From assembly GCA_028280225.1 (NCBI GenBank), contig JANQMF010000021.1:1-64000 (forward strand): a stretch of 64,000 bases of DNA. The letters run 5' to 3'. The DNA comes from Pseudomonadales bacterium. GTDB taxonomy: Bacteria > Pseudomonadota > Gammaproteobacteria > Pseudomonadales > Azotimanducaceae. Below, piece after piece: positions 1-64,000 of this stretch. The notes below the pieces were generated by a model. It did not search any database. It was given only the letters and a program-made list of their open reading frames with translations, and was not told where the DNA came from. Position 1 is the first letter of the stretch. Each line of letters opens with the position of its first letter. The position numbers were made by a program, and so were the translations under genes.

Positions 1-2
1 CG

Positions 3-1337
3 ATCAGTATCGTTATCCCCGTTGCGCTGGCGGATGCTTGGCCGAGGCAACTGATTACGGAACTGGCGGGCACCAACGATGAAATCATTATGGTGTGCCC
101 GGACCCGGCGCCCGCGGACCTGCCCCGGCAGGTGAGCTGGCATAGGGCGCCCCGTTCCCGTGGCGGCCAGATAGCCCTGGGTATAGCCCGGTCTCAGCAT
201 GCCATTATCTGGGTCCTGCACGGGGATTGCCGCAATCTGGGGGCAGCGCATACTTATTTACGCACCTTGCCCCAGACACCCTACCTGTGGGGGCGTTTTA
301 ACGTGGACATCCCCGGAGTTCCGCTGGTGCCCGGGCTCATGAATATGCGTTCGCGCATCAGCAAAATATGCACCGGCGATCAGGGTATGTTTTTTTCCCG
401 CCGCGCATTGGAACTGGCAGGAGGCTATGCGGCGCAGCCTTTGATGGAAGACATTGAAACCAGCCGTCGCTTACGGCGGGTACTGGCACGCTATTTTAAA
501 CCTGCGGCGGTGACCATTGAGGCGAACGGTGAGCGGTGGCGGAAAGCAGGTTGGTGGGCGACGGTGATTGCTATGTGGGGTTACCGGCTGCGTTATTTTT
601 TTGGCACGTCCGCGGAGCGGTTGTATGGCGAATACTATCCATCCGCATCCCGGCCGGGCCAATTTCTGGAGCGGGCTGCAGAGCCGGCGGTAAAGGCCCG
701 GGACAAAGCTCGTATCTCCCAGGGGGTGCTGGCTGTATTTACCAAGGTGCCGGTATTGGGAGAAGTAAAGACACGGCTGGCGGCTGATATTGGTGCACAG
801 GCGGCCTTGCAGGCTCACTGCACCCTGGTGTCAACGGCACTTAAAAGATTCAATACCGTGGCGGCATTGGAAAGATATCTGTGGCTGAGTGGCCCCCATG
901 AGGTATCTGACACCTGGGCTGCGGTGCTCGATGGTGAAGTACGCCTGCAATCCGGGGCGGACCTGGGGGCACGCATGGCGAATACGGTGACTGAACATTT
1001 TTGTCAGGGGGCGGATTGTGTGGTTTTGGTGGGTTGCGATTGTCCCGGTATTGATGCCGACTATATTGCCGCGGCCATGGATGCCTTAACAAAAGTTGAT
1101 GTGGTATTTGGTCCCGCGGAAGATGGTGGTTATGGGCTCATCGGCTTGCACCGGCAAGCCCAGCCCATTCTGCCGCTGTTGTTTGAAAAAATGCCCTGGG
1201 GAACCGCCCGGGTAATAGCCGCCAGCCGTGCCAGACTGCAAGCCCAACAGCATGTTTGGCACGAATTGGATGTTATCTGGGACGTTGATGAGCTTAAGGA
1301 TTGGCAGCGGTACCTGGCAGCATCCGGGGCCGCCTAG
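3..1337 (+). CDS. Glycosyltransferase-like (TIGR04283 type) fused to DUF2064/TIGR04282 domain, 5' end cut by window
   Basis: The frame is open from the left edge; codons from position 3 read ISIVIPV, the usual first strand of a GT-A glycosyltransferase, so only a few residues can be missing. The first ATG in the window (90) lies inside the domain and is not the start. Residues about 1-215 resemble the TIGR04283 family (LHGD metal-site region, GDQGMFFSRRALELAGGY, PLMEDIE). Residues about 235-445 resemble DUF2064/TIGR04282 (LAVFTKVPVLGEVKTRL, VGCDCPGID, GPAEDGGYGLIGL). These two families are usually encoded by adjacent genes; here they form one protein. The stretch that normally carries the nucleotide-sugar DGGSxDG motif reads CPDPAPAD, so donor binding may differ. 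It converges on flgZ with a 9-bp gap and has no evident link to motility. Substrate unknown. Confidence 0.8.
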   Translation: MSIVIPVALADAWPRQLITELAGTNDEIIMVCPDPAPADLPRQVSWHRAPRSRGGQIALGIARSQHAIIWVLHGDCRNLGAAHTYLRTLPQTPYLWGRFNVDIPGVPLVPGLMNMRSRISKICTGDQGMFFSRRALELAGGYAAQPLMEDIETSRRLRRVLARYFKPAAVTIEANGERWRKAGWWATVIAMWGYRLRYFFGTSAERLYGEYYPSASRPGQFLERAAEPAVKARDKARISQGVLAVFTKVPVLGEVKTRLAADIGAQAALQAHCTLVSTALKRFNTVAALERYLWLSGPHEVSDTWAAVLDGEVRLQSGADLGARMANTVTEHFCQGADCVVLVGCDCPGIDADYIAAAMDALTKVDVVFGPAEDGGYGLIGLHRQAQPILPLLFEKMPWGTARVIAASRARLQAQQHVWHELDVIWDVDELKDWQRYLAASGAA

Positions 1338-1346
1338 ATAACGTGC

Positions 1347-2120
1347 TTAAGCGGGGCTTGTGCTTTTTGACAGAATTTCGATAAAACGTTTCAAGCGCCG
1401 GCGATCCGCCAGATCCATTTCCGTAAATTCAATCCCGCAAACAATCCGGTCGACGCTATCCAGATTGGATACGTGGCGCACAACGGCTTCGCTGTGAACT
1501 TCCAACATGTCAGCTATGGTCAGGTTCAGCGAAGCCAGTTTCTCTCCGTAGGTAATTGGGGGTTCCACGGGCGACTGAAATTCAACCCGGCAGCCGCCGG
1601 CGGAAATATCAATGATGTGGCCCAGAATGGTAAGGTCATGCATGCCTTTAACGTGGCGGAAAATATGGACCTCGGAGCCCTGGGAGCGCATGCGCAGCGG
1701 CAGGGGGTAACGCTCGGCGCGCCGGCGCTGCTGCAGCAACAGATTGTCCGGCAGCGGAATATGGAAGAAAGGCAGCCCCCTGGCTTCATCCACCTTGCTG
1801 ACGCACGTTTCGGTCACAAAGGCAAACAAACCGTCACCTCTGGCGGAAATGGAGAATTTTTCACCGCGCTTAAGCAGGGACAACCCTTCGCGTGGAGAGA
1901 TGTCCTCAATATAGAAGTGATTTTCGTGCACATCCAGGAGTTTGCACTGAAAACTGGTGGGATTGTTTTCAAAACGCAGGGTCAACACACAGCGGCTGTC
2001 GCGCAGTGATTTTAGACAGGTGCGGACATCGTCCGGGCTTTGCAAATAGCGGCTGCCCGGAGGGGATTGTACCCGTTTAGCGGTGCCTAAGTTACCTTCC
2101 GGCATGTTGGTGGTTCCCAA
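1347..2120 (-). CDS. flgZ: PilZ-domain c-di-GMP receptor, YcgR/FlgZ-type flagellar brake
   Basis: A 257-residue protein with a YcgR N-terminal domain (about 35-125) followed by a PilZ domain (about 130-250). The c-di-GMP signature is visible as QRRRAERYP (the RxxxR box) and DISAGGCRVEF (the D/NxSxxG box). Proteins of this family bind c-di-GMP and slow flagellar rotation by acting on the motor or stator. It is the last gene of the flgM-flgN-flgZ set, the same order as in Pseudomonas, which supports the symbol. It lies 47 bp after flgN. A second ATG at codon 6 could also be the start. Confidence 0.88.
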   Translation of the reverse strand: MGTTNMPEGNLGTAKRVQSPPGSRYLQSPDDVRTCLKSLRDSRCVLTLRFENNPTSFQCKLLDVHENHFYIEDISPREGLSLLKRGEKFSISARGDGLFAFVTETCVSKVDEARGLPFFHIPLPDNLLLQQRRRAERYPLPLRMRSQGSEVHIFRHVKGMHDLTILGHIIDISAGGCRVEFQSPVEPPITYGEKLASLNLTIADMLEVHSEAVVRHVSNLDSVDRIVCGIEFTEMDLADRRRLKRFIEILSKSTSPA

Positions 2121-2167
2121 GGTAAACGGGCACCGGATGATTCAGGTGCCGGTAATATTTTGCCGGT

Positions 2168-2608
2168 TCAGGCTTTGGCGATAGTCGCATGCCCATGTTG
2201 TTGAGCTGCTTCGGTTCGTCCAGACGTCCCATACAATCCATCCAGGGGCTTTCCACTCAAGATATTCAGTAAGTCACTGATGGATTTTTGCGAACGGTGT
2301 AGGATTTTTCCGTTAACCAAGTTGGAATCCCGGACCTGTATGGCGCGCTCCATGGCGGATTTGTGACGTGCGTTCAGTACCGTTGACTGGTCGGGATTTG
2401 CGTTGCGGATACCCTCCAGCAAGGCAGCGCCGAACTGTGGCGCCTGCAGTTGTTCAACTAAGGTCAGTTTTACCTGACTGGTACGCTCCAGTTCTTCAAT
2501 ATCCCGGCTGGCTAACGCATGCCGTTCGGCCTGCAAAATGGCTTCCAATTGCTCCAGAAGACTTTCGAATTGGTCCAGTATATCAGATGGATTGTAGAAA
2601 GAACTCAT
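2168..2608 (-). CDS. flgN: FlgN-type chaperone for FlgK and FlgL
   Basis: A 146-residue, mostly helical protein with the FlgN-family heptad-rich N-terminus (LDQFESLLEQLEAILQAER). FlgN is a cytoplasmic export chaperone that holds the hook-filament junction proteins FlgK and FlgL before secretion. Position directly after flgM on the same strand is the standard arrangement. The C-terminal 30 residues are polar and unconserved in appearance. Identification rests on length, helical pattern and context, as the family has few invariant residues. Confidence 0.85.
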   Translation of the reverse strand: MSSFYNPSDILDQFESLLEQLEAILQAERHALASRDIEELERTSQVKLTLVEQLQAPQFGAALLEGIRNANPDQSTVLNARHKSAMERAIQVRDSNLVNGKILHRSQKSISDLLNILSGKPLDGLYGTSGRTEAAQQHGHATIAKA

Positions 2609-2628
2609 AAGCTATTGAATTTACTAAA

Positions 2629-2934
2629 CTAAAATTCTAGTTGAGATTCGAGTTCGTAAAATTTGCTGGCCAGACGCTCGTTATCGATGGGGTACTCACC
2701 CTTGCTCAAGGCATCCTTAATTGCATCCACCTTGGCTTGGTCGAAGCTGTCGGTATTCTCCAGTTGCCGCTCAACCTTTTGCAGGGTTTGAGCATCCGCA
2801 CTGAGCTCAACTTTATCGACGGTGGCGGAGCTTGCATCAGCCGGTTTGTGGGAGTCGGCGGGACGCCGCTCTGTTCTGTCTCCATCCAGGGGTTTGATGT
2901 TGCCCAGGGTGGCGTTGTTTATATCTATAGCCAT
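2629..2934 (-). CDS. flgM: FlgM anti-sigma-28 factor
   Basis: A 101-residue protein with the FlgM organisation: a polar, likely disordered N-terminal half and a C-terminal sigma-binding region (VDKVELSADAQTLQKVERQL, then VDAIKDALSKGEYPID and ASKFYELE). FlgM binds FliA (45162-45878) and is exported through the completed hook to release late gene expression. A sigma-28 promoter lies 34 bp upstream, giving the usual feedback loop. flgN starts 20 bp downstream of its stop. Confidence 0.93.
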   Translation of the reverse strand: MAIDINNATLGNIKPLDGDRTERRPADSHKPADASSATVDKVELSADAQTLQKVERQLENTDSFDQAKVDAIKDALSKGEYPIDNERLASKFYELESQLEF

Positions 2935-2967
2935 TTCAAATTTCGCATGCGTACTGATCTATTGTCG

Positions 2968-2994
2968 ATATCGACTGCATATGCATTAACTTTA
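2968..2994 (-). promoter_or_regulatory. Sigma-28 (FliA) promoter of flgM-flgN-flgZ
   Basis: Read on the minus strand this is TAAAGTTA, an 11-base spacer, then GTCGATAT. It matches the E. coli FliA consensus TAAAGTTT-N11-GCCGATAA at 7/8 and 6/8 positions with exact spacing. It lies just upstream of flgM, where a class III promoter is expected. Confidence 0.8.
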
Positions 2995-3062
2995 GTCCAT
3001 AAATGAAAAAAATGTGCGCAAGTTGCCAAATTTCGAGGTTAGATACAGGCAACCGCCGTTCC

Positions 3063-3845
3063 CTAACCGCCGCCCATACTCCCCTTGGCGGCAGGTGCGG
3101 CTGAAAAAGCCGTGTGGCTGAGCACCGGCGGCCGCGTGCCTACGGTGCCCGGTGAAAGCACCCAGGATTTGATCCGGCGTTTTGAAGATTCATTTAAGAC
3201 GGCAATCTGATCCCCAATGCGGCCTGCTTGTAGGGCGGTACCGTGGGTCGAGACATAGGCATTGCCGATTCTGGCCTGGATGGCGATGCGCTGGCCCTTT
3301 TTGATGGCCATGGGGCTGGTCAACTGATTCAGGTAGACCGGTTGACCGGCTCTGATGCTGCGCTTGGATACTTTGCCAACGGCGTCAGCGGGATCCTGCA
3401 GGTAGTGTGCCCGCAACTGTGCCATGGACATAAGACGGGTAGTGATCATGTCGGCAGTTATTAACTCGCCCCCGGAAATCGCGCGCTGACTCATAACAAT
3501 GGGCAGCGCTACGTCAATGTTGACCGACGCGTAAAAAGTCCAGGCTTGTGGTGCCGTGCAGCGTGCCATGACCGGAACCCGCCCGAATAGACGATTACCC
3601 TTGACCCTGAGCTCAAACTGATCACACACCTTGTCACGCACAGCGGTGTGAAAGGGGGCAATAGTGATTTGAATATCAGCCTGGGGGTAACGTTGTTGGG
3701 CCTGGTGCAGAGTTATATGGTGCAATTCCTGCTGCAGGGTTTCCACGTGGAACCCCCAGGCCGGTACGGGCGCCAGGATGGGAATCACCGCAAGTACCGT
3801 TAACAAGCGGCACATCATGTTGAGCAACACCAGCTGGATCTTCAT
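3063..3845 (-). CDS. flgA: FlgA, P-ring assembly chaperone
   Basis: A 260-residue exported protein. The signal peptide has a hydrophobic core (LLTVLAVIPILAPVPAWG), and the C-terminal half is a SAF domain (PIVMSQRAISGGELITADM, IRAGQPVYLNQL, GQRIAIQARIGN). FlgA is a periplasmic chaperone for FlgI during P-ring assembly. The N-terminal region is slightly longer than in enteric FlgA. The gene ends 128 bp before flgM on the same strand and is divergent from flgB. I see no strong Shine-Dalgarno just upstream of this ATG, so the start is probable, not certain. Confidence 0.9.
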   Translation of the reverse strand: MKIQLVLLNMMCRLLTVLAVIPILAPVPAWGFHVETLQQELHHITLHQAQQRYPQADIQITIAPFHTAVRDKVCDQFELRVKGNRLFGRVPVMARCTAPQAWTFYASVNIDVALPIVMSQRAISGGELITADMITTRLMSMAQLRAHYLQDPADAVGKVSKRSIRAGQPVYLNQLTSPMAIKKGQRIAIQARIGNAYVSTHGTALQAGRIGDQIAVLNESSKRRIKSWVLSPGTVGTRPPVLSHTAFSAAPAAKGSMGGG

Positions 3846-3920
3846 AACAAACGGCTCTGCAGGAGGTGATTAATTAATAGCACAATCCTGGGATGTGTCT
3901 GCTTTAACCGTTGGCCGGCC

Positions 3921-3967
3921 GCTCTTCTTTACGGGCCCTCTTCTTTAAGGGCCTTCTTCTTAAGGGC
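3921..3967. repeat. Three tandem imperfect 16-bp repeats
   Basis: The units are GCTCTTCTTTACGGGC (3921), CCTCTTCTTTAAGGGC (3937) and CTTCTTCTTAAGGGC (3953, one base shorter). They lie about 140 bp upstream of the sigma-54 promoter, a distance where enhancer sites for FleQ/FlrA-type activators often occur, but I know no consensus that these units match. Confidence 0.7.
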
Positions 3968-3999
3968 TAGCGGCAAAGTGGCCACGTGAGGCTTAAGTG

Positions 4000-4031
4000 G
4001 CCGCCGGCGGCAAAGTTTTGCCGCCGGCGGC
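4000..4031. repeat. 15-bp-arm perfect palindrome between flgA and flgB
   Basis: Left arm GCCGCCGGCGGCAAA (4000-4014) and right arm TTTGCCGCCGGCGGC (4017-4031) are perfect reverse complements with a 2-base centre. Each arm is itself near-palindromic (GCCGCCGGCGGC). It is not followed by a T-run in either direction that would mark a terminator, and no gene ends here. Confidence 0.85.
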
Positions 4032-4106
4032 AAGCAAAGGCGTAAAATTTCTGACCCCGGCGGGTTTCTTGTCCCCGCCGCGCCTGCCCCATCGGTTTAA
4101 TCGGTA

Positions 4107-4124
4107 TTGGCACGATGATTGCTT
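4107..4124 (+). promoter_or_regulatory. Sigma-54 promoter of the flgB operon
   Basis: The sequence TTGGCACGATGATTGCTT contains TGGCAC, a 5-base spacer and TTGC, a full match to the RpoN -24/-12 consensus. Transcription should begin near 4134, ahead of flgB. It would drive flgBCDEFGHIJ and perhaps flgKL, under an activator such as the flrA or flrC product encoded at 23035-25709. Confidence 0.92.
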
Positions 4125-4160
4125 CACAGGTGGCGAATAGAAGTCGCCTGGAGACGGGTC

Positions 4161-4568
4161 ATTAAAATTGGTATCGACAATGCACTGGGCGTGCACCCAC
4201 AAGCGTTAATGTTGCGCAGCCGACGGTCTGAGTTGTTGGCGGCCAATATTGCCAATGCGGATACACCGGGGTTTAAAGCCCGGGATATCGACTTTCGCGA
4301 AATCATGAGCCAACAGTTGGACAAATCTGCGTTGGGGACAACACAGATGCAGCGTTCCAATGCACAACATCTGCCGGGTCACATGCCCACCGATGGACAT
4401 CTGGAGCAAAAGTATCGTGTGCCGCTGATGCCTTCGCTGGATGGGAATAGTGTTGATGTGCAGCTGGAACAGACCGCTTTTGCCGAAAACAGCGTGCAGT
4501 TTCTGGCCAGCTTGCGTTTTTTGAACAGCCGCATTACCGGCATGATAACCGCAATAAAGGGTGAATAG
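4161..4568 (+). CDS. flgB: FlgB, proximal rod protein, with probable ATT start codon
   Basis: The protein (135 aa from this start) matches FlgB: DNALGVHPQALMLRS, then the rod/hook signature ANIANADTPGFKARDIDF, and a C-terminal helix. The family normally begins a few residues before the ALGIHPQAL motif. No ATG, GTG or TTG is in frame there except TTG at 4119, which lies inside the -12 element and so upstream of the transcript. ATT at 4161 has GGAGA at 4150-4154, 6 nt upstream, and gives a normal family length. ATG at 4209 would remove the conserved motif and has no ribosome site. FlgB is secreted by the flagellar type III system and forms the rod base with FlgC, FlgF and FlgG. Confidence 0.85.
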   Translation: MKIGIDNALGVHPQALMLRSRRSELLAANIANADTPGFKARDIDFREIMSQQLDKSALGTTQMQRSNAQHLPGHMPTDGHLEQKYRVPLMPSLDGNSVDVQLEQTAFAENSVQFLASLRFLNSRITGMITAIKGE

Positions 4569-4588
4569 TTGTTTGGAGAGATGTGTAA

Positions 4589-5023
4589 ATGCCTTTGTTA
4601 AATGTTTTTGATGTTTCCGGCAGCGGCATGGCTGCCCAAAGTCTGCGGTTAAATACCACAGCCAGCAATATTGCCAATGCAGAAAGTGTCGCGGAGAACC
4701 CCGAAGATACCTACCGCGCCCGCTACCCCGTATTCCAGGCCACCCTGGCACAGCAGATGACCGGCGGTGATGTGGAAAGCCAGGGGCGTGCGCCGGGAAC
4801 GGTATCTGTGCCCGGTGTCATTGAGAGCGACAAACCGCTCAACCTGCGCTACCAGCCTGAACATCCCTATGCGGATGAAGCTGGCTACGTGGCTTATCCC
4901 AATGTCAGTGTTGTGGAAGAAATGGCCAACATGATCTCCGCCAGCCGGTCGTTTCAGATCAACGTTGAAGTTATGAATACCGCCAAAACCCTGGCTGAAC
5001 GTGTCCTAACCATGGGCCAATAA
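4589..5023 (+). CDS. flgC: FlgC, proximal rod protein
   Basis: A 144-residue rod protein with the N-terminal signature LRLNTTASNIANAESV and the C-terminal axial motif VVEEMANMISASRSFQINVE. Length is typical for FlgC. It assembles into the proximal rod after export. It follows flgB by 20 bp with GGAGAG upstream of the ATG, in the flgBCD order. Confidence 0.95.
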   Translation: MPLLNVFDVSGSGMAAQSLRLNTTASNIANAESVAENPEDTYRARYPVFQATLAQQMTGGDVESQGRAPGTVSVPGVIESDKPLNLRYQPEHPYADEAGYVAYPNVSVVEEMANMISASRSFQINVEVMNTAKTLAERVLTMGQ

Positions 5024-5044
5024 TGCATCCAAGCAGGAAATGAT

Positions 5045-5713
5045 ATGGAAATTGACGTCCCCGGAATACGCAATCTGAGTGAAATCACCCAGACCAATAC
5101 CGCTGAGCGTGCAGTGGAGGATGAGCTTGGGCGAACCGCTTTTCTTGAACTGATGATTGCCCAGGTATCCAACCAGAATCCCTTAGAGCCGGTGGAAAAC
5201 GAAGCCTTTATTGCCCAACTGGCTCAATTTTCCAGTGTAGAGGGTATTCAGAACTTAAATGAGTCCATGGACTCCCTGGTCGCTTCATTGCGTTCCGGAT
5301 TAGCCATGGATGCCGCCGGCCTGGTTGACAGAAATGTTCTGGTGGCCACGAATCAAACCGGTCTGAACAACCAGGGTGGTATTGGCGGCACGGTGGAAGT
5401 GCCGGTAGCGGTGGGCAATTTAACCGTAGATATCACCAACGCGGCAGGACAGCGGGTTAAACAACTGGAACTGGGGGCAAGTCCGCAGGGTGAAGTGCGC
5501 TTTACCTGGGATGGAAAAACCGAGAACGGTGAACCCCTTGAGCAAGGTTTTTATCAGGTTTCAGCTTATTCGGACATCGACGGCACCCAGGAGGCCTTTA
5601 TCACCAATCTGCCGGACCGGGTCGTCAGTGTTTCCATACAAGAGGGTGGTCTGGTCGCCAACCTCGCTGGCGGGACATCGGTGCCGGCCATTCAAATCAA
5701 AGAAATTCAGTAG
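5045..5713 (+). CDS. flgD: FlgD, hook assembly scaffold (hook cap)
   Basis: A 222-residue protein. The N-terminal region carries the family motif FLELMIAQVSNQNPLEPVEN, followed by FIAQLAQFSSVEGIQN; the C-terminal half has the FlgD Tudor/FNIII-like region (VRFTWDGKTENGEPLEQGFY). FlgD caps the growing hook and is replaced by FlgK. AAGCAGGAAATGAT supplies the ribosome site. It lies 21 bp before flgE. Confidence 0.95.
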   Translation: MEIDVPGIRNLSEITQTNTAERAVEDELGRTAFLELMIAQVSNQNPLEPVENEAFIAQLAQFSSVEGIQNLNESMDSLVASLRSGLAMDAAGLVDRNVLVATNQTGLNNQGGIGGTVEVPVAVGNLTVDITNAAGQRVKQLELGASPQGEVRFTWDGKTENGEPLEQGFYQVSAYSDIDGTQEAFITNLPDRVVSVSIQEGGLVANLAGGTSVPAIQIKEIQ

Positions 5714-5734
5714 CTCTCGATAAGGAGAAAACAT

Positions 5735-8554
5735 ATGTCGTTTAATACAGCCTTAAGTGGTATGAGCGCAGCATCCAGTGACCTCAGAATAACCGGTAAC
5801 AATATCGCTAACGCCAGTACCGTTGGCTTCAAAGCCAGCCGGGCGGAATTTGCGGATGTTTATGCCTCCAGCTTATTGGGCACCGGTTCCAACCAGGTGG
5901 GTGCGGGGGTTCAGTTGGCCAATGTATCTCAGCGGTTTGATCAGGGCACCATATCATTTACGAACAACAGCCTTGACCTGGCGATCGACGGCAATGGCTT
6001 CTTTGTTTTGAGCGACAACGGCTCCAGAACGTATTCCAGGGCAGGTGCTTTTGCGGTGGACAATGAAGGTTTTATCACCTCCGGTTCCGGCGCCAGGGTA
6101 CAGGGATTTACCGCTAACGATGCAGGTACGCTGAGTGGTATCTTGGGTGATCTGCAGATCAATACTTCCAACCTGCCGCCGGGGCAAACCACCCTGGTTG
6201 AAGCCAACGTCAACCTTGACGCCCGGGCAACCGTATTGTCCGAGCTTGGCAGTTCGCTGACAACAACCGGTTCTGCCACCGGTGTGGCTCAGCTTGGTCT
6301 GCCCAACCCCACAGCAACAGCACTGGAAACCAGTGCAGCACCAACCGCCTTTGATTTTAGTGTAGACACGGTCTCCAGCATTAACGCGGCCCAGGTACTG
6401 ACGCCGTTTGATTTTTCCGGGGCGGCAACATCGAGTTTTGAAGTCCGTATGGGAGGCTCCAGCATCCCTTCGGAAAATACCACGGTAACGGTAACGTTGG
6501 ATTCCAACATTTCTACCTTGCAGGATTTAATCAACGTGATTCGCAACGATCTGGCGGGTTCGGGGATCGGCGTTGATGTGCGTGAAGATCCGAACAATCT
6601 GGGCCGTTTACAGTTCTTTGCGGTAAACAGCGGGGAAAACAGTGTGATCACCATTGATCCTAACGACAACGCAACGTTGGGCACCGGCGTTACCCAGGCG
6701 ACGATAGAAAATCTGCTGGGGGGCGTGGCGCTGGGGCAGGGCGGTACCGCGGGGGCGAGTAATACCGACCCGGATCCTTATGGCGGCACCACAACCACTG
6801 GTGATGTGGGCAACATATCCGCGGCCAGCTTTGACATCACGCTGACCGGTTCATCCGGCAACAACGGCACCGCAACCATCACCCTGGATGACAATATCAC
6901 CAACGCTGCAACATTGATCAATGACATTGAAGATGAACTGTTAGCCAGCGGTGTCAGCGTTGCGGTGGAGCTGGACCCGGCGGACAATTCCAAGATCCGC
7001 TTTGTTTCAACGGTGCCCGGAGAGTCCTCCAACATTTCCATTGGTAATCTGGATGCCTCAAATATAGGTGTCGTTCAGGGTGATATTGCCAACGTTTTAA
7101 ATCTGGCAACCGGGGTGTCGATACCCGGGATTGCGGCTGCCAGTAACGGGTACGCGGCTCAGTCGGTGGATGTGGTCTATCCTGACGGAAATTCCATTAC
7201 CGTGGATATTCCGGAAGGTTCCACCGCGGCGCAAATTGCCTCCCAATTTTCATCAGCAACCGTTCCGGATGTCAGCGCATCAGCCTCTACGGTGGCCTTT
7301 ATTGACGCTGCCGCTTTTAACAACACCAGCGGTACCATGGCTTTGTCCATTAACGGCGTTGACGTTGCGGGTTCGGATCTGTCAAGTATCGCCGATTCCA
7401 TTAACCTGGGTTTGCCCGGTTTGGGGACCGTCAGCGCGGAGTTGGATACCAACGGTGACCTGATTGTTACAGATCAGGTAGGTAATGACCTGGTTTTTGC
7501 CGCCACCGGTGATCCGGCGGATTCCCTGGAGGTCCGGGGCAGTCAAAGTCTGGGGGTAACCCTGGATACCTCCGGAAGTTCCGTGGCGTCCGTGGGTGGT
7601 ACGGTGACCATTACGTTGAGTGAAGAGGTTACCATGGAAAATGCCCAGCCGGCGGTGACCAACTTGTTTGGTGTCTTGGACGAAAACGCCTTTACCCAGT
7701 TTTCACTGAATACCTTCGATCCCTCTAACCAGGAAACGTATAACGCGGCAACTTCGCTGACTATATTTGATAGCTTGGGGAATCCCCATGCGCTGTCGCT
7801 GTTTTTTGTGAAGGAGCGGTTTACCCCTGGCGTGCCGGGTGAAGAAGAAAACCGCTGGTCCGTTTATGCATTAATCGACGGAGTGGATGTGGGTGACCCG
7901 GACCCGAACTTGCCACCCCCGCAAAACCAGGATCCCACCCGGGCACGCTTCAGTCTGCAATTTAATCCGGACGGCACATTAAACCCGGCAGGGACTGATG
8001 CCATTCTCGTTTCGAATTGGACGCCCCTGGATGATGAAGGTAATCCCAATGGTGCCACCGGACCACAAAATATCCTGGGTGGCGGCGGATTGCCGCTGCC
8101 ACAGCCACCGGTCAGTTCCAACTTTGAGCTGCGGTTGACCGACTCTACTCAGTTCGGGCGGGATTTTGCACTCGGCTCGGTAGAGCAGGACGGTTTTGCC
8201 ACGGGCAGGTTGTCCGGACTGGCCATTGATGAGGAAGGGGTTGTCGTGGCCCGCTTTACCAACGGTCAAAATTCCACCTTGGGGCAAATTGCCATCGCGG
8301 ACTTTACCAATACTCAGGGGTTAAGTGCTGTTGGTGATACCTCATGGATCGAAACCAATCAATCAGGCCCGCCGGTGGTGGCTGCACCCGGCAGCGGCTC
8401 CCTGGGCAGTATTACCTCCGGGGCCTTGGAGGATTCGAATGTTGAGCTGTCTGAACAACTGGTGCAGCTGATTGTGGCGCAGCGCAACTTCCAGTCCAAT
8501 TCACGAACGATCTCAACCGCGGATGAGATCACTCAAACCATTATCAATATCTAG
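5735..8554 (+). CDS. flgE: FlgE, unusually large flagellar hook protein
   Basis: At 939 residues it is more than twice the usual 400-450. The N-terminus (ALSGMSAASSDLRITGNNIA, NASTVGFKAS, DLAIDGNGFF) and C-terminus (ITSGALEDSNVELSEQLVQL, then QRNFQSNSRTIS) are canonical hook axial domains. A typical FlgE D2 region sits at about 655-710 (TSLTIFDSLGNPHALSLFFV). Between about 180 and 640 there is a large insertion with two similar units (about 231-306 and 364-437) of the Flagellin_IN type and a further related unit. The reading frame is intact, so the length is real and not a fusion error. RBS GGAGAA lies 7 bp before ATG. Confidence 0.95.
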   Translation: MSFNTALSGMSAASSDLRITGNNIANASTVGFKASRAEFADVYASSLLGTGSNQVGAGVQLANVSQRFDQGTISFTNNSLDLAIDGNGFFVLSDNGSRTYSRAGAFAVDNEGFITSGSGARVQGFTANDAGTLSGILGDLQINTSNLPPGQTTLVEANVNLDARATVLSELGSSLTTTGSATGVAQLGLPNPTATALETSAAPTAFDFSVDTVSSINAAQVLTPFDFSGAATSSFEVRMGGSSIPSENTTVTVTLDSNISTLQDLINVIRNDLAGSGIGVDVREDPNNLGRLQFFAVNSGENSVITIDPNDNATLGTGVTQATIENLLGGVALGQGGTAGASNTDPDPYGGTTTTGDVGNISAASFDITLTGSSGNNGTATITLDDNITNAATLINDIEDELLASGVSVAVELDPADNSKIRFVSTVPGESSNISIGNLDASNIGVVQGDIANVLNLATGVSIPGIAAASNGYAAQSVDVVYPDGNSITVDIPEGSTAAQIASQFSSATVPDVSASASTVAFIDAAAFNNTSGTMALSINGVDVAGSDLSSIADSINLGLPGLGTVSAELDTNGDLIVTDQVGNDLVFAATGDPADSLEVRGSQSLGVTLDTSGSSVASVGGTVTITLSEEVTMENAQPAVTNLFGVLDENAFTQFSLNTFDPSNQETYNAATSLTIFDSLGNPHALSLFFVKERFTPGVPGEEENRWSVYALIDGVDVGDPDPNLPPPQNQDPTRARFSLQFNPDGTLNPAGTDAILVSNWTPLDDEGNPNGATGPQNILGGGGLPLPQPPVSSNFELRLTDSTQFGRDFALGSVEQDGFATGRLSGLAIDEEGVVVARFTNGQNSTLGQIAIADFTNTQGLSAVGDTSWIETNQSGPPVVAAPGSGSLGSITSGALEDSNVELSEQLVQLIVAQRNFQSNSRTISTADEITQTIINI

Positions 8555-8586
8555 GCGTCTTTCAGGGGATAAGTAGGGAATAGGGT

Positions 8587-9327
8587 ATGGATCGTCTTGT
8601 ATACATCAGCGCCGTGGGCCTGGGCAATATCGAACAGGCCCAGGCAGCCCGCGCTAACAATTTGGCCAACGTGTCGACAAATGGTTTCAGGGCTGACCTG
8701 GCCAGAGTCATGACCACGGAGGTGCAGGGTGATGGTTATCAAGGCCGGGCTTATGGCGTAAACGACGGCATGGGTGTGGACATGAGCCACGGTAACATGA
8801 TCGAGACGGGGCGAGACCTGGATCTGGCTGTGAGTGGTGACGGTTTGTTTAGCGTATTAATGCCGGACGGTTCAGAAGGCTACAGCCGCAACGGCGCCCT
8901 GCAGATAGACAGTGCCGGCCGTTTGATGAACGCTCAGGGTCTACAGGTTATGGGGCGTGGTGGCCCTATTGCGCTGCCGCCGTTTGAGTCCATCGTATTT
9001 GGCGCGGATGGGGCAATTACCATTCGGCCCCAGGGGCAGGGCCCGGATGCCTTGGTGCAGATTGATCAGCTTAAGTTGGTGAACCCGGATCCTCAAACGT
9101 TGGTTAAAGACAGCTCGGGACTGTTGGTTGATGCGGCGGGTGAAACCCTGGTGCCGGCCGACGAAGTGCGCGTTCAAGCAGGGTTTTTAGAATCCAGCAA
9201 CGTTAATGCAATGAACGAATTGACCGAAATCCTGTCGCTGGCGCGTCAGTTTGAGCTCGAAGTGCGGATGATGAAAACCGCGGAAAGTAATGATGAAGCC
9301 GCAGCACAACTGCTGCGCATTGGATAA
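8587..9327 (+). CDS. flgF: FlgF, proximal rod protein
   Basis: A 246-residue rod protein with NNLANVSTNGFRADLARV near the N-terminus, DLDLAVSGDGLFSV, and the C-terminal axial helix LESSNVNAMNELTEILSLAR. Normal length. It links the proximal rod to the FlgG distal rod. It lies between flgE and flgG with short spacers (32 and 14 bp). Confidence 0.95.
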   Translation: MDRLVYISAVGLGNIEQAQAARANNLANVSTNGFRADLARVMTTEVQGDGYQGRAYGVNDGMGVDMSHGNMIETGRDLDLAVSGDGLFSVLMPDGSEGYSRNGALQIDSAGRLMNAQGLQVMGRGGPIALPPFESIVFGADGAITIRPQGQGPDALVQIDQLKLVNPDPQTLVKDSSGLLVDAAGETLVPADEVRVQAGFLESSNVNAMNELTEILSLARQFELEVRMMKTAESNDEAAAQLLRIG

Positions 9328-9341
9328 GAGAGGAATCAACG

Positions 9342-10121
9342 ATGAACTCAGCATTGTGGGTGAGTAAAACAGGGTTGGGCGCGCAGGATACCGCGCTGCG
9401 TGCCATTTCAAACAATTTAGCCAACGTGGGAACCGTGGGCTTCAAAAAGGACCGGGCGGTTTTTGAAGACCTGGTATATCAGATCAATCAGCAACCCGGC
9501 GGACAATCGAGTCAGGATTCAACCTTACCCTCGGGCATTCAACTGGGTACCGGGGTGCGGGTTGCCAGTACGCAAAAACAGTTTGCCATTGGTTCTTTTC
9601 AAACCACCGAACGGAGCCTGGATCTGGCCATTGAAGGCCGGGGATTTTTTCAAATTACATTACCTGACGGTTCTGTGGGCTATACCCGTACCGGATCCTT
9701 TTCGGTAGATCAGGACGGCCAGCTTGTCAGTGCCCAGGGGTATGTGGTTGAACCGGCTATCAACGTACCCCAAGGCAGTACGGGCATTACCATCGGCGGC
9801 GACGGCACCGTGAGTGCTGTGGTTAACGGTACCACCACACAGATCGGCAATATCCAGCTGGCGGACTTTATCAACCCCACCGGTCTGGAGGCCATTGGCG
9901 GCAATTTATATCGTGAAACCGTTGCCAGTGGCGCCGCCCTGCAGTCGACGCCCGGCCAAAATGGATTGGGTGCAATTCAGCAGGGTGTTCTGGAATCGTC
10001 TAACGTTTCCGTTGTGGAAGAGATGGTCAATATGGTGGCCACCCAGCGGGCTTATGAAATGAACGCCCGGGTGGTATCCACAGCTGATCAGATGCTGCAA
10101 TACATTGCCCAGAATATCTAG
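9342..10121 (+). CDS. flgG: FlgG, distal rod protein
   Basis: A 259-residue protein with ALRAISNNLANVGTVGFKKD, SLDLAIEGRGFFQI and the C-terminal SNVSVVEEMVNMVATQRAYE, all hallmarks of FlgG. It includes the region after the first domain (YQINQQPGGQSSQDSTLPSG) that resembles the L-stretch which distinguishes straight rods from curved hooks. Normal length. GAGAGGAATC precedes the ATG. Confidence 0.96.
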   Translation: MNSALWVSKTGLGAQDTALRAISNNLANVGTVGFKKDRAVFEDLVYQINQQPGGQSSQDSTLPSGIQLGTGVRVASTQKQFAIGSFQTTERSLDLAIEGRGFFQITLPDGSVGYTRTGSFSVDQDGQLVSAQGYVVEPAINVPQGSTGITIGGDGTVSAVVNGTTTQIGNIQLADFINPTGLEAIGGNLYRETVASGAALQSTPGQNGLGAIQQGVLESSNVSVVEEMVNMVATQRAYEMNARVVSTADQMLQYIAQNI

Positions 10122-10143
10122 CGCGCTGGTTAAGGAATACACA

Positions 10144-10818
10144 ATGAAGCAAATTATCTTAGTGGTGTTGTTGGTGGTTGCCACCGGCTGCGCGGTATCT
10201 CCCACACCCAGCCGTCCGGAACCAGTCTATACGCCGGTCTGGCCTGAAATGACCCAGCCGACCCCTGCCAGTGCCGGTTCTTTGTATCAGGTCAGCCACA
10301 ACCTGTCGTTATTTGGCGACCGCCGTGCCGGCCGGGTGGGGGATGTCATTACCATTACCCTTGAAGAGCAAACCCGGTCCAGCAAGAGTGCGGAAACCTC
10401 TATTCGTAAAGAAACCAGTAACGAACTCCTAAATCCCAAGGTATTCGGCAGCGTAATCAGAGGCAGCGGCGGCGACAATATATTCAATTCGCTGGAGAGC
10501 GGTACCGAGTTCACCGGCGAAGGTGAAAGTGATCAGAGTAACAGCTTAACCGGCACAATTACCGCCGTGGTGGCGAAGGTGCTGCCCAACGGGCTGTTGT
10601 TGGTACAGGGCGAAAAGTGGTTCCAGCTTAACCGGGGGGAGGAGTATGTGCGCATCTCCGGCCTGGTCAGGGCGGAAGACATTAACTCAGACAATTCCGT
10701 TTCTTCACAGCGTCTGGCCGATGCGAGAATTGCCTATAGCGGCACCGGTGAAGTTGCCCAGGCGAATGAAGCCGGTTGGCTGACCCGGTTTTTTGTCGGC
10801 ACGTTAAATCCATTTTAG
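10144..10818 (+). CDS. flgH: FlgH, L-ring lipoprotein
   Basis: From ATG 10144 (AAGGA upstream) the protein begins [16 protein letters not shown], a lipoprotein signal with a lipobox ending at Cys16. An upstream in-frame ATG at 10105 would bury this signal and overlaps flgG, so I reject it. The body ([46 protein letters not shown]) is typical FlgH. It forms the outer-membrane L-ring. 224 residues. Confidence 0.95.
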
Positions 10819-10820
10819 GC

Positions 10821-11999
10821 ATGACTATGCGAATTCCACACTTTAATCGAACACCAAATACGACATACGTGCGTCAAGCAATCACCCTGCGGTCCGCACC
10901 AGCCTGGCTGCTTGGTTTTTGCCTGTGTTTTCTCACCGTTGTACCCCAGGCAAATGCTCAGCGGTTAAAGGACATTTCGGATGTATCCGGTGTGCGGAGT
11001 AATCAGTTGGTGGGTTATGGCCTGGTGGTGGGCCTGGATGGCAGCGGTGACCAGACCAGCCAGACACCCTTTACCACACAAACCTTCCGCAACATGTTGC
11101 AGCAGTTGGGTATCCAATTGCCGCCGGGGGCATCCTTTCAAACCAAGAACGTTGCGGCGGTCACCGTCCACGCGGAGCTGCCCCCCTTTGCCAAACCCGG
11201 CCAGGCCATTGATGTGACGGTGTCCTCGGCGGGGAATGCCAAAAGTCTCCGCGGCGGAACCTTGCTGGTCACGCCGTTAAAGGGCTTGGATGGCAGGGTG
11301 TATGCGGTTGCCCAGGGTAGCCTGGTTGTCGGAGGTTTTGGTGCCCAGGGTAACGATGGCTCTTCGGTCACTGTGAATGTGCCCAGCGTCGGCAGAATTC
11401 CGGGTGGGGCCATGGTTGAGGTTGCCGCCCCGGATGGCTTCAGTGGCGGTAAACAGATCATTTTTAATCTGCACCGTGCGGATTTTACCACCGCCCGGCG
11501 GGTGGCTGAAAAGATTAACGCAACCTTCGGGCCGGAGGTGGCACAAACTCTGGATGCCACATCCATTGCCGTGCGCTCTCCGCAACACGCCAGTCAACGG
11601 GTATCGTTCCTGTCGGTGATCGAAAATCTGGAGGTTGAACCGGACTCCACCAGTGCGAGGATTGTCATCAATTCCCGCACCGGAACCATTGTCATTGGTG
11701 ACAAAGTTGAAGTGGCACCGGCAGCGGTCACCCACGGCAGTTTAAGCGTTACCATTGCCGAATCGCCCCAGGCCAGTCAGCCCAACGCCTTTGCCGGGGG
11801 TGAAACCGTGGTGGTTCCCAATACCGAAATTGAGGTGGTTGAGGAAAGTAACCGTATGTTTGTTTTTGATCCCGGTGTTGAACTCCAGGATATTGTTACC
11901 GCGGTTAACGAAGTGGGTGCAGCGCCGGGCGACTTAATGGCCATTCTGGAAGCCCTGCGGGAAGCAGGCGCCTTACGTGCGGAACTGGTGGTGATCTAG
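10821..11999 (+). CDS. flgI: FlgI, P-ring protein
   Basis: Mature FlgI begins at [20 protein letters not shown] after a signal peptide ([18 protein letters not shown]). ATG 10821 lies 2 bp after the flgH stop; a second ATG follows two codons later. Either gives about 30 charged and polar residues before the hydrophobic core, longer than most signal peptides. Motifs [14 protein letters not shown] and [20 protein letters not shown] confirm the family. FlgI forms the peptidoglycan-level bushing with help from FlgA. Confidence 0.94.
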
Positions 12000-12893
12000 A
12001 TGCAGGCGGCCACCCCGGACCTTTCTCTGAGCTACACGCAGTTTGCCCGCTTGCCTGAGACGGTTGCGGGGCAACAGGATTCCCAGGCGGGTCTGGAAGC
12101 TGCGGCCCGCCAGTTCGAGAGCATTTGTATCGACATGTGGTTAAAAGGTGCCCGGGAAGCCAATCAGGTCTTTGCCGAAAACAATATCACCAACAGTTCT
12201 GAAATGTTGATGCAACAGGAAATGCTGGACCACGAAATGGCAGTACATATGTCGCAAAACGGCGGCATTGGTCTGGCACCGGTTATTGTACGGCAATTGG
12301 GGGGTGACCCCAGTCTGATGTCAGGCGCTGCACAACCGCCATCCCCGGCTCAGGGTGCTTGGGCCTCCTCAACGGTCAGCGCTGTAACCGGTAACCCGGC
12401 CAGGCCCGGGGCCAACGCGCGTATCAGTGCTTTTGACAACCCCGGAGACTTTGTTAAGCGGATCAAACCGCTGATTGATAGCGCCCTGAAAAATCTACCG
12501 ATTCCTGGCTTGGCCGTGCTTGGCCAGGCGGCGCTGGAAACCGGTTGGGGCGCCCATGTGATTGCGGATTCAACGGGAAACCTGTCTCATAACCTGTTTG
12601 GCATAAAGGCCAAGGCCGCTGAGCCCAGCGTTGCCGTGGTCTCAAAAGAATTTGAACACGGCCGCTGGCTGCACCGCGAAGACAATTTCCGGACGTATCC
12701 GGATTGGCGCGCCGGTATATCCGACTATGTTGACAAAATAACCCAGTCACCGCGTTACCGGGGTATCGCCACGTCCGTGGACGATATCCAGGGTTATTTG
12801 CAGGGTTTACAGGAAGCCGGTTATGCCACGGATCCGGGATATGCTGACAAAATTATGCGGGTGGTGGCATCCATCAAGGAGTTAAGTCCCTAA
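12000..12893 (+). CDS. flgJ: FlgJ, rod-cap protein with peptidoglycan hydrolase domain
   Basis: A 297-residue two-domain protein. Residues about 25-110 are the rod-capping domain (AARQFESICIDMWLKGARE, EMLMQQEMLDHEMAVHMSQ). Residues about 145-295 are a glucosaminidase-type domain with the catalytic Glu in GQAALETGWG (about residue 180) and HNLFGIKA. It scaffolds rod assembly and opens the peptidoglycan layer. Its ATG directly follows the flgI stop, and its stop overlaps the flgK start by one base. Confidence 0.95.
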   Translation: MQAATPDLSLSYTQFARLPETVAGQQDSQAGLEAAARQFESICIDMWLKGAREANQVFAENNITNSSEMLMQQEMLDHEMAVHMSQNGGIGLAPVIVRQLGGDPSLMSGAAQPPSPAQGAWASSTVSAVTGNPARPGANARISAFDNPGDFVKRIKPLIDSALKNLPIPGLAVLGQAALETGWGAHVIADSTGNLSHNLFGIKAKAAEPSVAVVSKEFEHGRWLHREDNFRTYPDWRAGISDYVDKITQSPRYRGIATSVDDIQGYLQGLQEAGYATDPGYADKIMRVVASIKELSP

Positions 12894-15553
12894 TGGCGTC
12901 GCTATTTAATATCGGGGTAAGTGGGTTGCGGGCCCAACAATCCGCCCTTAACGTTACCGGCCAGAATATCACCAACGCCAGCACGGAAGGGTATTCTCGT
13001 CAGCGGGTGGTGTTGACATCCCAGGTACCCAGCAGCAGCGCCAGTCAGATTCAGGCAGCCGGAGTGCGGGTTGCGGGTGTGGAGCGTATTGCCGATAACT
13101 ACATTGATGAGCAGATACGCACGGATTCTTCCCTGCATTCCGAGCTATCTGCCTTCTCTGAGCGTATTGCCCAATTGGAAGGTACACTTTTTGACGGGCA
13201 GTTTGGCATCGACTCCGGCATCCAGGATTTTTTTGATGCCATGCAAACCGCCGCCACTGAACCTTCGGACCTGGCCATGCGGCAATTTGTTTTGAGCAGC
13301 GGACAGTCCCTGGTTGACCGTTTTCACAGCGTGACTGACCGCTCCTGGTTGCAGGCGCGGGATATCAGTGGTGCGCTGGAGTCGGCCAGTGTCCGCGTAA
13401 ATGAATTGTCCGGATTGATCGTACAGGTTAACGAACGGATCTCCAGCCTGCAGAGCGGTAATGATTCGAATGCGCTGAATCTGATGATCGACCGCCGGGA
13501 TGTGTTGTTAAAAGAATTGTCCTCCTTTGTTTCCATAGAAACTTCCGAACTGGGGGATGGGCAAATTAATGTCTTTGTCGGCAAGGGCCAACCCCTGGTC
13601 CTGGGTGGTGAAGCGGCGCAGATGGAAATTACCGGTGACGGAGATATTACCTTGCGTCCGGTAGGGGCTCAGGTTGCGCAGATTGTCACCGGTTCTATTA
13701 GTGGGGGGGAAATTGGCGGCATCCTGAAATACCGGGAAGAGGTCCTGTGGCCCACCCAAAATGAATTGGGGCGTTTGGCGGCGGCGCTGTCTATTTCTTT
13801 TAACGACCAGCATAAACAGGGTGTAGATCTACAAGGTCAGTTTGGCGCGGATTTTTTCCGCGATGTCAACGACCCGGAGCTGGTTGATCAAAGGGTAGAC
13901 TACTTGAGCGGCCGTTCGCCCAACAGCGAGACAACCAATGTGGGTACCATCAACGTCTATATCGACGATCCTTTTGGTGGGGTAGCCACGGATTATGAGG
14001 TACATTTTTCCGAGAACAATCCTGGGGCTTACAGCATTACCCGGCGTTCGGATGGTTTTACCGTTGCCCAAGGCTCTACTTTATCCATTCCCCAGGAAAT
14101 CAGTTTTGACGGTTTGCGTGTCGAATTTGCCAGCGGCGAATTTTCGCCGGGAGATTCATTGCTGATCCGTCCTTATGCAGACTTCGGCAGCCAGTTTGGC
14201 ATGTCCCTTGGGGATCCATCGCAACTTGCGCTGGCTTCCCCGGTACAAGTCACCCCGGACATTACCAATGCCGGGAGTGCGGAGATTGCCGTCAACGGCA
14301 TCACGGATTCTGAGCATCCGTTGTTTAACGAAGCCAAGGCACTGTTACCACCGCTGCTGGTGCGTTTTGTTTCCGCCAGCGAATATGTGGTGTTGGACAA
14401 CTCTAATCCCGGTCAGCCGGTACCCTTACAGCCGGACCTGGGTCTGCAAAACTATGTGGCGGGCGGGCGTAATCACTTATTGCCGATTGAGCAGGGTACC
14501 AGTCTGGTTAATACCTCAGGACCCGCGGTGAATGCCATTGCCTCGACACCCAGCCTGGTGACCAATTTTGATCCCGGCAACAACGGCTATCCGTCCGGGT
14601 TAATTTCCATCAACTATGCCGGGGCTGAGTATGCAGGCACCTTTAACGGCAATACCCGTTCCGTGACGCTAAATGCCAATGCCAGCGCCAAAGAGATTGC
14701 ATCACAACTCAACCAACTGCCCGGTATTGGCGCCTCAGCCTCGACTAAGGTAACCCTTGAGAATCTGGTCAACTTTGGCACCGGAACGCCGGTGGAATTG
14801 GCGGTTAACGGCCAGCTGATCACCGGATTTGCTGATATGAGCGAATTGGCGGATGCCATTCTTGCCAATCCAACCCTGGCCCAGGCGGGTATTGTGGCCC
14901 GATCAGACGGACGCAGCCTGGAATTGGAATCGATCTACGGGGAGGATCTTAATCTTCACTTTCAGGGAGATCCCAACGAATCGGTTACCGTCACCAATGC
15001 CAAGGGTGAATCCACCACCTTGGGTGGCAACGTGGCGGGCAGTTATCGATCCATCACCGTGGGTGGGGAAGTGGCCACCATTCTTGATCCGAATATTGAG
15101 ATGACCACCCAATATGCGGGGGTTTTTGCTGCCCAGCCGGTGCACGCCCGGGCGGACTTGGGTTTTGACCTGGTACTCAACGGCAATGTTGCCGCCGGTG
15201 ATGAGTTTGCCGTGAATTTTAACGCGGGGGCAATTGCGGACAACCGCAATGCTCTGTCGCTGGCATCCCTGAGCGAGCAAAGCCTGGTAGGTGAACCGGC
15301 ACGATCTTATTCCGGGGTTTTTGCGGCCCTGGTGCAAGAAGTGGGGGTGCAATCCGCCCAGGGCAGTATCAACATGGAAGCAGCGGGCGCATTGCTGGCC
15401 CAATCCGAAGCCTTCCGGGAGTCTGTTTCCGGGGTGAACCTGGATGAGGAGGCGGCGAATTTGATCCGTTTTGAGCAAGCCTATAACGCGTCGGCTCAAG
15501 TTATCTCCGTGGCGCGCGATATATTTAACGTACTGCTTAATTCCGTGAGCTGA
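12893..15553 (+). CDS. flgK: FlgK, enlarged hook-filament junction protein (HAP1)
   Basis: The 886-residue length compares with about 550 in Salmonella. N-terminus FNIGVSGLRAQQSALNVTGQ and C-terminus GVNLDEEAANLIRFEQAYNA are canonical. The central part is enlarged (about 330-780) and includes a unit resembling flagellin-type inserts around VELAVNGQLITGFADMSELA. It joins the hook to the filament and is chaperoned by FlgN. The start codon overlaps the flgJ stop (TAATG), so the two are translationally coupled. Confidence 0.95.
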   Translation: MASLFNIGVSGLRAQQSALNVTGQNITNASTEGYSRQRVVLTSQVPSSSASQIQAAGVRVAGVERIADNYIDEQIRTDSSLHSELSAFSERIAQLEGTLFDGQFGIDSGIQDFFDAMQTAATEPSDLAMRQFVLSSGQSLVDRFHSVTDRSWLQARDISGALESASVRVNELSGLIVQVNERISSLQSGNDSNALNLMIDRRDVLLKELSSFVSIETSELGDGQINVFVGKGQPLVLGGEAAQMEITGDGDITLRPVGAQVAQIVTGSISGGEIGGILKYREEVLWPTQNELGRLAAALSISFNDQHKQGVDLQGQFGADFFRDVNDPELVDQRVDYLSGRSPNSETTNVGTINVYIDDPFGGVATDYEVHFSENNPGAYSITRRSDGFTVAQGSTLSIPQEISFDGLRVEFASGEFSPGDSLLIRPYADFGSQFGMSLGDPSQLALASPVQVTPDITNAGSAEIAVNGITDSEHPLFNEAKALLPPLLVRFVSASEYVVLDNSNPGQPVPLQPDLGLQNYVAGGRNHLLPIEQGTSLVNTSGPAVNAIASTPSLVTNFDPGNNGYPSGLISINYAGAEYAGTFNGNTRSVTLNANASAKEIASQLNQLPGIGASASTKVTLENLVNFGTGTPVELAVNGQLITGFADMSELADAILANPTLAQAGIVARSDGRSLELESIYGEDLNLHFQGDPNESVTVTNAKGESTTLGGNVAGSYRSITVGGEVATILDPNIEMTTQYAGVFAAQPVHARADLGFDLVLNGNVAAGDEFAVNFNAGAIADNRNALSLASLSEQSLVGEPARSYSGVFAALVQEVGVQSAQGSINMEAAGALLAQSEAFRESVSGVNLDEEAANLIRFEQAYNASAQVISVARDIFNVLLNSVS

Positions 15554-15565
15554 GCCTGAAACCCT

Positions 15566-16789
15566 ATGCGCATTTCTTCATTACAAATTCATCAACAGGC
15601 AGCCAGTCAACTCCAGCAGTTGGGTGCCCAGGCGGCGGAAACCCAACAACAAATTGCCCAGGGTAAACGGCTGACCAAGCCGGGGGATGATCCGGTTGGG
15701 GCAGCCAGAGTGATTGGCCTGAATCAGGAGCTTGATGCCCGGACGCAATTTGTGCGCAACGCGGATGCAGCAGATGTTGCCCTGGCTCTTGAAGATTCGG
15801 TTTTAGCGCAGATCACCGAACTGGTGCAGCGGGTGCAGGAGTTGACCATTCAGGCCGGTTCGGGTGTGCAGACAAATGAAGATCGCCAGTTTATCGCGGC
15901 GGAAATTGAGGCCCGTTTTGAAGAACTTATGGGGTTGGCGAATTCCACGAATGCCAGCGGTCAATATCTGTTCAGCGGTTTTAAGGGCGAAACCGCCCCC
16001 TTTGCTGAAGAATCGGGACGCATCACTTATCAGGGTGACAACGGTCAGCGTCAGGTGCAAATTGACCGTGGGCAGTTTATTGCCATGAACGACTCGGGTG
16101 AACAACTATTCATGCACGTGGCGTCGCCGGATGTGCAGGCCAGCGTGGGCTCATCCAATACCAGTACCGCGCAGCTGACCGAGATTAAAGTGGTGGACCC
16201 GGAAGCGGCCGAAGCCCTGTTTCCGGACAAGCTGGTGATTGAATTTCGTCCGCCCAGTGAAGCTGGAGGGGTGGCCAATTTCAACGTGGTGCGCGCCAGT
16301 GACCGGCGTCCGGTGGATGGTCTGGAAAATGTAGTCTACAACGGCAGCAGTACGGTTGTTGCCGGTGGCGTTCAATTTGCCATAGCCGGGGCACCCCAGG
16401 AGGGTGACTATCTGATTGTTGAAACCAGCAAACAACGTTCGCTGTTCGATACCGTCAAGGGGGTGGCGGACGGCCTGAAAGAGATTGATGCCGCCACCAA
16501 CCCGCAAGGCTTTAAATCCCTGATCGACACCTCCCTGGCGAGCCTGGAGAATGCAACAACCAACTTGTTGCGTACCCGGGCGGATATCGGCGCGCGATTC
16601 AACAGCATCGCGGCCGCCACGGATATGCATGACGACCTGACCTTGCAGCTACAAGAGGTACGCTCAAGCATCGAAGATCTTGACTTTGCTGAGGCTGTCA
16701 GCGAACTGGCTTATCAGTCCTTTGTACTGGAAGCGGCTCAGCAGAGTTTTATCCGCATAAACGACTTGTCTTTATTTAACCGCCTGTAA
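15566..16789 (+). CDS. flgL: FlgL, hook-filament junction protein (HAP3)
   Basis: A 407-residue protein, longer than the enteric form (about 317). The N-terminus (MRISSLQIHQQAASQLQQLG, LTKPGDDPVGAARVIGLNQE) and C-terminus (DLDFAEAVSELAYQSFVLEA) are the flagellin-like ends of FlgL. The extra length lies in the middle (about 200-310). It completes the hook-filament junction above FlgK. Confidence 0.94.
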   Translation: MRISSLQIHQQAASQLQQLGAQAAETQQQIAQGKRLTKPGDDPVGAARVIGLNQELDARTQFVRNADAADVALALEDSVLAQITELVQRVQELTIQAGSGVQTNEDRQFIAAEIEARFEELMGLANSTNASGQYLFSGFKGETAPFAEESGRITYQGDNGQRQVQIDRGQFIAMNDSGEQLFMHVASPDVQASVGSSNTSTAQLTEIKVVDPEAAEALFPDKLVIEFRPPSEAGGVANFNVVRASDRRPVDGLENVVYNGSSTVVAGGVQFAIAGAPQEGDYLIVETSKQRSLFDTVKGVADGLKEIDAATNPQGFKSLIDTSLASLENATTNLLRTRADIGARFNSIAAATDMHDDLTLQLQEVRSSIEDLDFAEAVSELAYQSFVLEAAQQSFIRINDLSLFNRL

Positions 16790-16813
16790 GTGTATTTTTG
16801 TGATGTAGCGCAC

Positions 16814-16840
16814 TAAAGTTTGTGCCTTGTCCGCCGCTAT
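16814..16840 (+). promoter_or_regulatory. Sigma-28 promoter of fliC
   Basis: TAAAGTTT (perfect -35), an 11-base spacer and GCCGCTAT (6/8 of GCCGATAA). It sits 62 bp upstream of the flagellin start, the position expected for a class III flagellin promoter controlled by FliA and FlgM. Confidence 0.92.
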
Positions 16841-16902
16841 CTCCTTTGAGACCCCCTTTCATACGGAAGGGATGACTGAAAAAGCAAACGGAGTAGCAAC
16901 TC

Positions 16903-19005
16903 ATGCCCCAGGTAATTAATACCAACATCAGCTCCCTGACGGCGCAGCGTAACCTTGACCGTACCCAGTCGGAAGGTTTAACTGCATTGAGCAGGTTGTC
17001 TTCTGGTCTGCGCATTAACAGTGCGCGGGACGACGCTGCCGGTCTCGCGATCAGCACGCGTTTTACCGCACAAGTCCGAGGCCTCGGTGTCGCCATACGA
17101 AATGCTAATGACGGTATTTCCCTGGCGCAAACCGCTGAAGGTGCCTTGGGTGCAATGACGGAAAGTTTACAGCGTCTGCGTGAACTGGCCCTGCAGTCTG
17201 CCAACGCCACCAACAGCGATTCAGACCGCCAGGCACTTAACGCGGAAGCCCAGCAATTGATCTCTGAACTGCAACGGGTGAGCGACCAAACCAACTTTAA
17301 CGGTCGTAAACTTCTGGACGGCAGTTTCTCTTCCAGTGTCCAGATTGGTACGAATGTTGGCGAAACTGTTGAATTTTCCATTAACGAAGTCTCCATCGAA
17401 AATCTCGGTGGCGGCATCGGTGCCGGTATTTCCGCGGTTGGTGATTCCAATGCCATCGGCAATGGTGATCTGGTGATCAACGGCATCTCCATTACACCAT
17501 CTTCTGCCACGGATGATGCGGCTTCTACCGACAATGCGGATGCGTCTGCCATTGCCAAAGTTGCGGCCATTAACCGTTTCACCGATCAGACCGGTGTACG
17601 TGCGGAAGTGAACGAAAATATTGTTGCGGGTAGTGCCATCACAGCCTCTGCAACAGCGGGTACCATCACCATTAACGACGTGGCCATTTCAGTGAACACC
17701 ACTGACGATGCCACCACAACCCGTGCTGCCGTGGTTGCTGCAATCAACACGGTCAGGGACCAAACCGGTGTAGTTGCCGTCGATAGCGGCAATGATGATT
17801 CCGGGGTTTCCCTGGTAGCTGCGGACGGCCGTAACATCGAAGTGGCTTTCACCACGGTGGACGCAGCCACAACAGGTGTTTCAGCCGCAGGCACTTATGA
17901 AGGGGGTTATACCCTGGTGTCTGAAGACGGTTCTGACATTGTGCTGTCCGGTGGTGACGGTTCTGATACCGCTGACATTGGCAATGCCGGTCTGGTAGCG
18001 GGTACCTTTGGCGGCACAACCTCAGCAGTGACCAGCATTGGTCAAGCTGCAAACACCGGGTCGGTTAATGCCCTGGTTGCCGGTGATGTGGTCATCAACG
18101 GTGTGAGTATTGGTGCTTCTCTGGCCACCGACGACACCGCTTCCAACTCTGATAACGCCGGCAGCGGTATCGCCCTGGCTGCGGCCATTAACCGCTCTTC
18201 TGACCAGACCGGTGTTTCGGCAACGGTCAACGCCACGAGCTTTGTAGGCGGATCCGGCCAGACGGTAACCACGGTTGCGTCTGAAGCCATCACCATTAAC
18301 GGTGTGGCCACAGCAGATATCAGCACGGATACCAATCTGGCGGACGATACCAACCGCGCTATTGCCATTGACGCCATCAACCTGATCTCCGGTCAAACCG
18401 GTGTGGTTGCCAGCGACAACGGCACCAGCATTACGCTGACTGCAGCAGACGGCCGTAACATCAGTGTTGGGGTTGAATCCGAGGCTCTGGGTGATGCGGT
18501 AGGCTTAGACGCCAGTGGTACCACCGGGGTTTATGTTAACGGTGTTAGTCCTACCGTTGAGGTGGTTACGTCCACCATTACTTTGGAATCTGCAGGTAGC
18601 TTTACGGTTGCAGCAGGTACCTCTAACGGTGACTCCGGGGTGACCAATGTTGGCCTTGAGCAGGGTGAATTTGGCGGTGCCAGTAACGGCCAATTCCTCA
18701 CCGAGGTTGATCTGTCAACGGTCGCCGGCGCAGAAGATGCTCTGTCAGCCATCGACAATGCCCTGGATGCGGTAAACCGGGAACGTGCGAACTTGGGTGC
18801 GATCCAGAACCGCCTCGATTCCACGGTCACCAGTTTGGCGATCAACGTCGAAAATCTGACGGCAGCGCGTTCTAGAATCCTGGATGCGGACTTTGCGGTT
18901 GAAACCGCGGAATTGTCCAGAACCCAGGTTCTGCAGCAGGCGGGTGTATCCATCCTTGCCCAGGCGAATGCTCAGCCTCAGTTGGTGTTGTCACTTCTCC
19001 AGTAA
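16903..19005 (+). CDS. fliC: Flagellin FliC with duplicated central domain
   Basis: A 700-residue flagellin. Residues 1-165 are the conserved D0/D1 N-terminus ([55 protein letters not shown]) and about 610-700 the C-terminus ([20 protein letters not shown], ending in SLLQ). The central region holds two long similar blocks, nt 17464-17845 and 18082-18472, each starting GD(L/V)VING(I/V)SI and ending AADGRNI, and each containing two QTGV units of the Flagellin_IN type. RBS GGAG lies upstream. It is the only flagellin gene in the window. A hairpin follows at 19035-19070. Confidence 0.96.
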
Positions 19006-19034
19006 GACTGGCCTTCCGGTAAGGGTTAGTTAAC

Positions 19035-19070
19035 GAGGATCAGCTATTTACTGCAAATAGCTGATTCCTC
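19035..19070 (+). terminator. Hairpin downstream of fliC, possible terminator
   Basis: Arms GAGGATCAGCTATTT (19035-19049) and AAATAGCTGATTCCTC (19055-19070) pair along their whole length with one bulged T and a 5-base loop. No T-run follows, so it may act as an mRNA 3'-end stabiliser or partial terminator that lets fliC be expressed above flaG. Confidence 0.6.
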
Positions 19071-19113
19071 CCCACCCGGCCGGTATTGGCAATCAAGTTA
19101 CTAGAGGTCCGTT

Positions 19114-19608
19114 ATGAACAACATAAAAACGGTAGAAGGTAGCCAACCGCTCAACACCCCAGGACAGGGTGCTGCAGCAAACCAGGCTACAAAAGCGGCA
19201 AAACCGGCTACAGCGGAAGGCAAAGTATTGCCGGAAAGTGTGCCGGTTGCCGACGTAACGAGCCAGCAAAAACAACAACGGGCAGCCCAGGCGTCCGCAG
19301 AACTGGCCCGTGAACAGAGGGTAGAACAAGCGGTTGCACAGCTGAATGACTATGTACAGTCTTTACAGCGTGACTTGCGCTTTACCGTAGATGATGATCT
19401 TGGACGAGCCATTGTCCATGTTGTAGATCGAAATACCCAGGAAGTCATCCGACAGATCCCTAACGAGACTGCGCTACGATTGGCACGAAACTTGAAGGAT
19501 ATTCAAATGCAAGAGCTTCAGGTGCAACCGGTGTCCAGTAGCGGTGCAAATCCGACTGCCGCCAACAGCGCGGAAGCCAGTTTGGGTTTGATCAATACAA
19601 GGATTTAG
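19114..19608 (+). CDS. flaG: FlaG family protein
   Basis: A 164-residue protein. The N-terminal half is polar and Ala/Gln rich; the C-terminal half is the FlaG domain (VAQLNDYVQSLQRDLRFTVD, VHVVDRNTQEVIRQIPNE). FlaG affects filament length in Pseudomonas and Campylobacter; its mechanism is not settled. It lies between fliC and fliD, the usual place. AGAGG precedes the ATG. Confidence 0.92.
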   Translation: MNNIKTVEGSQPLNTPGQGAAANQATKAAKPATAEGKVLPESVPVADVTSQQKQQRAAQASAELAREQRVEQAVAQLNDYVQSLQRDLRFTVDDDLGRAIVHVVDRNTQEVIRQIPNETALRLARNLKDIQMQELQVQPVSSSGANPTAANSAEASLGLINTRI

Positions 19609-19628
19609 TCCGTTCAACGTGCCGTTAG

Positions 19629-19657
19629 CCAACCGTTTGTCATCTGCAAACGGTTGG
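19629..19657 (+). terminator. Hairpin between flaG and fliD
   Basis: A perfect 11-bp inverted repeat, CCAACCGTTTG and CAAACGGTTGG, with a 7-base loop; short outer arms (GTGCC / GGCGCAC) extend it. No U-tract follows. It could attenuate read-through into fliD or stabilise the upstream mRNA. Confidence 0.55.
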
Positions 19658-19683
19658 TTGGCGCACTTGGATGCAAGTAAGTT

Positions 19684-22125
19684 ATGGCGTCAATACAATC
19701 ACTAGGAGTCGGCTCAGGTCTTCTTACCTCCGAACTGGTAGAGGATATTATCGCCGCTGAGCGCGAAGCGACAGATTTGCGTCTTGATGCCAAACGGGCG
19801 GAGTTTGACGCAAGAATTTCCGCCTTCGGCACCATTCGCAGTGGTTTGTCCACCTTAAATTCCGCGGCGGATGCGCTGGGCCGGTCCAGTAGTCTGTTGC
19901 TCAACACCGTAGCTTCAACCGACGAATCCGTGGTCACCGCCACGGTTGGCTCAGCGGCCACCCCGGGTATTCATACGGTGGAGGTGGTGAGTGCTGCCCG
20001 GGCCCACACCCTGACCTCCATCCGTTACGACTCCGTTGACGAAGTTGTGGGTGACGGTACCCTGGATATTCGCTTCGGGACCACTACCTATGTGGATGAC
20101 GCTTATGATTCGTTTACGGAAAACCCGGAGCGGGCTGCAGTCTCGATTGCCATAGATTCCAGTAACAATACACTGGACGGCATTCGCGATGCCATCAACA
20201 CCGCGGATGTGGGGATTACCGCCAGCGTGGTGGATGACGGTGAAGGTTTTATACTGGTCCTAAAATCCAATCAGACCGGCGCTGATCATTCCATGGAGAT
20301 TACCGTCACGGAAGGGGCCACCCCGGGACTCGAGGCGCTGTCTTTTAACGCTGCCGCCAGTACGGCAGGTACACACTTCAACCAGTCCGTGGCCGCGTCT
20401 GATGCATCGGCAATTATTGACGGTATTCCGATTACCCGGGAAAACAATGTGATAGAGCAGGTTATTCCGGGGGTGATATTTAATGTGCTGGCCAGCTCAG
20501 AAGGAAAAACAGAAACCGTTAGCGTCACCCAGGATGTGGCGGCCATTACAGAAAACGTGCAGGCCTTTGTTGACGCTTATAACGAACTGAAGACCCTCAC
20601 CGACGAACTCACCGCCTTTGACGAAGACGAAGGCGGGGCACTGCTCACCGGTGATTCAACGGTACGCACCCTGATGGCGCAACTGCGCCGCTTCCTGTCC
20701 CGCAGTGTCGGCGAGGTGGAATCCAGCAGTATTCGAGCTCTGGTGGATATTGGCATCAGCACCAACCAGAACAGCGGCTATTTACTGGATTTTAACAGCA
20801 CAACCTTCCAGGCCGCGTTGGCCTCCTCGCCGGACGATGTCCTGGCCTTGTTGGCCGACCAGCGCCGGGCCAGCGATCCGCAAATTGAGCTGCTGGGATT
20901 TCAGAACGGTACACAGGCCGGTTCTTATCCGGTTGAAATCACCCAGGCGGCTACCCAGGGGACCATTACCGGTGAAGTCGTTGCGGCTTTGGCGGGGTCG
21001 ATAACGGTTGATGATGACAATGATGAAATCAGTGTCACGGTTGACGGCACGAGTTCTGAAACCATCACCCTGACCCAGGGTGTTTATGCCAGCGGTGCTG
21101 AACTTGCCGAAGAACTGAAGAATAAAATTAACCTGGATACCAACCTCAGCGCTGCCGGCCGCACGGTTGATGTCAGCTACGATGCGGATAATCAACAGCT
21201 CATTCTGAAATCTACCCGGTTCGGCGGTAACTCAAACATTGGCATAAACAGTGTGGATACCAATACGGAAAGCCAATTTGGTTTAGTGGTATCAGCAGCG
21301 GTTAATCATGTTGGCCTTGATGTTCAGGGTACCGTAAACGGCATCAGCGGTACCGGCACCGGACAGTTTTTATCGATTCCCAGCGGCCCGGTAGCCGCTC
21401 AGGCGGGGACCTACCGGGGCACCACGGTGGCAGCCCTGGCGGACGGGGACATTGTCGTGGACAGTTCGAACAACACTTTTCGCATCAGTGTTGACGGTAC
21501 TTTGTCGACGGACATTTCTCTTACCGAAAACACTTACGCCACGGCAACGGATCTGGCTGCCGAGATTCAAAATCAGATCAACGCGGATGCCAACCTCAGC
21601 GCCCTGGACAAGACGGTTTCGGTAAGTTATGACGCCGGCAATGGCCGTTTTGTCATCAGCTCGGGCACCACCGGTGATAGCTCCTCGGTTAATTTGACCT
21701 TTGCGGATGCCGGCACGGTGAGCGACCTGGGGTTAACCGTCGGTCAGGGTGACAAGGGCAGGGCTGCATCTTCGATCGCGGATGCGGCGGCCGGTATCCA
21801 GTTGCTGGTGCAGGGTACGGAAGTTGGCGAACGCGGCACGGTGACAATCGTGCGCGGGGTTATGAACCAGATCGACGCCTATCTGACGGAGTTTAATAGT
21901 TTTGGCGGTACGCTGGCCAATAAGCTGGACAGCCTGGGTAACCGGATCGAAGAAATTGATGAAGAAGCGGCAGACTTTTCTGATCGCATGAACCTGTTGG
22001 AGAACCGTCTGCGAACCCAGTTTGCTGCTGCGGATGCGCTGATTTCTACGTTAAACAGCACGTCGGAATTTCTCGGCCAACAACTGTCCGCCTTACCCGG
22101 TTACCGGCGGGATTCGGACAATTAA
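19684..22125 (+). CDS. fliD: FliD, enlarged filament cap protein (HAP2)
   Basis: The 813-residue length compares with about 470 in enterics. The N-terminus (QSLGVGSGLLTSELVEDIIA) and C-terminus (MNLLENRLRTQFAAADALIS) are the FliD coiled-coil ends, with FliD-typical IIDGIPITRENNVIEQVIPG at about 240. An insertion at about 430-690 contains two similar units, residues about 432-539 and 581-687, sharing the pattern NLSA..(R/K)TV.VSYDA.N. FliD caps the filament and promotes flagellin folding. It has no obvious own promoter, so it probably depends on fliC/flaG read-through or an undetected site. Confidence 0.95.
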   Translation: MASIQSLGVGSGLLTSELVEDIIAAEREATDLRLDAKRAEFDARISAFGTIRSGLSTLNSAADALGRSSSLLLNTVASTDESVVTATVGSAATPGIHTVEVVSAARAHTLTSIRYDSVDEVVGDGTLDIRFGTTTYVDDAYDSFTENPERAAVSIAIDSSNNTLDGIRDAINTADVGITASVVDDGEGFILVLKSNQTGADHSMEITVTEGATPGLEALSFNAAASTAGTHFNQSVAASDASAIIDGIPITRENNVIEQVIPGVIFNVLASSEGKTETVSVTQDVAAITENVQAFVDAYNELKTLTDELTAFDEDEGGALLTGDSTVRTLMAQLRRFLSRSVGEVESSSIRALVDIGISTNQNSGYLLDFNSTTFQAALASSPDDVLALLADQRRASDPQIELLGFQNGTQAGSYPVEITQAATQGTITGEVVAALAGSITVDDDNDEISVTVDGTSSETITLTQGVYASGAELAEELKNKINLDTNLSAAGRTVDVSYDADNQQLILKSTRFGGNSNIGINSVDTNTESQFGLVVSAAVNHVGLDVQGTVNGISGTGTGQFLSIPSGPVAAQAGTYRGTTVAALADGDIVVDSSNNTFRISVDGTLSTDISLTENTYATATDLAAEIQNQINADANLSALDKTVSVSYDAGNGRFVISSGTTGDSSSVNLTFADAGTVSDLGLTVGQGDKGRAASSIADAAAGIQLLVQGTEVGERGTVTIVRGVMNQIDAYLTEFNSFGGTLANKLDSLGNRIEEIDEEAADFSDRMNLLENRLRTQFAAADALISTLNSTSEFLGQQLSALPGYRRDSDN

Positions 22126-22188
22126 TTTCAAGTTGCATATGGATTCAGCTTAATAATCCGGAAGAGGGGTACGGCCCGTCAAAACCGC

Positions 22189-22215
22189 TAAAGTTTTTGC
22201 CGGCGTGACCGCTAA
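22189..22215 (+). promoter_or_regulatory. Sigma-28 promoter of fliS
   Basis: TAAAGTTT (perfect -35), an 11-base spacer, then ACCGCTAA (6/8 of GCCGATAA). It ends 30 bp upstream of the fliS GTG start and gives the export chaperone genes their own late promoter. Confidence 0.85.
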
Positions 22216-22245
22216 GCCTAATAACAGTGATACGGAAACCTCAAT

Positions 22246-22641
22246 GTGAACAGCCAAGCTAGACAATATCAACAACTGGATGCAACCACGGCCATAGAAG
22301 GGGCGTCGCCACATCAACTCATAGACCTGCTCTTTCAAGGGGCGAAGGATCGTATCAATCAGGCACAAGGCCATATCAAGCGAGATGATATGGGTGGCAA
22401 AACTTCAGCCATTAATGCCTGTATTGATATTGTTGAAGGTTTGCAAGCTTCCCTGGATCATGACCAGGGTGGAGAACTGGCTGGAAATTTGGAAAGCCTT
22501 TACGACTACATGCAACGCCGCCTGTTCCGGGCCAACACAGACAACGATGTTGCCGCGCTGGCCGAGGTGGCTGATTTGCTGGCCACCCTGCGTTCTGCCT
22601 GGGTGCAAATTGATCCGGCTGAAAAAGTGAGTGCAGGATAA
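22246..22641 (+). CDS. fliS: FliS, flagellin export chaperone
   Basis: A 131-residue helical protein starting at GTG (GGAAA upstream). Typical FliS features are the N-terminal ARQYQQLDATTAIEGASPHQ followed by LIDLLFQGAKDRINQAQGHI, and LYDYMQRRLFRANTDND. FliS binds the C-terminus of flagellin and prevents premature polymerisation. It has its own sigma-28 promoter. Its end overlaps a possible early start of the next gene. Confidence 0.94.
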   Translation: MNSQARQYQQLDATTAIEGASPHQLIDLLFQGAKDRINQAQGHIKRDDMGGKTSAINACIDIVEGLQASLDHDQGGELAGNLESLYDYMQRRLFRANTDNDVAALAEVADLLATLRSAWVQIDPAEKVSAG

Positions 22642-22645
22642 GCCG

Positions 22646-22915
22646 GTGAATAGCTTTGATCTTGCCCTGTCTCAATTAGACATTATTGAAGCAGCGGTTA
22701 AGGCGGGGGATCTGGAGGCGGCAAATGCCGCCACCCAGAAGCTCAAACCGCTGCTGGTCAGCGAGCGGGTCGATGAAATTGCTGCCCTCAAAGCCCGGGT
22801 GGACGCGCTGACGATGGGGGTTAGAACGTTGCAATCCCAGGGCGCCCAGGATCTGAAATTGTGCCGCCGCCGCCGCCGGGGTCTGGATGCTTATCAGATG
22901 GTGCAATCCGGGTGA
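22646..22915 (+). CDS. fliT: FliT-like small chaperone
   Basis: An 89-residue protein beginning at GTG 22646, with AGGATAAG about 8 nt upstream; a GTG at 22631 inside fliS is an alternative. The predicted fold is helical (DIIEAAVKAGDLEAANAATQ; VDEIAALKARVDALTMGVRT) and ends in an Arg-rich stretch. FliT proteins are poorly conserved; in enterics FliT is the FliD chaperone and lies after fliS. The assignment rests on position and size more than on motifs. Confidence 0.6.
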   Translation: MNSFDLALSQLDIIEAAVKAGDLEAANAATQKLKPLLVSERVDEIAALKARVDALTMGVRTLQSQGAQDLKLCRRRRRGLDAYQMVQSG

Positions 22916-22967
22916 GCCGGGTTAATGTTGGTTTCCTGTCAGCCGCCCGGGATTAGATGACGGAAAT

Positions 22968-22995
22968 TTGACCTATTCTAATTACCTACTTTACT
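22968..22995 (+). promoter_or_regulatory. Possible sigma-70 promoter of flrA
   Basis: TTGACC (5/6) and TTTACT (4/6) separated by 16 bases, about 40 bp upstream of the flrA start. FlrA/FleQ genes are usually transcribed by the housekeeping sigma factor, which fits. The -10 is weak. Confidence 0.35.
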
Positions 22996-23034
22996 TGTAC
23001 TTGAGAGACGCGCTTAAGTATGTGAGGTTTTTAG

Positions 23035-24390
23035 ATGGGCGATCCGCAGAGACAAGAGTTTTCCGTTGGCATCGATGTTGCTGACGAAGCTCAAATTCGA
23101 CGAATCAGAGACTTATTCTCCTTTGCTGAAGTGCCCTTGGCGGCAGATTTAAGCGAGGCCGCCATTGTGGTGGGTGACGGCAGTGGGGCCGGCCGTTTTG
23201 CTGCCTACATCGAACTGGTACCGGATGGTGCCTTCGTTGCTGAAAATCCGGGCAACGTACCGGTGACGGCGGCAGCCAAGCTGCATTTGCGTTCACCGCT
23301 GCGTCTGACGCCGCTGCTGTCTTGCGTGGCTCAAGCGCGCAGCTATGTCAATCAGGCCAACCGGGGGGATGAGGTGGATGGTGTATTTGCCACCTATGTG
23401 GGCATCAGCTCCGCCGCGGTGAAAACCCGCCGGGAGATGGCGAGTGCCGCCGCCCAGGACGTGACCGTCTTGATTACCGGTGAATCCGGAACCGGCAAGG
23501 AAGTGGTCGCCAGGGCCCTGCATCACGGTTCCCAGCGCAAGGCGGGACCCTTTGTGCCGGTGAATTGTGGCGCAATTCCCGCTGAGTTATTAGAAAGTGA
23601 ATTGTTTGGCCACGAAAAAGGGGCTTTTACCGGGGCCATTACGCAAAAAACCGGCCGGTTTGAATTGGCTCACGGAGGTACCTTATTTCTGGACGAAATT
23701 GGTGACCTGCCTTATGCCATGCAGGTGAAGCTGTTACGGGCAATTGAACAGAAAAGTTTTGAACGTATTGGCGGCAGCCAGACCCGGGTGGCGGACGTGC
23801 GTATTGTTGCAGCCACCAACAAAGACCTGGAAACCAAAATTAGTGAAGGGGAATTTCGGGAAGACCTGTTTTATCGGTTGAATGTTTTTCCCATCGAACT
23901 ACAGGCCCTGCGGGACCGGGCGGAAGACTTGCCCCTGTTGATTGATGTGTTGGGGGAAAGAATTCAACAGGAACAAGGTTTGCTGGTCAGGTTGTCCCTG
24001 GACGCAACAAATGCCCTGAGCGGTTATGCTTGGCCGGGTAATGTCAGAGAGTTGGCCAATCTGTTACAACGTCTGGCCATTCAATTTCCACATGGTCTGA
24101 TCCGCTGTGAAGACTTACCGAAAAAGTACCTTGAACCCTTTGACGATGCCGGCCCCGAGGCTGCACCCGGGGAGCAGAGTGCTGCGGAACCGGCAGACGT
24201 ACTGCTGCCGGTAAATGGCATTGATCTTAAGGACTATCTCACCCGTCTGGAAAAGAGCCTGATCGAACAGGCTTTGGAAGATACCAATGCGGTGGTTGCC
24301 CGGGCAGCCGACCGGCTACACATCCGGCGCACCACCTTGGTTGAAAAAATGCGCAAATATGGGTTAGGACGGGCGGAACGTTTGCAATGA
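23035..24390 (+). CDS. flrA: FlrA/FleQ-type sigma-54 activator, flagellar master regulator
   Basis: A 451-residue protein. Residues 1-115 form a FleQ-like, receiver-derived N-terminal domain with no phosphorylation site. Residues about 130-370 are an AAA+ sigma-54 activator domain: Walker A GESGTGKE, sigma-54-contacting GAFTGA, Walker B LFLDEIGD, arginine finger region [13 protein letters not shown]. The C-terminus (residues about 400-448) is a Fis-type HTH ([20 protein letters not shown]). Such proteins switch on early flagellar genes with RpoN and, in Pseudomonas, sense c-di-GMP. Its stop overlaps the flrC start (ATGA). Confidence 0.9.
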
Positions 24391-25709
24391 TAGAAGTAAT
24401 CGCGGGAAACGACCCTCAGGAAGCTCAGCGGCTGCGCGCGGGACTGGATGCCATGGGATTTCCGGTTCGCCTGACGGACGGGCTTGGGACCATCGCGGCG
24501 CAGACGCCCGCAGCGGAAACGACCCAACTGATTCACGTCAGCGCCTTGGGGCAACACGCCGGGTTAAAGGGGTATGTGGCCTTTGGCGGCGATGACAGCG
24601 CCGCGGATGCGTTAAATGTAATCCGTCAGGGTGCTCATGAGTATTTTCCCCATGGTATTGCCATCGACAAAGTCAGCAGCTGCCTTAAGCGTTTGGTTAC
24701 TGAGCAGGACGTTGCTGCCCAACCTGCCCGGGGTGGGCCGGTGTCCAAACTGCGGTATGACGTTTCTTCTCTGTGCGCCAGTGAAGCCATGCAGCATACT
24801 TTTGCCCTGGCTCAACGTGTGGCCAAGGCTGATATTGCCGTCATGGTCAGTGGTGAAAGCGGCAGCGGCAAGGAAGTGGTTGCACGTTATATACACAACC
24901 AGTCACCACGGGCAGATGGTCCCTTTGTGGCGCTGAATTGTGCCGCCATACCCGAAACTATGTTGGAAGCTTTGTTATTCGGCCACGACAAAGGGGCGTT
25001 TACCGGCGCCAGCGAAAAACGCGCCGGTAAGTTTGAGCTGGCTGACAAGGGCACTTTGTTGCTGGATGAAATTACCGAGATGCCTGTGGCGTTGCAAGCC
25101 AAGTTGCTGCGTGTGTTACAGGAGAAAGAAGTTGAGCGTATCGGCAGCAACCAGCCCAAGGCCATTGATGTGCGGGTGATTGCAACCAGTAATCGGAACC
25201 TTCGACAAGCAGTAGCGGAAGGTGTGTTGCGCGAAGATCTTTACTACCGTCTCAGCGTGTTTCCCATTGAGCTGCCGCCGCTACGCCGGCGGGTTGCGGA
25301 CATTATTCCCCTGGCCGGCTATTTCCTTGAGAAGTATTCGCCCGGGCACAAGTTGAACATGTCGTTACAGGCTCAGGAAGCCCTGCTTCGCTACCCCTGG
25401 CCGGGTAATGTGCGTGAGCTGGAAAACTGTATTCAGCGGGCCCTGGTGCTTTGTGACGGCAAGACCATCCACAACGAACATTTGGGCCTGGTTGAGCACC
25501 ACGGCACCGTGAATGCACCTGAGTCCGGATCGGGTGCCGGGGATAGCACTCTGGCCGGGCAAGTGCGCAGCGCTGAAGAGCAACTATTGCTGAAAACCCT
25601 AGAAGCCAATAACGGGGTGCGCAAACAAACTGCGGTAGAACTGGGTATATCCGAGCGAACCCTGCGCTATAAGTTAAAGCAGTTGCGGGATCGCGGGGTT
25701 TTAGCCTGA
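24387..25709 (+). CDS. flrC: FlrC/FleR-type sigma-54 activator with degenerate receiver
   Basis: A 440-residue protein with an AAA+ domain at about 140-365 ([34 protein letters not shown]) and a Fis-type HTH at the end ([20 protein letters not shown]). The first 105 residues align in outline with a receiver domain ([20 protein letters not shown]; the equivalent of the end reads [15 protein letters not shown]). The acidic pair is GND, the phospho-acceptor position reads HVSALG with no Asp, and the conserved Lys is gone. The FlrB/FleS kinase gene that should precede it is absent. It probably drives class III genes by a phosphorylation-independent route. Confidence 0.88.
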
Positions 25710-25723
25710 GGGCAGGAGTGTAA

Positions 25724-26107
25724 ATGGTGAATATCAACGCAACAGGACCGGCTGACATCAATGCTGTTTTACAGCAAATGCGTACTCTACGCGACCAGGC
25801 GGCGCAGCCGTTACAGCAACTGGAGACAAACCGTTTGCAGGCGCTGGATGGGAGCCGCGCGACGGACAAGGCAAACCCTTCCTCCAACATCCAGTTTGGC
25901 GCTGCACTGGAAAATGCTATTCAAACCGTTGACCGGTTGCAGAAAGCGTCTGGGGCCAGTGCCGCGGCGTTTGCCCGGGGTGAAGAAAAGGATCTGGTTA
26001 AAGTCATGATTGACAGCCAGAAATCGAGTATCGGCTTTCAGGCGATGTTGCAGGTGCGGAATCGAATGGTCACCGCATATCAAGACATCATGAATATGCC
26101 TATCTGA
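25724..26107 (+). CDS. fliE: FliE, MS-ring to rod adaptor
   Basis: A 127-residue protein; residues about 45-127 carry the FliE signature (IQFGAALENAIQTVDRLQKA, then DLVKVMIDSQKSSIGFQAML and VRNRMVTAYQDIMNMPI). FliE is the first exported rod component and links FliF to FlgB. It begins 14 bp after flrC and starts the fliEFGHIJ group. GGCAGGAG precedes the ATG. Confidence 0.95.
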   Translation: MVNINATGPADINAVLQQMRTLRDQAAQPLQQLETNRLQALDGSRATDKANPSSNIQFGAALENAIQTVDRLQKASGASAAAFARGEEKDLVKVMIDSQKSSIGFQAMLQVRNRMVTAYQDIMNMPI

Positions 26108-26123
26108 GGGGGCTTAGAAGACC

Positions 26124-27788
26124 ATGGCTGAAGCATTACCCGCAACCAGCATGCAAACTGAAGGCCAGTTTGCACCGGGTGCCAATTTCTTAAAGGGTGC
26201 TGTGGGCATGCCCATAGTCAGGCAGATGACCCTGCTTGTGGCCTTGGCTGCCAGTGTTGCCGTTGCCATTTTCGCGATATTCTGGATGCAGACACCGGAC
26301 TACCGGCCAATCGGCGGTGCCCTGTCTCCGGCGGAAACCAACGAAATAGTTAAGGCTCTAGACGCCAGTCAGATTGATTACCGGTTGGACCAGCGTTCCG
26401 GCATGGTTATGGTGCCCAGCGATGAGATCTACTCTGCACGCATGCTGCTGGCCGGCGCTGAGGTGCTGGACGGTCGTCAGTTGGGTTATGAACTGCTGGA
26501 CAAAGAGCAGGGATTTGGTGTCAGCCAGTTTATGGAAATTGCCAAACACCGGCGTTCTGTTGAAGGAGAACTGGCCAAAAGCATTGCAACCATCACCTCT
26601 GTCATGCAGGCACGGGTGTTGCTGGCAACGCCAAAGTCCACCTCGTTTTTGCGCGACCGCAGAAAACCCAGTGCATCGGTCACGGTGACCTTAAAACCGG
26701 GCCGCCGTTTGTCCGGAGATCAGGTCACGGGTATTACCAATCTGGTGGCGGCTGCGGTTCCGGAACTGAAGCCAAAAGATGTGGTGGTGGTTGATCAGTC
26801 CGGCTCTTTGTTGTCCACCGGCAAACAGGATCCGGCCTTGCAGCGGAGCGAAAAGGACCTGGCGCTGGCGCGCATCATTGAAGATTCCTTACACGAAAAG
26901 GTGAGCAACATTCTGGCGCCCTGGGTAGGCAGCGACCGCTTTACCGCCCAGGTTTCCGCCAGTGTTGACTTCACCCGCCTGGAAGAAACCGAGGAGCAGT
27001 ACAACCCTGAAGCCCTTGCCGTGCGCAGCGAACAGACATCTGAAGAACAGAATATTGGTGCGGTGGACACTGCCGGTGGCGTGCCCGGTACGTTGTCTAA
27101 TCAGCCGCCTGAATTTAACGAGGCTGATGATGAGGAAAGCGCGGGGGCTACCGGGCGCCGGTCGCAGACCAGCCGCGCCACCCGTAACTATGAGGTGGAC
27201 CGCACAATCAGTCACACCCAGCATCAAGTGGGACGGATCCAGCGTGTTTCCGTAGCGGTAGTGGTGGACCACCGGCCGGTAGTGAATGCGGAGAGCGGCG
27301 AAACAGTAATGGAGCCGTGGTCAGCGGAAGATCTTGCAGAACTCACCCAGGCGGTACAAACCGCGGTGGGTTATGAAGCGGAGCGGGGTGATACGGTGAG
27401 TATTGTTAATCGTCCCTTTTATAGAACACCGGTGGAAGAGGTTACACCCACGCCGTTTTGGGAAACCGGCTGGTTTGCTGACATTATCAAGCAGGTTCTG
27501 GGAGGCGTAGCCATATTGTTGGTGATATTCGGCCTGCTGCGCCCGATGTACAAAAATTTAAGTCAGGCGGGAGATATGGTCCGCGAGCAGCAAAGCATGG
27601 CAATTGCTGACATGACTCAGCTGCGTGAAGCGGCGATGGCGGAGGCGGTCCCCGGACTGCCATCCACAATCACAACGGATCCGGATGATTCCGCAACACA
27701 GAAAATGGAAACCGTACGCAACCTGATCGGCGAAGATCCGCAGCGGGTGGCACAAGTTGTTAAACACTGGGTGGGTGAAAATGAGTGA
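26124..27788 (+). CDS. fliF: FliF, MS-ring protein
   Basis: A 554-residue protein with two membrane segments (about 32-53 and 455-475), YscJ/FliF ring-building motifs (RMLLAGAEVLDGRQLGYELL, EGELAKSIATITSVMQARVL) and the FliG-binding tail (METVRNLIGEDPQRVAQVVK). It forms the membrane base ring around the export gate. Its 3' end overlaps fliG by 8 bp. Confidence 0.96.
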   Translation: MAEALPATSMQTEGQFAPGANFLKGAVGMPIVRQMTLLVALAASVAVAIFAIFWMQTPDYRPIGGALSPAETNEIVKALDASQIDYRLDQRSGMVMVPSDEIYSARMLLAGAEVLDGRQLGYELLDKEQGFGVSQFMEIAKHRRSVEGELAKSIATITSVMQARVLLATPKSTSFLRDRRKPSASVTVTLKPGRRLSGDQVTGITNLVAAAVPELKPKDVVVVDQSGSLLSTGKQDPALQRSEKDLALARIIEDSLHEKVSNILAPWVGSDRFTAQVSASVDFTRLEETEEQYNPEALAVRSEQTSEEQNIGAVDTAGGVPGTLSNQPPEFNEADDEESAGATGRRSQTSRATRNYEVDRTISHTQHQVGRIQRVSVAVVVDHRPVVNAESGETVMEPWSAEDLAELTQAVQTAVGYEAERGDTVSIVNRPFYRTPVEEVTPTPFWETGWFADIIKQVLGGVAILLVIFGLLRPMYKNLSQAGDMVREQQSMAIADMTQLREAAMAEAVPGLPSTITTDPDDSATQKMETVRNLIGEDPQRVAQVVKHWVGENE

Positions 27789-28788
27789 AGCAGCACTGGA
27801 ACTGGAAAAGGTTGACCAAGCGGCGATATTGCTGCTGACCATTGGTGAGTCTGAAGCGGCTCAAGTGTTAAAACACTTGGATCAGCGCGAAATCCAGAGG
27901 ATCAGTGAGTCCATGACCGGCCTGGGTGCTGTGAGTACGGATCAGATCGAAGTTGTGATAGACGACTTTTTGCAAACGGTGAGTGACGAGTCCGGCTTGA
28001 CTATGGGCAGCTCACGGTACCTGAAGAATACACTGACCCATGCCTTGGGTGAAAACAAGGCAAACTCCGTAATAGAGAAGATAAACGGCGGCAGCACAGC
28101 GGGATTGGACAAACTGCGTTGGATGGACCCCCGGGCCATTGCGGACTTTATCGCCACTGAACATCCGCAGATTCAAGCCATTGTCATGTCGTTTCTCGAA
28201 CCGGAACAAGCGGCGCAGGTTATTGCCTATCTGCCTGAAGGCCAGATGCGCAGGGATATCGTTATGCGGGTGGCCAATCTGGAATCCATCCCCCCGGCAG
28301 CAATTGCGGAGCTGGCCATGGTATTGGAAGAACAGGCCGGCCAGGCGGGCCCCACGCGGTTTGCTCAGCTTGGCGGCAAGCGAACAGCAGCGGATATATT
28401 AAACAGTATGGCAAAGGGGACTAACGAAGAGGTGATGGAAGCCATTCGAGAACAGGATGAGGACTTAGGTGACGCCATTAACGAGTTGATGTTCGTCTTT
28501 GACAATCTCGCCGTGGTTGATGACCGCGGCATTCAGACTTTGCTGAAATCGGTATCAACGGATGCGCTCACCGTGGCCCTGAAAGGGGCGGATCGAGCGC
28601 TGCAGGATAAGATATTTTCGAATATGTCCAAACGCGCGGCTGAACTTTTGCAGGATGACATGGAGGCCAAGGGTCCGGTTCGGCTTTCTGACGTAGAAGC
28701 TTCGCAAAAGGAAATACTGCTGGTTGCGCGCCGTCTGGCCGAAGAGGGTGAGATCGTGCTGGGTGGCGGCGGTGACGAAATGATTTAA
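27781..28788 (+). CDS. fliG: FliG, rotor switch protein
   Basis: 335 residues from ATG 27781, which overlaps the fliF stop; an in-frame start at 27757 lies deeper inside fliF and is less likely. N-terminal VDQAAILLLTIGESEAAQVL, the middle domain with the EHPQ motif (IATEHPQIQAIVMSFL), and the C-terminal torque helix (DLGDAINELMFVFDNLAVVD) with its charged residues are all present. FliG couples stator force to FliF. Confidence 0.97.
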   Translation: MSEAALELEKVDQAAILLLTIGESEAAQVLKHLDQREIQRISESMTGLGAVSTDQIEVVIDDFLQTVSDESGLTMGSSRYLKNTLTHALGENKANSVIEKINGGSTAGLDKLRWMDPRAIADFIATEHPQIQAIVMSFLEPEQAAQVIAYLPEGQMRRDIVMRVANLESIPPAAIAELAMVLEEQAGQAGPTRFAQLGGKRTAADILNSMAKGTNEEVMEAIREQDEDLGDAINELMFVFDNLAVVDDRGIQTLLKSVSTDALTVALKGADRALQDKIFSNMSKRAAELLQDDMEAKGPVRLSDVEASQKEILLVARRLAEEGEIVLGGGGDEMI

Positions 28789-28791
28789 CCT

Positions 28792-29418
28792 ATGTCCTTT
28801 CAATGGAAAAAATTTGATGCCATTGCGCCACCCCGTGTACCGGGTGTATTTGCTCATCAAGCGCCGGCGGATACCGCCGCCACTGCCGAGATAAGCCAGC
28901 GGGATGAAGAAAGCAGCGGCTATGAGGCCGGATTTGCTGAGGGGCATGCACAAGGTCTTGCCGCCGCCGGGGCGGAACAAAAAAAATTGCTCGAGTCTCT
29001 TAACCATCTGCTGCAGGAAGCCCAGCGGCGCAAGGCAGATGCGCTAAATCAGGCAATGTCCGCCAGCGCTGAAATTCTCGCCGCTTTATTTGCCGGGTTG
29101 TTTAACTACGAGTTGAAACAGAGTCCCGAACTGTTGCAACAACTATGTCAGCAGGCGTTAAAGGGTATTGAATATAATCACCAGGTGGATATTGCGGTCT
29201 GCCGGAAAGACTATGATCAGTTGCAAAACCATTTGTCTCACGACGCTGGTCTTGGAGATTACCAACTGTCGCCTGACGATACACTTAACCCGGGTGCCGT
29301 GCGTTTGAGTGTAGATGATACGTTGGTGGACCTGGACATTGTTGCCAACGTGACCGCCCAACTCAATCAGGCGTTAACCCACTTGTCCAGCGAGCATGCT
29401 CATGACGGCAATGCATAA
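28792..29418 (+). CDS. fliH: FliH, negative regulator of the export ATPase FliI
   Basis: A 208-residue protein with the FliH Gly-rich repeat (SSGYEAGFAEGHAQGLAAAG) followed by a long coiled coil and the C-terminal FliI-binding domain. FliH dimers bind FliI and deliver export cargo to the C-ring via FliN. It starts 3 bp after fliG and overlaps the start of fliI. Confidence 0.92.
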   Translation: MSFQWKKFDAIAPPRVPGVFAHQAPADTAATAEISQRDEESSGYEAGFAEGHAQGLAAAGAEQKKLLESLNHLLQEAQRRKADALNQAMSASAEILAALFAGLFNYELKQSPELLQQLCQQALKGIEYNHQVDIAVCRKDYDQLQNHLSHDAGLGDYQLSPDDTLNPGAVRLSVDDTLVDLDIVANVTAQLNQALTHLSSEHAHDGNA

Positions 29419-30823
29419 ACTTGCCGACTATTTGTTGGCAAAACAGGATAAGGTGCTGGCGCCTATTCAATATGCCCAGGTGAGACGCTCAATGGGCTTG
29501 TTGATTGAGGCGGTGGGGATTCAAGCACCCTTGGGACAACTGTGCTGGCTGCAAAACCGCAGCGGAGAGGTGCCCTGTGAAGTCGTCGGATTTGAAAAAA
29601 ATCGCTGCTACCTCATGCCGCTTGCCAATGTTGAAGGGGTTGAGACCGGAGCCCTGTTGAGGGTGCCGAATGAAGCTCAGCAGGCGGAACAACTGCCGGA
29701 AGCGTCCGGACTGTTGGGGCGTGTTGTCGATGGTTTAGGGGCACCCATAGACGGTCTTGGAGACATACGCCCAGGCTCGGGCAGCGTTGTTGCCCAAGGC
29801 ATTAATCCCATGCAACGCATGCCTATTGGCGAACAACTGGATACCGGGGTGGCGGCTATCAACGCTTTGCTCAGTGTGGGTGTTGGCCAGCGTGTTGGAC
29901 TATTTGCCGGGAGCGGGGTGGGAAAAAGTGTGTTGTTGGGCATGTTGGCCAGATATGTTCATGCTGATGTTGTGGTGGTTGGGTTAATTGGAGAGCGCGG
30001 CCGGGAGGTTCAGGAATTTGTCCTCGACAACCTGGGCAGTGGCCTGGCCAGATCCGTTGTTGTCGCTTGTCCGGCGGATGACTCCCCGGCATTACGCTTG
30101 CGGGGGGCCAAATTGGCAACCCAGATAGCCGAAAAATTCCGTGATCAGGGTAAACACGTTCTGTTGTTGATGGATAGCTTAACCCGGGTTGCGCAGGCCC
30201 AGCGGGAAATTGGCCTGGCCTTGGGAGAACCGGCAACAACCAAGGGATATACACCTTCAGCCTTTGCCTGGCTGCCGCGTTTGGTCGAACGTGCGGGATT
30301 AGGGGCAGGTGCGGATCAGGGCGGAATATCAGCCTTTTACACCGTGCTTATGGAAGAAGATGATCTTCAAGACCCGGTTGTGGATGCCGCGCGGGCAATT
30401 TTGGACGGCCATATCGTTTTAAGCCGGCAAATGGCGGAGCAGGGTATTTATCCGGCAATTGACGTGGGGAAATCTGTGAGTCGGGTGATGCCCCGGGTTG
30501 TGGATGAGGGCCAGCAAGCACTGGCGGTGAAGTTTCGCGAGTTGTGGCAGACCTATCGGGAACAGCAGGATCTGATCAACATTGGCGCTTATCGACGGGG
30601 GAGTGACCCGCTGACGGACGAGGCCATTCGTCTGTTTCCCTCAATGTGTGAATTTGTTTCACAGAGAGCAGATGAGCAAATAGATAAGGTAAAGGCGCTT
30701 GCGGACCTGCAAGCGGTGCTCACAGCGCCACCGGAGAACCTAGACCTGGGTGTGCCGAATCTGGTGGAACAGACAGCCATGTCAGCCGCGCCGGGACCCA
30801 CCGTACCGGCTGGCCAGTCTTGA
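29396..30823 (+). CDS. fliI: FliI, flagellar export ATPase
   Basis: A 475-residue F1-beta-like ATPase with Walker A GLFAGSGVGKSVLLG (about residue 175), Walker B LLLMDSLTRVAQAQREIGLA, and the family signature PSAFAWLPRLVERAG. It energises early steps of flagellar type III export. The start is ambiguous among ATG 29396, 29402 and 29411, all inside the end of fliH; translation is likely coupled. The C-terminus has an Ala/Pro-rich extension of about 20 residues. Confidence 0.96.
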   Translation: MLMTAMHKLADYLLAKQDKVLAPIQYAQVRRSMGLLIEAVGIQAPLGQLCWLQNRSGEVPCEVVGFEKNRCYLMPLANVEGVETGALLRVPNEAQQAEQLPEASGLLGRVVDGLGAPIDGLGDIRPGSGSVVAQGINPMQRMPIGEQLDTGVAAINALLSVGVGQRVGLFAGSGVGKSVLLGMLARYVHADVVVVGLIGERGREVQEFVLDNLGSGLARSVVVACPADDSPALRLRGAKLATQIAEKFRDQGKHVLLLMDSLTRVAQAQREIGLALGEPATTKGYTPSAFAWLPRLVERAGLGAGADQGGISAFYTVLMEEDDLQDPVVDAARAILDGHIVLSRQMAEQGIYPAIDVGKSVSRVMPRVVDEGQQALAVKFRELWQTYREQQDLINIGAYRRGSDPLTDEAIRLFPSMCEFVSQRADEQIDKVKALADLQAVLTAPPENLDLGVPNLVEQTAMSAAPGPTVPAGQS

Positions 30824-30833
30824 GGAGACAAAT

Positions 30834-31274
30834 ATGGGTATGCGCGCCAACGGTAAGCTGGAAAAAATCTTGAAATTGCGTCAAATGAAGGAACAGGAAA
30901 CGGCGGGCGCCCTGGTTCGCACCCGCATGGCCAGGGAGCAGGCACAAGCAAAGGCGGAGGAGCTGCAACAGATTACCGACGAATACCGGGACGCACATGA
31001 GCAACAGCGGGTGCTGAACCCCTTTATGTTGCGCCAGTTCCGGGAGTTTTACGGACAACTTAACAAGGCTGCAAAAGCTCAGAACAACGAGATTGAATTG
31101 GCGCTGCAAGCAGAGGCGGTGGTGATGAATCACTTCCGTGGTCACTATGCCGACCGCAGGGCGCTTGAGGAGTTGCTGAAAAAGCGTGAACTTGCGCACA
31201 AAAACGACGAAAAGCGAGCGGAGCGCAAGAATCAGCTGCAAGCCGGCAGCGGGCAGCGCCATCTGTTGGTCTAA
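30834..31274 (+). CDS. fliJ: FliJ, export chaperone escort
   Basis: 146 residues from ATG 30834, preceded by GAGGAGA; an in-frame start at 30750 lies within fliI and is rejected. The protein is an almost continuous charged coiled coil (LEKILKLRQMKEQETAGALV; RRALEELLKKRELAHKNDEK), as in FliJ, which sits in the FliI hexamer like the gamma subunit in F1. Sequence identity in this family is low, so context matters. Confidence 0.88.
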   Translation: MGMRANGKLEKILKLRQMKEQETAGALVRTRMAREQAQAKAEELQQITDEYRDAHEQQRVLNPFMLRQFREFYGQLNKAAKAQNNEIELALQAEAVVMNHFRGHYADRRALEELLKKRELAHKNDEKRAERKNQLQAGSGQRHLLV

Positions 31275-31317
31275 ACTTAAGTTGGAATAAAACAGGCGGA
31301 GTGGACAAGGAGATTAG

Positions 31318-31623
31318 ATGACCATAGATACCAGCTTCGATCAAGATGCGCAAAAACTAACCATATCTATCCGAGGGCGGTTTGATTTCAGCGCGCATAA
31401 AGATTTTCGTGAGTCTTATGAGCAAACACAGAATCCGGCCAATAGTTATTCTATTGATATGAGTGATGCAAATTATATCGACAGTTCAGCGTTGGGTATG
31501 TTGTTGCTTTTGCGGGATCATGCCGGCGGTGACCATGCTGATGTCGAAATCGTGAACTGCAATGCTGACGTCAAGAAAATATTGACCATCTCAAACTTTG
31601 ATCAACTCTTTACGATTCACTAA
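31318..31623 (+). CDS. hsbA: STAS-domain anti-sigma factor antagonist, HsbA-like
   Basis: A 101-residue single STAS domain with the phosphorylatable serine in YIDSSALGMLLLLRDH. Such proteins are switched by phosphorylation and by PP2C phosphatases and bind kinase or anti-sigma partners. The next two genes encode a REC-PP2C-HATPase protein and an Hpt protein, the same trio as HsbA-HsbR-HptB of Pseudomonas, where HsbA links FlgM and c-di-GMP control. Orthology is inferred from domain order, not proven. Confidence 0.8.
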   Translation: MTIDTSFDQDAQKLTISIRGRFDFSAHKDFRESYEQTQNPANSYSIDMSDANYIDSSALGMLLLLRDHAGGDHADVEIVNCNADVKKILTISNFDQLFTIH

Positions 31624-31641
31624 CCGTTTGGATAGTGTGTT

Positions 31642-33387
31642 TTGAATAGCTTCAGCAACCCGGCTTTTGCCACCAAGGTATTGGTGGCGGATGATAATGC
31701 GGTTGATCGAAAGGTCCTGTCGGCAATTGTCAGGCGTGCGGGTTACCAGGTAATCGATGCCGTGGACGGCAACGATGCCCTGGAAAAATATTATGCACAA
31801 GCCCCCGATCTGGTTTTGTTGGACGCTCTGATGCCCGGCAAAGATGGCTTTGCCGTTGCACGGGAAATTAAGGCGGGAAGCCAGGACAAGTTTGTCCCCA
31901 TTATCTTTTTAACCAGTCTCACCGAAGCCAGTGAATTGGCCCGATGTGTAGAAGCCGGTGGAGATGACTTTCTGTCCAAACCTTATAATCGGGTGATTCT
32001 AAATGCTAAGCTCAGCGCCCTGCAGCGGGTCCGGGATATGCACCAGACGTTGCAGCGCCAGCGGGACGAGATTTCCAAACACCATATGCAACTGGTCGCG
32101 GATCAGGAGGCTGCCAAGGCGGTATTTGACAACGTTGCCCACGCACGTCACCTGGACGTAAGTTATATCAAACATCTCCTTTCACCTCTGGCCCTGTTTA
32201 ACGGTGATGTTTTGCTGGCCGCGCAGAACCCCAACAACAATGTATATGTATTGTTAGGTGACTTTACCGGGCACGGTTTGGCGGCGGCTATTGGCGCTCT
32301 GCCTTTGTCCGATGTATTTTACGGCATGACCGCCAAAGGATTTTCGTTACCGGAAATCATGCGCGAATGTAACCGAAAGTTGTGTTCGGTGCTGCCCGCA
32401 GGCTATTTCTGTTGTGCGGCCGGGTTGTATATCGACTTTGGCCGGCAGACGGTGGAATTCTGGAACGGGGGTTTACCCTCGGTCTATCTGCGCCGCAAAC
32501 AGGCGCTGGCACTTAAACCGGCTCTGTTGCCCCTGGCGTCTAACCATTTGCCTCTGGGCATTTTGTCCGCGGACAAGTTTAGTGATGTCACCGAAGTGGT
32601 GGAGGTTGCGCAAGGAGACCGCTTATTTATGGCCACGGACGGGGTGATCGAAGCCCGGGATGAAAACGGTAGCTACTATGGCTCCCACCGCCTGGAGTCC
32701 ATGGTTCGCGAAAGTCCAATTGATCAAGTCTTCGGCAGCGTCAAACGTGACGTGTACGGTTTTATGCAGGAGCAGGACCGGGATGACGACATTACCATGG
32801 TGGAAATTGAAATTGTCCCCGCGGACACGATTCAGGCAAAAGCCTCTCCGCCCGTTGAAGCCGGCGGGCCCAGCGACTGGAAGTTTTCTTATGAGCTTGG
32901 CTGCGAGTCGCTGAAGAATTTTAATCCCCTGCCGCTGCTGCAACAGGTGCTCATGGAAGCCCCATACCTGCGTACGCGCAGCACCGAAATTTATACCGTC
33001 ATGGCGGAACTGTATTCAAATGCCCTTGAACACGGTGTGCTGGGTCTTAATTCGTCGATGAAATCTTCAGCGGAAGGGTTTGCCCAATATTATGCTGCCA
33101 GAGCCAAAGCCTTGGAGCAGGTGGATGGTTGGGTGCGTTTTTCGTTTTCCGCCTATGTGCAACAGACCCGGGTTAAACTTGAGATCAGGGTAGAAGACAG
33201 TGGTGCTGGGTTTGACTATGTGACTTATCTGCAAAAGGCCCGGGAAGACAGTGCGCAAAACAACGGATATCACGGTAGAGGTGTGAAGTTGTTATGGGAT
33301 TTGTGCAACCGGGTGGACTATATTGCTCCGGGAAACGCGGTAGAAGTACACATGTCATGGGAAAATGATAATGGCCGAAATGATTAA
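31642..33387 (+). CDS. hsbR: Receiver-PP2C phosphatase-HATPase protein, HsbR-like
   Basis: A 581-residue protein starting at TTG. Residues 10-130 are an intact receiver (VADDNAVDRK, phospho-Asp in LVLLDALMPGKDG, Lys in LSKPYNR). Residues about 170-395 are a SpoIIE/PP2C domain (LLGDFTGHGLAAAIG, FMATDGVIEARDENG, DDDITMVEIEI). Residues about 430-575 are an RsbW-type HATPase (N box MAELYSNALEHGVLG, VEDSGAGFDY). It can therefore both phosphorylate and dephosphorylate a STAS partner, presumably the preceding product, under control of phosphotransfer from the following Hpt protein. Confidence 0.88.
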   Translation: MNSFSNPAFATKVLVADDNAVDRKVLSAIVRRAGYQVIDAVDGNDALEKYYAQAPDLVLLDALMPGKDGFAVAREIKAGSQDKFVPIIFLTSLTEASELARCVEAGGDDFLSKPYNRVILNAKLSALQRVRDMHQTLQRQRDEISKHHMQLVADQEAAKAVFDNVAHARHLDVSYIKHLLSPLALFNGDVLLAAQNPNNNVYVLLGDFTGHGLAAAIGALPLSDVFYGMTAKGFSLPEIMRECNRKLCSVLPAGYFCCAAGLYIDFGRQTVEFWNGGLPSVYLRRKQALALKPALLPLASNHLPLGILSADKFSDVTEVVEVAQGDRLFMATDGVIEARDENGSYYGSHRLESMVRESPIDQVFGSVKRDVYGFMQEQDRDDDITMVEIEIVPADTIQAKASPPVEAGGPSDWKFSYELGCESLKNFNPLPLLQQVLMEAPYLRTRSTEIYTVMAELYSNALEHGVLGLNSSMKSSAEGFAQYYAARAKALEQVDGWVRFSFSAYVQQTRVKLEIRVEDSGAGFDYVTYLQKAREDSAQNNGYHGRGVKLLWDLCNRVDYIAPGNAVEVHMSWENDNGRND

Positions 33388-33703
33388 TATGGAAGTTATA
33401 GAGGAATTGCGGGACATCATGGAAGACGACTTTCCGTCCCTGTTACAGTCGTTTCTCGCCGAATCCGCCCGGCAGTACGAACAAGCCACCCAGGCCTGGC
33501 AAACCGCGGATTTTGATACCCTGCGCCGCTCTGTCCACAGTCTTAAAGGTTCCTGCGGCAATCTTGGTGCAACCCAATTGGAAAAAACCTGCGCTGAACT
33601 TGAAGGACTAGCGCGTTACCACCAGCCGGAGCGGATTCCTGAACTACTGTCTCAAGTGAGTTTGCAATTAGGTGACGTGACCGGCGTCATTAAAAATCTA
33701 TAA
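33371..33703 (+). CDS. hptB: Hpt histidine phosphotransfer protein, HptB-like
   Basis: About 110 residues forming one Hpt domain, with the phosphorylated His in SVHSLKGSCGNLGA. It overlaps the end of hsbR; ATG 33371 has GGGAAA at a better distance than ATG 33365. It should relay phosphate from hybrid sensor kinases (none in the window) to the HsbR receiver. A sigma-54 promoter for fliK begins 8 bp after the stop. Confidence 0.86.
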   Translation: MAEMINMEVIEELRDIMEDDFPSLLQSFLAESARQYEQATQAWQTADFDTLRRSVHSLKGSCGNLGATQLEKTCAELEGLARYHQPERIPELLSQVSLQLGDVTGVIKNL

Positions 33704-33710
33704 GCCAAGT

Positions 33711-33726
33711 TGGCTTAGTCCTTGCA
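33711..33726 (+). promoter_or_regulatory. Probable sigma-54 promoter of fliK operon
   Basis: TGGCTT, a 5-base spacer and TTGCA fit the RpoN -24/-12 pattern with exact spacing and the invariant GG and GC. It lies just after hptB and about 150 bp upstream of fliK, which would separate fliK onward from the signalling trio. Confidence 0.7.
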
Positions 33727-33871
33727 TCATTTTCAGCATTGTTGTTAGCCCCGCGGGCTGACGAGCACCGGTATTCCGTTGATCGGAAAACGTGAGTGCT
33801 TGCGGCACCGTGGGGTGGATTTTTCTTGATTTGCAAGGAGCCGCAAACTGGTCATTCACCTGTTACAAAGT

Positions 33872-35644
33872 TTGTCACAAGGCACACAGACTCCCGTCAA
33901 TTTTTTGTCAACCGCCACAGATTCGATGAGCAAGGACGTGATGTCCGCCGGGAAAGCGCCGGTATCCGGTCAGGAATTTGCTGATATTCTTAAGCATGTT
34001 GATGTTAAGTCGGCGCAGCCGCAAGCTGCCGGTGAGGTTTCTGATGCACCCGCGAATGCAGACCTGATAGCGGATAACGGCAAGTCCTTGCCGGTGGACA
34101 TGCCAGCCGGAAAACCGTTGCCGCTGCTGCCTGCAGCGGATTGGGCCCGTCTGGATCAGATGAGCCTGGAACAGACCCAAGCTGGCGAATTACCAGTTAC
34201 CGCGGTGACAGCCTCGCTGCATTCAACAATTCCCGTGCTGGTGGAGGATGACCTTGCCCAGCCGTCTTTGGTACCGGCTTATCAGCCGGCGGTGTTGGCC
34301 AGCCTGTTTGGCATTGATCATGCCGAGCACGCACAGGCGCATGCAGACTTCACCCTCCCGCTGGATAGGCTGCCCGGACAGATCCAGGTGCAGGCGGATG
34401 TGGCTGTGCCCCGGGATTTAGGTAACTGGCGCAACAACACCCTTGAAAATTGGGCGCCTCCGGGCACCGTGCGCATGGAAACGCCAACGGTGAGCGGACA
34501 AAGTCCGGCGGCTATCCTGGATAGGCCTGGAATGCCGTTTGTTGTTGGTTTGCAGCGGGGCATACCTTTGGATGCAGCGGTAAACCCGGTTACTACCGGG
34601 CAGCAGCCTGAGCTGAGTGGGCACCAGCCGCGTCTGCCTGCCCCGGCGCCGCCGGTGCAAGAAGTGTTCAACCGTACACCCGCATCAATGGGGGCCGGCA
34701 ATGGCGGGGACGCTCATGGTCTTGCACGGGGTATGGCGCTACCTTCGGTTCAGTCACTTGTCAGAAATCCCGGCACGGACGGAAACGGTGCGGGTGGACA
34801 GACCTTGGACAAAGGGGAAATGGCGCTGCAAATGCAACTGGCCAGAGGGGAGGCCGGGTCCAATACCACTGACCCATGGATTAAGAACTCAACAAAAATT
34901 GACACTGCTGCCGTAGCGGGGAATCCTCAACCCCAATTGGTGCGGCCGCTAAACCTGGCGGTGGCGATGGGCAACCGACCCGTATCCGATCAACGTCTGG
35001 AGGCCTTGGATAAACCGGGCAGAGTACAGGGTATGCGTCAGGTACGCCCAGATGGCTTGTTAGCGCCCATGGGTGGAGAGAAATCGGACGTGCTGGGTAC
35101 ATTGGGGAGCACATCGGGCCCCGCTCAACCACTGATTGTATCCGCTGTCCCGGCCCCGGTGGAAGCAGGAACCCTGAATGCCAGCCAGGCAGACAGTACA
35201 AATCACACCGTCAGACAAGCCTTGGGTGAACAAGTACAAGCTCAGGTCAGGCAAGCCCTGGCCAATCAGGTTCAGGCCATGGTAAACGGCGGCCGGCTGA
35301 CGGTACACCTTAACCCCCAGCAACTGGGCAGTATTGATCTGGCTTTCAGTGAGGAACAGGGTGAATTACAGCTCGCCATTGTGGCCCGCGAGGGGGCCAC
35401 ACGTGAGTTGCTGGAAAGCACCTTACCCAGATTGCGCCAGAGCCTGCAAGAAATGGGGATTGTGTTGAAAGACATAGATCTGCAACCGGCGGGTGATGAA
35501 GGCGCTGAACACAGCCAGGCGGAAAGTCAGCGGCAGCCGGCACCCGGGCAGGACGTTACCGGTGATGATGATATTGACCAGCCGGAAAACGAAATGACAA
35601 GTATTTATACAAAATCGGAGCGTTTACTGGACGCCTACGTCTGA
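33872..35644 (+). CDS. fliK: FliK, hook-length control protein
   Basis: Up to 590 residues. The C-terminal domain (about 440-560) has the FliK hook-length motif region (VNGGRLTVHLNPQQLGSIDL, AREGATRELLESTLPRLRQS). The N-terminal 430 residues are polar, Ala/Pro/Gln-rich and poorly conserved, as expected of the ruler part. The start is uncertain: TTG 33872 or ATG 33926; neither has a good ribosome site, while AAGGAG at 33835 lacks a conventional start nearby. The frame opens at 33830. Confidence 0.88.
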   Translation: MSQGTQTPVNFLSTATDSMSKDVMSAGKAPVSGQEFADILKHVDVKSAQPQAAGEVSDAPANADLIADNGKSLPVDMPAGKPLPLLPAADWARLDQMSLEQTQAGELPVTAVTASLHSTIPVLVEDDLAQPSLVPAYQPAVLASLFGIDHAEHAQAHADFTLPLDRLPGQIQVQADVAVPRDLGNWRNNTLENWAPPGTVRMETPTVSGQSPAAILDRPGMPFVVGLQRGIPLDAAVNPVTTGQQPELSGHQPRLPAPAPPVQEVFNRTPASMGAGNGGDAHGLARGMALPSVQSLVRNPGTDGNGAGGQTLDKGEMALQMQLARGEAGSNTTDPWIKNSTKIDTAAVAGNPQPQLVRPLNLAVAMGNRPVSDQRLEALDKPGRVQGMRQVRPDGLLAPMGGEKSDVLGTLGSTSGPAQPLIVSAVPAPVEAGTLNASQADSTNHTVRQALGEQVQAQVRQALANQVQAMVNGGRLTVHLNPQQLGSIDLAFSEEQGELQLAIVAREGATRELLESTLPRLRQSLQEMGIVLKDIDLQPAGDEGAEHSQAESQRQPAPGQDVTGDDDIDQPENEMTSIYTKSERLLDAYV

Positions 35645-35786
35645 TGGCGGCCACAACAGCCCTTTGTATCAGCCCTAGCGCCAAAAAAATGTCGTAAAAC
35701 AGGCACATTTCGAAATCCTTACTACACTAGTTATGAGTTCGCCGGAATACCGGCAAAAAACGGCAACGACTAGACGGGATTTTGAC

Positions 35787-36293
35787 ATGGCAGAGCAAGA
35801 AACTGATCAGGAAAGCGGCCAGGAAAACGCCGGTAACGGTAAAAAAAACATCATCATGTTTTCCATTGCCCTGGTTGTGGCGATTGGGGCCAGTGTCGGC
35901 GGCACAATGTTCTTTTTGGGTGGCACGGAAGAAGCACCGGAGGCGGCTGCCCCAACCAACCTGAGTAAGCCTGAGACGGCTATTTATCACAATATGCGCC
36001 CACCCTATGTCATCAACTATTTGACCGGGGCAAAACCACGTTATCTCCAGGCGGAATTTACCGTCATGGCCAGAGACGAGGACACCATCGAAGCCATTAT
36101 TCTGCATATGCCTCTGATTAGAAGCCAAATTGTCGGCTTTCTGACAGAACAGAACTTTCTTGAGCTGCAAACCCATGAAGGTAAAGAAAGTGTACGCATG
36201 GGTATGCTGGATCTTGTTAACAATATTTTGCGTTCGTATGAGGTTAAGCACGGCATCGAATCGGTGCTGATTACCAACTTTGTTTTGCAGTAG
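35787..36293 (+). CDS. fliL: FliL, stator-associated basal body protein
   Basis: 168 residues from ATG 35787 (GACGGGA upstream); an in-frame ATG at 35733 would add 18 polar residues and is less likely. A single membrane helix (about 24-46, IIMFSIALVVAIGASVGG) follows a short acidic cytoplasmic tail, then a periplasmic FliL domain (PRYLQAEFTVMARDEDTIEA). FliL forms rings around stators. It begins the fliLMNOPQR group. Confidence 0.92.
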   Translation: MAEQETDQESGQENAGNGKKNIIMFSIALVVAIGASVGGTMFFLGGTEEAPEAAAPTNLSKPETAIYHNMRPPYVINYLTGAKPRYLQAEFTVMARDEDTIEAIILHMPLIRSQIVGFLTEQNFLELQTHEGKESVRMGMLDLVNNILRSYEVKHGIESVLITNFVLQ

Positions 36294-36325
36294 AGATTTG
36301 TTGAGTAGTTTGTCAGAGGTGGGGT

Positions 36326-37327
36326 ATGAGTGACAAAGATGTTCTGACTCAAGAAGAAATAGATGCATTGTTGACCGGTGTGGATGACGGGGATGTTGCC
36401 GTAGAGGGTCAAGTTGCAGGCGAGGAAGGTGGAGAAAACAGCGGTAAGGAAAATGCCTTGCAGGATTATGACTTCACCAACCAGAATAAAGTGGTTAGAG
36501 GGCGTATGCCCACCCTGGAGCTGATCTCCGAGCGTTTTGCCCGCATGTTGCGCACAGACCTTCCCGCAAGTTTGAAATTTCCCATTGAAGTGGGTCCGGG
36601 CGGTGTGCAGGTTCTTAAGTATTCCGAATACGTCGATACGTTGTTTGTCCCCACATGTCTCAAATTAGTCAGGATTCACCCCTTTGAAGGCACCTGTTTA
36701 CTGTCTCTGGACGCTAAGCTGATTCACCGTATCGTCGACCGGTTTTTCGGCGGAGACGGCCTGATAGAAACTTTTGACGGTAAAGAATTTACCTTTACCG
36801 AGCGCAGGGTTATCGACCGTATTGTTCAATTGGTACTGCACGACTATGAATCTGCCTGGCAGGATGTCATGCCCATTCGTTCGGAAGTGGTGGGAGAAGA
36901 AGTTAATCCGGGGCTGGTTAACGTGCTGGCAAACAGCGAAATTCTGATGGTCAGCAGCTTTCGTCTGGAAATGGAAGAGGGTGGGGGTGAACTGCATATC
37001 GCCTTTCCCTACGCATCGCTGGAACCTTACCGCAATATTCTGGATACCACGACCAAAACGGATCACGAGGCGTCCGACGGCTTGTGGAGAGCCAAACTGG
37101 AAAGCGCCTTACTCAATGCAGAGCTGCCCATCAGCTGTGTCATTGGAGACTTGCAGGTCAGGTTAAGGGATCTCATGGGTTTTCAACCCGGAGACGTTTT
37201 GGATATCAATATGGGAGAGTTGCATCAGGTGAGGGTGGCGAACATCCCCACATTCGAAGCGACCCTGGGGGATTCCAGAGGCAAGTTTGCCCTGGAGTTC
37301 GAAACTTTTAGACCGTTAGCTGATTGA
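36326..37327 (+). CDS. fliM: FliM, motor switch protein
   Basis: A 333-residue protein. The extreme N-terminus keeps the CheY-P binding peptide (VLTQEEIDALLTGV), the middle is the CheC-like domain (GVQVLKYSEYVDTLFVPTCL) and the C-terminus is a SpoA domain (DVLDINMGELHQVRVANIPT). The intact CheY site implies that chemotaxis genes exist elsewhere in this genome. RBS GAGGTGGGG. Confidence 0.97.
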   Translation: MSDKDVLTQEEIDALLTGVDDGDVAVEGQVAGEEGGENSGKENALQDYDFTNQNKVVRGRMPTLELISERFARMLRTDLPASLKFPIEVGPGGVQVLKYSEYVDTLFVPTCLKLVRIHPFEGTCLLSLDAKLIHRIVDRFFGGDGLIETFDGKEFTFTERRVIDRIVQLVLHDYESAWQDVMPIRSEVVGEEVNPGLVNVLANSEILMVSSFRLEMEEGGGELHIAFPYASLEPYRNILDTTTKTDHEASDGLWRAKLESALLNAELPISCVIGDLQVRLRDLMGFQPGDVLDINMGELHQVRVANIPTFEATLGDSRGKFALEFETFRPLAD

Positions 37328-37342
37328 GATAGGACATTTTTC

Positions 37343-37693
37343 ATGGCTGAAGACTTAAACAATGAAAGCAACGTTGAAACGCCTTCCGCATCAACGGCCG
37401 CAGATACGCCGCTTGAGCGAAGCTCCGCTAGCACCAAGAACCTGGAGGCGGTCCTGGATATTCCCGTGCGTCTTTCCATGGAAGTGGGGAATACCAATAT
37501 TAGCATTCGCAAACTGCTGCAGCTGAGCAAGGGCTCTGTGGTTGAGTTAACCCGGACTGCGGGGGAGCCCCTCGACGTTATGGTCAATGGAACCTTGGTT
37601 GCTCAGGGTGAAGTAGTCGTGGTAAACGACAAATTTGGCATTCGCCTGCTGGACGTGATTAGTCCCGAGCAACGGATCCAGAGCATCAATTAG
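37343..37693 (+). CDS. fliN: FliN, motor switch protein
   Basis: A 116-residue protein with a polar N-terminal tail and a C-terminal SpoA domain (LDIPVRLSMEVGNTNISIRK, GSVVELTRTAGEPLDVMVNG). It forms the lower C-ring and docks FliH. Normal length; 15 bp after fliM. Confidence 0.97.
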   Translation: MAEDLNNESNVETPSASTAADTPLERSSASTKNLEAVLDIPVRLSMEVGNTNISIRKLLQLSKGSVVELTRTAGEPLDVMVNGTLVAQGEVVVVNDKFGIRLLDVISPEQRIQSIN

Positions 37694-37713
37694 TTCCCTT
37701 TAAGGCACTGTTT

Positions 37714-38073
37714 GTGACTCCCCTGGATAACATCTGGCAAGTAGCACTGGCCCTGGTCGGTACCGTTGGTCTGGTTGTGGTGTTGGGCTATCTGGCTAAA
37801 CGTTTTCAACTGACTCGGCCCAGCTCTAACGGTTTATTGAAGGTGGTGGACAGTACCTATTTAGGTCCCAAGGAGAAATTAGTCCTTGTGCAGGTTGCCA
37901 ACCAACAGGTCTTAATAGGCATAGCGGGCCAGGAAATGACCCGCTTGGCCCAGTACGAGGCGTCAGCGGACTTTCAGTCCGTCCTGGCCGGTGTCAATGA
38001 CAGGAACCAAACCGCGGGAGATGAACTTGAACATCGGGTTGAGCAGCCAAACCGAGCGGTGGAGGATGTTTAG
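37714..38073 (+). CDS. fliO: FliO, export gate assembly protein
   Basis: A 119-residue protein starting at GTG with AAGG upstream. One N-terminal membrane helix (about 8-28, [20 protein letters not shown]) is followed by a FliO domain ([20 protein letters not shown]). FliO helps assemble the FliP ring. It lies 1 bp before the GTG of fliP. Confidence 0.9.
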
Positions 38074-38074
38074 C

Positions 38075-38836
38075 GTGAAGCCTTGGGGCCGTAACCTGAT
38101 CTGGCCGCTGCTTGTGCTGGGCTTGAACCTGCCCGGTGATGTACTGGCTGCGGTTGACTTGCCGGCGGTAACCGTGACAACCGACGACAACGGCAACGAA
38201 AGTTATGGTGTGAGTATCCAGATACTCGCGGTCATGACGTTGCTCACCTTGTTACCTTCCCTGGTTATCATGATGACGGCCTTTACCCGGATAGTGATCG
38301 TATTTGCCATATTGCGTCAGGCCATTGGTCTGCAGCAAACACCCTCTAATCAAATATTGGTGGGTATTGCACTGTTTCTTACTTTGTTTGTTATGGCCCC
38401 GGTGATCGAAGATGTTAAGACCGTCGCCGTGGAACCTTATCTGGCGGAAACCATGACCCCACAGGATGCGCTTGTTTCTGCATCCGGCCCGTTCCGGTCC
38501 TTCATGTTGGAACAAACCCGGGAGGACGACTTAGATCTGTTTATGCGCCTTGCTGAGCATGAACCCGTGGAAGAGTTGAACGACGTTGACTTTTTTGTTC
38601 TGGTGCCCGCCTTTATGACCAGTGAACTTAAGACCGCCTTTCAAATCGGTTTTATGTTGTTTATCCCCTTTCTGATCATCGACATGGTGGTGGCCAGTGT
38701 GCTGATGTCCATGGGTATGATGATGTTGTCCCCGCTGATCATCTCGTTACCTTTTAAGATTATGCTCTTTGTCCTGGTGGACGGCTGGGTCATGATCATG
38801 GGTACATTGGCCAACAGCTTTGGGATAGCCCTGTGA
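38075..38836 (+). CDS. fliP: FliP, flagellar export gate protein
   Basis: 253 residues from GTG 38075, with GGAGG at 38061-38065 at ideal distance. An in-frame ATG at 38066 touches the GGAGG and upstream starts lie inside fliO, so both are rejected. The protein has a signal sequence and four membrane segments ([40 protein letters not shown]). Family motif [17 protein letters not shown] is intact. It forms the core export pore with FliQ and FliR. Confidence 0.95.
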
Positions 38837-39102
38837 GCCTGGGTGAAGCCTTAGCACTTTTTGGGGAAGCCCTCGGCTTGGTGGTCATTGTAGTCGCCCT
38901 GCTGGTTCTGCCCAGTCTGTTCGTGGGCCTGTTTGTTTCCGTGCTGCAGGCTGCGACACAGATCAACGAACAAACGCTGAGTTTTCTTCCGCGTTTACTG
39001 GTTACCTTATTGTCGATCATGGTACTGGGCCCCTGGATACTTTCTGAGTTCATCGATTTTTTTAATCGCATCTTTGAATCGATTCCGGCGTTGTTAGGAT
39101 AA
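38833..39102 (+). CDS. fliQ: FliQ, flagellar export gate protein
   Basis: An 89-residue, two-helix membrane protein ([40 protein letters not shown]) with the FliQ signature [15 protein letters not shown]. The GTG start overlaps the fliP stop (GTGA). Confidence 0.95.
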
Positions 39103-39875
39103 TGGTTGTATCTCTGCAAACCCTGATGGGTGGGCTAAGCGATTTTGTCTGGAATCTGATCCGGGTTTCCGGATTTTTTATGGTGGTCCCCATATTCGGC
39201 AACCAGTTGGTGCCTCGGCGGGTGCGTCTGGCTCTCAGTGTGACCGCTGCCTTGGCCCTTGTCCCGGTATTGGGCGGTGGACCCAGCATCGCTGCCTGGG
39301 ATGTTGGCATGTTGGCTGATATGGGGTTGCAGATGCTGATGGGTATTGGCCTGGGTTTCGCCACGGTTATCTTCTTTCAGCTCTTTGTGATTACCGGTCA
39401 ATTTATCGGTATGCAGATGGGACTGGGTTTTGCCGCCATGGTTGATCCCGGCAACGGGGTGCAAGTAACGGTATGGAGTCAGTTTTTTCTTATGCTGGTC
39501 ACCTTATCCTTTCTGGTGCTGAACGGCCATTTGGTCCTGTTTGAAATCCTGGTTACCGGGTTTAAACATGTCCCCCAGGGAATGGTCTCGGATGTGCAAT
39601 CTTTTGCGTTTCAAATTGCCGCCATGGGTGGATGGATGTTCATGGGTGGTGCTTTGTTGGCCCTGCCCGCTGTTGTGTCATTGTTGATTGTGAATCTGGC
39701 GTTTGGGGTGATGAACAGAAGCGCACCCCAGCTCAACGTTTTTTCCCTTGGCTTTCCATTCAGTTTGTTGTTTGGCCTGGTGATTATCTGGTTCCTGCTG
39801 AGTGGCTGGGCGGATCAGTTTCCCCAACTGGTGGGTGAATTTTTTGAGCGGGTACTGCAGGTTCAAAATGGGTAG
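39102..39875 (+). CDS. fliR: FliR, flagellar export gate protein
   Basis: A 257-residue polytopic membrane protein with FliR features (VPIFGNQLVPRRVRLALSVT, GQFIGMQMGLGFAAMVDPGN, FGVMNRSAPQLNVFSLGFP). Its ATG overlaps the fliQ stop by one base (TAATG). It completes the FliPQR pore. Confidence 0.96.
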   Translation: MVVSLQTLMGGLSDFVWNLIRVSGFFMVVPIFGNQLVPRRVRLALSVTAALALVPVLGGGPSIAAWDVGMLADMGLQMLMGIGLGFATVIFFQLFVITGQFIGMQMGLGFAAMVDPGNGVQVTVWSQFFLMLVTLSFLVLNGHLVLFEILVTGFKHVPQGMVSDVQSFAFQIAAMGGWMFMGGALLALPAVVSLLIVNLAFGVMNRSAPQLNVFSLGFPFSLLFGLVIIWFLLSGWADQFPQLVGEFFERVLQVQNG

Positions 39876-39880
39876 CGGTC

Positions 39881-41005
39881 ATGGCTGAAGAACAACAGGG
39901 TCAGGAAAAGACAGAAGAAGCAACCCCGCGGAAATTGGAAAAGGCCCGGGAGGAGGGCCAGGTTGCGCGTTCCAGGGAGCTCAATAGCGTAGCCATTGTG
40001 ACCTTCGGGGCTCTGGCGGCCATCCTTGCCGCGCCGCAAATAGCCCGGGATCTGCAAGCCATTACCAGGGACTTATTTGCCAACGCGGCTCAAACCCTGG
40101 TTGCGCCGCAAACTTATTTGGGCGAGGTTGCAATAGATGCGTTGTGGTCGGTATTTCCGCTGATTCTGGTTTTATTTGTTGCCGGTATTGCATCGAGCCT
40201 CGGCCTCGGCGGCATGGTGCTTTCAGCCAAGGCGCTGCAGCCGAAACTGTCCCGGATGAGCCTGATCAAGGGTTTTGGACGTATGTTCTCCATGAAGGCG
40301 ATTGTCGAACTGGGGAAGTCCATTGCCAAGTTTATTCTCATATCGGGCGTTGCGGTTGCTGTCTTGTCAGTAGAGTTGGATGATTTGTTACAACTGTCAA
40401 ACCTTCCTTATGAGACAGCTTTTGCTCAAGGTATTGTCTACGTGGGATGGGCCTTGCTGTTGATCGGCTGCGCACTCATTCTGGTGGCCGCTATTGATGT
40501 TCCTTTTCAAATCGCAGATCACAAAAAGCAGCTCAAAATGACAAAACAGGAAGTAAAGGATGAGCTGAAAGACTCGGAAGGTAAACCTGAAGTAAAAGCC
40601 AAAATCCGCGCATTGCAGCAACAAGTGGCTCAACGGAAAATGCTGGAGGCTGTGCCCACCGCCGACGTCATTATCACCAACCCGGAACATTTCTCGGTTG
40701 CCATCAAGTATGACGCAACAACCATGGCTGCACCGGTTATGGTCGCCAAGGGTGCGGATCATATGGCGTTGCGGATTCGCGAAATCGGCAGCGCACATGA
40801 GGTTGCCATTGTTCCGGTACCGCCCCTGGCCCGGGCAATCTACTACAACACGGAAGCAGGCCAGGAAATTCCGGAATCCCTGTATGTTGCCGTAGCGCAG
40901 GTACTGGCCTACATCTACCAGTTGGAACAGTACAAGCGGGGTCAGTTGGATCAGGCGCCAACCCTGGCGGATATAGAAGTGCCTGTGGAAATGGATCAGG
41001 AGTAG
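39881..41005 (+). CDS. flhB: FlhB, export substrate-specificity switch, with NPEH cleavage motif
   Basis: A 374-residue protein: four membrane segments in the first 210 residues, the linker KMTKQEVKDELKDSEGKPEV, then the cytoplasmic domain. The self-cleavage motif is ITNPEHFSVAIKYD at about residue 267; the canonical form is NPTH, so Thr is Glu here. The cleaved Asn-Pro bond and the His are kept. FlhB switches export from hook to filament proteins together with FliK. It starts 5 bp after fliR. Confidence 0.96.
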   Translation: MAEEQQGQEKTEEATPRKLEKAREEGQVARSRELNSVAIVTFGALAAILAAPQIARDLQAITRDLFANAAQTLVAPQTYLGEVAIDALWSVFPLILVLFVAGIASSLGLGGMVLSAKALQPKLSRMSLIKGFGRMFSMKAIVELGKSIAKFILISGVAVAVLSVELDDLLQLSNLPYETAFAQGIVYVGWALLLIGCALILVAAIDVPFQIADHKKQLKMTKQEVKDELKDSEGKPEVKAKIRALQQQVAQRKMLEAVPTADVIITNPEHFSVAIKYDATTMAAPVMVAKGADHMALRIREIGSAHEVAIVPVPPLARAIYYNTEAGQEIPESLYVAVAQVLAYIYQLEQYKRGQLDQAPTLADIEVPVEMDQE

Positions 41006-41008
41006 ACT

Positions 41009-43078
41009 GTGTTTACGCAATTCAAATTGAGCAGCCTCGGTATTCCACTATTGCTGCTGTTGTTATTGGCGCTGATGACCGTTCGCGTTCCGCCAATGTT
41101 GTTGGACGTATCCTTCACCTTCAACATCACCCTGGCCCTGGTGGTTTTGCTGGTCAGTGTCTATGTCATGAAGCCGCTAGACTTCGCGGCTTTTCCCTCA
41201 ATACTGCTGGTTGCCACGTTGCTCCGTCTGGCTTTGAATGTTGCCTCAACCCGGGTGGTCCTGCTTGACGGGCACAGCGGTGGGGCGGCAGCCGGTCAGG
41301 TGATCGAATCTTTTGGCGCGGTGCTTGTGGGCGGCAACTACGTGGTTGGCCTGGTGGTATTTATCATTCTGGTCATTATCAATTTTGTGGTGGTCACCAA
41401 GGGTGCCGGGAGAATTTCCGAGGTGAGCGCACGGTTTACATTGGATGCCATGCCCGGCAAGCAGATGGCCATTGACGCGGACCTGAATGCGGGCATTCTC
41501 GACCAGGAACAGGCCAAGGCCCGGCGCGAAGAAGTTGCCCAGGAAGCGGACTTTTACGGATCCATGGATGGTGCCAGCAAATTTGTACGCGGCGATGCGG
41601 TGGCCGGTATCCTTATTTTGATTATCAACATTGTCGGCGGCCTGACCATTGGGATGTCCCAACACAATCTGGACTTTAATCAGGCCCTGGAAAATTACAC
41701 CCTGTTGACCATTGGTGATGGTCTGGTTGCGCAAATCCCTTCGCTGTTGTTGTCCACGGCTGCGGCAATTATTGTCACCCGGGTCAACAGCGCCCAGGAC
41801 ATGGGTGAGCAGGTCATGCAGCAGATGTTTGGGGAACCCAAGGCTCTGGCCATCGCCTCCGGCATCCTGTTGGCGCTGGGTATGGTTCCGGGGATGCCTC
41901 ATGGCGTTTTTCTGACACTGGGTGTGGCGGCGGCTGGTGCATCCTGGATGCTTAAACAGCGCAACAACGCAGCCCAACCCGATGAAGACGACAATCTGGT
42001 TGAGGAGGTGATTGAGCCGGAGCGGCAGGATGTAAGCTGGGACGATGTGACTCCAGTGGATACCCTGGGTTTGGAAGTTGGTTATAAGTTGATCCCGCTG
42101 GTGGACAAAAACCAATCCGGGGAATTACTTAGCCGCATTCGCGGGGTACGCAAAAAATTATCTCAGGACCTGGGTTTTCTGGTACCAACCATACATATTC
42201 GGGACAATCTGGACCTGTTACCCAATATGTACCGGTTTTCCCTGATGGGGGTTAGCGTAGGTGAGGCGGAAATACACCCGGATAAATTTCTTGCCATTGA
42301 TCCCGGAGAAGTATTTGGCACCTTGAACGGTATTGCCACTCAGGATCCGGCTTTTGGTCTGCCGGCAATCTGGATTGACGAACAAGACAAGGATAATGCG
42401 CAAACCCTGGGTTATACCGTGGTGGATGCCAGTACCGTGGTGGCCACCCACGTGAATCAAATTATGTTGGATAGTGCCGCAGACTTGTTGGGGCACGATG
42501 AGGTGCAGCATCTTGTGGATTTGTTGGCAGGATCCTCACCTAAACTGGCTGAGCAGTTGGTGCCCGGCGCAATCAGCTTGTCGGGTCTGCTTAAGGTTTT
42601 GCAAAGCCTGTTAAAAGAGAAGATTCCAATCAAGGATTTGCGCTCCATTGCAGAATGCCTGGCAGACGGCAGTGCATCCAATCTTTCCATAGAAGACCAA
42701 ACTAATCTGGTCCGCAGTCACCTTGGGCGCATGATTGTGCAGAATATTTACGGCAATGAGGCATCTTTAGAAGTCATCACCTTGGACCCTGAATTAGAAC
42801 AGCTTTTGCTCCAGGCGAAGTCACAGGGTGGTACCGACAGCCCGGTGATCGAACCCAGCATGGCGGAACAACTGCAGACCTCAGTCATTGATATAGCTGA
42901 ACAGAGAGAAATAGCCGGTAAACCTGCGGTGTTGCTGGTATCTGCGGGCATACGCGGCCTGCTGGCCCGGTTTGTGCGCTTGTCCAAGGCTGTGGTGCAT
43001 GTGCTGGCTTATGACGAAATACCGGATAACAAACAAATCACCGTAGTTTCGACCATTGGGCGATCCGCATCTGCGTAG
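41009..43078 (+). CDS. flhA: FlhA, export gate subunit
   Basis: A 689-residue protein starting at GTG. The N-terminal half has eight membrane segments and the FHIPEP signature region (FVVVTKGAGRISEVSARFTL, DAMPGKQMAIDADLNAGILD). The C-terminal half is the cytoplasmic ring that docks chaperone-substrate complexes. It uses proton-motive force to drive export. The stop is followed by flhF. Confidence 0.97.
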   Translation: MFTQFKLSSLGIPLLLLLLLALMTVRVPPMLLDVSFTFNITLALVVLLVSVYVMKPLDFAAFPSILLVATLLRLALNVASTRVVLLDGHSGGAAAGQVIESFGAVLVGGNYVVGLVVFIILVIINFVVVTKGAGRISEVSARFTLDAMPGKQMAIDADLNAGILDQEQAKARREEVAQEADFYGSMDGASKFVRGDAVAGILILIINIVGGLTIGMSQHNLDFNQALENYTLLTIGDGLVAQIPSLLLSTAAAIIVTRVNSAQDMGEQVMQQMFGEPKALAIASGILLALGMVPGMPHGVFLTLGVAAAGASWMLKQRNNAAQPDEDDNLVEEVIEPERQDVSWDDVTPVDTLGLEVGYKLIPLVDKNQSGELLSRIRGVRKKLSQDLGFLVPTIHIRDNLDLLPNMYRFSLMGVSVGEAEIHPDKFLAIDPGEVFGTLNGIATQDPAFGLPAIWIDEQDKDNAQTLGYTVVDASTVVATHVNQIMLDSAADLLGHDEVQHLVDLLAGSSPKLAEQLVPGAISLSGLLKVLQSLLKEKIPIKDLRSIAECLADGSASNLSIEDQTNLVRSHLGRMIVQNIYGNEASLEVITLDPELEQLLLQAKSQGGTDSPVIEPSMAEQLQTSVIDIAEQREIAGKPAVLLVSAGIRGLLARFVRLSKAVVHVLAYDEIPDNKQITVVSTIGRSASA

Positions 43079-43101
43079 TGGAGACAAATAGAGGAACCAG
43101 T

Positions 43102-44196
43102 ATGAGCATTTCACAACGTACACATTCAGAACCCGGTAAAGATCAGGGCACACAATTGTTCCGCGGTGGCACCACCCGGGAAGCGCTGAATCAGGTCAGG
43201 CGCGAACTTGGCGCGGATGCCATTATTTTGAAGCAGGTCGAAACCGCTGAAGGGGTAACCATCGAAGCCTGTCTGGAGATGCCGGAGCCTGAAGCCATTC
43301 CCGTATTAAATGAGGCTGTGGCTGAACCGGGGCAGAACCTGTTTACCGTTCTTGCCGAGGAGCCGGACGATGTTGTTAAGCCGCAGATTCAAACCGGTGG
43401 TTCACGCAATGTGGGCTGGCGGGCCCAGGGCCGCGCTCAGGGATACAGCGATGCTGTCCTGGAGGACTTTGCCTTTTGTAAAGATCTTAACGAGCTGCGC
43501 CGGCAGGTGATACAGCGTATGGACTACTTTGATCACCCGGTTGAAGAACTGACGGGTTGTTACCGTTTTGTGGGTGCGGCGGGCAGCGGCAAGACCACTG
43601 CGCTGATAAAGGTATTGCTGGCCTGGGTTGTGCACAACCAGCCGGAGCGGGTAGCTGTGGTGTCTACAGACCGGGATCGGTTGGGGTCCACGGAGAGTCT
43701 GCAACTGGCGACGCAGATGCTGGGCGTGCAACTGACAGAATGTGATCCCGGCGGGTTAGCCGCACAACTTGAGCGGTTACGGGACAAGTCCCTGATCCTG
43801 GTGGACAGTCCTGCCGTCCAGCTTGGCTGTGCCGGGAATACCGGTAGGCCCAACAACAACCAGCCGGATGGTAACGGACTCCCGGCGGACATCCAGGGCG
43901 TCAAGGACGTGTGGGTGGTATCCGTGCTTCACAACCTGCCCCACGTGGTTGCCCAGCAGGCGTTGCTGGGCCGCCTGCATGGCCTGATTGTCAGCCATGT
44001 GGATCAGCTTTTATCCCCGGATGAGTGGCTGAATCACATTTACAGGTCACGTATTCCGTTAGTGTGTATGAATGGCAATGATGAAATTACGGCTGCCCTG
44101 GTTAAAGCCCGGGTTGACTGTGTCATGGATATTTTTGCCCCGCAAACGGTCAGTCAGCAGAGTGTGAGTGTCAATAAACTGGCGGTAACAGCTTAA
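43102..44196 (+). CDS. flhF: FlhF, polar placement SRP-type GTPase with divergent G motifs
   Basis: 364 residues from ATG 43102 (GAGGAA 6 nt upstream; GTG 43078 overlapping flhA is less likely). The N-terminal B domain has LFRGGTTREALNQVRRELG and DAIILKQVE. The NG domain keeps the P-loop (VGAAGSGKTTALIKV, about 155) and STDRDRLGSTESLQ. The G3 motif DTAG reads DSPA (about 232), and the G4 TK(L/M)D motif reads SHVD (about 297). FlhF marks the cell pole for flagellar assembly with FleN. GTP hydrolysis or guanine specificity may be reduced here. Confidence 0.9.
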   Translation: MSISQRTHSEPGKDQGTQLFRGGTTREALNQVRRELGADAIILKQVETAEGVTIEACLEMPEPEAIPVLNEAVAEPGQNLFTVLAEEPDDVVKPQIQTGGSRNVGWRAQGRAQGYSDAVLEDFAFCKDLNELRRQVIQRMDYFDHPVEELTGCYRFVGAAGSGKTTALIKVLLAWVVHNQPERVAVVSTDRDRLGSTESLQLATQMLGVQLTECDPGGLAAQLERLRDKSLILVDSPAVQLGCAGNTGRPNNNQPDGNGLPADIQGVKDVWVVSVLHNLPHVVAQQALLGRLHGLIVSHVDQLLSPDEWLNHIYRSRIPLVCMNGNDEITAALVKARVDCVMDIFAPQTVSQQSVSVNKLAVTA

Positions 44197-44235
44197 ATTT
44201 ACCGCAGTATTCCGGCGGTTTAGCAAATGATCCAT

Positions 44236-44263
44236 TTGACCGTTGCGGCTGACGGTCTATGGT
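44236..44263 (+). promoter_or_regulatory. Possible sigma-70 promoter with operator-like palindrome before fleN
   Basis: TTGACC (5/6), 16-base spacer, TATGGT (4/6). A perfect inverted repeat CAAATG-ATC-CATTTG (44224-44238) overlaps the -35 and could be an operator. The 127-bp gap before fleN contrasts with the packed genes around it. Confidence 0.35.
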
Positions 44264-44323
44264 TCATAAAGAACCCAAAATGTAAGTCAGGAACGCGGTA
44301 CGCGGCCACTACAGAGGTACAGT

Positions 44324-45154
44324 ATGGAGCAAGCAATCACAAAACCCATTCAAGTTGTGGCCATCACAGGCGGGAAGGGCGGTGTGGGTAAAACCAATGT
44401 CAGCGTAAACCTGGGTCTGGCGCTTACTCATCTGGGGCGGCGGGTTACCTTGTTGGATGCTGACCTGGGTCTGGCCAATGTGGATGTATTGCTGGGTCTG
44501 AAGCCTCGCCATACCTTAAAAGATGTGTTGGATGCGACCTGCGGCATGCGCGATGTTGTGGTGAGCGGTCCACAGGAGTTAAAGGTGGTACCGGCTGCTT
44601 CGGGTCTGCAGGAGATGGTTAAGCTGGGTCCGCGGGAACATGCCGGGCTGATCAATGCGTTTTCCGAAATTGCACACAATATGGATGTTCTATTGATTGA
44701 TACCGCCGCGGGTATTTCCGACGAGGTGGTTAACTTCTTATGTGCCGCCCAGGAAGTTGTGGTGGTGGTCTGTAACGAACCCACGTCCATTACCGATGCT
44801 TATGCCCTGATCAAAATACTGAATCAGCAATACGGCCTCAGTAAAATCCGAATTGTGGCCAATATGGTCCGGGATGAAAGTGACGCGGAGGTGGTGTTTT
44901 CAAAAATTCAAAACGTCACGGACCGTTTTCTGGATGTTTCTCTTTTACTGGCGGGTTGGGTACCCCAGGATGAGCAACTCAGGCGGGCGGTGCAAAAACA
45001 GAAGGCTGTGGTTGAACTGTATCCCAGCAGCAAATCAGCAGCGGCATTTAAGCGTCTGGCGGAAGAAGTAGACAGCTGGCCAATTCCCACCATTCCTACC
45101 GGCCACCTTGAATTTTTTGTTGAACGCCTGGTAGCGGACTATCCCCTGCACTGA
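44324..45154 (+). CDS. fleN: FleN/FlhG, flagellar number regulator (MinD-like ATPase)
   Basis: A 276-residue MinD/ParA-type ATPase with the deviant Walker A GGKGGVGKTNVSVNLG, DADLGLANVDVLLGL, DTAAGI and the C-terminal amphipathic tail. It limits flagellar number by inhibiting FlrA/FleQ and counteracts FlhF. It lies between flhF and fliA as in Pseudomonas and Vibrio. Confidence 0.95.
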   Translation: MEQAITKPIQVVAITGGKGGVGKTNVSVNLGLALTHLGRRVTLLDADLGLANVDVLLGLKPRHTLKDVLDATCGMRDVVVSGPQELKVVPAASGLQEMVKLGPREHAGLINAFSEIAHNMDVLLIDTAAGISDEVVNFLCAAQEVVVVVCNEPTSITDAYALIKILNQQYGLSKIRIVANMVRDESDAEVVFSKIQNVTDRFLDVSLLLAGWVPQDEQLRRAVQKQKAVVELYPSSKSAAAFKRLAEEVDSWPIPTIPTGHLEFFVERLVADYPLH

Positions 45155-45161
45155 GACGCTA

Positions 45162-45878
45162 ATGAATTCAGGAGTTGCCGCTTACAACGAATTGGCTAAC
45201 CGTAATATTACGGTAGAGAAGTATGGCTATCTGGTAAAGCGGATAGCCCACCACTTGATGGCGCGGCTGCCTGATAGCGTGCAACTGGATGACTTGTTGC
45301 AAGCCGGCATGATTGGCCTCATAGAATCAGTGGCCAAATATGACGCCAGCAAGGGTGCAAGTTTTGAGACCTACGCCGGCATTCGCATCCGCGGCGCCAT
45401 GCTGGATGAAATGCGCAGGGGTGATTGGGCACCACGTTCGGTTCACCGCAATGCCAGGCGTGTCACCGAAGCCATTAAGTCAGTTGAACACCTTACAGGT
45501 CGGACCGCATCTGATCGAGAGATTGCCCAGGCCATGGACGTGCCCATACACGAGTACTACAGCATCCTGGATGATGCGGCCAATTGCCGTCTGGTCAGCT
45601 TTGAACAGGTTAATGAAAGTGAAGACTCAGGTATTTTGCCGAACTTTGAAGAAGGGGATCACGGGGCTGAGTTCAGTCAATTGAAACAGCGGCTGATAGA
45701 AGCCATAGCCAAGTTACCGGAACGCGAACGGCTGGTGATTGCCCTGTACTATGACGAAGAACTTAACCTGAAAGAAATTGGTGCCATCCTGGAAGTCAGT
45801 GAATCCCGGGTCAGCCAGATTCTCAGCCAGGCGACAGTGCGTGTGCGCAGCTATGTGACGGACTGGATGAACCCCTGA
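45162..45878 (+). CDS. fliA: FliA, sigma-28 factor
   Basis: A 238-residue sigma-70-family protein with region 2 (QLDDLLQAGMIGLIESVAKY, FETYAGIRIRGAMLDEMRRG), region 3 and region 4 (LPERERLVIALYYDEELNLK, EVSESRVSQILSQA). It recognises the TAAAGTTT-N11-GCCGATAA-type promoters seen before flgM, fliC and fliS and is held by FlgM. It lies 7 bp after fleN. Confidence 0.97.
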   Translation: MNSGVAAYNELANRNITVEKYGYLVKRIAHHLMARLPDSVQLDDLLQAGMIGLIESVAKYDASKGASFETYAGIRIRGAMLDEMRRGDWAPRSVHRNARRVTEAIKSVEHLTGRTASDREIAQAMDVPIHEYYSILDDAANCRLVSFEQVNESEDSGILPNFEEGDHGAEFSQLKQRLIEAIAKLPERERLVIALYYDEELNLKEIGAILEVSESRVSQILSQATVRVRSYVTDWMNP

Positions 45879-45879
45879 C

Positions 45880-46626
45880 ATGGACATTTACGCGCTCATT
45901 GGCCTGTTTATCGCCTTTGCCGCAGTGTTGACCGGTAACGCGCTGGAGGGTGGTCAGCTTGCCTCGCTAATCGACGGCCCCGCTCTGATTATTGTCCTTG
46001 GCGGGACCCTTGGCGCCGTGATTTTGCAGACCCCCATGCAGCGCTTTTTGCGCGCCTGTGCGTTAAGCAAATGGGTGATTTTGCCACCGGCGGGAGACAC
46101 CGGGCATGATATTGAGCGTCTGTCTGCCTGGAGCAAAATTGCCCGCCGCGAGGGTTTGCTTGGTCTGGAGAATTTATTGGATACCTTGGACGACCCGTTT
46201 CAGCGCAAGGGCCTGGAATTGGTCATCGACGGTGTTGAGCCTGCAACCGTCCGCCGCCTGATGGAAACCGAAAGCAATACCCGCATCGACGGCGACCTGG
46301 CTGCCGCCCAGGTGTTTAAAAGTATGGGCGGTTATGCACCAACCATAGGCATTCTGGGTGCGGTGATTGGTCTCATTCAAGTGATGGGTAACCTGGCGGA
46401 TCCCGATCAGTTGGGGCAGGGCATTGCCACTGCCTTTGTTGCCACCATATACGGGGTTGGGTTTGCCAACCTGGTATTTTTACCGGTGGCGGACCGGCTG
46501 CGTAGTCTGATCCTGCGCGCTGCTAACGCTGATGACCTGTTTATTGAAGGGCTGATTGCCATTGCTGAAGGTGAACACCCCAGAGGGGTGGAAATTCGTT
46601 TGCGCGGCATTGCCGCAACAGGATAA
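45880..46626 (+). CDS. motC: MotC, MotA-type stator subunit
   Basis: A 248-residue MotA-family protein with four membrane segments and the conserved Pro/Gly motif GYAPTIGILGAVIGLIQVM plus FVATIYGVGFANLVFLPVAD. With MotD it forms the ion channel that drives rotation. In Pseudomonas cheYZAB lie between fliA and motC; here the gap is 1 bp. Confidence 0.94.
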   Translation: MDIYALIGLFIAFAAVLTGNALEGGQLASLIDGPALIIVLGGTLGAVILQTPMQRFLRACALSKWVILPPAGDTGHDIERLSAWSKIARREGLLGLENLLDTLDDPFQRKGLELVIDGVEPATVRRLMETESNTRIDGDLAAAQVFKSMGGYAPTIGILGAVIGLIQVMGNLADPDQLGQGIATAFVATIYGVGFANLVFLPVADRLRSLILRAANADDLFIEGLIAIAEGEHPRGVEIRLRGIAATG

Positions 46627-46631
46627 CGCCC

Positions 46632-47501
46632 ATGCGCCGCCCGCTGCTTGAGGAAGAGGATGATGCGGACCGCTGGATGGTTTCTTACGCGGACTTTATC
46701 ACCCTGTTGTTTGGTTTCTTTGTGGTGATGTATGCCATTTCTTCGGTCAACGACGAAAAATACCGGGTCCTCAGCGCAACCTTGCAAAAAGCTTTTGCGG
46801 TGGACGCTGCAAGTCTAAAACCCATTCAGGTGGGTGAACCCAATCTGGTGGCATCCCCCCATGTGGTAGATCTGCCGGACAGTCATGCTTACGCTGATCA
46901 AGCGGAAGGAGATACCTTCATCAGCGACCCCCTGGACAATGCAGCTTCCTTGCTGGGGGGCTTTGCGGCTCAGGAAGGGATATCCGTCCACAGTAACAAC
47001 GAGTGGCTGGAATTGAATGTGGCGACCGGTCTTTTGTTTGCGCCGGGCACAGCACAACTGAACGAAGGGGCAAAAACACTCCTGGGTCCAGCCCTGGACC
47101 TTATACAAAGTACCGACAATCCCATCACTATTGAAGGTTATACGGACAATATCCCCAGTGAGTCGGCTCAATTTCCTTCCAACTGGACGTTGTCTTCGGC
47201 GCGCGCCTCCGCCGTGGCCAGTTACTTTGTAGGCCGGGGTATACGGGCTGAACGGATTGCAGCGGTAGGTTATGGCGAAAACCATCCGGTGGAAACCAAC
47301 GCCACACCGGCTGGGCGGGCGGCAAACCGCCGTGTTGTGCTGGTCATTGCCCGTCAGGCAGGCGGCGCCAGAAACCTGAATGCCTCGTCCAGCGCAACAG
47401 CTGTGGTTCGTCAAGCGGGTCCAGAGGAGCCTGCCCCGAAGCCGGTGCGCACACCGGACGGCGGCTTGCTGTTCAGCGCAGACTCCGCAACGGCGCCATA
47501 A
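46632..47501 (+). CDS. motD: MotD, MotB-type stator subunit
   Basis: A 289-residue MotB-family protein. The single membrane helix carries the essential Asp in SYADFITLLFGFFVVMYAIS (Asp near residue 20). The C-terminal OmpA-like domain (GYTDNIPSESAQFPSNWTLS, ERIAAVGYGENHPV) binds peptidoglycan. The Ala/Pro-rich tail of about 50 residues is unconserved. The helix pattern is of the proton type by general appearance, though ion choice cannot be read with certainty. Confidence 0.94.
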   Translation: MRRPLLEEEDDADRWMVSYADFITLLFGFFVVMYAISSVNDEKYRVLSATLQKAFAVDAASLKPIQVGEPNLVASPHVVDLPDSHAYADQAEGDTFISDPLDNAASLLGGFAAQEGISVHSNNEWLELNVATGLLFAPGTAQLNEGAKTLLGPALDLIQSTDNPITIEGYTDNIPSESAQFPSNWTLSSARASAVASYFVGRGIRAERIAAVGYGENHPVETNATPAGRAANRRVVLVIARQAGGARNLNASSSATAVVRQAGPEEPAPKPVRTPDGGLLFSADSATAP

Positions 47502-47612
47502 TCTGCCCCGGGGGCTGCGCCCAGCTACGGTTTTCTGGCGGTTTTTAAGAAAAGTTCTACACTTATTTTGACAGTGTGACGCACAGCCATTGGTAGATAG
47601 GAGGCAGATAAG

Positions 47613-47954
47613 ATGACGTTTTTGACCCTCGGTTTGTTCCTGAGCGTTTGCGCCCTTTTGGGGGTGACCGTATACGTGCTTTTGCAGAACAAAGCGCAGC
47701 AAAAACGCATAGATACTTTACACGAGCAGCTTAACATATTTGTGGACACCTCTATCCATGTGGCTCGCTGCGTTGATCAGCTTGTCAGAAAAGACAGCCC
47801 GGAGCCGGCGCACCGTGCGGTGGCATCGCGTCGTTGGCTGGTCGCAGAAGCAAAACAGAGGTTAAGTGCGGGGACCGCCTTGGATGAAGTTGGGTTGACC
47901 CTGGGTTTGCAAAAAGACGAACTGCGCCTATTGGCCGTTGCCCAGGGCGTGTGA
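47613..47954 (+). CDS. DUF2802 family membrane-anchored protein
   Basis: A 113-residue protein with one N-terminal membrane helix (LTLGLFLSVCALLGVTVYVL), a short coiled stretch and a C-terminal helix-turn-helix-like DUF2802 region (RRWLVAEAKQRLSAGTALDE, GLQKDELRLLAV). This family lies after motD/cheW in Pseudomonas flagellar loci; its function is unknown to me. RBS TAGGAGG. It converges with sufE. Confidence 0.8.
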   Translation: MTFLTLGLFLSVCALLGVTVYVLLQNKAQQKRIDTLHEQLNIFVDTSIHVARCVDQLVRKDSPEPAHRAVASRRWLVAEAKQRLSAGTALDEVGLTLGLQKDELRLLAVAQGV

Positions 47955-47964
47955 TGTTGTATGT

Positions 47965-48375
47965 TTATGCACCGGACACATGCGCCCTGCAAATGTCGTG
48001 GATGCGCTGAATCATTGCGCGCAAACCGTTTCCTCTAGTGACTGACAAATGTGCCAGTAGCTCAAGCTCGGCAAACAATGCTTCAATGTCAAAGGCAAGA
48101 ATCTCCGCGGGCTTCTTATGATTCAGCGCGGTTAAGACGATGCTGATCAGGCCGCGCACAATATAGGCGTCGCTGTCCATATGCAGGTGGACGTTATCGT
48201 CTTCCAGATGAAATGTAAGCCACACCTGACTTTGGCAGCCCCGGATCAAATTAGCATCAACCTTGTCCTCTTGAGGGAGATCCTCTAACTCTTTTCCCAG
48301 ATCGATGACAAACCGGTATTTGTCTTCCCAATCGTCAAAAAACTCGAAGGTTTCCCTGAGCTCTTCAATATCCAT
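47965..48375 (-). CDS. sufE: SufE, sulfur acceptor for SufS
   Basis: A 136-residue SufE-family protein with the acceptor Cys in LIRGCQSQVWL (about residue 46) and ETFEFFDDWEDKYRFVIDLG at the N-terminus. It takes persulfide sulfur from SufS and passes it to SufBCD. It is the last gene of the suf operon, 5 bp after sufT. Confidence 0.93.
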   Translation of the reverse strand: MDIEELRETFEFFDDWEDKYRFVIDLGKELEDLPQEDKVDANLIRGCQSQVWLTFHLEDDNVHLHMDSDAYIVRGLISIVLTALNHKKPAEILAFDIEALFAELELLAHLSVTRGNGLRAMIQRIHDICRAHVSGA

Positions 48376-48380
48376 GAAGG

Positions 48381-48905
48381 CTAAAACACACCCAGCTCAA
48401 GCTGGGCCTCTTCGCTCATCATGTCCCGGGACCAGGGTGGGTCGAAGACCAGGTCCACTTCTACAGATTCCACGTTGGGTACAGTTTTAATCCGTTCCTT
48501 AACTTCTTCCACCAGCACGGGGCCCATGCCGCAACCCGGGGCGGTCAGGGTCATGTCGATGTGGACGTGACCTTGATTAATCTCTACCCGGTATATCAGT
48601 CCTAATTCAGCAATGTTTACAGGGATTTCAGGATCATAAACGCTGCGCAAGGCAATCCACACGTGCGCTTCGTCAACATTTTTGGACGGTGTGCCGGGAA
48701 ACTCCAGAGCTTCCACGGGTAACCCCAAAGCGTCGGCATCTGCACCGGCAATGCGCGCCATATTGCCCTCAATCACAACGGTAAAGGTACCGCCCAGGCT
48801 TTGGGTCAGGGTAACAAAGGTGCCTGCCGGGATGGTGACAGGGTCGCCGGTAGGCACCAGGCGGGCCTTACATTCGCGCACAATGGTGACAATTCTTCTT
48901 TCCAT
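48381..48905 (-). CDS. sufT: SufT, Fe-S cluster assembly factor (DUF59/MIP18)
   Basis: A 174-residue protein. The N-terminal 65 residues are specific to the bacterial SufT family (GTFVTLTQSLGGTFTVVIEG), the rest is the DUF59 domain (LRSVYDPEIPVNIAELGLIY, LTAPGCGMGPVLVEEVK, DPPWSRDMMSEEAQLELGVF). SufT assists maturation of Fe-S proteins in bacteria that use SUF. It lies between the A-type carrier and sufE. Confidence 0.92.
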   Translation of the reverse strand: MERRIVTIVRECKARLVPTGDPVTIPAGTFVTLTQSLGGTFTVVIEGNMARIAGADADALGLPVEALEFPGTPSKNVDEAHVWIALRSVYDPEIPVNIAELGLIYRVEINQGHVHIDMTLTAPGCGMGPVLVEEVKERIKTVPNVESVEVDLVFDPPWSRDMMSEEAQLELGVF

Positions 48906-48917
48906 ACGGCCAGTGTA

Positions 48918-49322
48918 TCAGGCTGAGTGGCCCACGTCGGTGCCAAGTTCTCCGGGATCGAGGTCCTGCTCGGACGGCGCGCCGCCAACGGCAAAACTTT
49001 CGCCACAGCCGCAGTAACTGGTCGCTTTCGGGTTTTTGAAAACCAGGGCTGAATTGAGCCCTTCGGTAATCATGTCAACTTCCGTGCCGCTGACCATCTC
49101 CAAATCCGTTTTGCTCACACACACGGCCACGTCGTTGGCAAACTCATGAACAATGTCGTTTGACGCCGGCTTTTCGAGAAAATCAAGCATGTACATATAG
49201 CCGTTACAGCCGCTTTCTTTAACGCCTAAACGCAGATACTTAGCCTGGGTGAGATCAAGCTGTTTACGTATATGATGATTGGCACTTTCGGAAAGGCTGA
49301 TATTTGCTGTGTTTGTAGTCAT
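48918..49322 (-). CDS. sufA: A-type Fe-S carrier, SufA/ErpA-like
   Basis: A 134-residue protein with the three cluster-ligand cysteines in KESGCNGYMYMLDF and YCGCGESFAVGG. The C-terminal extension (SEQDLDPGELGTDVGHS) is unusual for the family but may be disordered. It carries clusters from SufBCD to target proteins. Located 48 bp after sufS. Confidence 0.92.
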   Translation of the reverse strand: MTTNTANISLSESANHHIRKQLDLTQAKYLRLGVKESGCNGYMYMLDFLEKPASNDIVHEFANDVAVCVSKTDLEMVSGTEVDMITEGLNSALVFKNPKATSYCGCGESFAVGGAPSEQDLDPGELGTDVGHSA

Positions 49323-49370
49323 GTCAATGCCTCAATGTGCAAGTTAAGGTGCATGCCGGATGTAAGGGTT

Positions 49371-50573
49371 TCACAGAAAAGTGCTCGCTTTTTCCACACC
49401 CTGGATCAACCGTTCAACGTCGTCCTCATTACTGTACAGGCTGAAAGATGCCCGGATCGTACCCGGAACGCCCAGGGCTGACATCAGGGGCATGGTGCAA
49501 TGATGGCCGGTGCGAACGGCAATACCCTGCTGGTCTAACAGAGTGCCTACATCGTGGGGGTGGGCGCCGTCCAGTAGAAAGGAGATCACCGCCCGGCGTT
49601 GTGCCGGTTCACCCACTAAACGCACTCCGGGAATTTGTTTGAGGCGGCGCAGTGCCTTGTTGATCAACTCATCCTCATACCGCACCAGGCTATCCCGGTC
49701 GATCTGGGATAAATAGGACATCGCTGCACCCAGACCCACCGCACCGGCAATATTGGGCGTACCCGCTTCATATTTGTAAGGTGGCTTTTGATAGGTGCTG
49801 TGGGTGAGGGTGACGTGCTCGATCATTTCGCCGCCCCCTTGCCAGGGCGGCAGGCGCTCCAGGTGTTCCAAACGTCCGTAGAGTACGCCAATCCCGGTAG
49901 GACCATACATCTTATGTGCGGAAAACGCGTAAAAGTCGCATGCTAAATCTTGTACGTCTATGGCTTCGTGCAACGCTGCCTGGGCGCCGTCTATGACGGT
50001 AATGGCGTTGGCCTGTTTGGCCATGGTCATTATGTGGTTAAGAGGATTAACAGTGCCCAGGGCGTTGGAGACATGATTACAGGCCACAATACGGGTGTGT
50101 GGACCCAACTTATTCGCAAAGTCGGACAGGTCGAGGTCGCCGTTGGCCAGCACGTCAACGGCAATTAACTTGGCCCCGGTGCGGGCCGCTAACATTTGCC
50201 AGGGTACAATGTTGGAATGATGCTCCAGGGTGGTGAGCAGAATTTCATCCCCCGGCTGCAGTTCCGCCTGCATGATATTGGCTACCAGATTGATGGCTTC
50301 GGTGGTGCCCCGGGTCATAATGATTTCCGCGGGGGACTCAGCGTTGATAAATTGAGCCGCTTGTTTGCGCGCGTCTTCCAGCAAAGTGGTGGCTTCTTCC
50401 GCCAGAAAATGGGCGGCCCGATGAACGTTGGCATTGTGCCGGGTGTAGTAATCACTGATGGCCTTGATGACCACATCGGGCTTTTGGGTGGTAGCTGCGC
50501 TGTCCAGATAGACCAGAGGTTGGCCCTTGTGCACTCTGGACAAGATAGGGAAGTCTGCACGGATACTGCTCAT
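49371..50573 (-). CDS. sufS: SufS, cysteine desulfurase (class II)
   Basis: A 400-residue PLP enzyme with the Schiff-base Lys in FSAHKMYGPTGIGVLYG, DGAQAALHE and the catalytic Cys in VRTGHHCTMPLM. Short Cys loop marks the SufS group, which needs SufE. It frees sulfur from cysteine as enzyme-bound persulfide. The start overlaps the end of sufD by 4 bp. Confidence 0.96.
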   Translation of the reverse strand: MSSIRADFPILSRVHKGQPLVYLDSAATTQKPDVVIKAISDYYTRHNANVHRAAHFLAEEATTLLEDARKQAAQFINAESPAEIIMTRGTTEAINLVANIMQAELQPGDEILLTTLEHHSNIVPWQMLAARTGAKLIAVDVLANGDLDLSDFANKLGPHTRIVACNHVSNALGTVNPLNHIMTMAKQANAITVIDGAQAALHEAIDVQDLACDFYAFSAHKMYGPTGIGVLYGRLEHLERLPPWQGGGEMIEHVTLTHSTYQKPPYKYEAGTPNIAGAVGLGAAMSYLSQIDRDSLVRYEDELINKALRRLKQIPGVRLVGEPAQRRAVISFLLDGAHPHDVGTLLDQQGIAVRTGHHCTMPLMSALGVPGTIRASFSLYSNEDDVERLIQGVEKASTFL

Positions 50574-51715
50574 GGGCCTACCATCCGTTCACTCAGGTGG
50601 GCGAAGGTTGCCATGGCCGTTTCCGCCAGTGCTCCCTGACTTGCCGTATTGAGGAAGGCTGTGCTTAACAGCTGTTTGGCCAGGTCCGGGTTGATGCCGC
50701 GGCTGGCACAGTAGAACAGGTGGTTTTCGTCGAGTTGACCCACCGTGGCCCCATGACTGCATTGAACATCGTCGGTATAAATTTCCAATTCCGGTTTAGT
50801 GTTAATGTTGGCTTGTTGCGCCACCCCAAGATTCTTGTTGCTCAGGTGGGCTTGCACCCCCGGGCAATGTGCGTGGATATGAATGCGTCCGTTAAAGGTG
50901 ACATTGGCGGCCTGCCCGGCGATATTGTGCACCGTTTGCCGGCTGGTGGAATGAGGGGCGGTGTGTTGTACGGTGATCTGCTGATCAAGGTGCGCCTTTT
51001 CAGGGACCAGGCTGGCTGACAGGAGTTGAGCGTGGGCACCGGGTCCGGCGCAATTAATGTGAATATTCTGACGGTGGGTGGCGGCACCAACACTGTGATT
51101 CTGCAACGTATAAACCGCATCCCGGGCCAGATGCACTTGCAGATGACGGAACAGGATTTGCCCATCCTGTTCCTGATCCCAGCCCAGATTATTGCGCGCG
51201 TGGATGACACGGCTGGAGGCTTCCTGCTGCAACCACAGACAATGTTGGTGGGATTTGCTCAGGGTGTCAGCCTGCTGTTCCAGAATCTTTAGATCCACGT
51301 TTTCGGCAACACGAATAAATACCGGCAGGCTTTGCCCGGTATGTTCGAGTACAAGGCAGGCGTCCGGTGTTTTGGTAACGTATATGTAGTCGATGGCTCC
51401 GGCTTGCAAAAGCAGGTTAACCACTTCCGGTGCATCTTCAATCAGGCTGCCAAAGTCGGTGCTGCTGAGGAAATTCTGGGTTGCATCCGTCAGTCGTTGT
51501 ACCTGTATACCACCGGGGATGTCCACCAGGCAGGAGGATTGATTGCTGGCATCCTGGCGGCTGAGCCCGGCCAGGAGTTTATCAACCTTGGTGTACTTCC
51601 AGCGCTCTTTATGCGCCTGGCTTTGCTGTGCCCGGGCCAGGGCTGTTTGCAGTTCATCATAGCTTTTACCGCTCAACCAGGCTGGGGTGTTGACGGGTGC
51701 TTCTAGGTCAGCCAC
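50570..51715 (-). CDS. sufD: SufD, scaffold subunit
   Basis: A 381-residue SufB/SufD-family protein with the C-terminal signature DDVQCSHGATVGQLDENHLF. It partners SufB and SufC in the scaffold where clusters are built. It overlaps sufC by 13 bp and sufS by 4 bp. Confidence 0.94.
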   Translation of the reverse strand: MADLEAPVNTPAWLSGKSYDELQTALARAQQSQAHKERWKYTKVDKLLAGLSRQDASNQSSCLVDIPGGIQVQRLTDATQNFLSSTDFGSLIEDAPEVVNLLLQAGAIDYIYVTKTPDACLVLEHTGQSLPVFIRVAENVDLKILEQQADTLSKSHQHCLWLQQEASSRVIHARNNLGWDQEQDGQILFRHLQVHLARDAVYTLQNHSVGAATHRQNIHINCAGPGAHAQLLSASLVPEKAHLDQQITVQHTAPHSTSRQTVHNIAGQAANVTFNGRIHIHAHCPGVQAHLSNKNLGVAQQANINTKPELEIYTDDVQCSHGATVGQLDENHLFYCASRGINPDLAKQLLSTAFLNTASQGALAETAMATFAHLSERMVGP

Positions 51716-52446
51716 GCGTAACCCTTTTCTTCCAGTTCCAGCGCCAGGGTTTTGTCGCCGGATTGGACAATTTTACCATCCGCCAGAACATGGACAAAAT
51801 CCGGCTGAATATGATCTAACAAGCGCTGATAGTGGGTTACAAGAATAACCGCATTGTCCTGACTACGAAATTTGTTAACCCCATTGGCGACCACCTGCAG
51901 GGCGTCGATGTCAAGGCCGGAATCTGTTTCGTCCAGCACCGCCAGCGTAGGTTCCAATAGCAACATTTGCAGAATTTCGTTGCGCTTTTTTTCTCCGCCG
52001 CTGAAACCTTCGTTAACGCCGCGTTTTAAAAATTCCGGGTTCAAGTCTAACGACTTGGCCAATTCCCGTGCCTGTTTGATGATACCGGCGGCGTTCGGCT
52101 GGTTGCCGCCTTTGGCGTGAGCGTGAGATTCCAGGGCTGCTTTCAAAAATTCCATATTGCTTACACCGGGGATTTCCACGGGATATTGAAAGGCCAGGAA
52201 TATGCCTGCTACGGCACGTTCGTGAGCTTCCTGATCCGCAATATCCATGTCCTGGAAGGTGACGCTGCCCGACGTCACTTGATACCCTGGACGTCCGGCC
52301 AACACGTTTGCCAGGGTAGACTTACCGGACCCGTTGGGCCCCATGATGGCGTGCACCTCACCGGCATTCACTTGCAGAGACAAACCTTTGAGGATGGGTT
52401 GTCCGGCCACCTCAGCGTGCAGGTTGCTGATATTGAGGATACTCAT
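51703..52446 (-). CDS. sufC: SufC, scaffold ATPase
   Basis: A 247-residue ABC-type ATPase with Walker [17 protein letters not shown], signature [20 protein letters not shown] and Walker [17 protein letters not shown]. It drives conformational change in SufBCD and has no membrane partner. It overlaps sufB by 4 bp. Confidence 0.97.
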
Positions 52447-53909
52447 CCCACGGCACCTTCTAAACTGACCTCAAGCAGCTTGCCCGCTTCGACGGCAAAT
52501 TCCATGGGCAACTCGCGAAAAACTTCTTTGCAAAAGCCGTTAACAATCATGCTCACTGCTTTTTCCGGATCGATGCCCCGTTGTTGGCAGGCAAAAAGCT
52601 GGTCGTCACTGACCTTGGAGGTGGTGGCCTCATGTTCAACAACGGCATTGGGTTGCTTGTTTTCGATATATGGGAAGGTGTGTGCGCCGCAGGTGTCCCC
52701 AATTAACAGGGAATCGCATTGGGTGAAGTTGCGCGCATGGTTTGCCGTAGGAGAAAATCGGACTAAACCCCGGTAGGTGTTCTGGCTGCGTCCGGTGCTG
52801 ATGCCCTTGGAGATGATGGTGCTTTTGGTGTTGTTGCCCAGGTGAATCATCTTGGTGCCGGTATCCGCCTGCTGCACGTTGTTGGTTAATGCCACCGAAT
52901 AAAATTCCCCAACCGAGTGATCTCCCCTGAGGATGACGCTGGGATATTTCCAGGTTATGGCAGAACCCGTTTCCACCTGGGTCCAGGAGATTTTTGCCCG
53001 GGGCCCGCCACACAGACCGCGCTTGGTGACAAAGTTATAGATGCCCCCCTTACCGTTTTCGTCTCCCGGATACCAGTTTTGCACCGTTGAATATTTGATT
53101 TCCGCATCACCCAGGGCAACCAGCTCAACAACCGCCGCATGGAGTTGATTTTCGTCACGCATGGGTGCGGTACATCCTTCCAGATAGCTGACGTGGCTAC
53201 CCTCGTCAGCCACAATCAGCGTGCGCTCAAACTGGCCGGTGTTGCGTTCGTTGATGCGGAAGTAGGTGGACAGTTCCATGGGACAGCGCACCCCCTTGGG
53301 AATGTAGACAAAGGAGCCGTCGCTGAACACGGCGGAGTTCAGTGCTGCATAAAAGTTGTCGCGTTGGGGCACCACCGATCCAAGATACTTCCGCACCAGT
53401 TCGGGATGGCTGTGGACCGCTTCGGAAATGGGGCAGAAAATCACCCCGGCCTCCGCCAGCTTGTCACGGAAGGTTGTTGCAATGGAAACACTGTCGAAAA
53501 CCGCATCAACGGCAACATTGGGATTACTTTTCACAACTCCGGCCAGGGCTTCCTGTTCGTGCAGTGGAATACCCAGTTTCTCGTAGGTCCTTAGCAGTTC
53601 CGGGTCTACCTCTTCCAGAGACTGCGGCCCATCCGCCTGGCTTTTAGGGGCGGAGTAGTAAGATATTTTGTCGAACTCCACCGGTGGAAAATGAACGTGT
53701 GCCCACACGGGTTCCGGCATCTCCCGCCACAAGGCATAGGCTTGCAGACGCCAGTCGGTAAGCCACTGGGGTTCGTTCTTCTTGGCTGAAATAAACCGCA
53801 CAACATCCGGATCAAGACCGGGAGGCAGTGTCTCAGATTCTATTTGGGTGACAAATCCGGCTTGATATTCAGCATTTGCACCGACCAATTCGTCAACAGA
53901 TTGGCTCAC
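52443..53909 (-). CDS. sufB: SufB, Fe-S scaffold subunit
   Basis: A 488-residue SufB with [60 protein letters not shown] and [20 protein letters not shown]. It holds the nascent cluster. The start is GTG with AGGGA upstream. The promoter and IscR-type box lie about 165-210 bp upstream, leaving a leader of about 160 nt. It is the first gene of sufBCDSATE. Confidence 0.96.
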
Positions 53910-54076
53910 AAAAAATCCCTATGTTAGCTTATTGCGTTTGCTTGCTGCGCTACGTCTTACGTTACGCTCTAAATTACGACCACTACGTTTACATGGTTTA
54001 TAACATCTGGCCCCATCCGAACCGGATTGAACCGGCTCAAGAGGTCAGCCACCGCACCTGCGTATGCGGAAGACGA

Positions 54077-54106
54077 ATTATAGTCGCATCCTAATACCCG
54101 AGTAAA
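54077..54106 (-). promoter_or_regulatory. Promoter of the suf operon
   Basis: On the minus strand TTTACT (4/6) and a perfect TATAAT are 18 bases apart. The predicted start is near 54070, about 160 nt before sufB. The -35 is inside the IscR-type palindrome, so a bound regulator would block RNA polymerase. Confidence 0.65.
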
Positions 54107-54118
54107 TTAGTCGGGTAT
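54094..54118. promoter_or_regulatory. IscR type 1 (Fe-S box) binding site
   Basis: The 25-bp palindrome matches the type 1 IscR consensus ATASYYGACTRWWWYAGTC RRSTAT at every position but one (GAGT for GACT on the plus strand). The half-sites are ATACCCGA and TCGGGTAT. A [2Fe-2S]-bound IscR would repress here when clusters are sufficient. It may also affect the divergent methyltransferase gene at 54198. No Rrf2-family gene is in the window. Confidence 0.8.
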
Positions 54119-54197
54119 TTTCTTTAAAGAAATTTCAGGCAGAAATAACCGAGAACTTAATACGAATTTAATAAGAATAAAGGAGAACCCCAAACCG

Positions 54198-54824
54198 ATG
54201 CCCAAGCTGCAAAGGATGCCGGAACCCAATGTTGAGTATGCTTACGGCATATATTTGCTGACGAGCAAACACCGGCTGATCAAGACCATGCGCAAGCGTT
54301 ACCAACCGTCAATTCATGGCCACAAGGCCTGGGGTGCGGGTTTCCTGCTGATGGACTATATCAGTCACAATGGCCTGGCCAGGGGCCGCCAGGGCATGGA
54401 GATTGGCTGTGGCTGGGGCGGCGTTTCAGTTTATTGTGCAAAACAATTTCGCACGAAGATGACCGCGGTGGACCTGGATCCGGCGGTGTTTCCTTACGTG
54501 GGTGTGCTGGCTGAGTTAAATGACGTAAAGGTTAAACCGAAACAGGCTGATTTCAGCAAACTTAAAGGGGCTGAATTGGGTAAACACCAATATATTCTGG
54601 GCAGCGATATCTGCTTTTGGGATTCCCTGGTTAAACCGCTGGCCCGCCTGGTCAACCGCGCTTTGGACAATGGCACCAAGCGGGTCATTATTTCCGATCC
54701 GGGGCGGCCCACCTTTTATGAGCTTTGCGATATGGTGTCCAAAAAGCACAAAACCAGGCTCCAAGAGTGGTATGCCAGTGAACCGGATCGTTATGAAGGG
54801 GAGATATTAGAAGTTAAAGCCTAA
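54198..54824 (+). CDS. Class I SAM-dependent methyltransferase
   Basis: A 208-residue methyltransferase with motif I MEIGCGWGGVSVYCA (about residue 72), the acidic end of strand 2 (AVDLDPAVFPYVG), motif IV ILGSDICFWDSL and IISDPGRPTFYEL, a pattern seen in the Methyltransf_16 (METTL21/lysine methyltransferase-like) group. The substrate is unknown and could be a protein. AGGAGA lies 11 nt before the ATG. It stands alone, divergent from suf and convergent with the lipoprotein gene at 54838. Confidence 0.8.
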   Translation: MPKLQRMPEPNVEYAYGIYLLTSKHRLIKTMRKRYQPSIHGHKAWGAGFLLMDYISHNGLARGRQGMEIGCGWGGVSVYCAKQFRTKMTAVDLDPAVFPYVGVLAELNDVKVKPKQADFSKLKGAELGKHQYILGSDICFWDSLVKPLARLVNRALDNGTKRVIISDPGRPTFYELCDMVSKKHKTRLQEWYASEPDRYEGEILEVKA

Positions 54825-54837
54825 TATTAACAATATG

Positions 54838-55500
54838 TTATGCATCATTCTGAACAAATTGCTTTAATTGATCCGCCAGGCTGGAACACGCTGAATTCTG
54901 CACCCGGGCAATGATTGGAATGGGCACCACAATGGCCGGCATATAGCTGGTACCCGCTGCGTCGGAACTGACCCGGCCTGCGGTTCTGGCGGTGTGCGCA
55001 TCCCATACGGACGCTTCGTAAGACGAGTCCTTTTCCCAGGTGAGAAAGCCAAAACACCCGCCACCGCCCGGTGAGATGCTGCATGACATGGAGCCGGCCT
55101 GGGCGGTTTGCTGGGTGGAACCCTCCAACCAGATTAAGTACTTCAAACCAATTTCCCGCAGCCGCTGTGCCAATATGGGCTGTTGCAGGAGTTCGGGCAG
55201 TTCATTGGTATTCAAAGGCGCGGTGCGCGGTTCAAACCAGGGAAACATGGCATCCACGAACTCCTGTTCCGAGATTACCTGCACACCGTTGCCTCCGCCG
55301 GCAACTTTCCTGGATACACAATCGATAAAATCGAGTTCCGCCTCCGCTTGGCTGGGCCGATTGCGCCGTCCAAGGACCACAATGGAGTCGCCTTCTCCCA
55401 TGCTTGTGGCGGTTTCGCGTATCTGTTCCACGGTGGCGGTGACACAACCGCTCAGCGCAGTGACGGCGAGGATACCGCTTATCGTTGGCCAAATTTTCAT
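54838..55500 (-). CDS. Predicted lipoprotein, last gene of the VWA/ExbB-like operon
   Basis: A 220-residue protein with a lipoprotein signal (SGILAVTALSGC; lipobox LSGC). The body begins with a strand followed by ADE-type helices (MGEGDSIVVLGRRNRPSQAE) and has FVDAMFPWFEPR and LREIGLKYLIWLEGSTQQ, a pattern that recalls CsgG-like or other envelope lipoproteins, though I cannot assign a family. Six mature cysteines are notable for a periplasmic protein (CVSRK, MSCSIS, GGCFGF, SACSSL among them) and may form disulfides. Its ATG overlaps the upstream lipoprotein stop by 4 bp. Confidence 0.7.
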   Translation of the reverse strand: MKIWPTISGILAVTALSGCVTATVEQIRETATSMGEGDSIVVLGRRNRPSQAEAELDFIDCVSRKVAGGGNGVQVISEQEFVDAMFPWFEPRTAPLNTNELPELLQQPILAQRLREIGLKYLIWLEGSTQQTAQAGSMSCSISPGGGGCFGFLTWEKDSSYEASVWDAHTARTAGRVSSDAAGTSYMPAIVVPIPIIARVQNSACSSLADQLKQFVQNDA

Positions 55501-56303
55501 GTTGCACCTGTGGCTGCATCAGCAGCAATATTCTCGTTATTCAACACATTTGTTGGATCTGGTGACGTGTCACCACCGCTGTCCTCACCCACCGTGGACG
55601 GTGCAGCGGGGTCTGGCGTGGCGGGTGTTGCAGCCGCAGGGGCAGCAGCAGGGGCCGCGGCGGCAGCAGTCTGAGCCGCCGGGGCGGCAGGTTGCGGCGG
55701 CACCAGCGGTTTGCCGGCGGCGAGCCACTGGCTGACCATGGTTTCACGGGTGAAATTAATGCTGAAGAAAGCCATGGCATCCCGGCAGGCAGCCAAGGCA
55801 GCTTCTTCCAGGCCGGTGGATTTGGAGCCATGGTCTTTCTGGCTGGCCTTTCCATAAGCGGGCAGAGTCCAGTTACCAATGAGGTTACCTTCGCGGTCGA
55901 ACAGTTGAAATTGATAGCGGATCCAGATTTCGTAGTAATCGGACCGGGTTTGACTGGGTAATGAAAACTGTAACTCGGCAATGTTTGGCTTTAACACCCC
56001 ATCCAGATGGGGTGCTCTATTTTCACTAACAAATTCGTAGCCTTCGAATACACCCATGGCCAGATTGTTAAACAGGTCCTTTTGCGCGGGGCCAACGGCC
56101 ACCTCAAAATCGCCTTTCTTTTCGATGGTTTCTTTGTGTATGTAGCTGGTGAGGGTATCGTCCAGGTGAATACCCAGACGCACCGGGGCTTTTTGCATAA
56201 CCGGAACCGGAAAACGGCTGGTTTCAATTTCTAAATGGGCGGTACCGGCACAGCCGCCAAGCAGAACAAGCGATACCAGCACAGGGGCGGTGACACGGAC
56301 CAT
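55497..56303 (-). CDS. Predicted lipoprotein with Ala/Pro-rich C-terminal tail
   Basis: A 268-residue protein with lipobox LLGGC after APVLVSLVLL. Residues about 25-200 look like a folded domain (VRLGIHLDDTLTSYIHKETI, GVFEGYEFVSENRAPHLDGV, LEEAALAACRDAMAFFSINF). The last 65 residues are Ala/Pro/Thr-rich, then acidic (GEDSGGD), like a flexible linker reaching through the periplasm or cell wall. It overlaps the VWA gene upstream by one base. Family not recognised. Confidence 0.7.
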   Translation of the reverse strand: MVRVTAPVLVSLVLLGGCAGTAHLEIETSRFPVPVMQKAPVRLGIHLDDTLTSYIHKETIEKKGDFEVAVGPAQKDLFNNLAMGVFEGYEFVSENRAPHLDGVLKPNIAELQFSLPSQTRSDYYEIWIRYQFQLFDREGNLIGNWTLPAYGKASQKDHGSKSTGLEEAALAACRDAMAFFSINFTRETMVSQWLAAGKPLVPPQPAAPAAQTAAAAAPAAAPAAATPATPDPAAPSTVGEDSGGDTSPDPTNVLNNENIAADAATGAT

Positions 56304-57289
56304 TATTGATTCTCCGCCAGGCCAACAAAACTGCCGTCGTTACGATACGCCAACTCGCGCATCAGCGCCGCAAAGCGGTATACACGATTATTCGGGCGGT
56401 CCAGGTAGACGGGAAATCCCACGGCGTGTATGCGGACCCGCCGGCGGCCGGTTTCGTCTGCAAGATTAACTTGATCCACGGCTTCTATGACTTCCTCTAT
56501 TGAGTTGCCTGTATAGTCGTCCCCGAATACATAGATGCTAATACGTTTATCCTCGTCGTAGTAGGTATTTATTGCTTCTGTAATACCCTCTACGGGGCTT
56601 GAGTTGCTGAACGGGCTCCAGCTTTGCAGCGTGGTGATGATGGAATTGCGCAGGGCGGGGGTGTCTTCAATCCACTGGCCCTGGAACCGGCTGAACATAT
56701 AGTCACCCATATCGTTCATGACTTGAATACCCTTAACACGGGGGTAAATAGACAGGGTTTCGCTGACCTTGCGTACCACCTGGGGCCAGGCGATGCTCTG
56801 CATGCTGCCGGAGGTGTCGATGACAAAAATAATGTACTCAGAATCCACCGCGATACCCCCCACCAAACCTGAAGAACGCTTAAAATCCAGCCCCAGCAGG
56901 CGCTGCATCTCGTCGGTCAGGGATTGTTTGGCGGCAGCCAGTTGCAGATTTTGTATGGAAGTTTCCTTCTGGGTTTCGCTCAAGTTGTCGAATTGCCCCA
57001 GAATCCGCGTTAACTGCCGCTGCAATTGGGCAAGCTGCTCCAGTTTGTCTTCCAGGTCGCCCTCAGTGTCGTTCAACTGACGCCGCAACTCGGTAATCTG
57101 GCCACGAATCTCATACAGGGCTTGTTCCCGCTGGGCAACCTGACCCTGTAAGTTAACCTGAGTTTTTTCCAGCAGGATAGGTTGTACGGTTTTGGTGATC
57201 ATCAGCAGCAGGATAATGGCGCCAAAACCACAACAGATGACGTCCAGAAAGGAGACGCTGAATTCTTCAATGCCTCTGCGATTACGCAT
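56303..57289 (-). CDS. Membrane-anchored VWA-domain protein 2 with ExbD/MotB-like N-terminal helix
   Basis: 328 residues from ATG 57289, which overlaps the stop of the upstream VWA gene by one base (TAATG); a start at 57349 within that gene is rejected. Residues 10-32 are a membrane helix beginning EFSVSFLDVICCGFGAIILL, with Asp16 at the position of the proton-carrying Asp in ExbD/TolR. Residues about 40-115 are coiled coil. Residues about 135-325 are a VWA domain with MIDAS motif FVIDTSGSMQS and YVFGDDYTGNS. It is a clear paralogue of the next gene. The orientation places the VWA domain in the periplasm. Confidence 0.8.
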   Translation of the reverse strand: MRNRRGIEEFSVSFLDVICCGFGAIILLLMITKTVQPILLEKTQVNLQGQVAQREQALYEIRGQITELRRQLNDTEGDLEDKLEQLAQLQRQLTRILGQFDNLSETQKETSIQNLQLAAAKQSLTDEMQRLLGLDFKRSSGLVGGIAVDSEYIIFVIDTSGSMQSIAWPQVVRKVSETLSIYPRVKGIQVMNDMGDYMFSRFQGQWIEDTPALRNSIITTLQSWSPFSNSSPVEGITEAINTYYDEDKRISIYVFGDDYTGNSIEEVIEAVDQVNLADETGRRRVRIHAVGFPVYLDRPNNRVYRFAALMRELAYRNDGSFVGLAENQ

Positions 57290-58377
57290 TACGGCCAATC
57301 CCAGGATGGCGAAATGAACGCCCCGCCGGTCACCCTGGCCAGGTTCCAATAGGCCGCTGAAGCCAGGGGATCACCTTCCATGGGAAACATGATGACGTTG
57401 ACGGGGATTTGTTTGGGTAGGCGATCGATGGCATCACTGAACAATTCCAGGCGGCGCCCGCCGGTGACCGTGGCTGCCCGGGGCGGGTTTTCGCCCTGGG
57501 TGGGCAGGCCGTCGGTGATCAGATAAACATTGTCCGGTATGGGTGATAGCTGGCGCACCGCCAACATCAGGTTGACCAGGCTTGAGCCGCCGGTGGGAAA
57601 TTGAGTTTTCAGTTCGCTGACCGCCTGATTGAGCTGCTGGCCGTCGTGCATGGGCAGCCAGTCCATATCCGCCGTGGGGACCAGGGACTGGGTTTGTTCA
57701 GCAAAACCATATAACTGAAACTCTGCATCCAGGGGAAGCTGGGCGGCCAGCCATTCCACGGTGCGCACGGCCCGTTGCCATTTGGGTGCGGCGCGTTTTT
57801 GTTGTTCACTCATGTTGCGCCGGCGCAGCACGTTGACGATGGTATCGTCTAACATACTGGCCGAGGTATCCACGGCAATGACAATGTTGCGCCCACCCAC
57901 CTTCATGCCGGTCAGATATTGCCGATCCCCTTCACCTTGAAACGCACGGACTTGATTGCCATCCTGAGCATCCTTTTGTGCCTGGAGAATTTCCACTTCC
58001 CGGGTGCGGGTTTCTATGTCCGAGGTCAGTGCTTGCAGACTTTCAATTTGCGCGGTGGATGCTTCCTCAAGCTCTTTGAGGCTCAAGACTTTTTCCTCCA
58101 GGGTCTGTTCGGTCGAAGCCAGCTGCTGGTCAGAATTTTCCACCCGCGCATCCACCTGATTCATGACTTCGATCAGCTCAAACAGCTCTTTTTCGCCCTG
58201 TTGGACCTGGTAATCCAGCATGCGGATTTCCGCCAGAAGGTCGGTATTAACCACCTTATGGTCTTCGTTACTGTCGTGGTTGATAATCAGAAAAATGAGC
58301 ACCACGGCGCCAAAGCCACAGGACATCACATCTAAAAAAGAAAGGGAAAAAACACTGATGCGACGACTTCTGGCCAT
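57289..58377 (-). CDS. Membrane-anchored VWA-domain protein 1 with ExbD/MotB-like N-terminal helix
   Basis: A 362-residue protein. Residues 9-33 are a membrane helix (VFSLSFLDVMSCGFGAVVLI) with Asp16, identical in position to that of VWA protein 2. Residues about 40-135 are coiled coil (LEEKVLSLKELEEASTAQIE). Residues about 155-345 are a VWA domain with MIDAS motif VIAVDTSASMLD, Thr in TGGSSLVNLM and Asp in YLITDGLPTQG. It lies 9 bp after the Hsp70-like gene. The combination of an ExbD-like anchor with a VWA output suggests a stator partner for the channel protein at 59556. Confidence 0.8.
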   Translation of the reverse strand: MARSRRISVFSLSFLDVMSCGFGAVVLIFLIINHDSNEDHKVVNTDLLAEIRMLDYQVQQGEKELFELIEVMNQVDARVENSDQQLASTEQTLEEKVLSLKELEEASTAQIESLQALTSDIETRTREVEILQAQKDAQDGNQVRAFQGEGDRQYLTGMKVGGRNIVIAVDTSASMLDDTIVNVLRRRNMSEQQKRAAPKWQRAVRTVEWLAAQLPLDAEFQLYGFAEQTQSLVPTADMDWLPMHDGQQLNQAVSELKTQFPTGGSSLVNLMLAVRQLSPIPDNVYLITDGLPTQGENPPRAATVTGGRRLELFSDAIDRLPKQIPVNVIMFPMEGDPLASAAYWNLARVTGGAFISPSWDWP

Positions 58378-58386
58378 GGTTTACCC

Positions 58387-59556
58387 CTAGTCCACAACAA
58401 TGGCCATGTAGATCTGCCCGCCAATTTTGATCTCGTCACCGGCTTGCAGGTCATTGAGGTTGGTGTCGGCGAATTTTGCGTCGGTTAACGGGTATGCATG
58501 CGCGCCGTTTAACAAATGGGTACACGGTATGCTGGCGGGTGAGGGGGTCTGGGCCGGCGGGGTGGCGGTGGCGGAAACGGCACAGGATTGAATGCGCGAG
58601 ACCTGCCCCGGTGTGAGCCGGGACGTCAGCCGCGCATAGCTGGTGGTTGCGCCGGAGGTATCCAGGCGCATCACGGATACATCTTGTTGGCTGATCAGGT
58701 CCGCCAACCCCGGAATATGTTGACTGCGATTGGTGAGTGCAACAATGTCCCCGCTGTTAAGCTCCAGAGCAGACAGCCGCTGTCGTAATTTGTTGTGCAG
58801 ATCTTTGTGGCTGACCTCAATCTGGCGTTCGGTACCGCCGTGTTCAATTTGCACCCGGGGCTGAATCTCGTTGTGGGTGCACCAGGCATAAACCTGGTTG
58901 AGCATCTGTTGTTCACACTCACCGCTGTGGGTGGGATCAAAACGGGTTTTGTGGACAAATTCGTCAGCAATCACATTCATCCAGCCGTCTATGATGCTGA
59001 GCAGACCAAGGCCGTCAAAGGTGCGGGTGGGCAGGCAGGATAGCGTCTGGTCATCGTGCACAATCTGGGTCAGGCTGAGGCGGTGCTGCTCGATATCCAA
59101 CACGTGAAAGTTCCGGCCGTGGAGCAGCTCAAGGGTTTCGGAACGGCTCAAGTCGGCCAGTGCATGCGCCAGGGCAATGTCGACAAATCCGGCCACCGCA
59201 AGACCGGCCTCCTGACAGATGCCCATCAGCAAACCCAGTTGTTCGTTAGTCAAATACCCGGGTACACCCAGGGCGACAGGGTCTGTTGTGTTCACGTCAG
59301 CAGCCAGGCTGCGCAGGTGATGGTAAATAAGATCAGCGTGATTTTTTGCCGGACCCAAGTCACCGCTGAGTGGTTCTGCGCTTAAATTTGCCAGATAACG
59401 GTTGTTAAAGTTCTGTGGTCTGCGCCGCGCGGATTGCCAGGCCCGGTAACCAAATACCAGTTCATTGTTTTCGAACAAGGCGGCGGCGATTTCGGAAAAA
59501 CTGATGCCGTGAGCTTCGTAGACGTTGAGCTGCCAGTCATTGTATTCGACTAACAC
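58387..59556 (-). CDS. Degenerate Hsp70/actin-fold protein
   Basis: A 389-residue protein with Hsp70-like landmarks: NNELVFGYRAW, ALGVPGYLTNEQLGLLMGIC, GLAVAGFVDIALAHALADL, and SGDIVALTNRSQHIPGLADL. The nucleotide-binding glycine motifs are missing: phosphate loop 2 reads LDIEQHRLSL in place of DxGGGT, and the adenosine loop lacks the GG pair. It is therefore probably a structural or regulatory pseudo-ATPase. The last 45 residues form a beta-rich unit ending DEIKIGGQIYMAIVVD, separated by an Ala/Pro/Thr linker. Its start overlaps the channel gene stop by one base. Confidence 0.65.
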   Translation of the reverse strand: MLVEYNDWQLNVYEAHGISFSEIAAALFENNELVFGYRAWQSARRRPQNFNNRYLANLSAEPLSGDLGPAKNHADLIYHHLRSLAADVNTTDPVALGVPGYLTNEQLGLLMGICQEAGLAVAGFVDIALAHALADLSRSETLELLHGRNFHVLDIEQHRLSLTQIVHDDQTLSCLPTRTFDGLGLLSIIDGWMNVIADEFVHKTRFDPTHSGECEQQMLNQVYAWCTHNEIQPRVQIEHGGTERQIEVSHKDLHNKLRQRLSALELNSGDIVALTNRSQHIPGLADLISQQDVSVMRLDTSGATTSYARLTSRLTPGQVSRIQSCAVSATATPPAQTPSPASIPCTHLLNGAHAYPLTDAKFADTNLNDLQAGDEIKIGGQIYMAIVVD

Positions 59557-60359
59557 TACGTGCTCCTCACCTGCAGATGCCGCAATAACCGGGTATCACA
59601 GTAGGTTTGCGTGTCCAGCACCAGCCGCTCCTGGATAAGCTGTAGCTGGTGCATAAGAAACATCAGCACAATGCTGATGACCAGCGCAATAAAGGTTGAG
59701 TTAAAAGCCACCCCCAAACTGGTGGTCACGCCGGCAATGTCGCCCTCAACCGCTCGATAAGCCTGGCCCAGGGCTTCGCCAATTCCCCGCACGGTGCCGA
59801 TAAAACCAATGGACGGGATGGCCCATGCGATATAGCGCACCATGGACAGCTCGCTGTCCAGCCGGTCAGATTCCGCATCACAAACGGATTTAACCGCTTC
59901 GGAGACATCCTGAACATTCCGGGTGGACGAAAATCGATGCAGGGCGGCAAGCAGGGTGCGGGGCAGGAGTGCCTCACGCTGTTCTTCCGGCAGAGCCTGT
60001 ATGGGCCGGGCGTGTTCCCGGGTATCTTCCGGCAGAATACTCATCCCTTCCGAAATCTGCATAAACTCTTCAGCCAGCAATCTGCGTTCACCCAGGGCGG
60101 TGCGCATTTTTAAACCCATAATCGCAATGGCCCAGAACATCAGGATAAAACAAGCTTCCTGTTCGTAGTCGCGCAGCACCACATACAGGGAACGGTCCTG
60201 CACAAAGGGTTCGCCGGAGGCCGCTAACTCTGCCTGTTGTTGCAGAATGACATCTGCGTTTGGCCGGATTAATGTCACGTAAACCAGGTGGACCAATATG
60301 ATGGCGATGATCAACGCCCCAATCTGGTAAACCAGCTCAAACTGAAGATGTTTTTTCAT
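59556..60359 (-). CDS. MotA/TolQ/ExbB-family ion channel subunit
   Basis: A 267-residue membrane protein with helices at about 12-31, 68-86, and two in the C-terminal half. The C-terminal part carries the ExbB/TolQ signature: PSIGFIGTVRGIGEALGQAY, then VTTSLGVAFNSTFIALVISI, with the conserved Thr in each helix. A cytoplasmic domain lies between helices 2 and 3. ExbB/TolQ/MotA pentamers conduct ions and turn around a two-subunit core. No ExbD, TolR or MotB gene is adjacent, but the two VWA proteins downstream carry a matching helix. Flagellar stators are encoded separately at 45880-47501. Confidence 0.85.
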   Translation of the reverse strand: MKKHLQFELVYQIGALIIAIILVHLVYVTLIRPNADVILQQQAELAASGEPFVQDRSLYVVLRDYEQEACFILMFWAIAIMGLKMRTALGERRLLAEEFMQISEGMSILPEDTREHARPIQALPEEQREALLPRTLLAALHRFSSTRNVQDVSEAVKSVCDAESDRLDSELSMVRYIAWAIPSIGFIGTVRGIGEALGQAYRAVEGDIAGVTTSLGVAFNSTFIALVISIVLMFLMHQLQLIQERLVLDTQTYCDTRLLRHLQVRST

Positions 60360-60423
60360 AACTTATTCGATCTATTGTTCTTCGGTTGATGTCTTGCCCG
60401 CAGCCCGGTATCCATTTGCCGCC

Positions 60424-60744
60424 TTATATATCCACTGGGAATGAGACCGCAAAGTCTTCAGAAATTTCCTCACTCGGGATAAAAATATCGCCTTTCTTTT
60501 TATCCCGGATGACCTTAACCGGCGCGGGGTCATTTGTCGGCTGGTCTGTGTTGGAGTTTTCTTGCGGGGCTTTATTGTCCGCCTCCGCCGGAGCAGCATC
60601 CGCGGACAATACCCCGGTTCCCTGGGTGGCGGCTGCCGGCTGGCTCAGCGCGGTGCAGACAAGCAGCAGCAGGCACCCCAATACGCATCTGGTAACGATA
60701 GTCCGGGCTGTCCGGGGGGGGCAGACGGGGAAAATCGGGTGCAT
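60424..60744 (-). CDS. Small secreted protein of unknown function
   Basis: A 106-residue protein with an N-terminal signal (CVLGCLLLLVCTALSQPAAA; cleavage expected after Ala) and a short mature part of about 65 residues. The mature region is acidic and Pro/Asn-rich, then ends in a distinctive basic-to-acidic stretch KKKGDIFIPSEEISEDFAVS near the C-terminus. It lies 6 bp after the PEGA/SUMF1 gene, so it is part of the operon. No family recognised. Confidence 0.6.
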   Translation of the reverse strand: MHPIFPVCPPRTARTIVTRCVLGCLLLLVCTALSQPAAATQGTGVLSADAAPAEADNKAPQENSNTDQPTNDPAPVKVIRDKKKGDIFIPSEEISEDFAVSFPVDI

Positions 60745-60750
60745 GGTCAG

Positions 60751-62868
60751 TTACTCCGCATTTCTGGCGAGTCGAAAGCCTACATCTGTTCGGGGATCAA
60801 TACCGTAGTCCCGGAAAGAATACCGCAGTTCGGTGATGGTGCCATGCATCCAACTGGAATCACGTATCACCCGATACTCACCTTCACTGGGGCCGGTGGG
60901 GTTTTTTACAGGGTCTGCGCTGGGAATCTCATAGTAGTCGTTGGTCCACTCGGCAACGTTTCCACCCATGTCATACAAGCCCCGGGTATTAGCCTTATAG
61001 GTACCCACCGGCGCGGCTACCGAATAGTTATCGTTATAACCAAAAATAACCCGGCCAACCAGCGTGGAGGCGGCCCGGTCAGCAAAATTGGCAAACCGGT
61101 CCGGGGGTGGCAAGTGCTGCCCCCAGGGAAATCTCAGTTGGGGCATTGACGTTTCGCCCTGGCCCTTTGCTGCCGGTGTGTCTCCCTGTGTGCGGGCGGC
61201 CCAGGCCCATTCCGCTTCGGTGGGCAGGCGGTATCCCTTGGCGCCGGGATTGGTGCCCACAACCTTGCCAAATTCAATATTGTAAAACCGGGGCAGCTTG
61301 GCCGCTTCCGAAAGCCAGTTACAGTAGGCTGCCGCGTCGTGCCAACTGATGTTGACCACGGGCATATCGTCGTCGTTCAGGGAATTTTCCACAAATTTCA
61401 GCGAGTCGTGGCCACTGGCAAATTGCCTGAACTGGGCATTGGTCACCTCGTGGGTGCCCAGGTAAAACAACCGGTCCATGGACACTTCACGCAGGGTTTC
61501 GTTGGCGCGGCGTCCGGGTTCGCGGCGGGATGCACCCATGGTGAAATCAAAGGGCTGAAACAGTCTGAGCACTTGTCCACCAGGGCTGGTAATGGTTGGA
61601 GTCAGCGCCTTGAGCCGGGCTTGCGCAACGGTCAGCAGGCGCACCTTAACCTCCTGGGTGAGGCCTGCCTTAGGGGTGATGGATTGTTTGTAGCCGGCGT
61701 AGCCGTCCAAGCTGATTTCAATACTGTGGGCTTCGATGGGCAGCGAAACCGTTTGATTGGCGCTGCCGAGGAGGCGGCCGTTGACCTTAAGTTGTGCATC
61801 AGCGGGTTGGGTTACAAATACGACCTCACCAAGCTGGCGGGACAGATTGGCGTGAAGCTTTTTGACCTCACCCCGGGCCATGGTGCTGCGCTGGGAATAG
61901 GTGGTGTAGCCGTTGCGTATCACCGCAATCTGATGGTTTTGACCGGACTTTAAATCCAGGCTGATCGGGGTGCGCCCCATAAACTGGCCGTTGACCGTAA
62001 CACCGGCGGCGGTGGGGGTGCTGGATATATGTAATTGAGCGTCCGCTTGCACCAGGGCGATTTTGTCCAGTGGCTGTTCGACACCCGCCTGGGCGAAGAT
62101 ACGCTGGGTATGGGTTTTGTAGCCATCCAGCTTAACTTGAATTTCCCGTTCTCCGGCCAGGGCTTCGACGATTGCCGGTGTCTGTCCTGCCGGGGTATCG
62201 TCGATAAAAATGTCTGCCCCCGGCGGAGTGCTGGCGACAGCCACCTCCGCCCAGTTGGGGTCCAGGGTAACTTCCGCGGTCTGGGTAATCTGCTTGCCCT
62301 CAATGTCCACCTGGATAGACCGCGGCAGATACCTTGGGTGACTGACGGTTAGATTATGTTGACCCGCCGGAAGTTGTATGGGTCCGGACTGCGGGGCGAC
62401 GCTTGCCGCTGTTTCTGCTTCTGATAGAGACGGGTCGGCCGGATGCGAATCAACCAGATGAATTACAGCATCCCCGGGATTGACCTTAAGTTCCAAAAAC
62501 CCCGGCAGCGGTGTAAAGACAAACCGCTGGCTTTGGTTACGTGCGCTGCCAACGCTAAATTCCGCCTCCAGGGGCTCATGCAGATCCGCCGTTGCGCGAA
62601 TGGTGTAAGTGCCTTCCCGCAGCAGATAAACACCACCCAGTTCGAACGAAAAGCCGCCATCCACGGCCATGCTGTCCGCCTTGGGGGAGAAGTTGATTTG
62701 CACGCTTTTTGAGGTGAATAGAAACCAGAAGACAAACAGGACCAAAAGGATCGCAACACCGCCAAGATAGTGTCCAAGGGTAAATTTACGCCGGCGTACC
62801 TCACCGTCGCTGGGGGTAAATTTGACCGGCTCAATGGGGTTGTTTTGCTGGTTCACATCCGGAGTCAT
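60751..62868 (-). CDS. Membrane-anchored PEGA-repeat protein with C-terminal SUMF1/FGE-like domain
   Basis: A 705-residue protein. A cytoplasmic tail is followed by one membrane helix (about 32-51, LGGVAILLVLFVFWFLF). The periplasmic part has at least three PEGA-type units (about 208-265, 275-330, 340-395; for example ADIFIDDTPAGQTPAIVEAL and VKLDGYKTH). Residues about 440-705 are a formylglycine-generating-enzyme-like domain (THEVTNAQFRQFASG, GYRLPTEAEWAWAARTQG, YDMGGNVAEWTNDYY, ending VGFRLARNAE). The usual RGGSW is RDSSWMHG and no catalytic Cys pair is visible, so it is likely a binding domain, not an enzyme. PEGA repeats are linked to envelope surface proteins. Confidence 0.85.
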   Translation of the reverse strand: MTPDVNQQNNPIEPVKFTPSDGEVRRRKFTLGHYLGGVAILLVLFVFWFLFTSKSVQINFSPKADSMAVDGGFSFELGGVYLLREGTYTIRATADLHEPLEAEFSVGSARNQSQRFVFTPLPGFLELKVNPGDAVIHLVDSHPADPSLSEAETAASVAPQSGPIQLPAGQHNLTVSHPRYLPRSIQVDIEGKQITQTAEVTLDPNWAEVAVASTPPGADIFIDDTPAGQTPAIVEALAGEREIQVKLDGYKTHTQRIFAQAGVEQPLDKIALVQADAQLHISSTPTAAGVTVNGQFMGRTPISLDLKSGQNHQIAVIRNGYTTYSQRSTMARGEVKKLHANLSRQLGEVVFVTQPADAQLKVNGRLLGSANQTVSLPIEAHSIEISLDGYAGYKQSITPKAGLTQEVKVRLLTVAQARLKALTPTITSPGGQVLRLFQPFDFTMGASRREPGRRANETLREVSMDRLFYLGTHEVTNAQFRQFASGHDSLKFVENSLNDDDMPVVNISWHDAAAYCNWLSEAAKLPRFYNIEFGKVVGTNPGAKGYRLPTEAEWAWAARTQGDTPAAKGQGETSMPQLRFPWGQHLPPPDRFANFADRAASTLVGRVIFGYNDNYSVAAPVGTYKANTRGLYDMGGNVAEWTNDYYEIPSADPVKNPTGPSEGEYRVIRDSSWMHGTITELRYSFRDYGIDPRTDVGFRLARNAE

Positions 62869-62889
62869 GGTGTATTGCCAAGCAGCCCG

Positions 62890-64000
62890 TTACAAACTTT
62901 CCGGGCAGGACAAGTCCACGGGTCTGATGCCGGGTAGTACTTCGATGGAAAGATAAATATCGCGGCAGCCGTCCTGGCTGCCGCGAATGGTATATTGCCC
63001 GGGTCTTAGGCTCAGGGTTTTGCGTTCAAAACGGCCCAGTTGGCCAACGTTGGACATGATAATTTCGGTGGCATTATCGGATACCAGAACAACGTCAACC
63101 GGATCACGGTACAGCACAATAAGGTTGTCCACGGTGGCTATGACGGCACGCATTTTAGGCCCCCGGTGTTCTAAAGTTCTGGCGTTTTCCAGGATGTCAA
63201 CGGCCTCTAAATAGAGTTGTTGTCTAGACAATTTTTGCGGTTCAGAAGCGATTTTGTTGAGCAGTGTGCTGGAACGCAGGTGTGCCTTGGCGCTGCTTAG
63301 GCCGTTACTTGCAAACTGAATATTGTTGTCCATCTTCAGTACAGCCTCATAAGCCTCAATGGCCTGTTGCCATTCCTCGGCGGCAAGGGCCCGCTCCGCA
63401 ACCTGCTGATGCTGTTTGATAACCGCCAGATCGTTTTCCTTGGCCAGTTGTGCCAGTCCACCCTTGGCGATGTCGTTGTCGGGTTCCAGCAGCAGGGCTG
63501 CGTTAAACGCTTTACGGGCGGCGTCAAAACGCCGCTGATTCAGATGTGCAAACCCCCGGCTTAAATGTTGGGCCACCTGATTTTTCGATTCTGCACGGGC
63601 TGCGTTTTGGCGCAGGGCAGCCAGTCCCCGGGTGGCGGGGTCAAGTTGTTCTATTTGTTGGTATACCGCAAGAGCCTGCTGCGGACGTTCACCCAGCTCG
63701 TGGTTTTTTGCGGTTCTGAGCAGGCTGACAATCTGCGGCAGTACCGATACGCGCTGCTTAAGTGCCAAGGCCTGGGTATCGTTAGCCTTAATGGCCAGGG
63801 CGCGTTCTATTTCCGTGGTTGCCCCGGGTATGTTCAGTTCATCAATATACCGGGTCGTTTGCGCCAGGTGCTGGTCAAAGAGTTGATTGCCGGCATCAAT
63901 GAGATCACTTAAGTGTTGTGTGGCGGATTGGTACAGATTCAGTGCAGCTTCGTATTGCTCCTCGGCAAACTCGCTGTCACCCTCCTGGGCCAGCGCCATG
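62890..64000 (-). CDS. TPR-rich protein with C-terminal PEGA-like domain, 5' end cut by window
   Basis: The visible 369 residues continue past the right edge; the Met at 63999 is probably internal. Residues 1-250 are helical repeats of TPR type (EEQYEAALNLYQSATQHLSD, RRFDAARKAFNAALLLEPDN, AEEWQQAIEAYEAVLKMDNN). The last 90 residues form a beta-rich domain (DPVDVVLVSDNATEIIM, LSLRPGQYTIRGSQDGCRDI) that resembles a PEGA unit. It lies 21 bp upstream of the PEGA/SUMF1 gene and shares a theme with it. It may scaffold the membrane complex. Confidence 0.75.
   Translation of the reverse strand, partial: MALAQEGDSEFAEEQYEAALNLYQSATQHLSDLIDAGNQLFDQHLAQTTRYIDELNIPGATTEIERALAIKANDTQALALKQRVSVLPQIVSLLRTAKNHELGERPQQALAVYQQIEQLDPATRGLAALRQNAARAESKNQVAQHLSRGFAHLNQRRFDAARKAFNAALLLEPDNDIAKGGLAQLAKENDLAVIKQHQQVAERALAAEEWQQAIEAYEAVLKMDNNIQFASNGLSSAKAHLRSSTLLNKIASEPQKLSRQQLYLEAVDILENARTLEHRGPKMRAVIATVDNLIVLYRDPVDVVLVSDNATEIIMSNVGQLGRFERKTLSLRPGQYTIRGSQDGCRDIYLSIEVLPGIRPVDLSCPESL

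Follow-up and report, generated by a model that had tools for sequence, protein, structure and literature searches.

What process could bring together, in a single bacterial operon, a motor-type ion channel, two VWA proteins, a protein with an Hsp70 fold, PEGA- and SUMF1-like domains and a set of lipoproteins? The question is raised by one end of a 64,000-nucleotide stretch of DNA (the window), where an earlier note had read a nine-gene operon. All nine minus-strand frames at 54838–64000 were recovered, as were the gaps reported between them (-4, -1, -1, 9, -1, 64, 6 and 21 bp), and the start codon of VWA2 is the ATG at 57289 (Table 1). Neither the completeness nor the gene count of that reading stood: the TPR frame is still open past 63999 and runs to the end of the contig (64110), which leaves eight complete genes and one partial gene in the window, and relatives carry more genes than nine.

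Table 1. Genes of the operon in the window, in the direction of transcription
Gene	Position	Strand	Features
TPR gene, partial	62890..64000	minus	~500 aa in relatives
PEGA-SUMF1 protein, 705 aa	60751..62868	minus	TM 35-53, PEGA repeats, C-terminal SUMF1-like domain
Small secreted protein, 106 aa	60424..60744	minus	signal-like N-terminus, conserved C-terminal motif
MotA/TolQ/ExbB-type channel, 267 aa	59556..60359	minus	PF01618
Hsp70-fold cytosolic protein with C-terminal FHA-type domain	58387..59556	minus	altered phosphate loops; FHA degenerate in this copy
VWA1	57289..58377	minus	basic N-terminus, ExbD-like TM with Asp16, coiled-coil stalk, VWA with DxSxS
VWA2	56303..57289	minus	layout as VWA1: TM Asp16, coiled-coil stalk, VWA with DTSGSM
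LipoA, predicted outer-membrane lipoprotein, no known family	55497..56303	minus	lipobox in most homologues
LipoB, predicted outer-membrane lipoprotein, conserved cysteines, no known family	54838..55500	minus	lipobox in most homologues

Gene order and distribution

This is a real, deeply conserved envelope operon. HMM searches covering 43 whole-genome loci and 80 named loci gave an operon of 12 genes, ordered U1-U2-U3-TPR-PEGA/SUMF1-Small-Channel-Hsp-VWA1-VWA2-LipoA-LipoB, with an M48 lipoprotein gene often coming next as the thirteenth; U1, U2 and U3 continue the block upstream in 17 loci fetched from relatives. Median intergenic gaps lie between -4 and 21 nt in all neighbouring pairs (44–121 loci), and these tight gaps, together with a VWA2 gene in 31 of 58 relatives, bear out the earlier reading of an operon beyond chance. 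Operons lacking Hsp, U1 or the last lipoproteins keep a smaller core, made up of U2, U3, TPR, PEGA-SUMF1, Channel, VWA1 and VWA2; since the small protein, Hsp, U1, LipoA and LipoB are each absent from some operons, they are not essential to this core. A promoter scan of the operon found no excess of promoters, and a terminator scan found weak terminator-like sites scattered within coding sequence.

The conserved neighbourhood that the earlier note proposed to look for in gammaproteobacteria extends across many families of that class, another class of Pseudomonadota and further phyla. The operon occurs in 30 of the 369 genomes sampled from the class and in 16 of 398 sampled from the phylum, with one family from another class among the latter. 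Carriers include many bacteria of marine or sediment origin, and the named loci cover Halieaceae, Microbulbifer, Pseudoalteromonas denitrificans, Colwellia, Desulfobacterota, one Myxococcales and one Kiritimatiellia MAG. The order is conserved in MAGs of Desulfobacterota, Myxococcota and Kiritimatiellota, single records being weak evidence because bins can be mixed; in a Myxococcales MAG (L199) the operon is arranged in two oppositely oriented halves. A tree built from channel, VWA1 and VWA2 puts Thermodesulfobacteriota in two places among Pseudomonadota, which fits either transfer or old paralogy. Pairwise protein distances correlate at 0.73–0.93 when operon members are compared among themselves, with no control gene.

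On the downstream side, the minus-strand genes at 49371–53909 read as a SUF iron-sulfur cluster operon, a neighbour of the operon at many loci in the genus, and a plus-strand methyltransferase-domain gene (54198–54824) lies between the two and is kept there in much of the genus. Elsewhere in the window, flagellar genes at 5735–8554, 12893–15553 and 41009–43078 encode a 939-aa hook protein, an 886-aa FlgK and FlhA (FHIPEP); the hook protein and FlgK look long for their families.

The channel and its VWA partners

The channel matches its Pfam family at 6.5e-15 and is of the TolQ/ExbB type, with Thr189 and Thr222 invariant in homologues. Its sequence probably contains four TM segments, three placed from hydropathy and the fourth from a conserved GFIGTVRG motif; a PDB profile search with the channel returned nothing useful. 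An anti-phage defence of the Zorya kind would employ a channel from the same superfamily, and there is a weak match to ZorA2 (E 0.015), but such a role is highly improbable and the Zorya identity is disfavoured: apart from the ZorA match neither ZorB nor effector genes were found (no match to ZorB, ZorC, ZorD or ZorE), searches of 50,697 phage and 72,556 plasmid records gave no match, and the operon keeps a stable position beside the SUF genes in much of the genus.

The reading of two VWA proteins stands on the DxSxS metal motif, which is present in 117 of 122 VWA1 homologues and in 123/123 VWA2 homologues, but not on Pfam thresholds, as both window proteins score below the cut-offs for the domain (24.3 bits against 27 for VWA1, 15.9 against 23.8 for VWA2). 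The pair has an N-terminal TM motif in common (hhalign 99%), and wherever this motif could be placed a TM Asp occupies the ExbD position (109/109 VWA1 and 122/122 VWA2 homologues). Similarity of the segment to that of ExbD is visible by eye; in profile-profile comparison it is not significant (hhalign probability 3–4%), with the Asp in register in the VWA2 alignment and both VWA sets outscoring five control TM segments. No ExbD gene lies inside any operon, the only two matches at operon loci being more than 4 kb outside, and none of the six canonical ExbD/TolR genes of the host genome falls within it. At four loci (L117, L118, L119 and L121) the listed VWA1 starts cut into the TM motif, and the true starts probably lie upstream at another start codon.

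The idea of a channel with a paired “TPH-vWA” motor is not new: Williams-Jones et al. (2025; PMC12204202) predicted pairs of vWA proteins that join a TolQ-like pentamer in the absence of tolR/exbD, proposed rotation in the pore, and independently published an AF3 prediction of the channel and TM-VWA motor core. As presented in the accessible part of that article, the motor combines a TolQ-like gene with two different TM-vWA genes, has a conserved TM Asp, lacks tolR/exbD in its cluster and occurs in Proteobacteria and Verrucomicrobia; the operon has the same gene trio, the same Asp and the same lack of ExbD, and shares these phyla. Because every tested feature matches, the core of the operon very likely belongs to the TPH-vWA family, the comparison with this family, whose seed is from Idiomarina, being one of described features. 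The motor core is therefore already predicted, whereas the full machine and its partners are not described in the accessible text, which deals with the core only and mentions neither PEGA, formylglycine nor Hsp70, nor any of the PEGA-SUMF1 or Hsp70-like partners. A literature search on the combined parts returned this article as the only directly relevant one and found no published function or experiment on any member. The claim that no known user of this channel family has the set must be qualified accordingly, as the core was predicted in 2025 and the Agl-Glt core (see below) follows a similar plan.

Scaffold, cytosolic and lipoprotein components

In relatives, the TPR protein consists of a cytosolic N-terminus, one TM segment, periplasmic TPRs and a C-terminal PEGA-like end. 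For the neighbouring PEGA-SUMF1 protein, an active formylglycine-generating enzyme (FGE) is disfavoured: the catalytic Cys is absent after the RVIRG.SW motif in 17/17 homologues with a placeable motif, the regular expression having placed this anchor in only 17 of 104. In the T9SS/gliding GldK-L-M-N system, a proton motor acts on an outer ring or track protein that is SUMF1-like. The PEGA-SUMF1 protein matches the GldK equivalog model at 94.1 bits and does not reach its cut-off of 350, GldL, GldM and GldN were not detected among the window proteins, and GldK is a lipoprotein whereas the operon protein is anchored in the inner membrane. The small secreted protein has a disordered middle and a conserved C-terminal motif, ISEDxxVxFPVDI.

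“Pseudo-Hsp70” proved an apt name for the cytosolic protein, whose AlphaFold2 model (pLDDT 93.5) matches Hsp70/DnaK in Foldseek (1.4e-14, TM about 0.6). The phosphate-loop motifs of Hsp70 are DLGTT and DLGGGT; by eye, NDW and LDIEQHR stand in their place, and with the loops thus altered ATP-driven gating is doubtful. What the first reading missed is a C-terminal FHA domain, above cut-off and clear in deltaproteobacterial members and degenerate in the window copy. A long cytosolic N-terminus on the PEGA protein accompanies 10 of 21 operons without the Hsp gene versus 6 of 78 with it (Fisher p 9e-5, rows not independent), and this extension is FHA-like by eye and, in one case, weakly by Pfam; L100, L157, L163, L172, L107 and L203 have extensions of this appearance, mostly where the Hsp-like gene is absent. 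One could envision an ion-gated sensor or chaperone and no motor at all, with signals passing from the channel to the Hsp70-FHA protein and with VWA heads that bind metal or cargo. The Hsp70 and FHA folds are of a regulatory kind and the MIDAS-like metal motif is kept, but many operons lack the Hsp-like gene while retaining the channel-VWA pair, and the residues that one would look for in an ion-driven stator are invariant, which makes this reading distinctly unlikely.

LipoA and LipoB were correctly called lipoproteins, as most homologues of each have a lipobox; the same is true of U3, and no Asp occurs among the +2 residues listed for the three proteins. PDB profile searches with U3, LipoA and LipoB returned nothing useful. 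Of the other upstream products, U1 is a TPR protein with a signal-like N-terminus and a TonB_C domain (in 18 of 22 U1 proteins), and U2 is a lipoprotein whose linker is long and disordered and whose C-terminal helix is conserved. The model of U3 has a TolB/LptE-like domain and a long helical hairpin.

These components invite comparison with Tol-Pal and Ton, with which the operon shares an ExbB/TolQ-family channel, TonB_C (in U1) and a TolB-like domain (in U3). It might encode a system that works alongside Tol-Pal to stabilise or constrict the outer membrane, in which U3 would be a lipoprotein of TolB-like character and the M48 protease would serve quality control. The resemblance of the U3 N-domain to TolB D1 and LptE, the several lipoproteins, the frequent placement of the M48 peptidase at the downstream end and the stable neighbourhood in much of the genus all agree with this. 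Yet Pal, TolA and TolR are all absent from the operon, the match of U3 is short and weak (E about 1e-3) and the distribution in the class is patchy (30/369 genomes), and we regard the proposal as unlikely. Ton differs in having a TM-anchored TonB with ExbB and ExbD, whereas the operon has no ExbD and its U1 is seemingly secreted, with no TonB-like TM anchor.

A putative ion-driven machine and its nearest relatives

Among known machines, the Agl-Glt core of Myxococcus comes closest in its list of parts; this core is also present in gammaproteobacteria without an assigned function (PMC3169522), and the earlier note left it out in comparing Tol-Pal, Ton, Mot and Zorya. The shared plan comprises a channel, two subunits in the ExbD position, a cytosolic FHA domain, TonB_C, TPR and small secreted proteins. 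The Agl-Glt subunits are genuine PF02472 ExbD proteins, whereas the operon has TM-VWA proteins in their place; a GltG-type protein combines FHA and TonB_C, which the operon distributes over the Hsp-like protein and U1; and VWA, PEGA, SUMF1 and Hsp70-like proteins, all found in the operon, are missing from the Agl-Glt parts table. The host genome also carries an Agl-Glt-like locus (L239; G000:C36, 2621–8000) encoding a TPR protein, a TPR lipoprotein, a small secreted protein, an ExbB-like, two ExbD-like and a TonB_C-type protein; because both coexist in one genome, the operon is not a stand-in for it. The operon could be an Agl-Glt variant in which VWA heads replace the ExbD periplasmic domains and pass force to moving outer-membrane lipoproteins. 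The matching plan and the Glt-like locus in the same genome speak for this, but the four additional families, the missing ExbD domain and the very coexistence of that locus speak against it, and we consider it rather unlikely, as we do the corresponding role in surface transport, polymer assembly or gliding-like motion.

It is instead probable that the operon encodes a trans-envelope machine driven by a proton (or sodium) gradient, with the VWA pair in the place of ExbD, a reading strengthened by the deep synteny, the invariant VWA TM Asp, the two invariant channel Thr residues and the upstream TonB_C protein. The earlier proposal of an ion-driven machine that has VWA output and connects to the outer membrane by way of lipoproteins is in this respect the best reading of the parts, although the transmission of force is something that we infer. 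The channel would form an inner-membrane pentamer, inside which VWA1 and VWA2 would replace the ExbD/TolR/MotB dimer to give a 5:2 motor, with the TM Asp as putative ion-binding residue. Ion flow would turn or move the VWA pair, and the motion would pass along coiled-coil stalks of ~100 residues to two periplasmic VWA heads. The heads may act on two scaffolds anchored in the inner membrane, TPR-PEGA and PEGA-SUMF1, and, directly or via these scaffolds, on the outer-membrane lipoproteins U2, U3, LipoA and LipoB, with U1 (TPR-TonB_C) and the flexible U2 tail as candidate couplers. The cytosolic Hsp70-fold/FHA protein may gate assembly or activity upon a phosphothreonine signal. Its most likely use would be to organise or move components of the outer membrane or the surface, as in Tol-Pal, Agl-Glt and Gld. 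Of this picture, the gene set with its synteny, the domains, the Hsp70 fold and the conserved residues are observed; the stoichiometry, rotation, contacts, gating and purpose are deduced from them.

More tentatively, and at clearly less than even chances, the operon may represent an envelope machine of a class of its own, widespread in Gram-negatives, in which VWA-headed subunits in the ExbD position drive dedicated scaffolds and outer-membrane lipoproteins in an undescribed process. Up to thirteen genes kept in order over several phyla point to a real cellular process that has so far been missed, and if this is a true motor with VWA output, it would be another route from proton flow to outer-membrane work. 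The operon is a ready parts list for testing, and it extends the 2025 motor prediction, as set out in the accessible part of that article, to a complete, testable machine.
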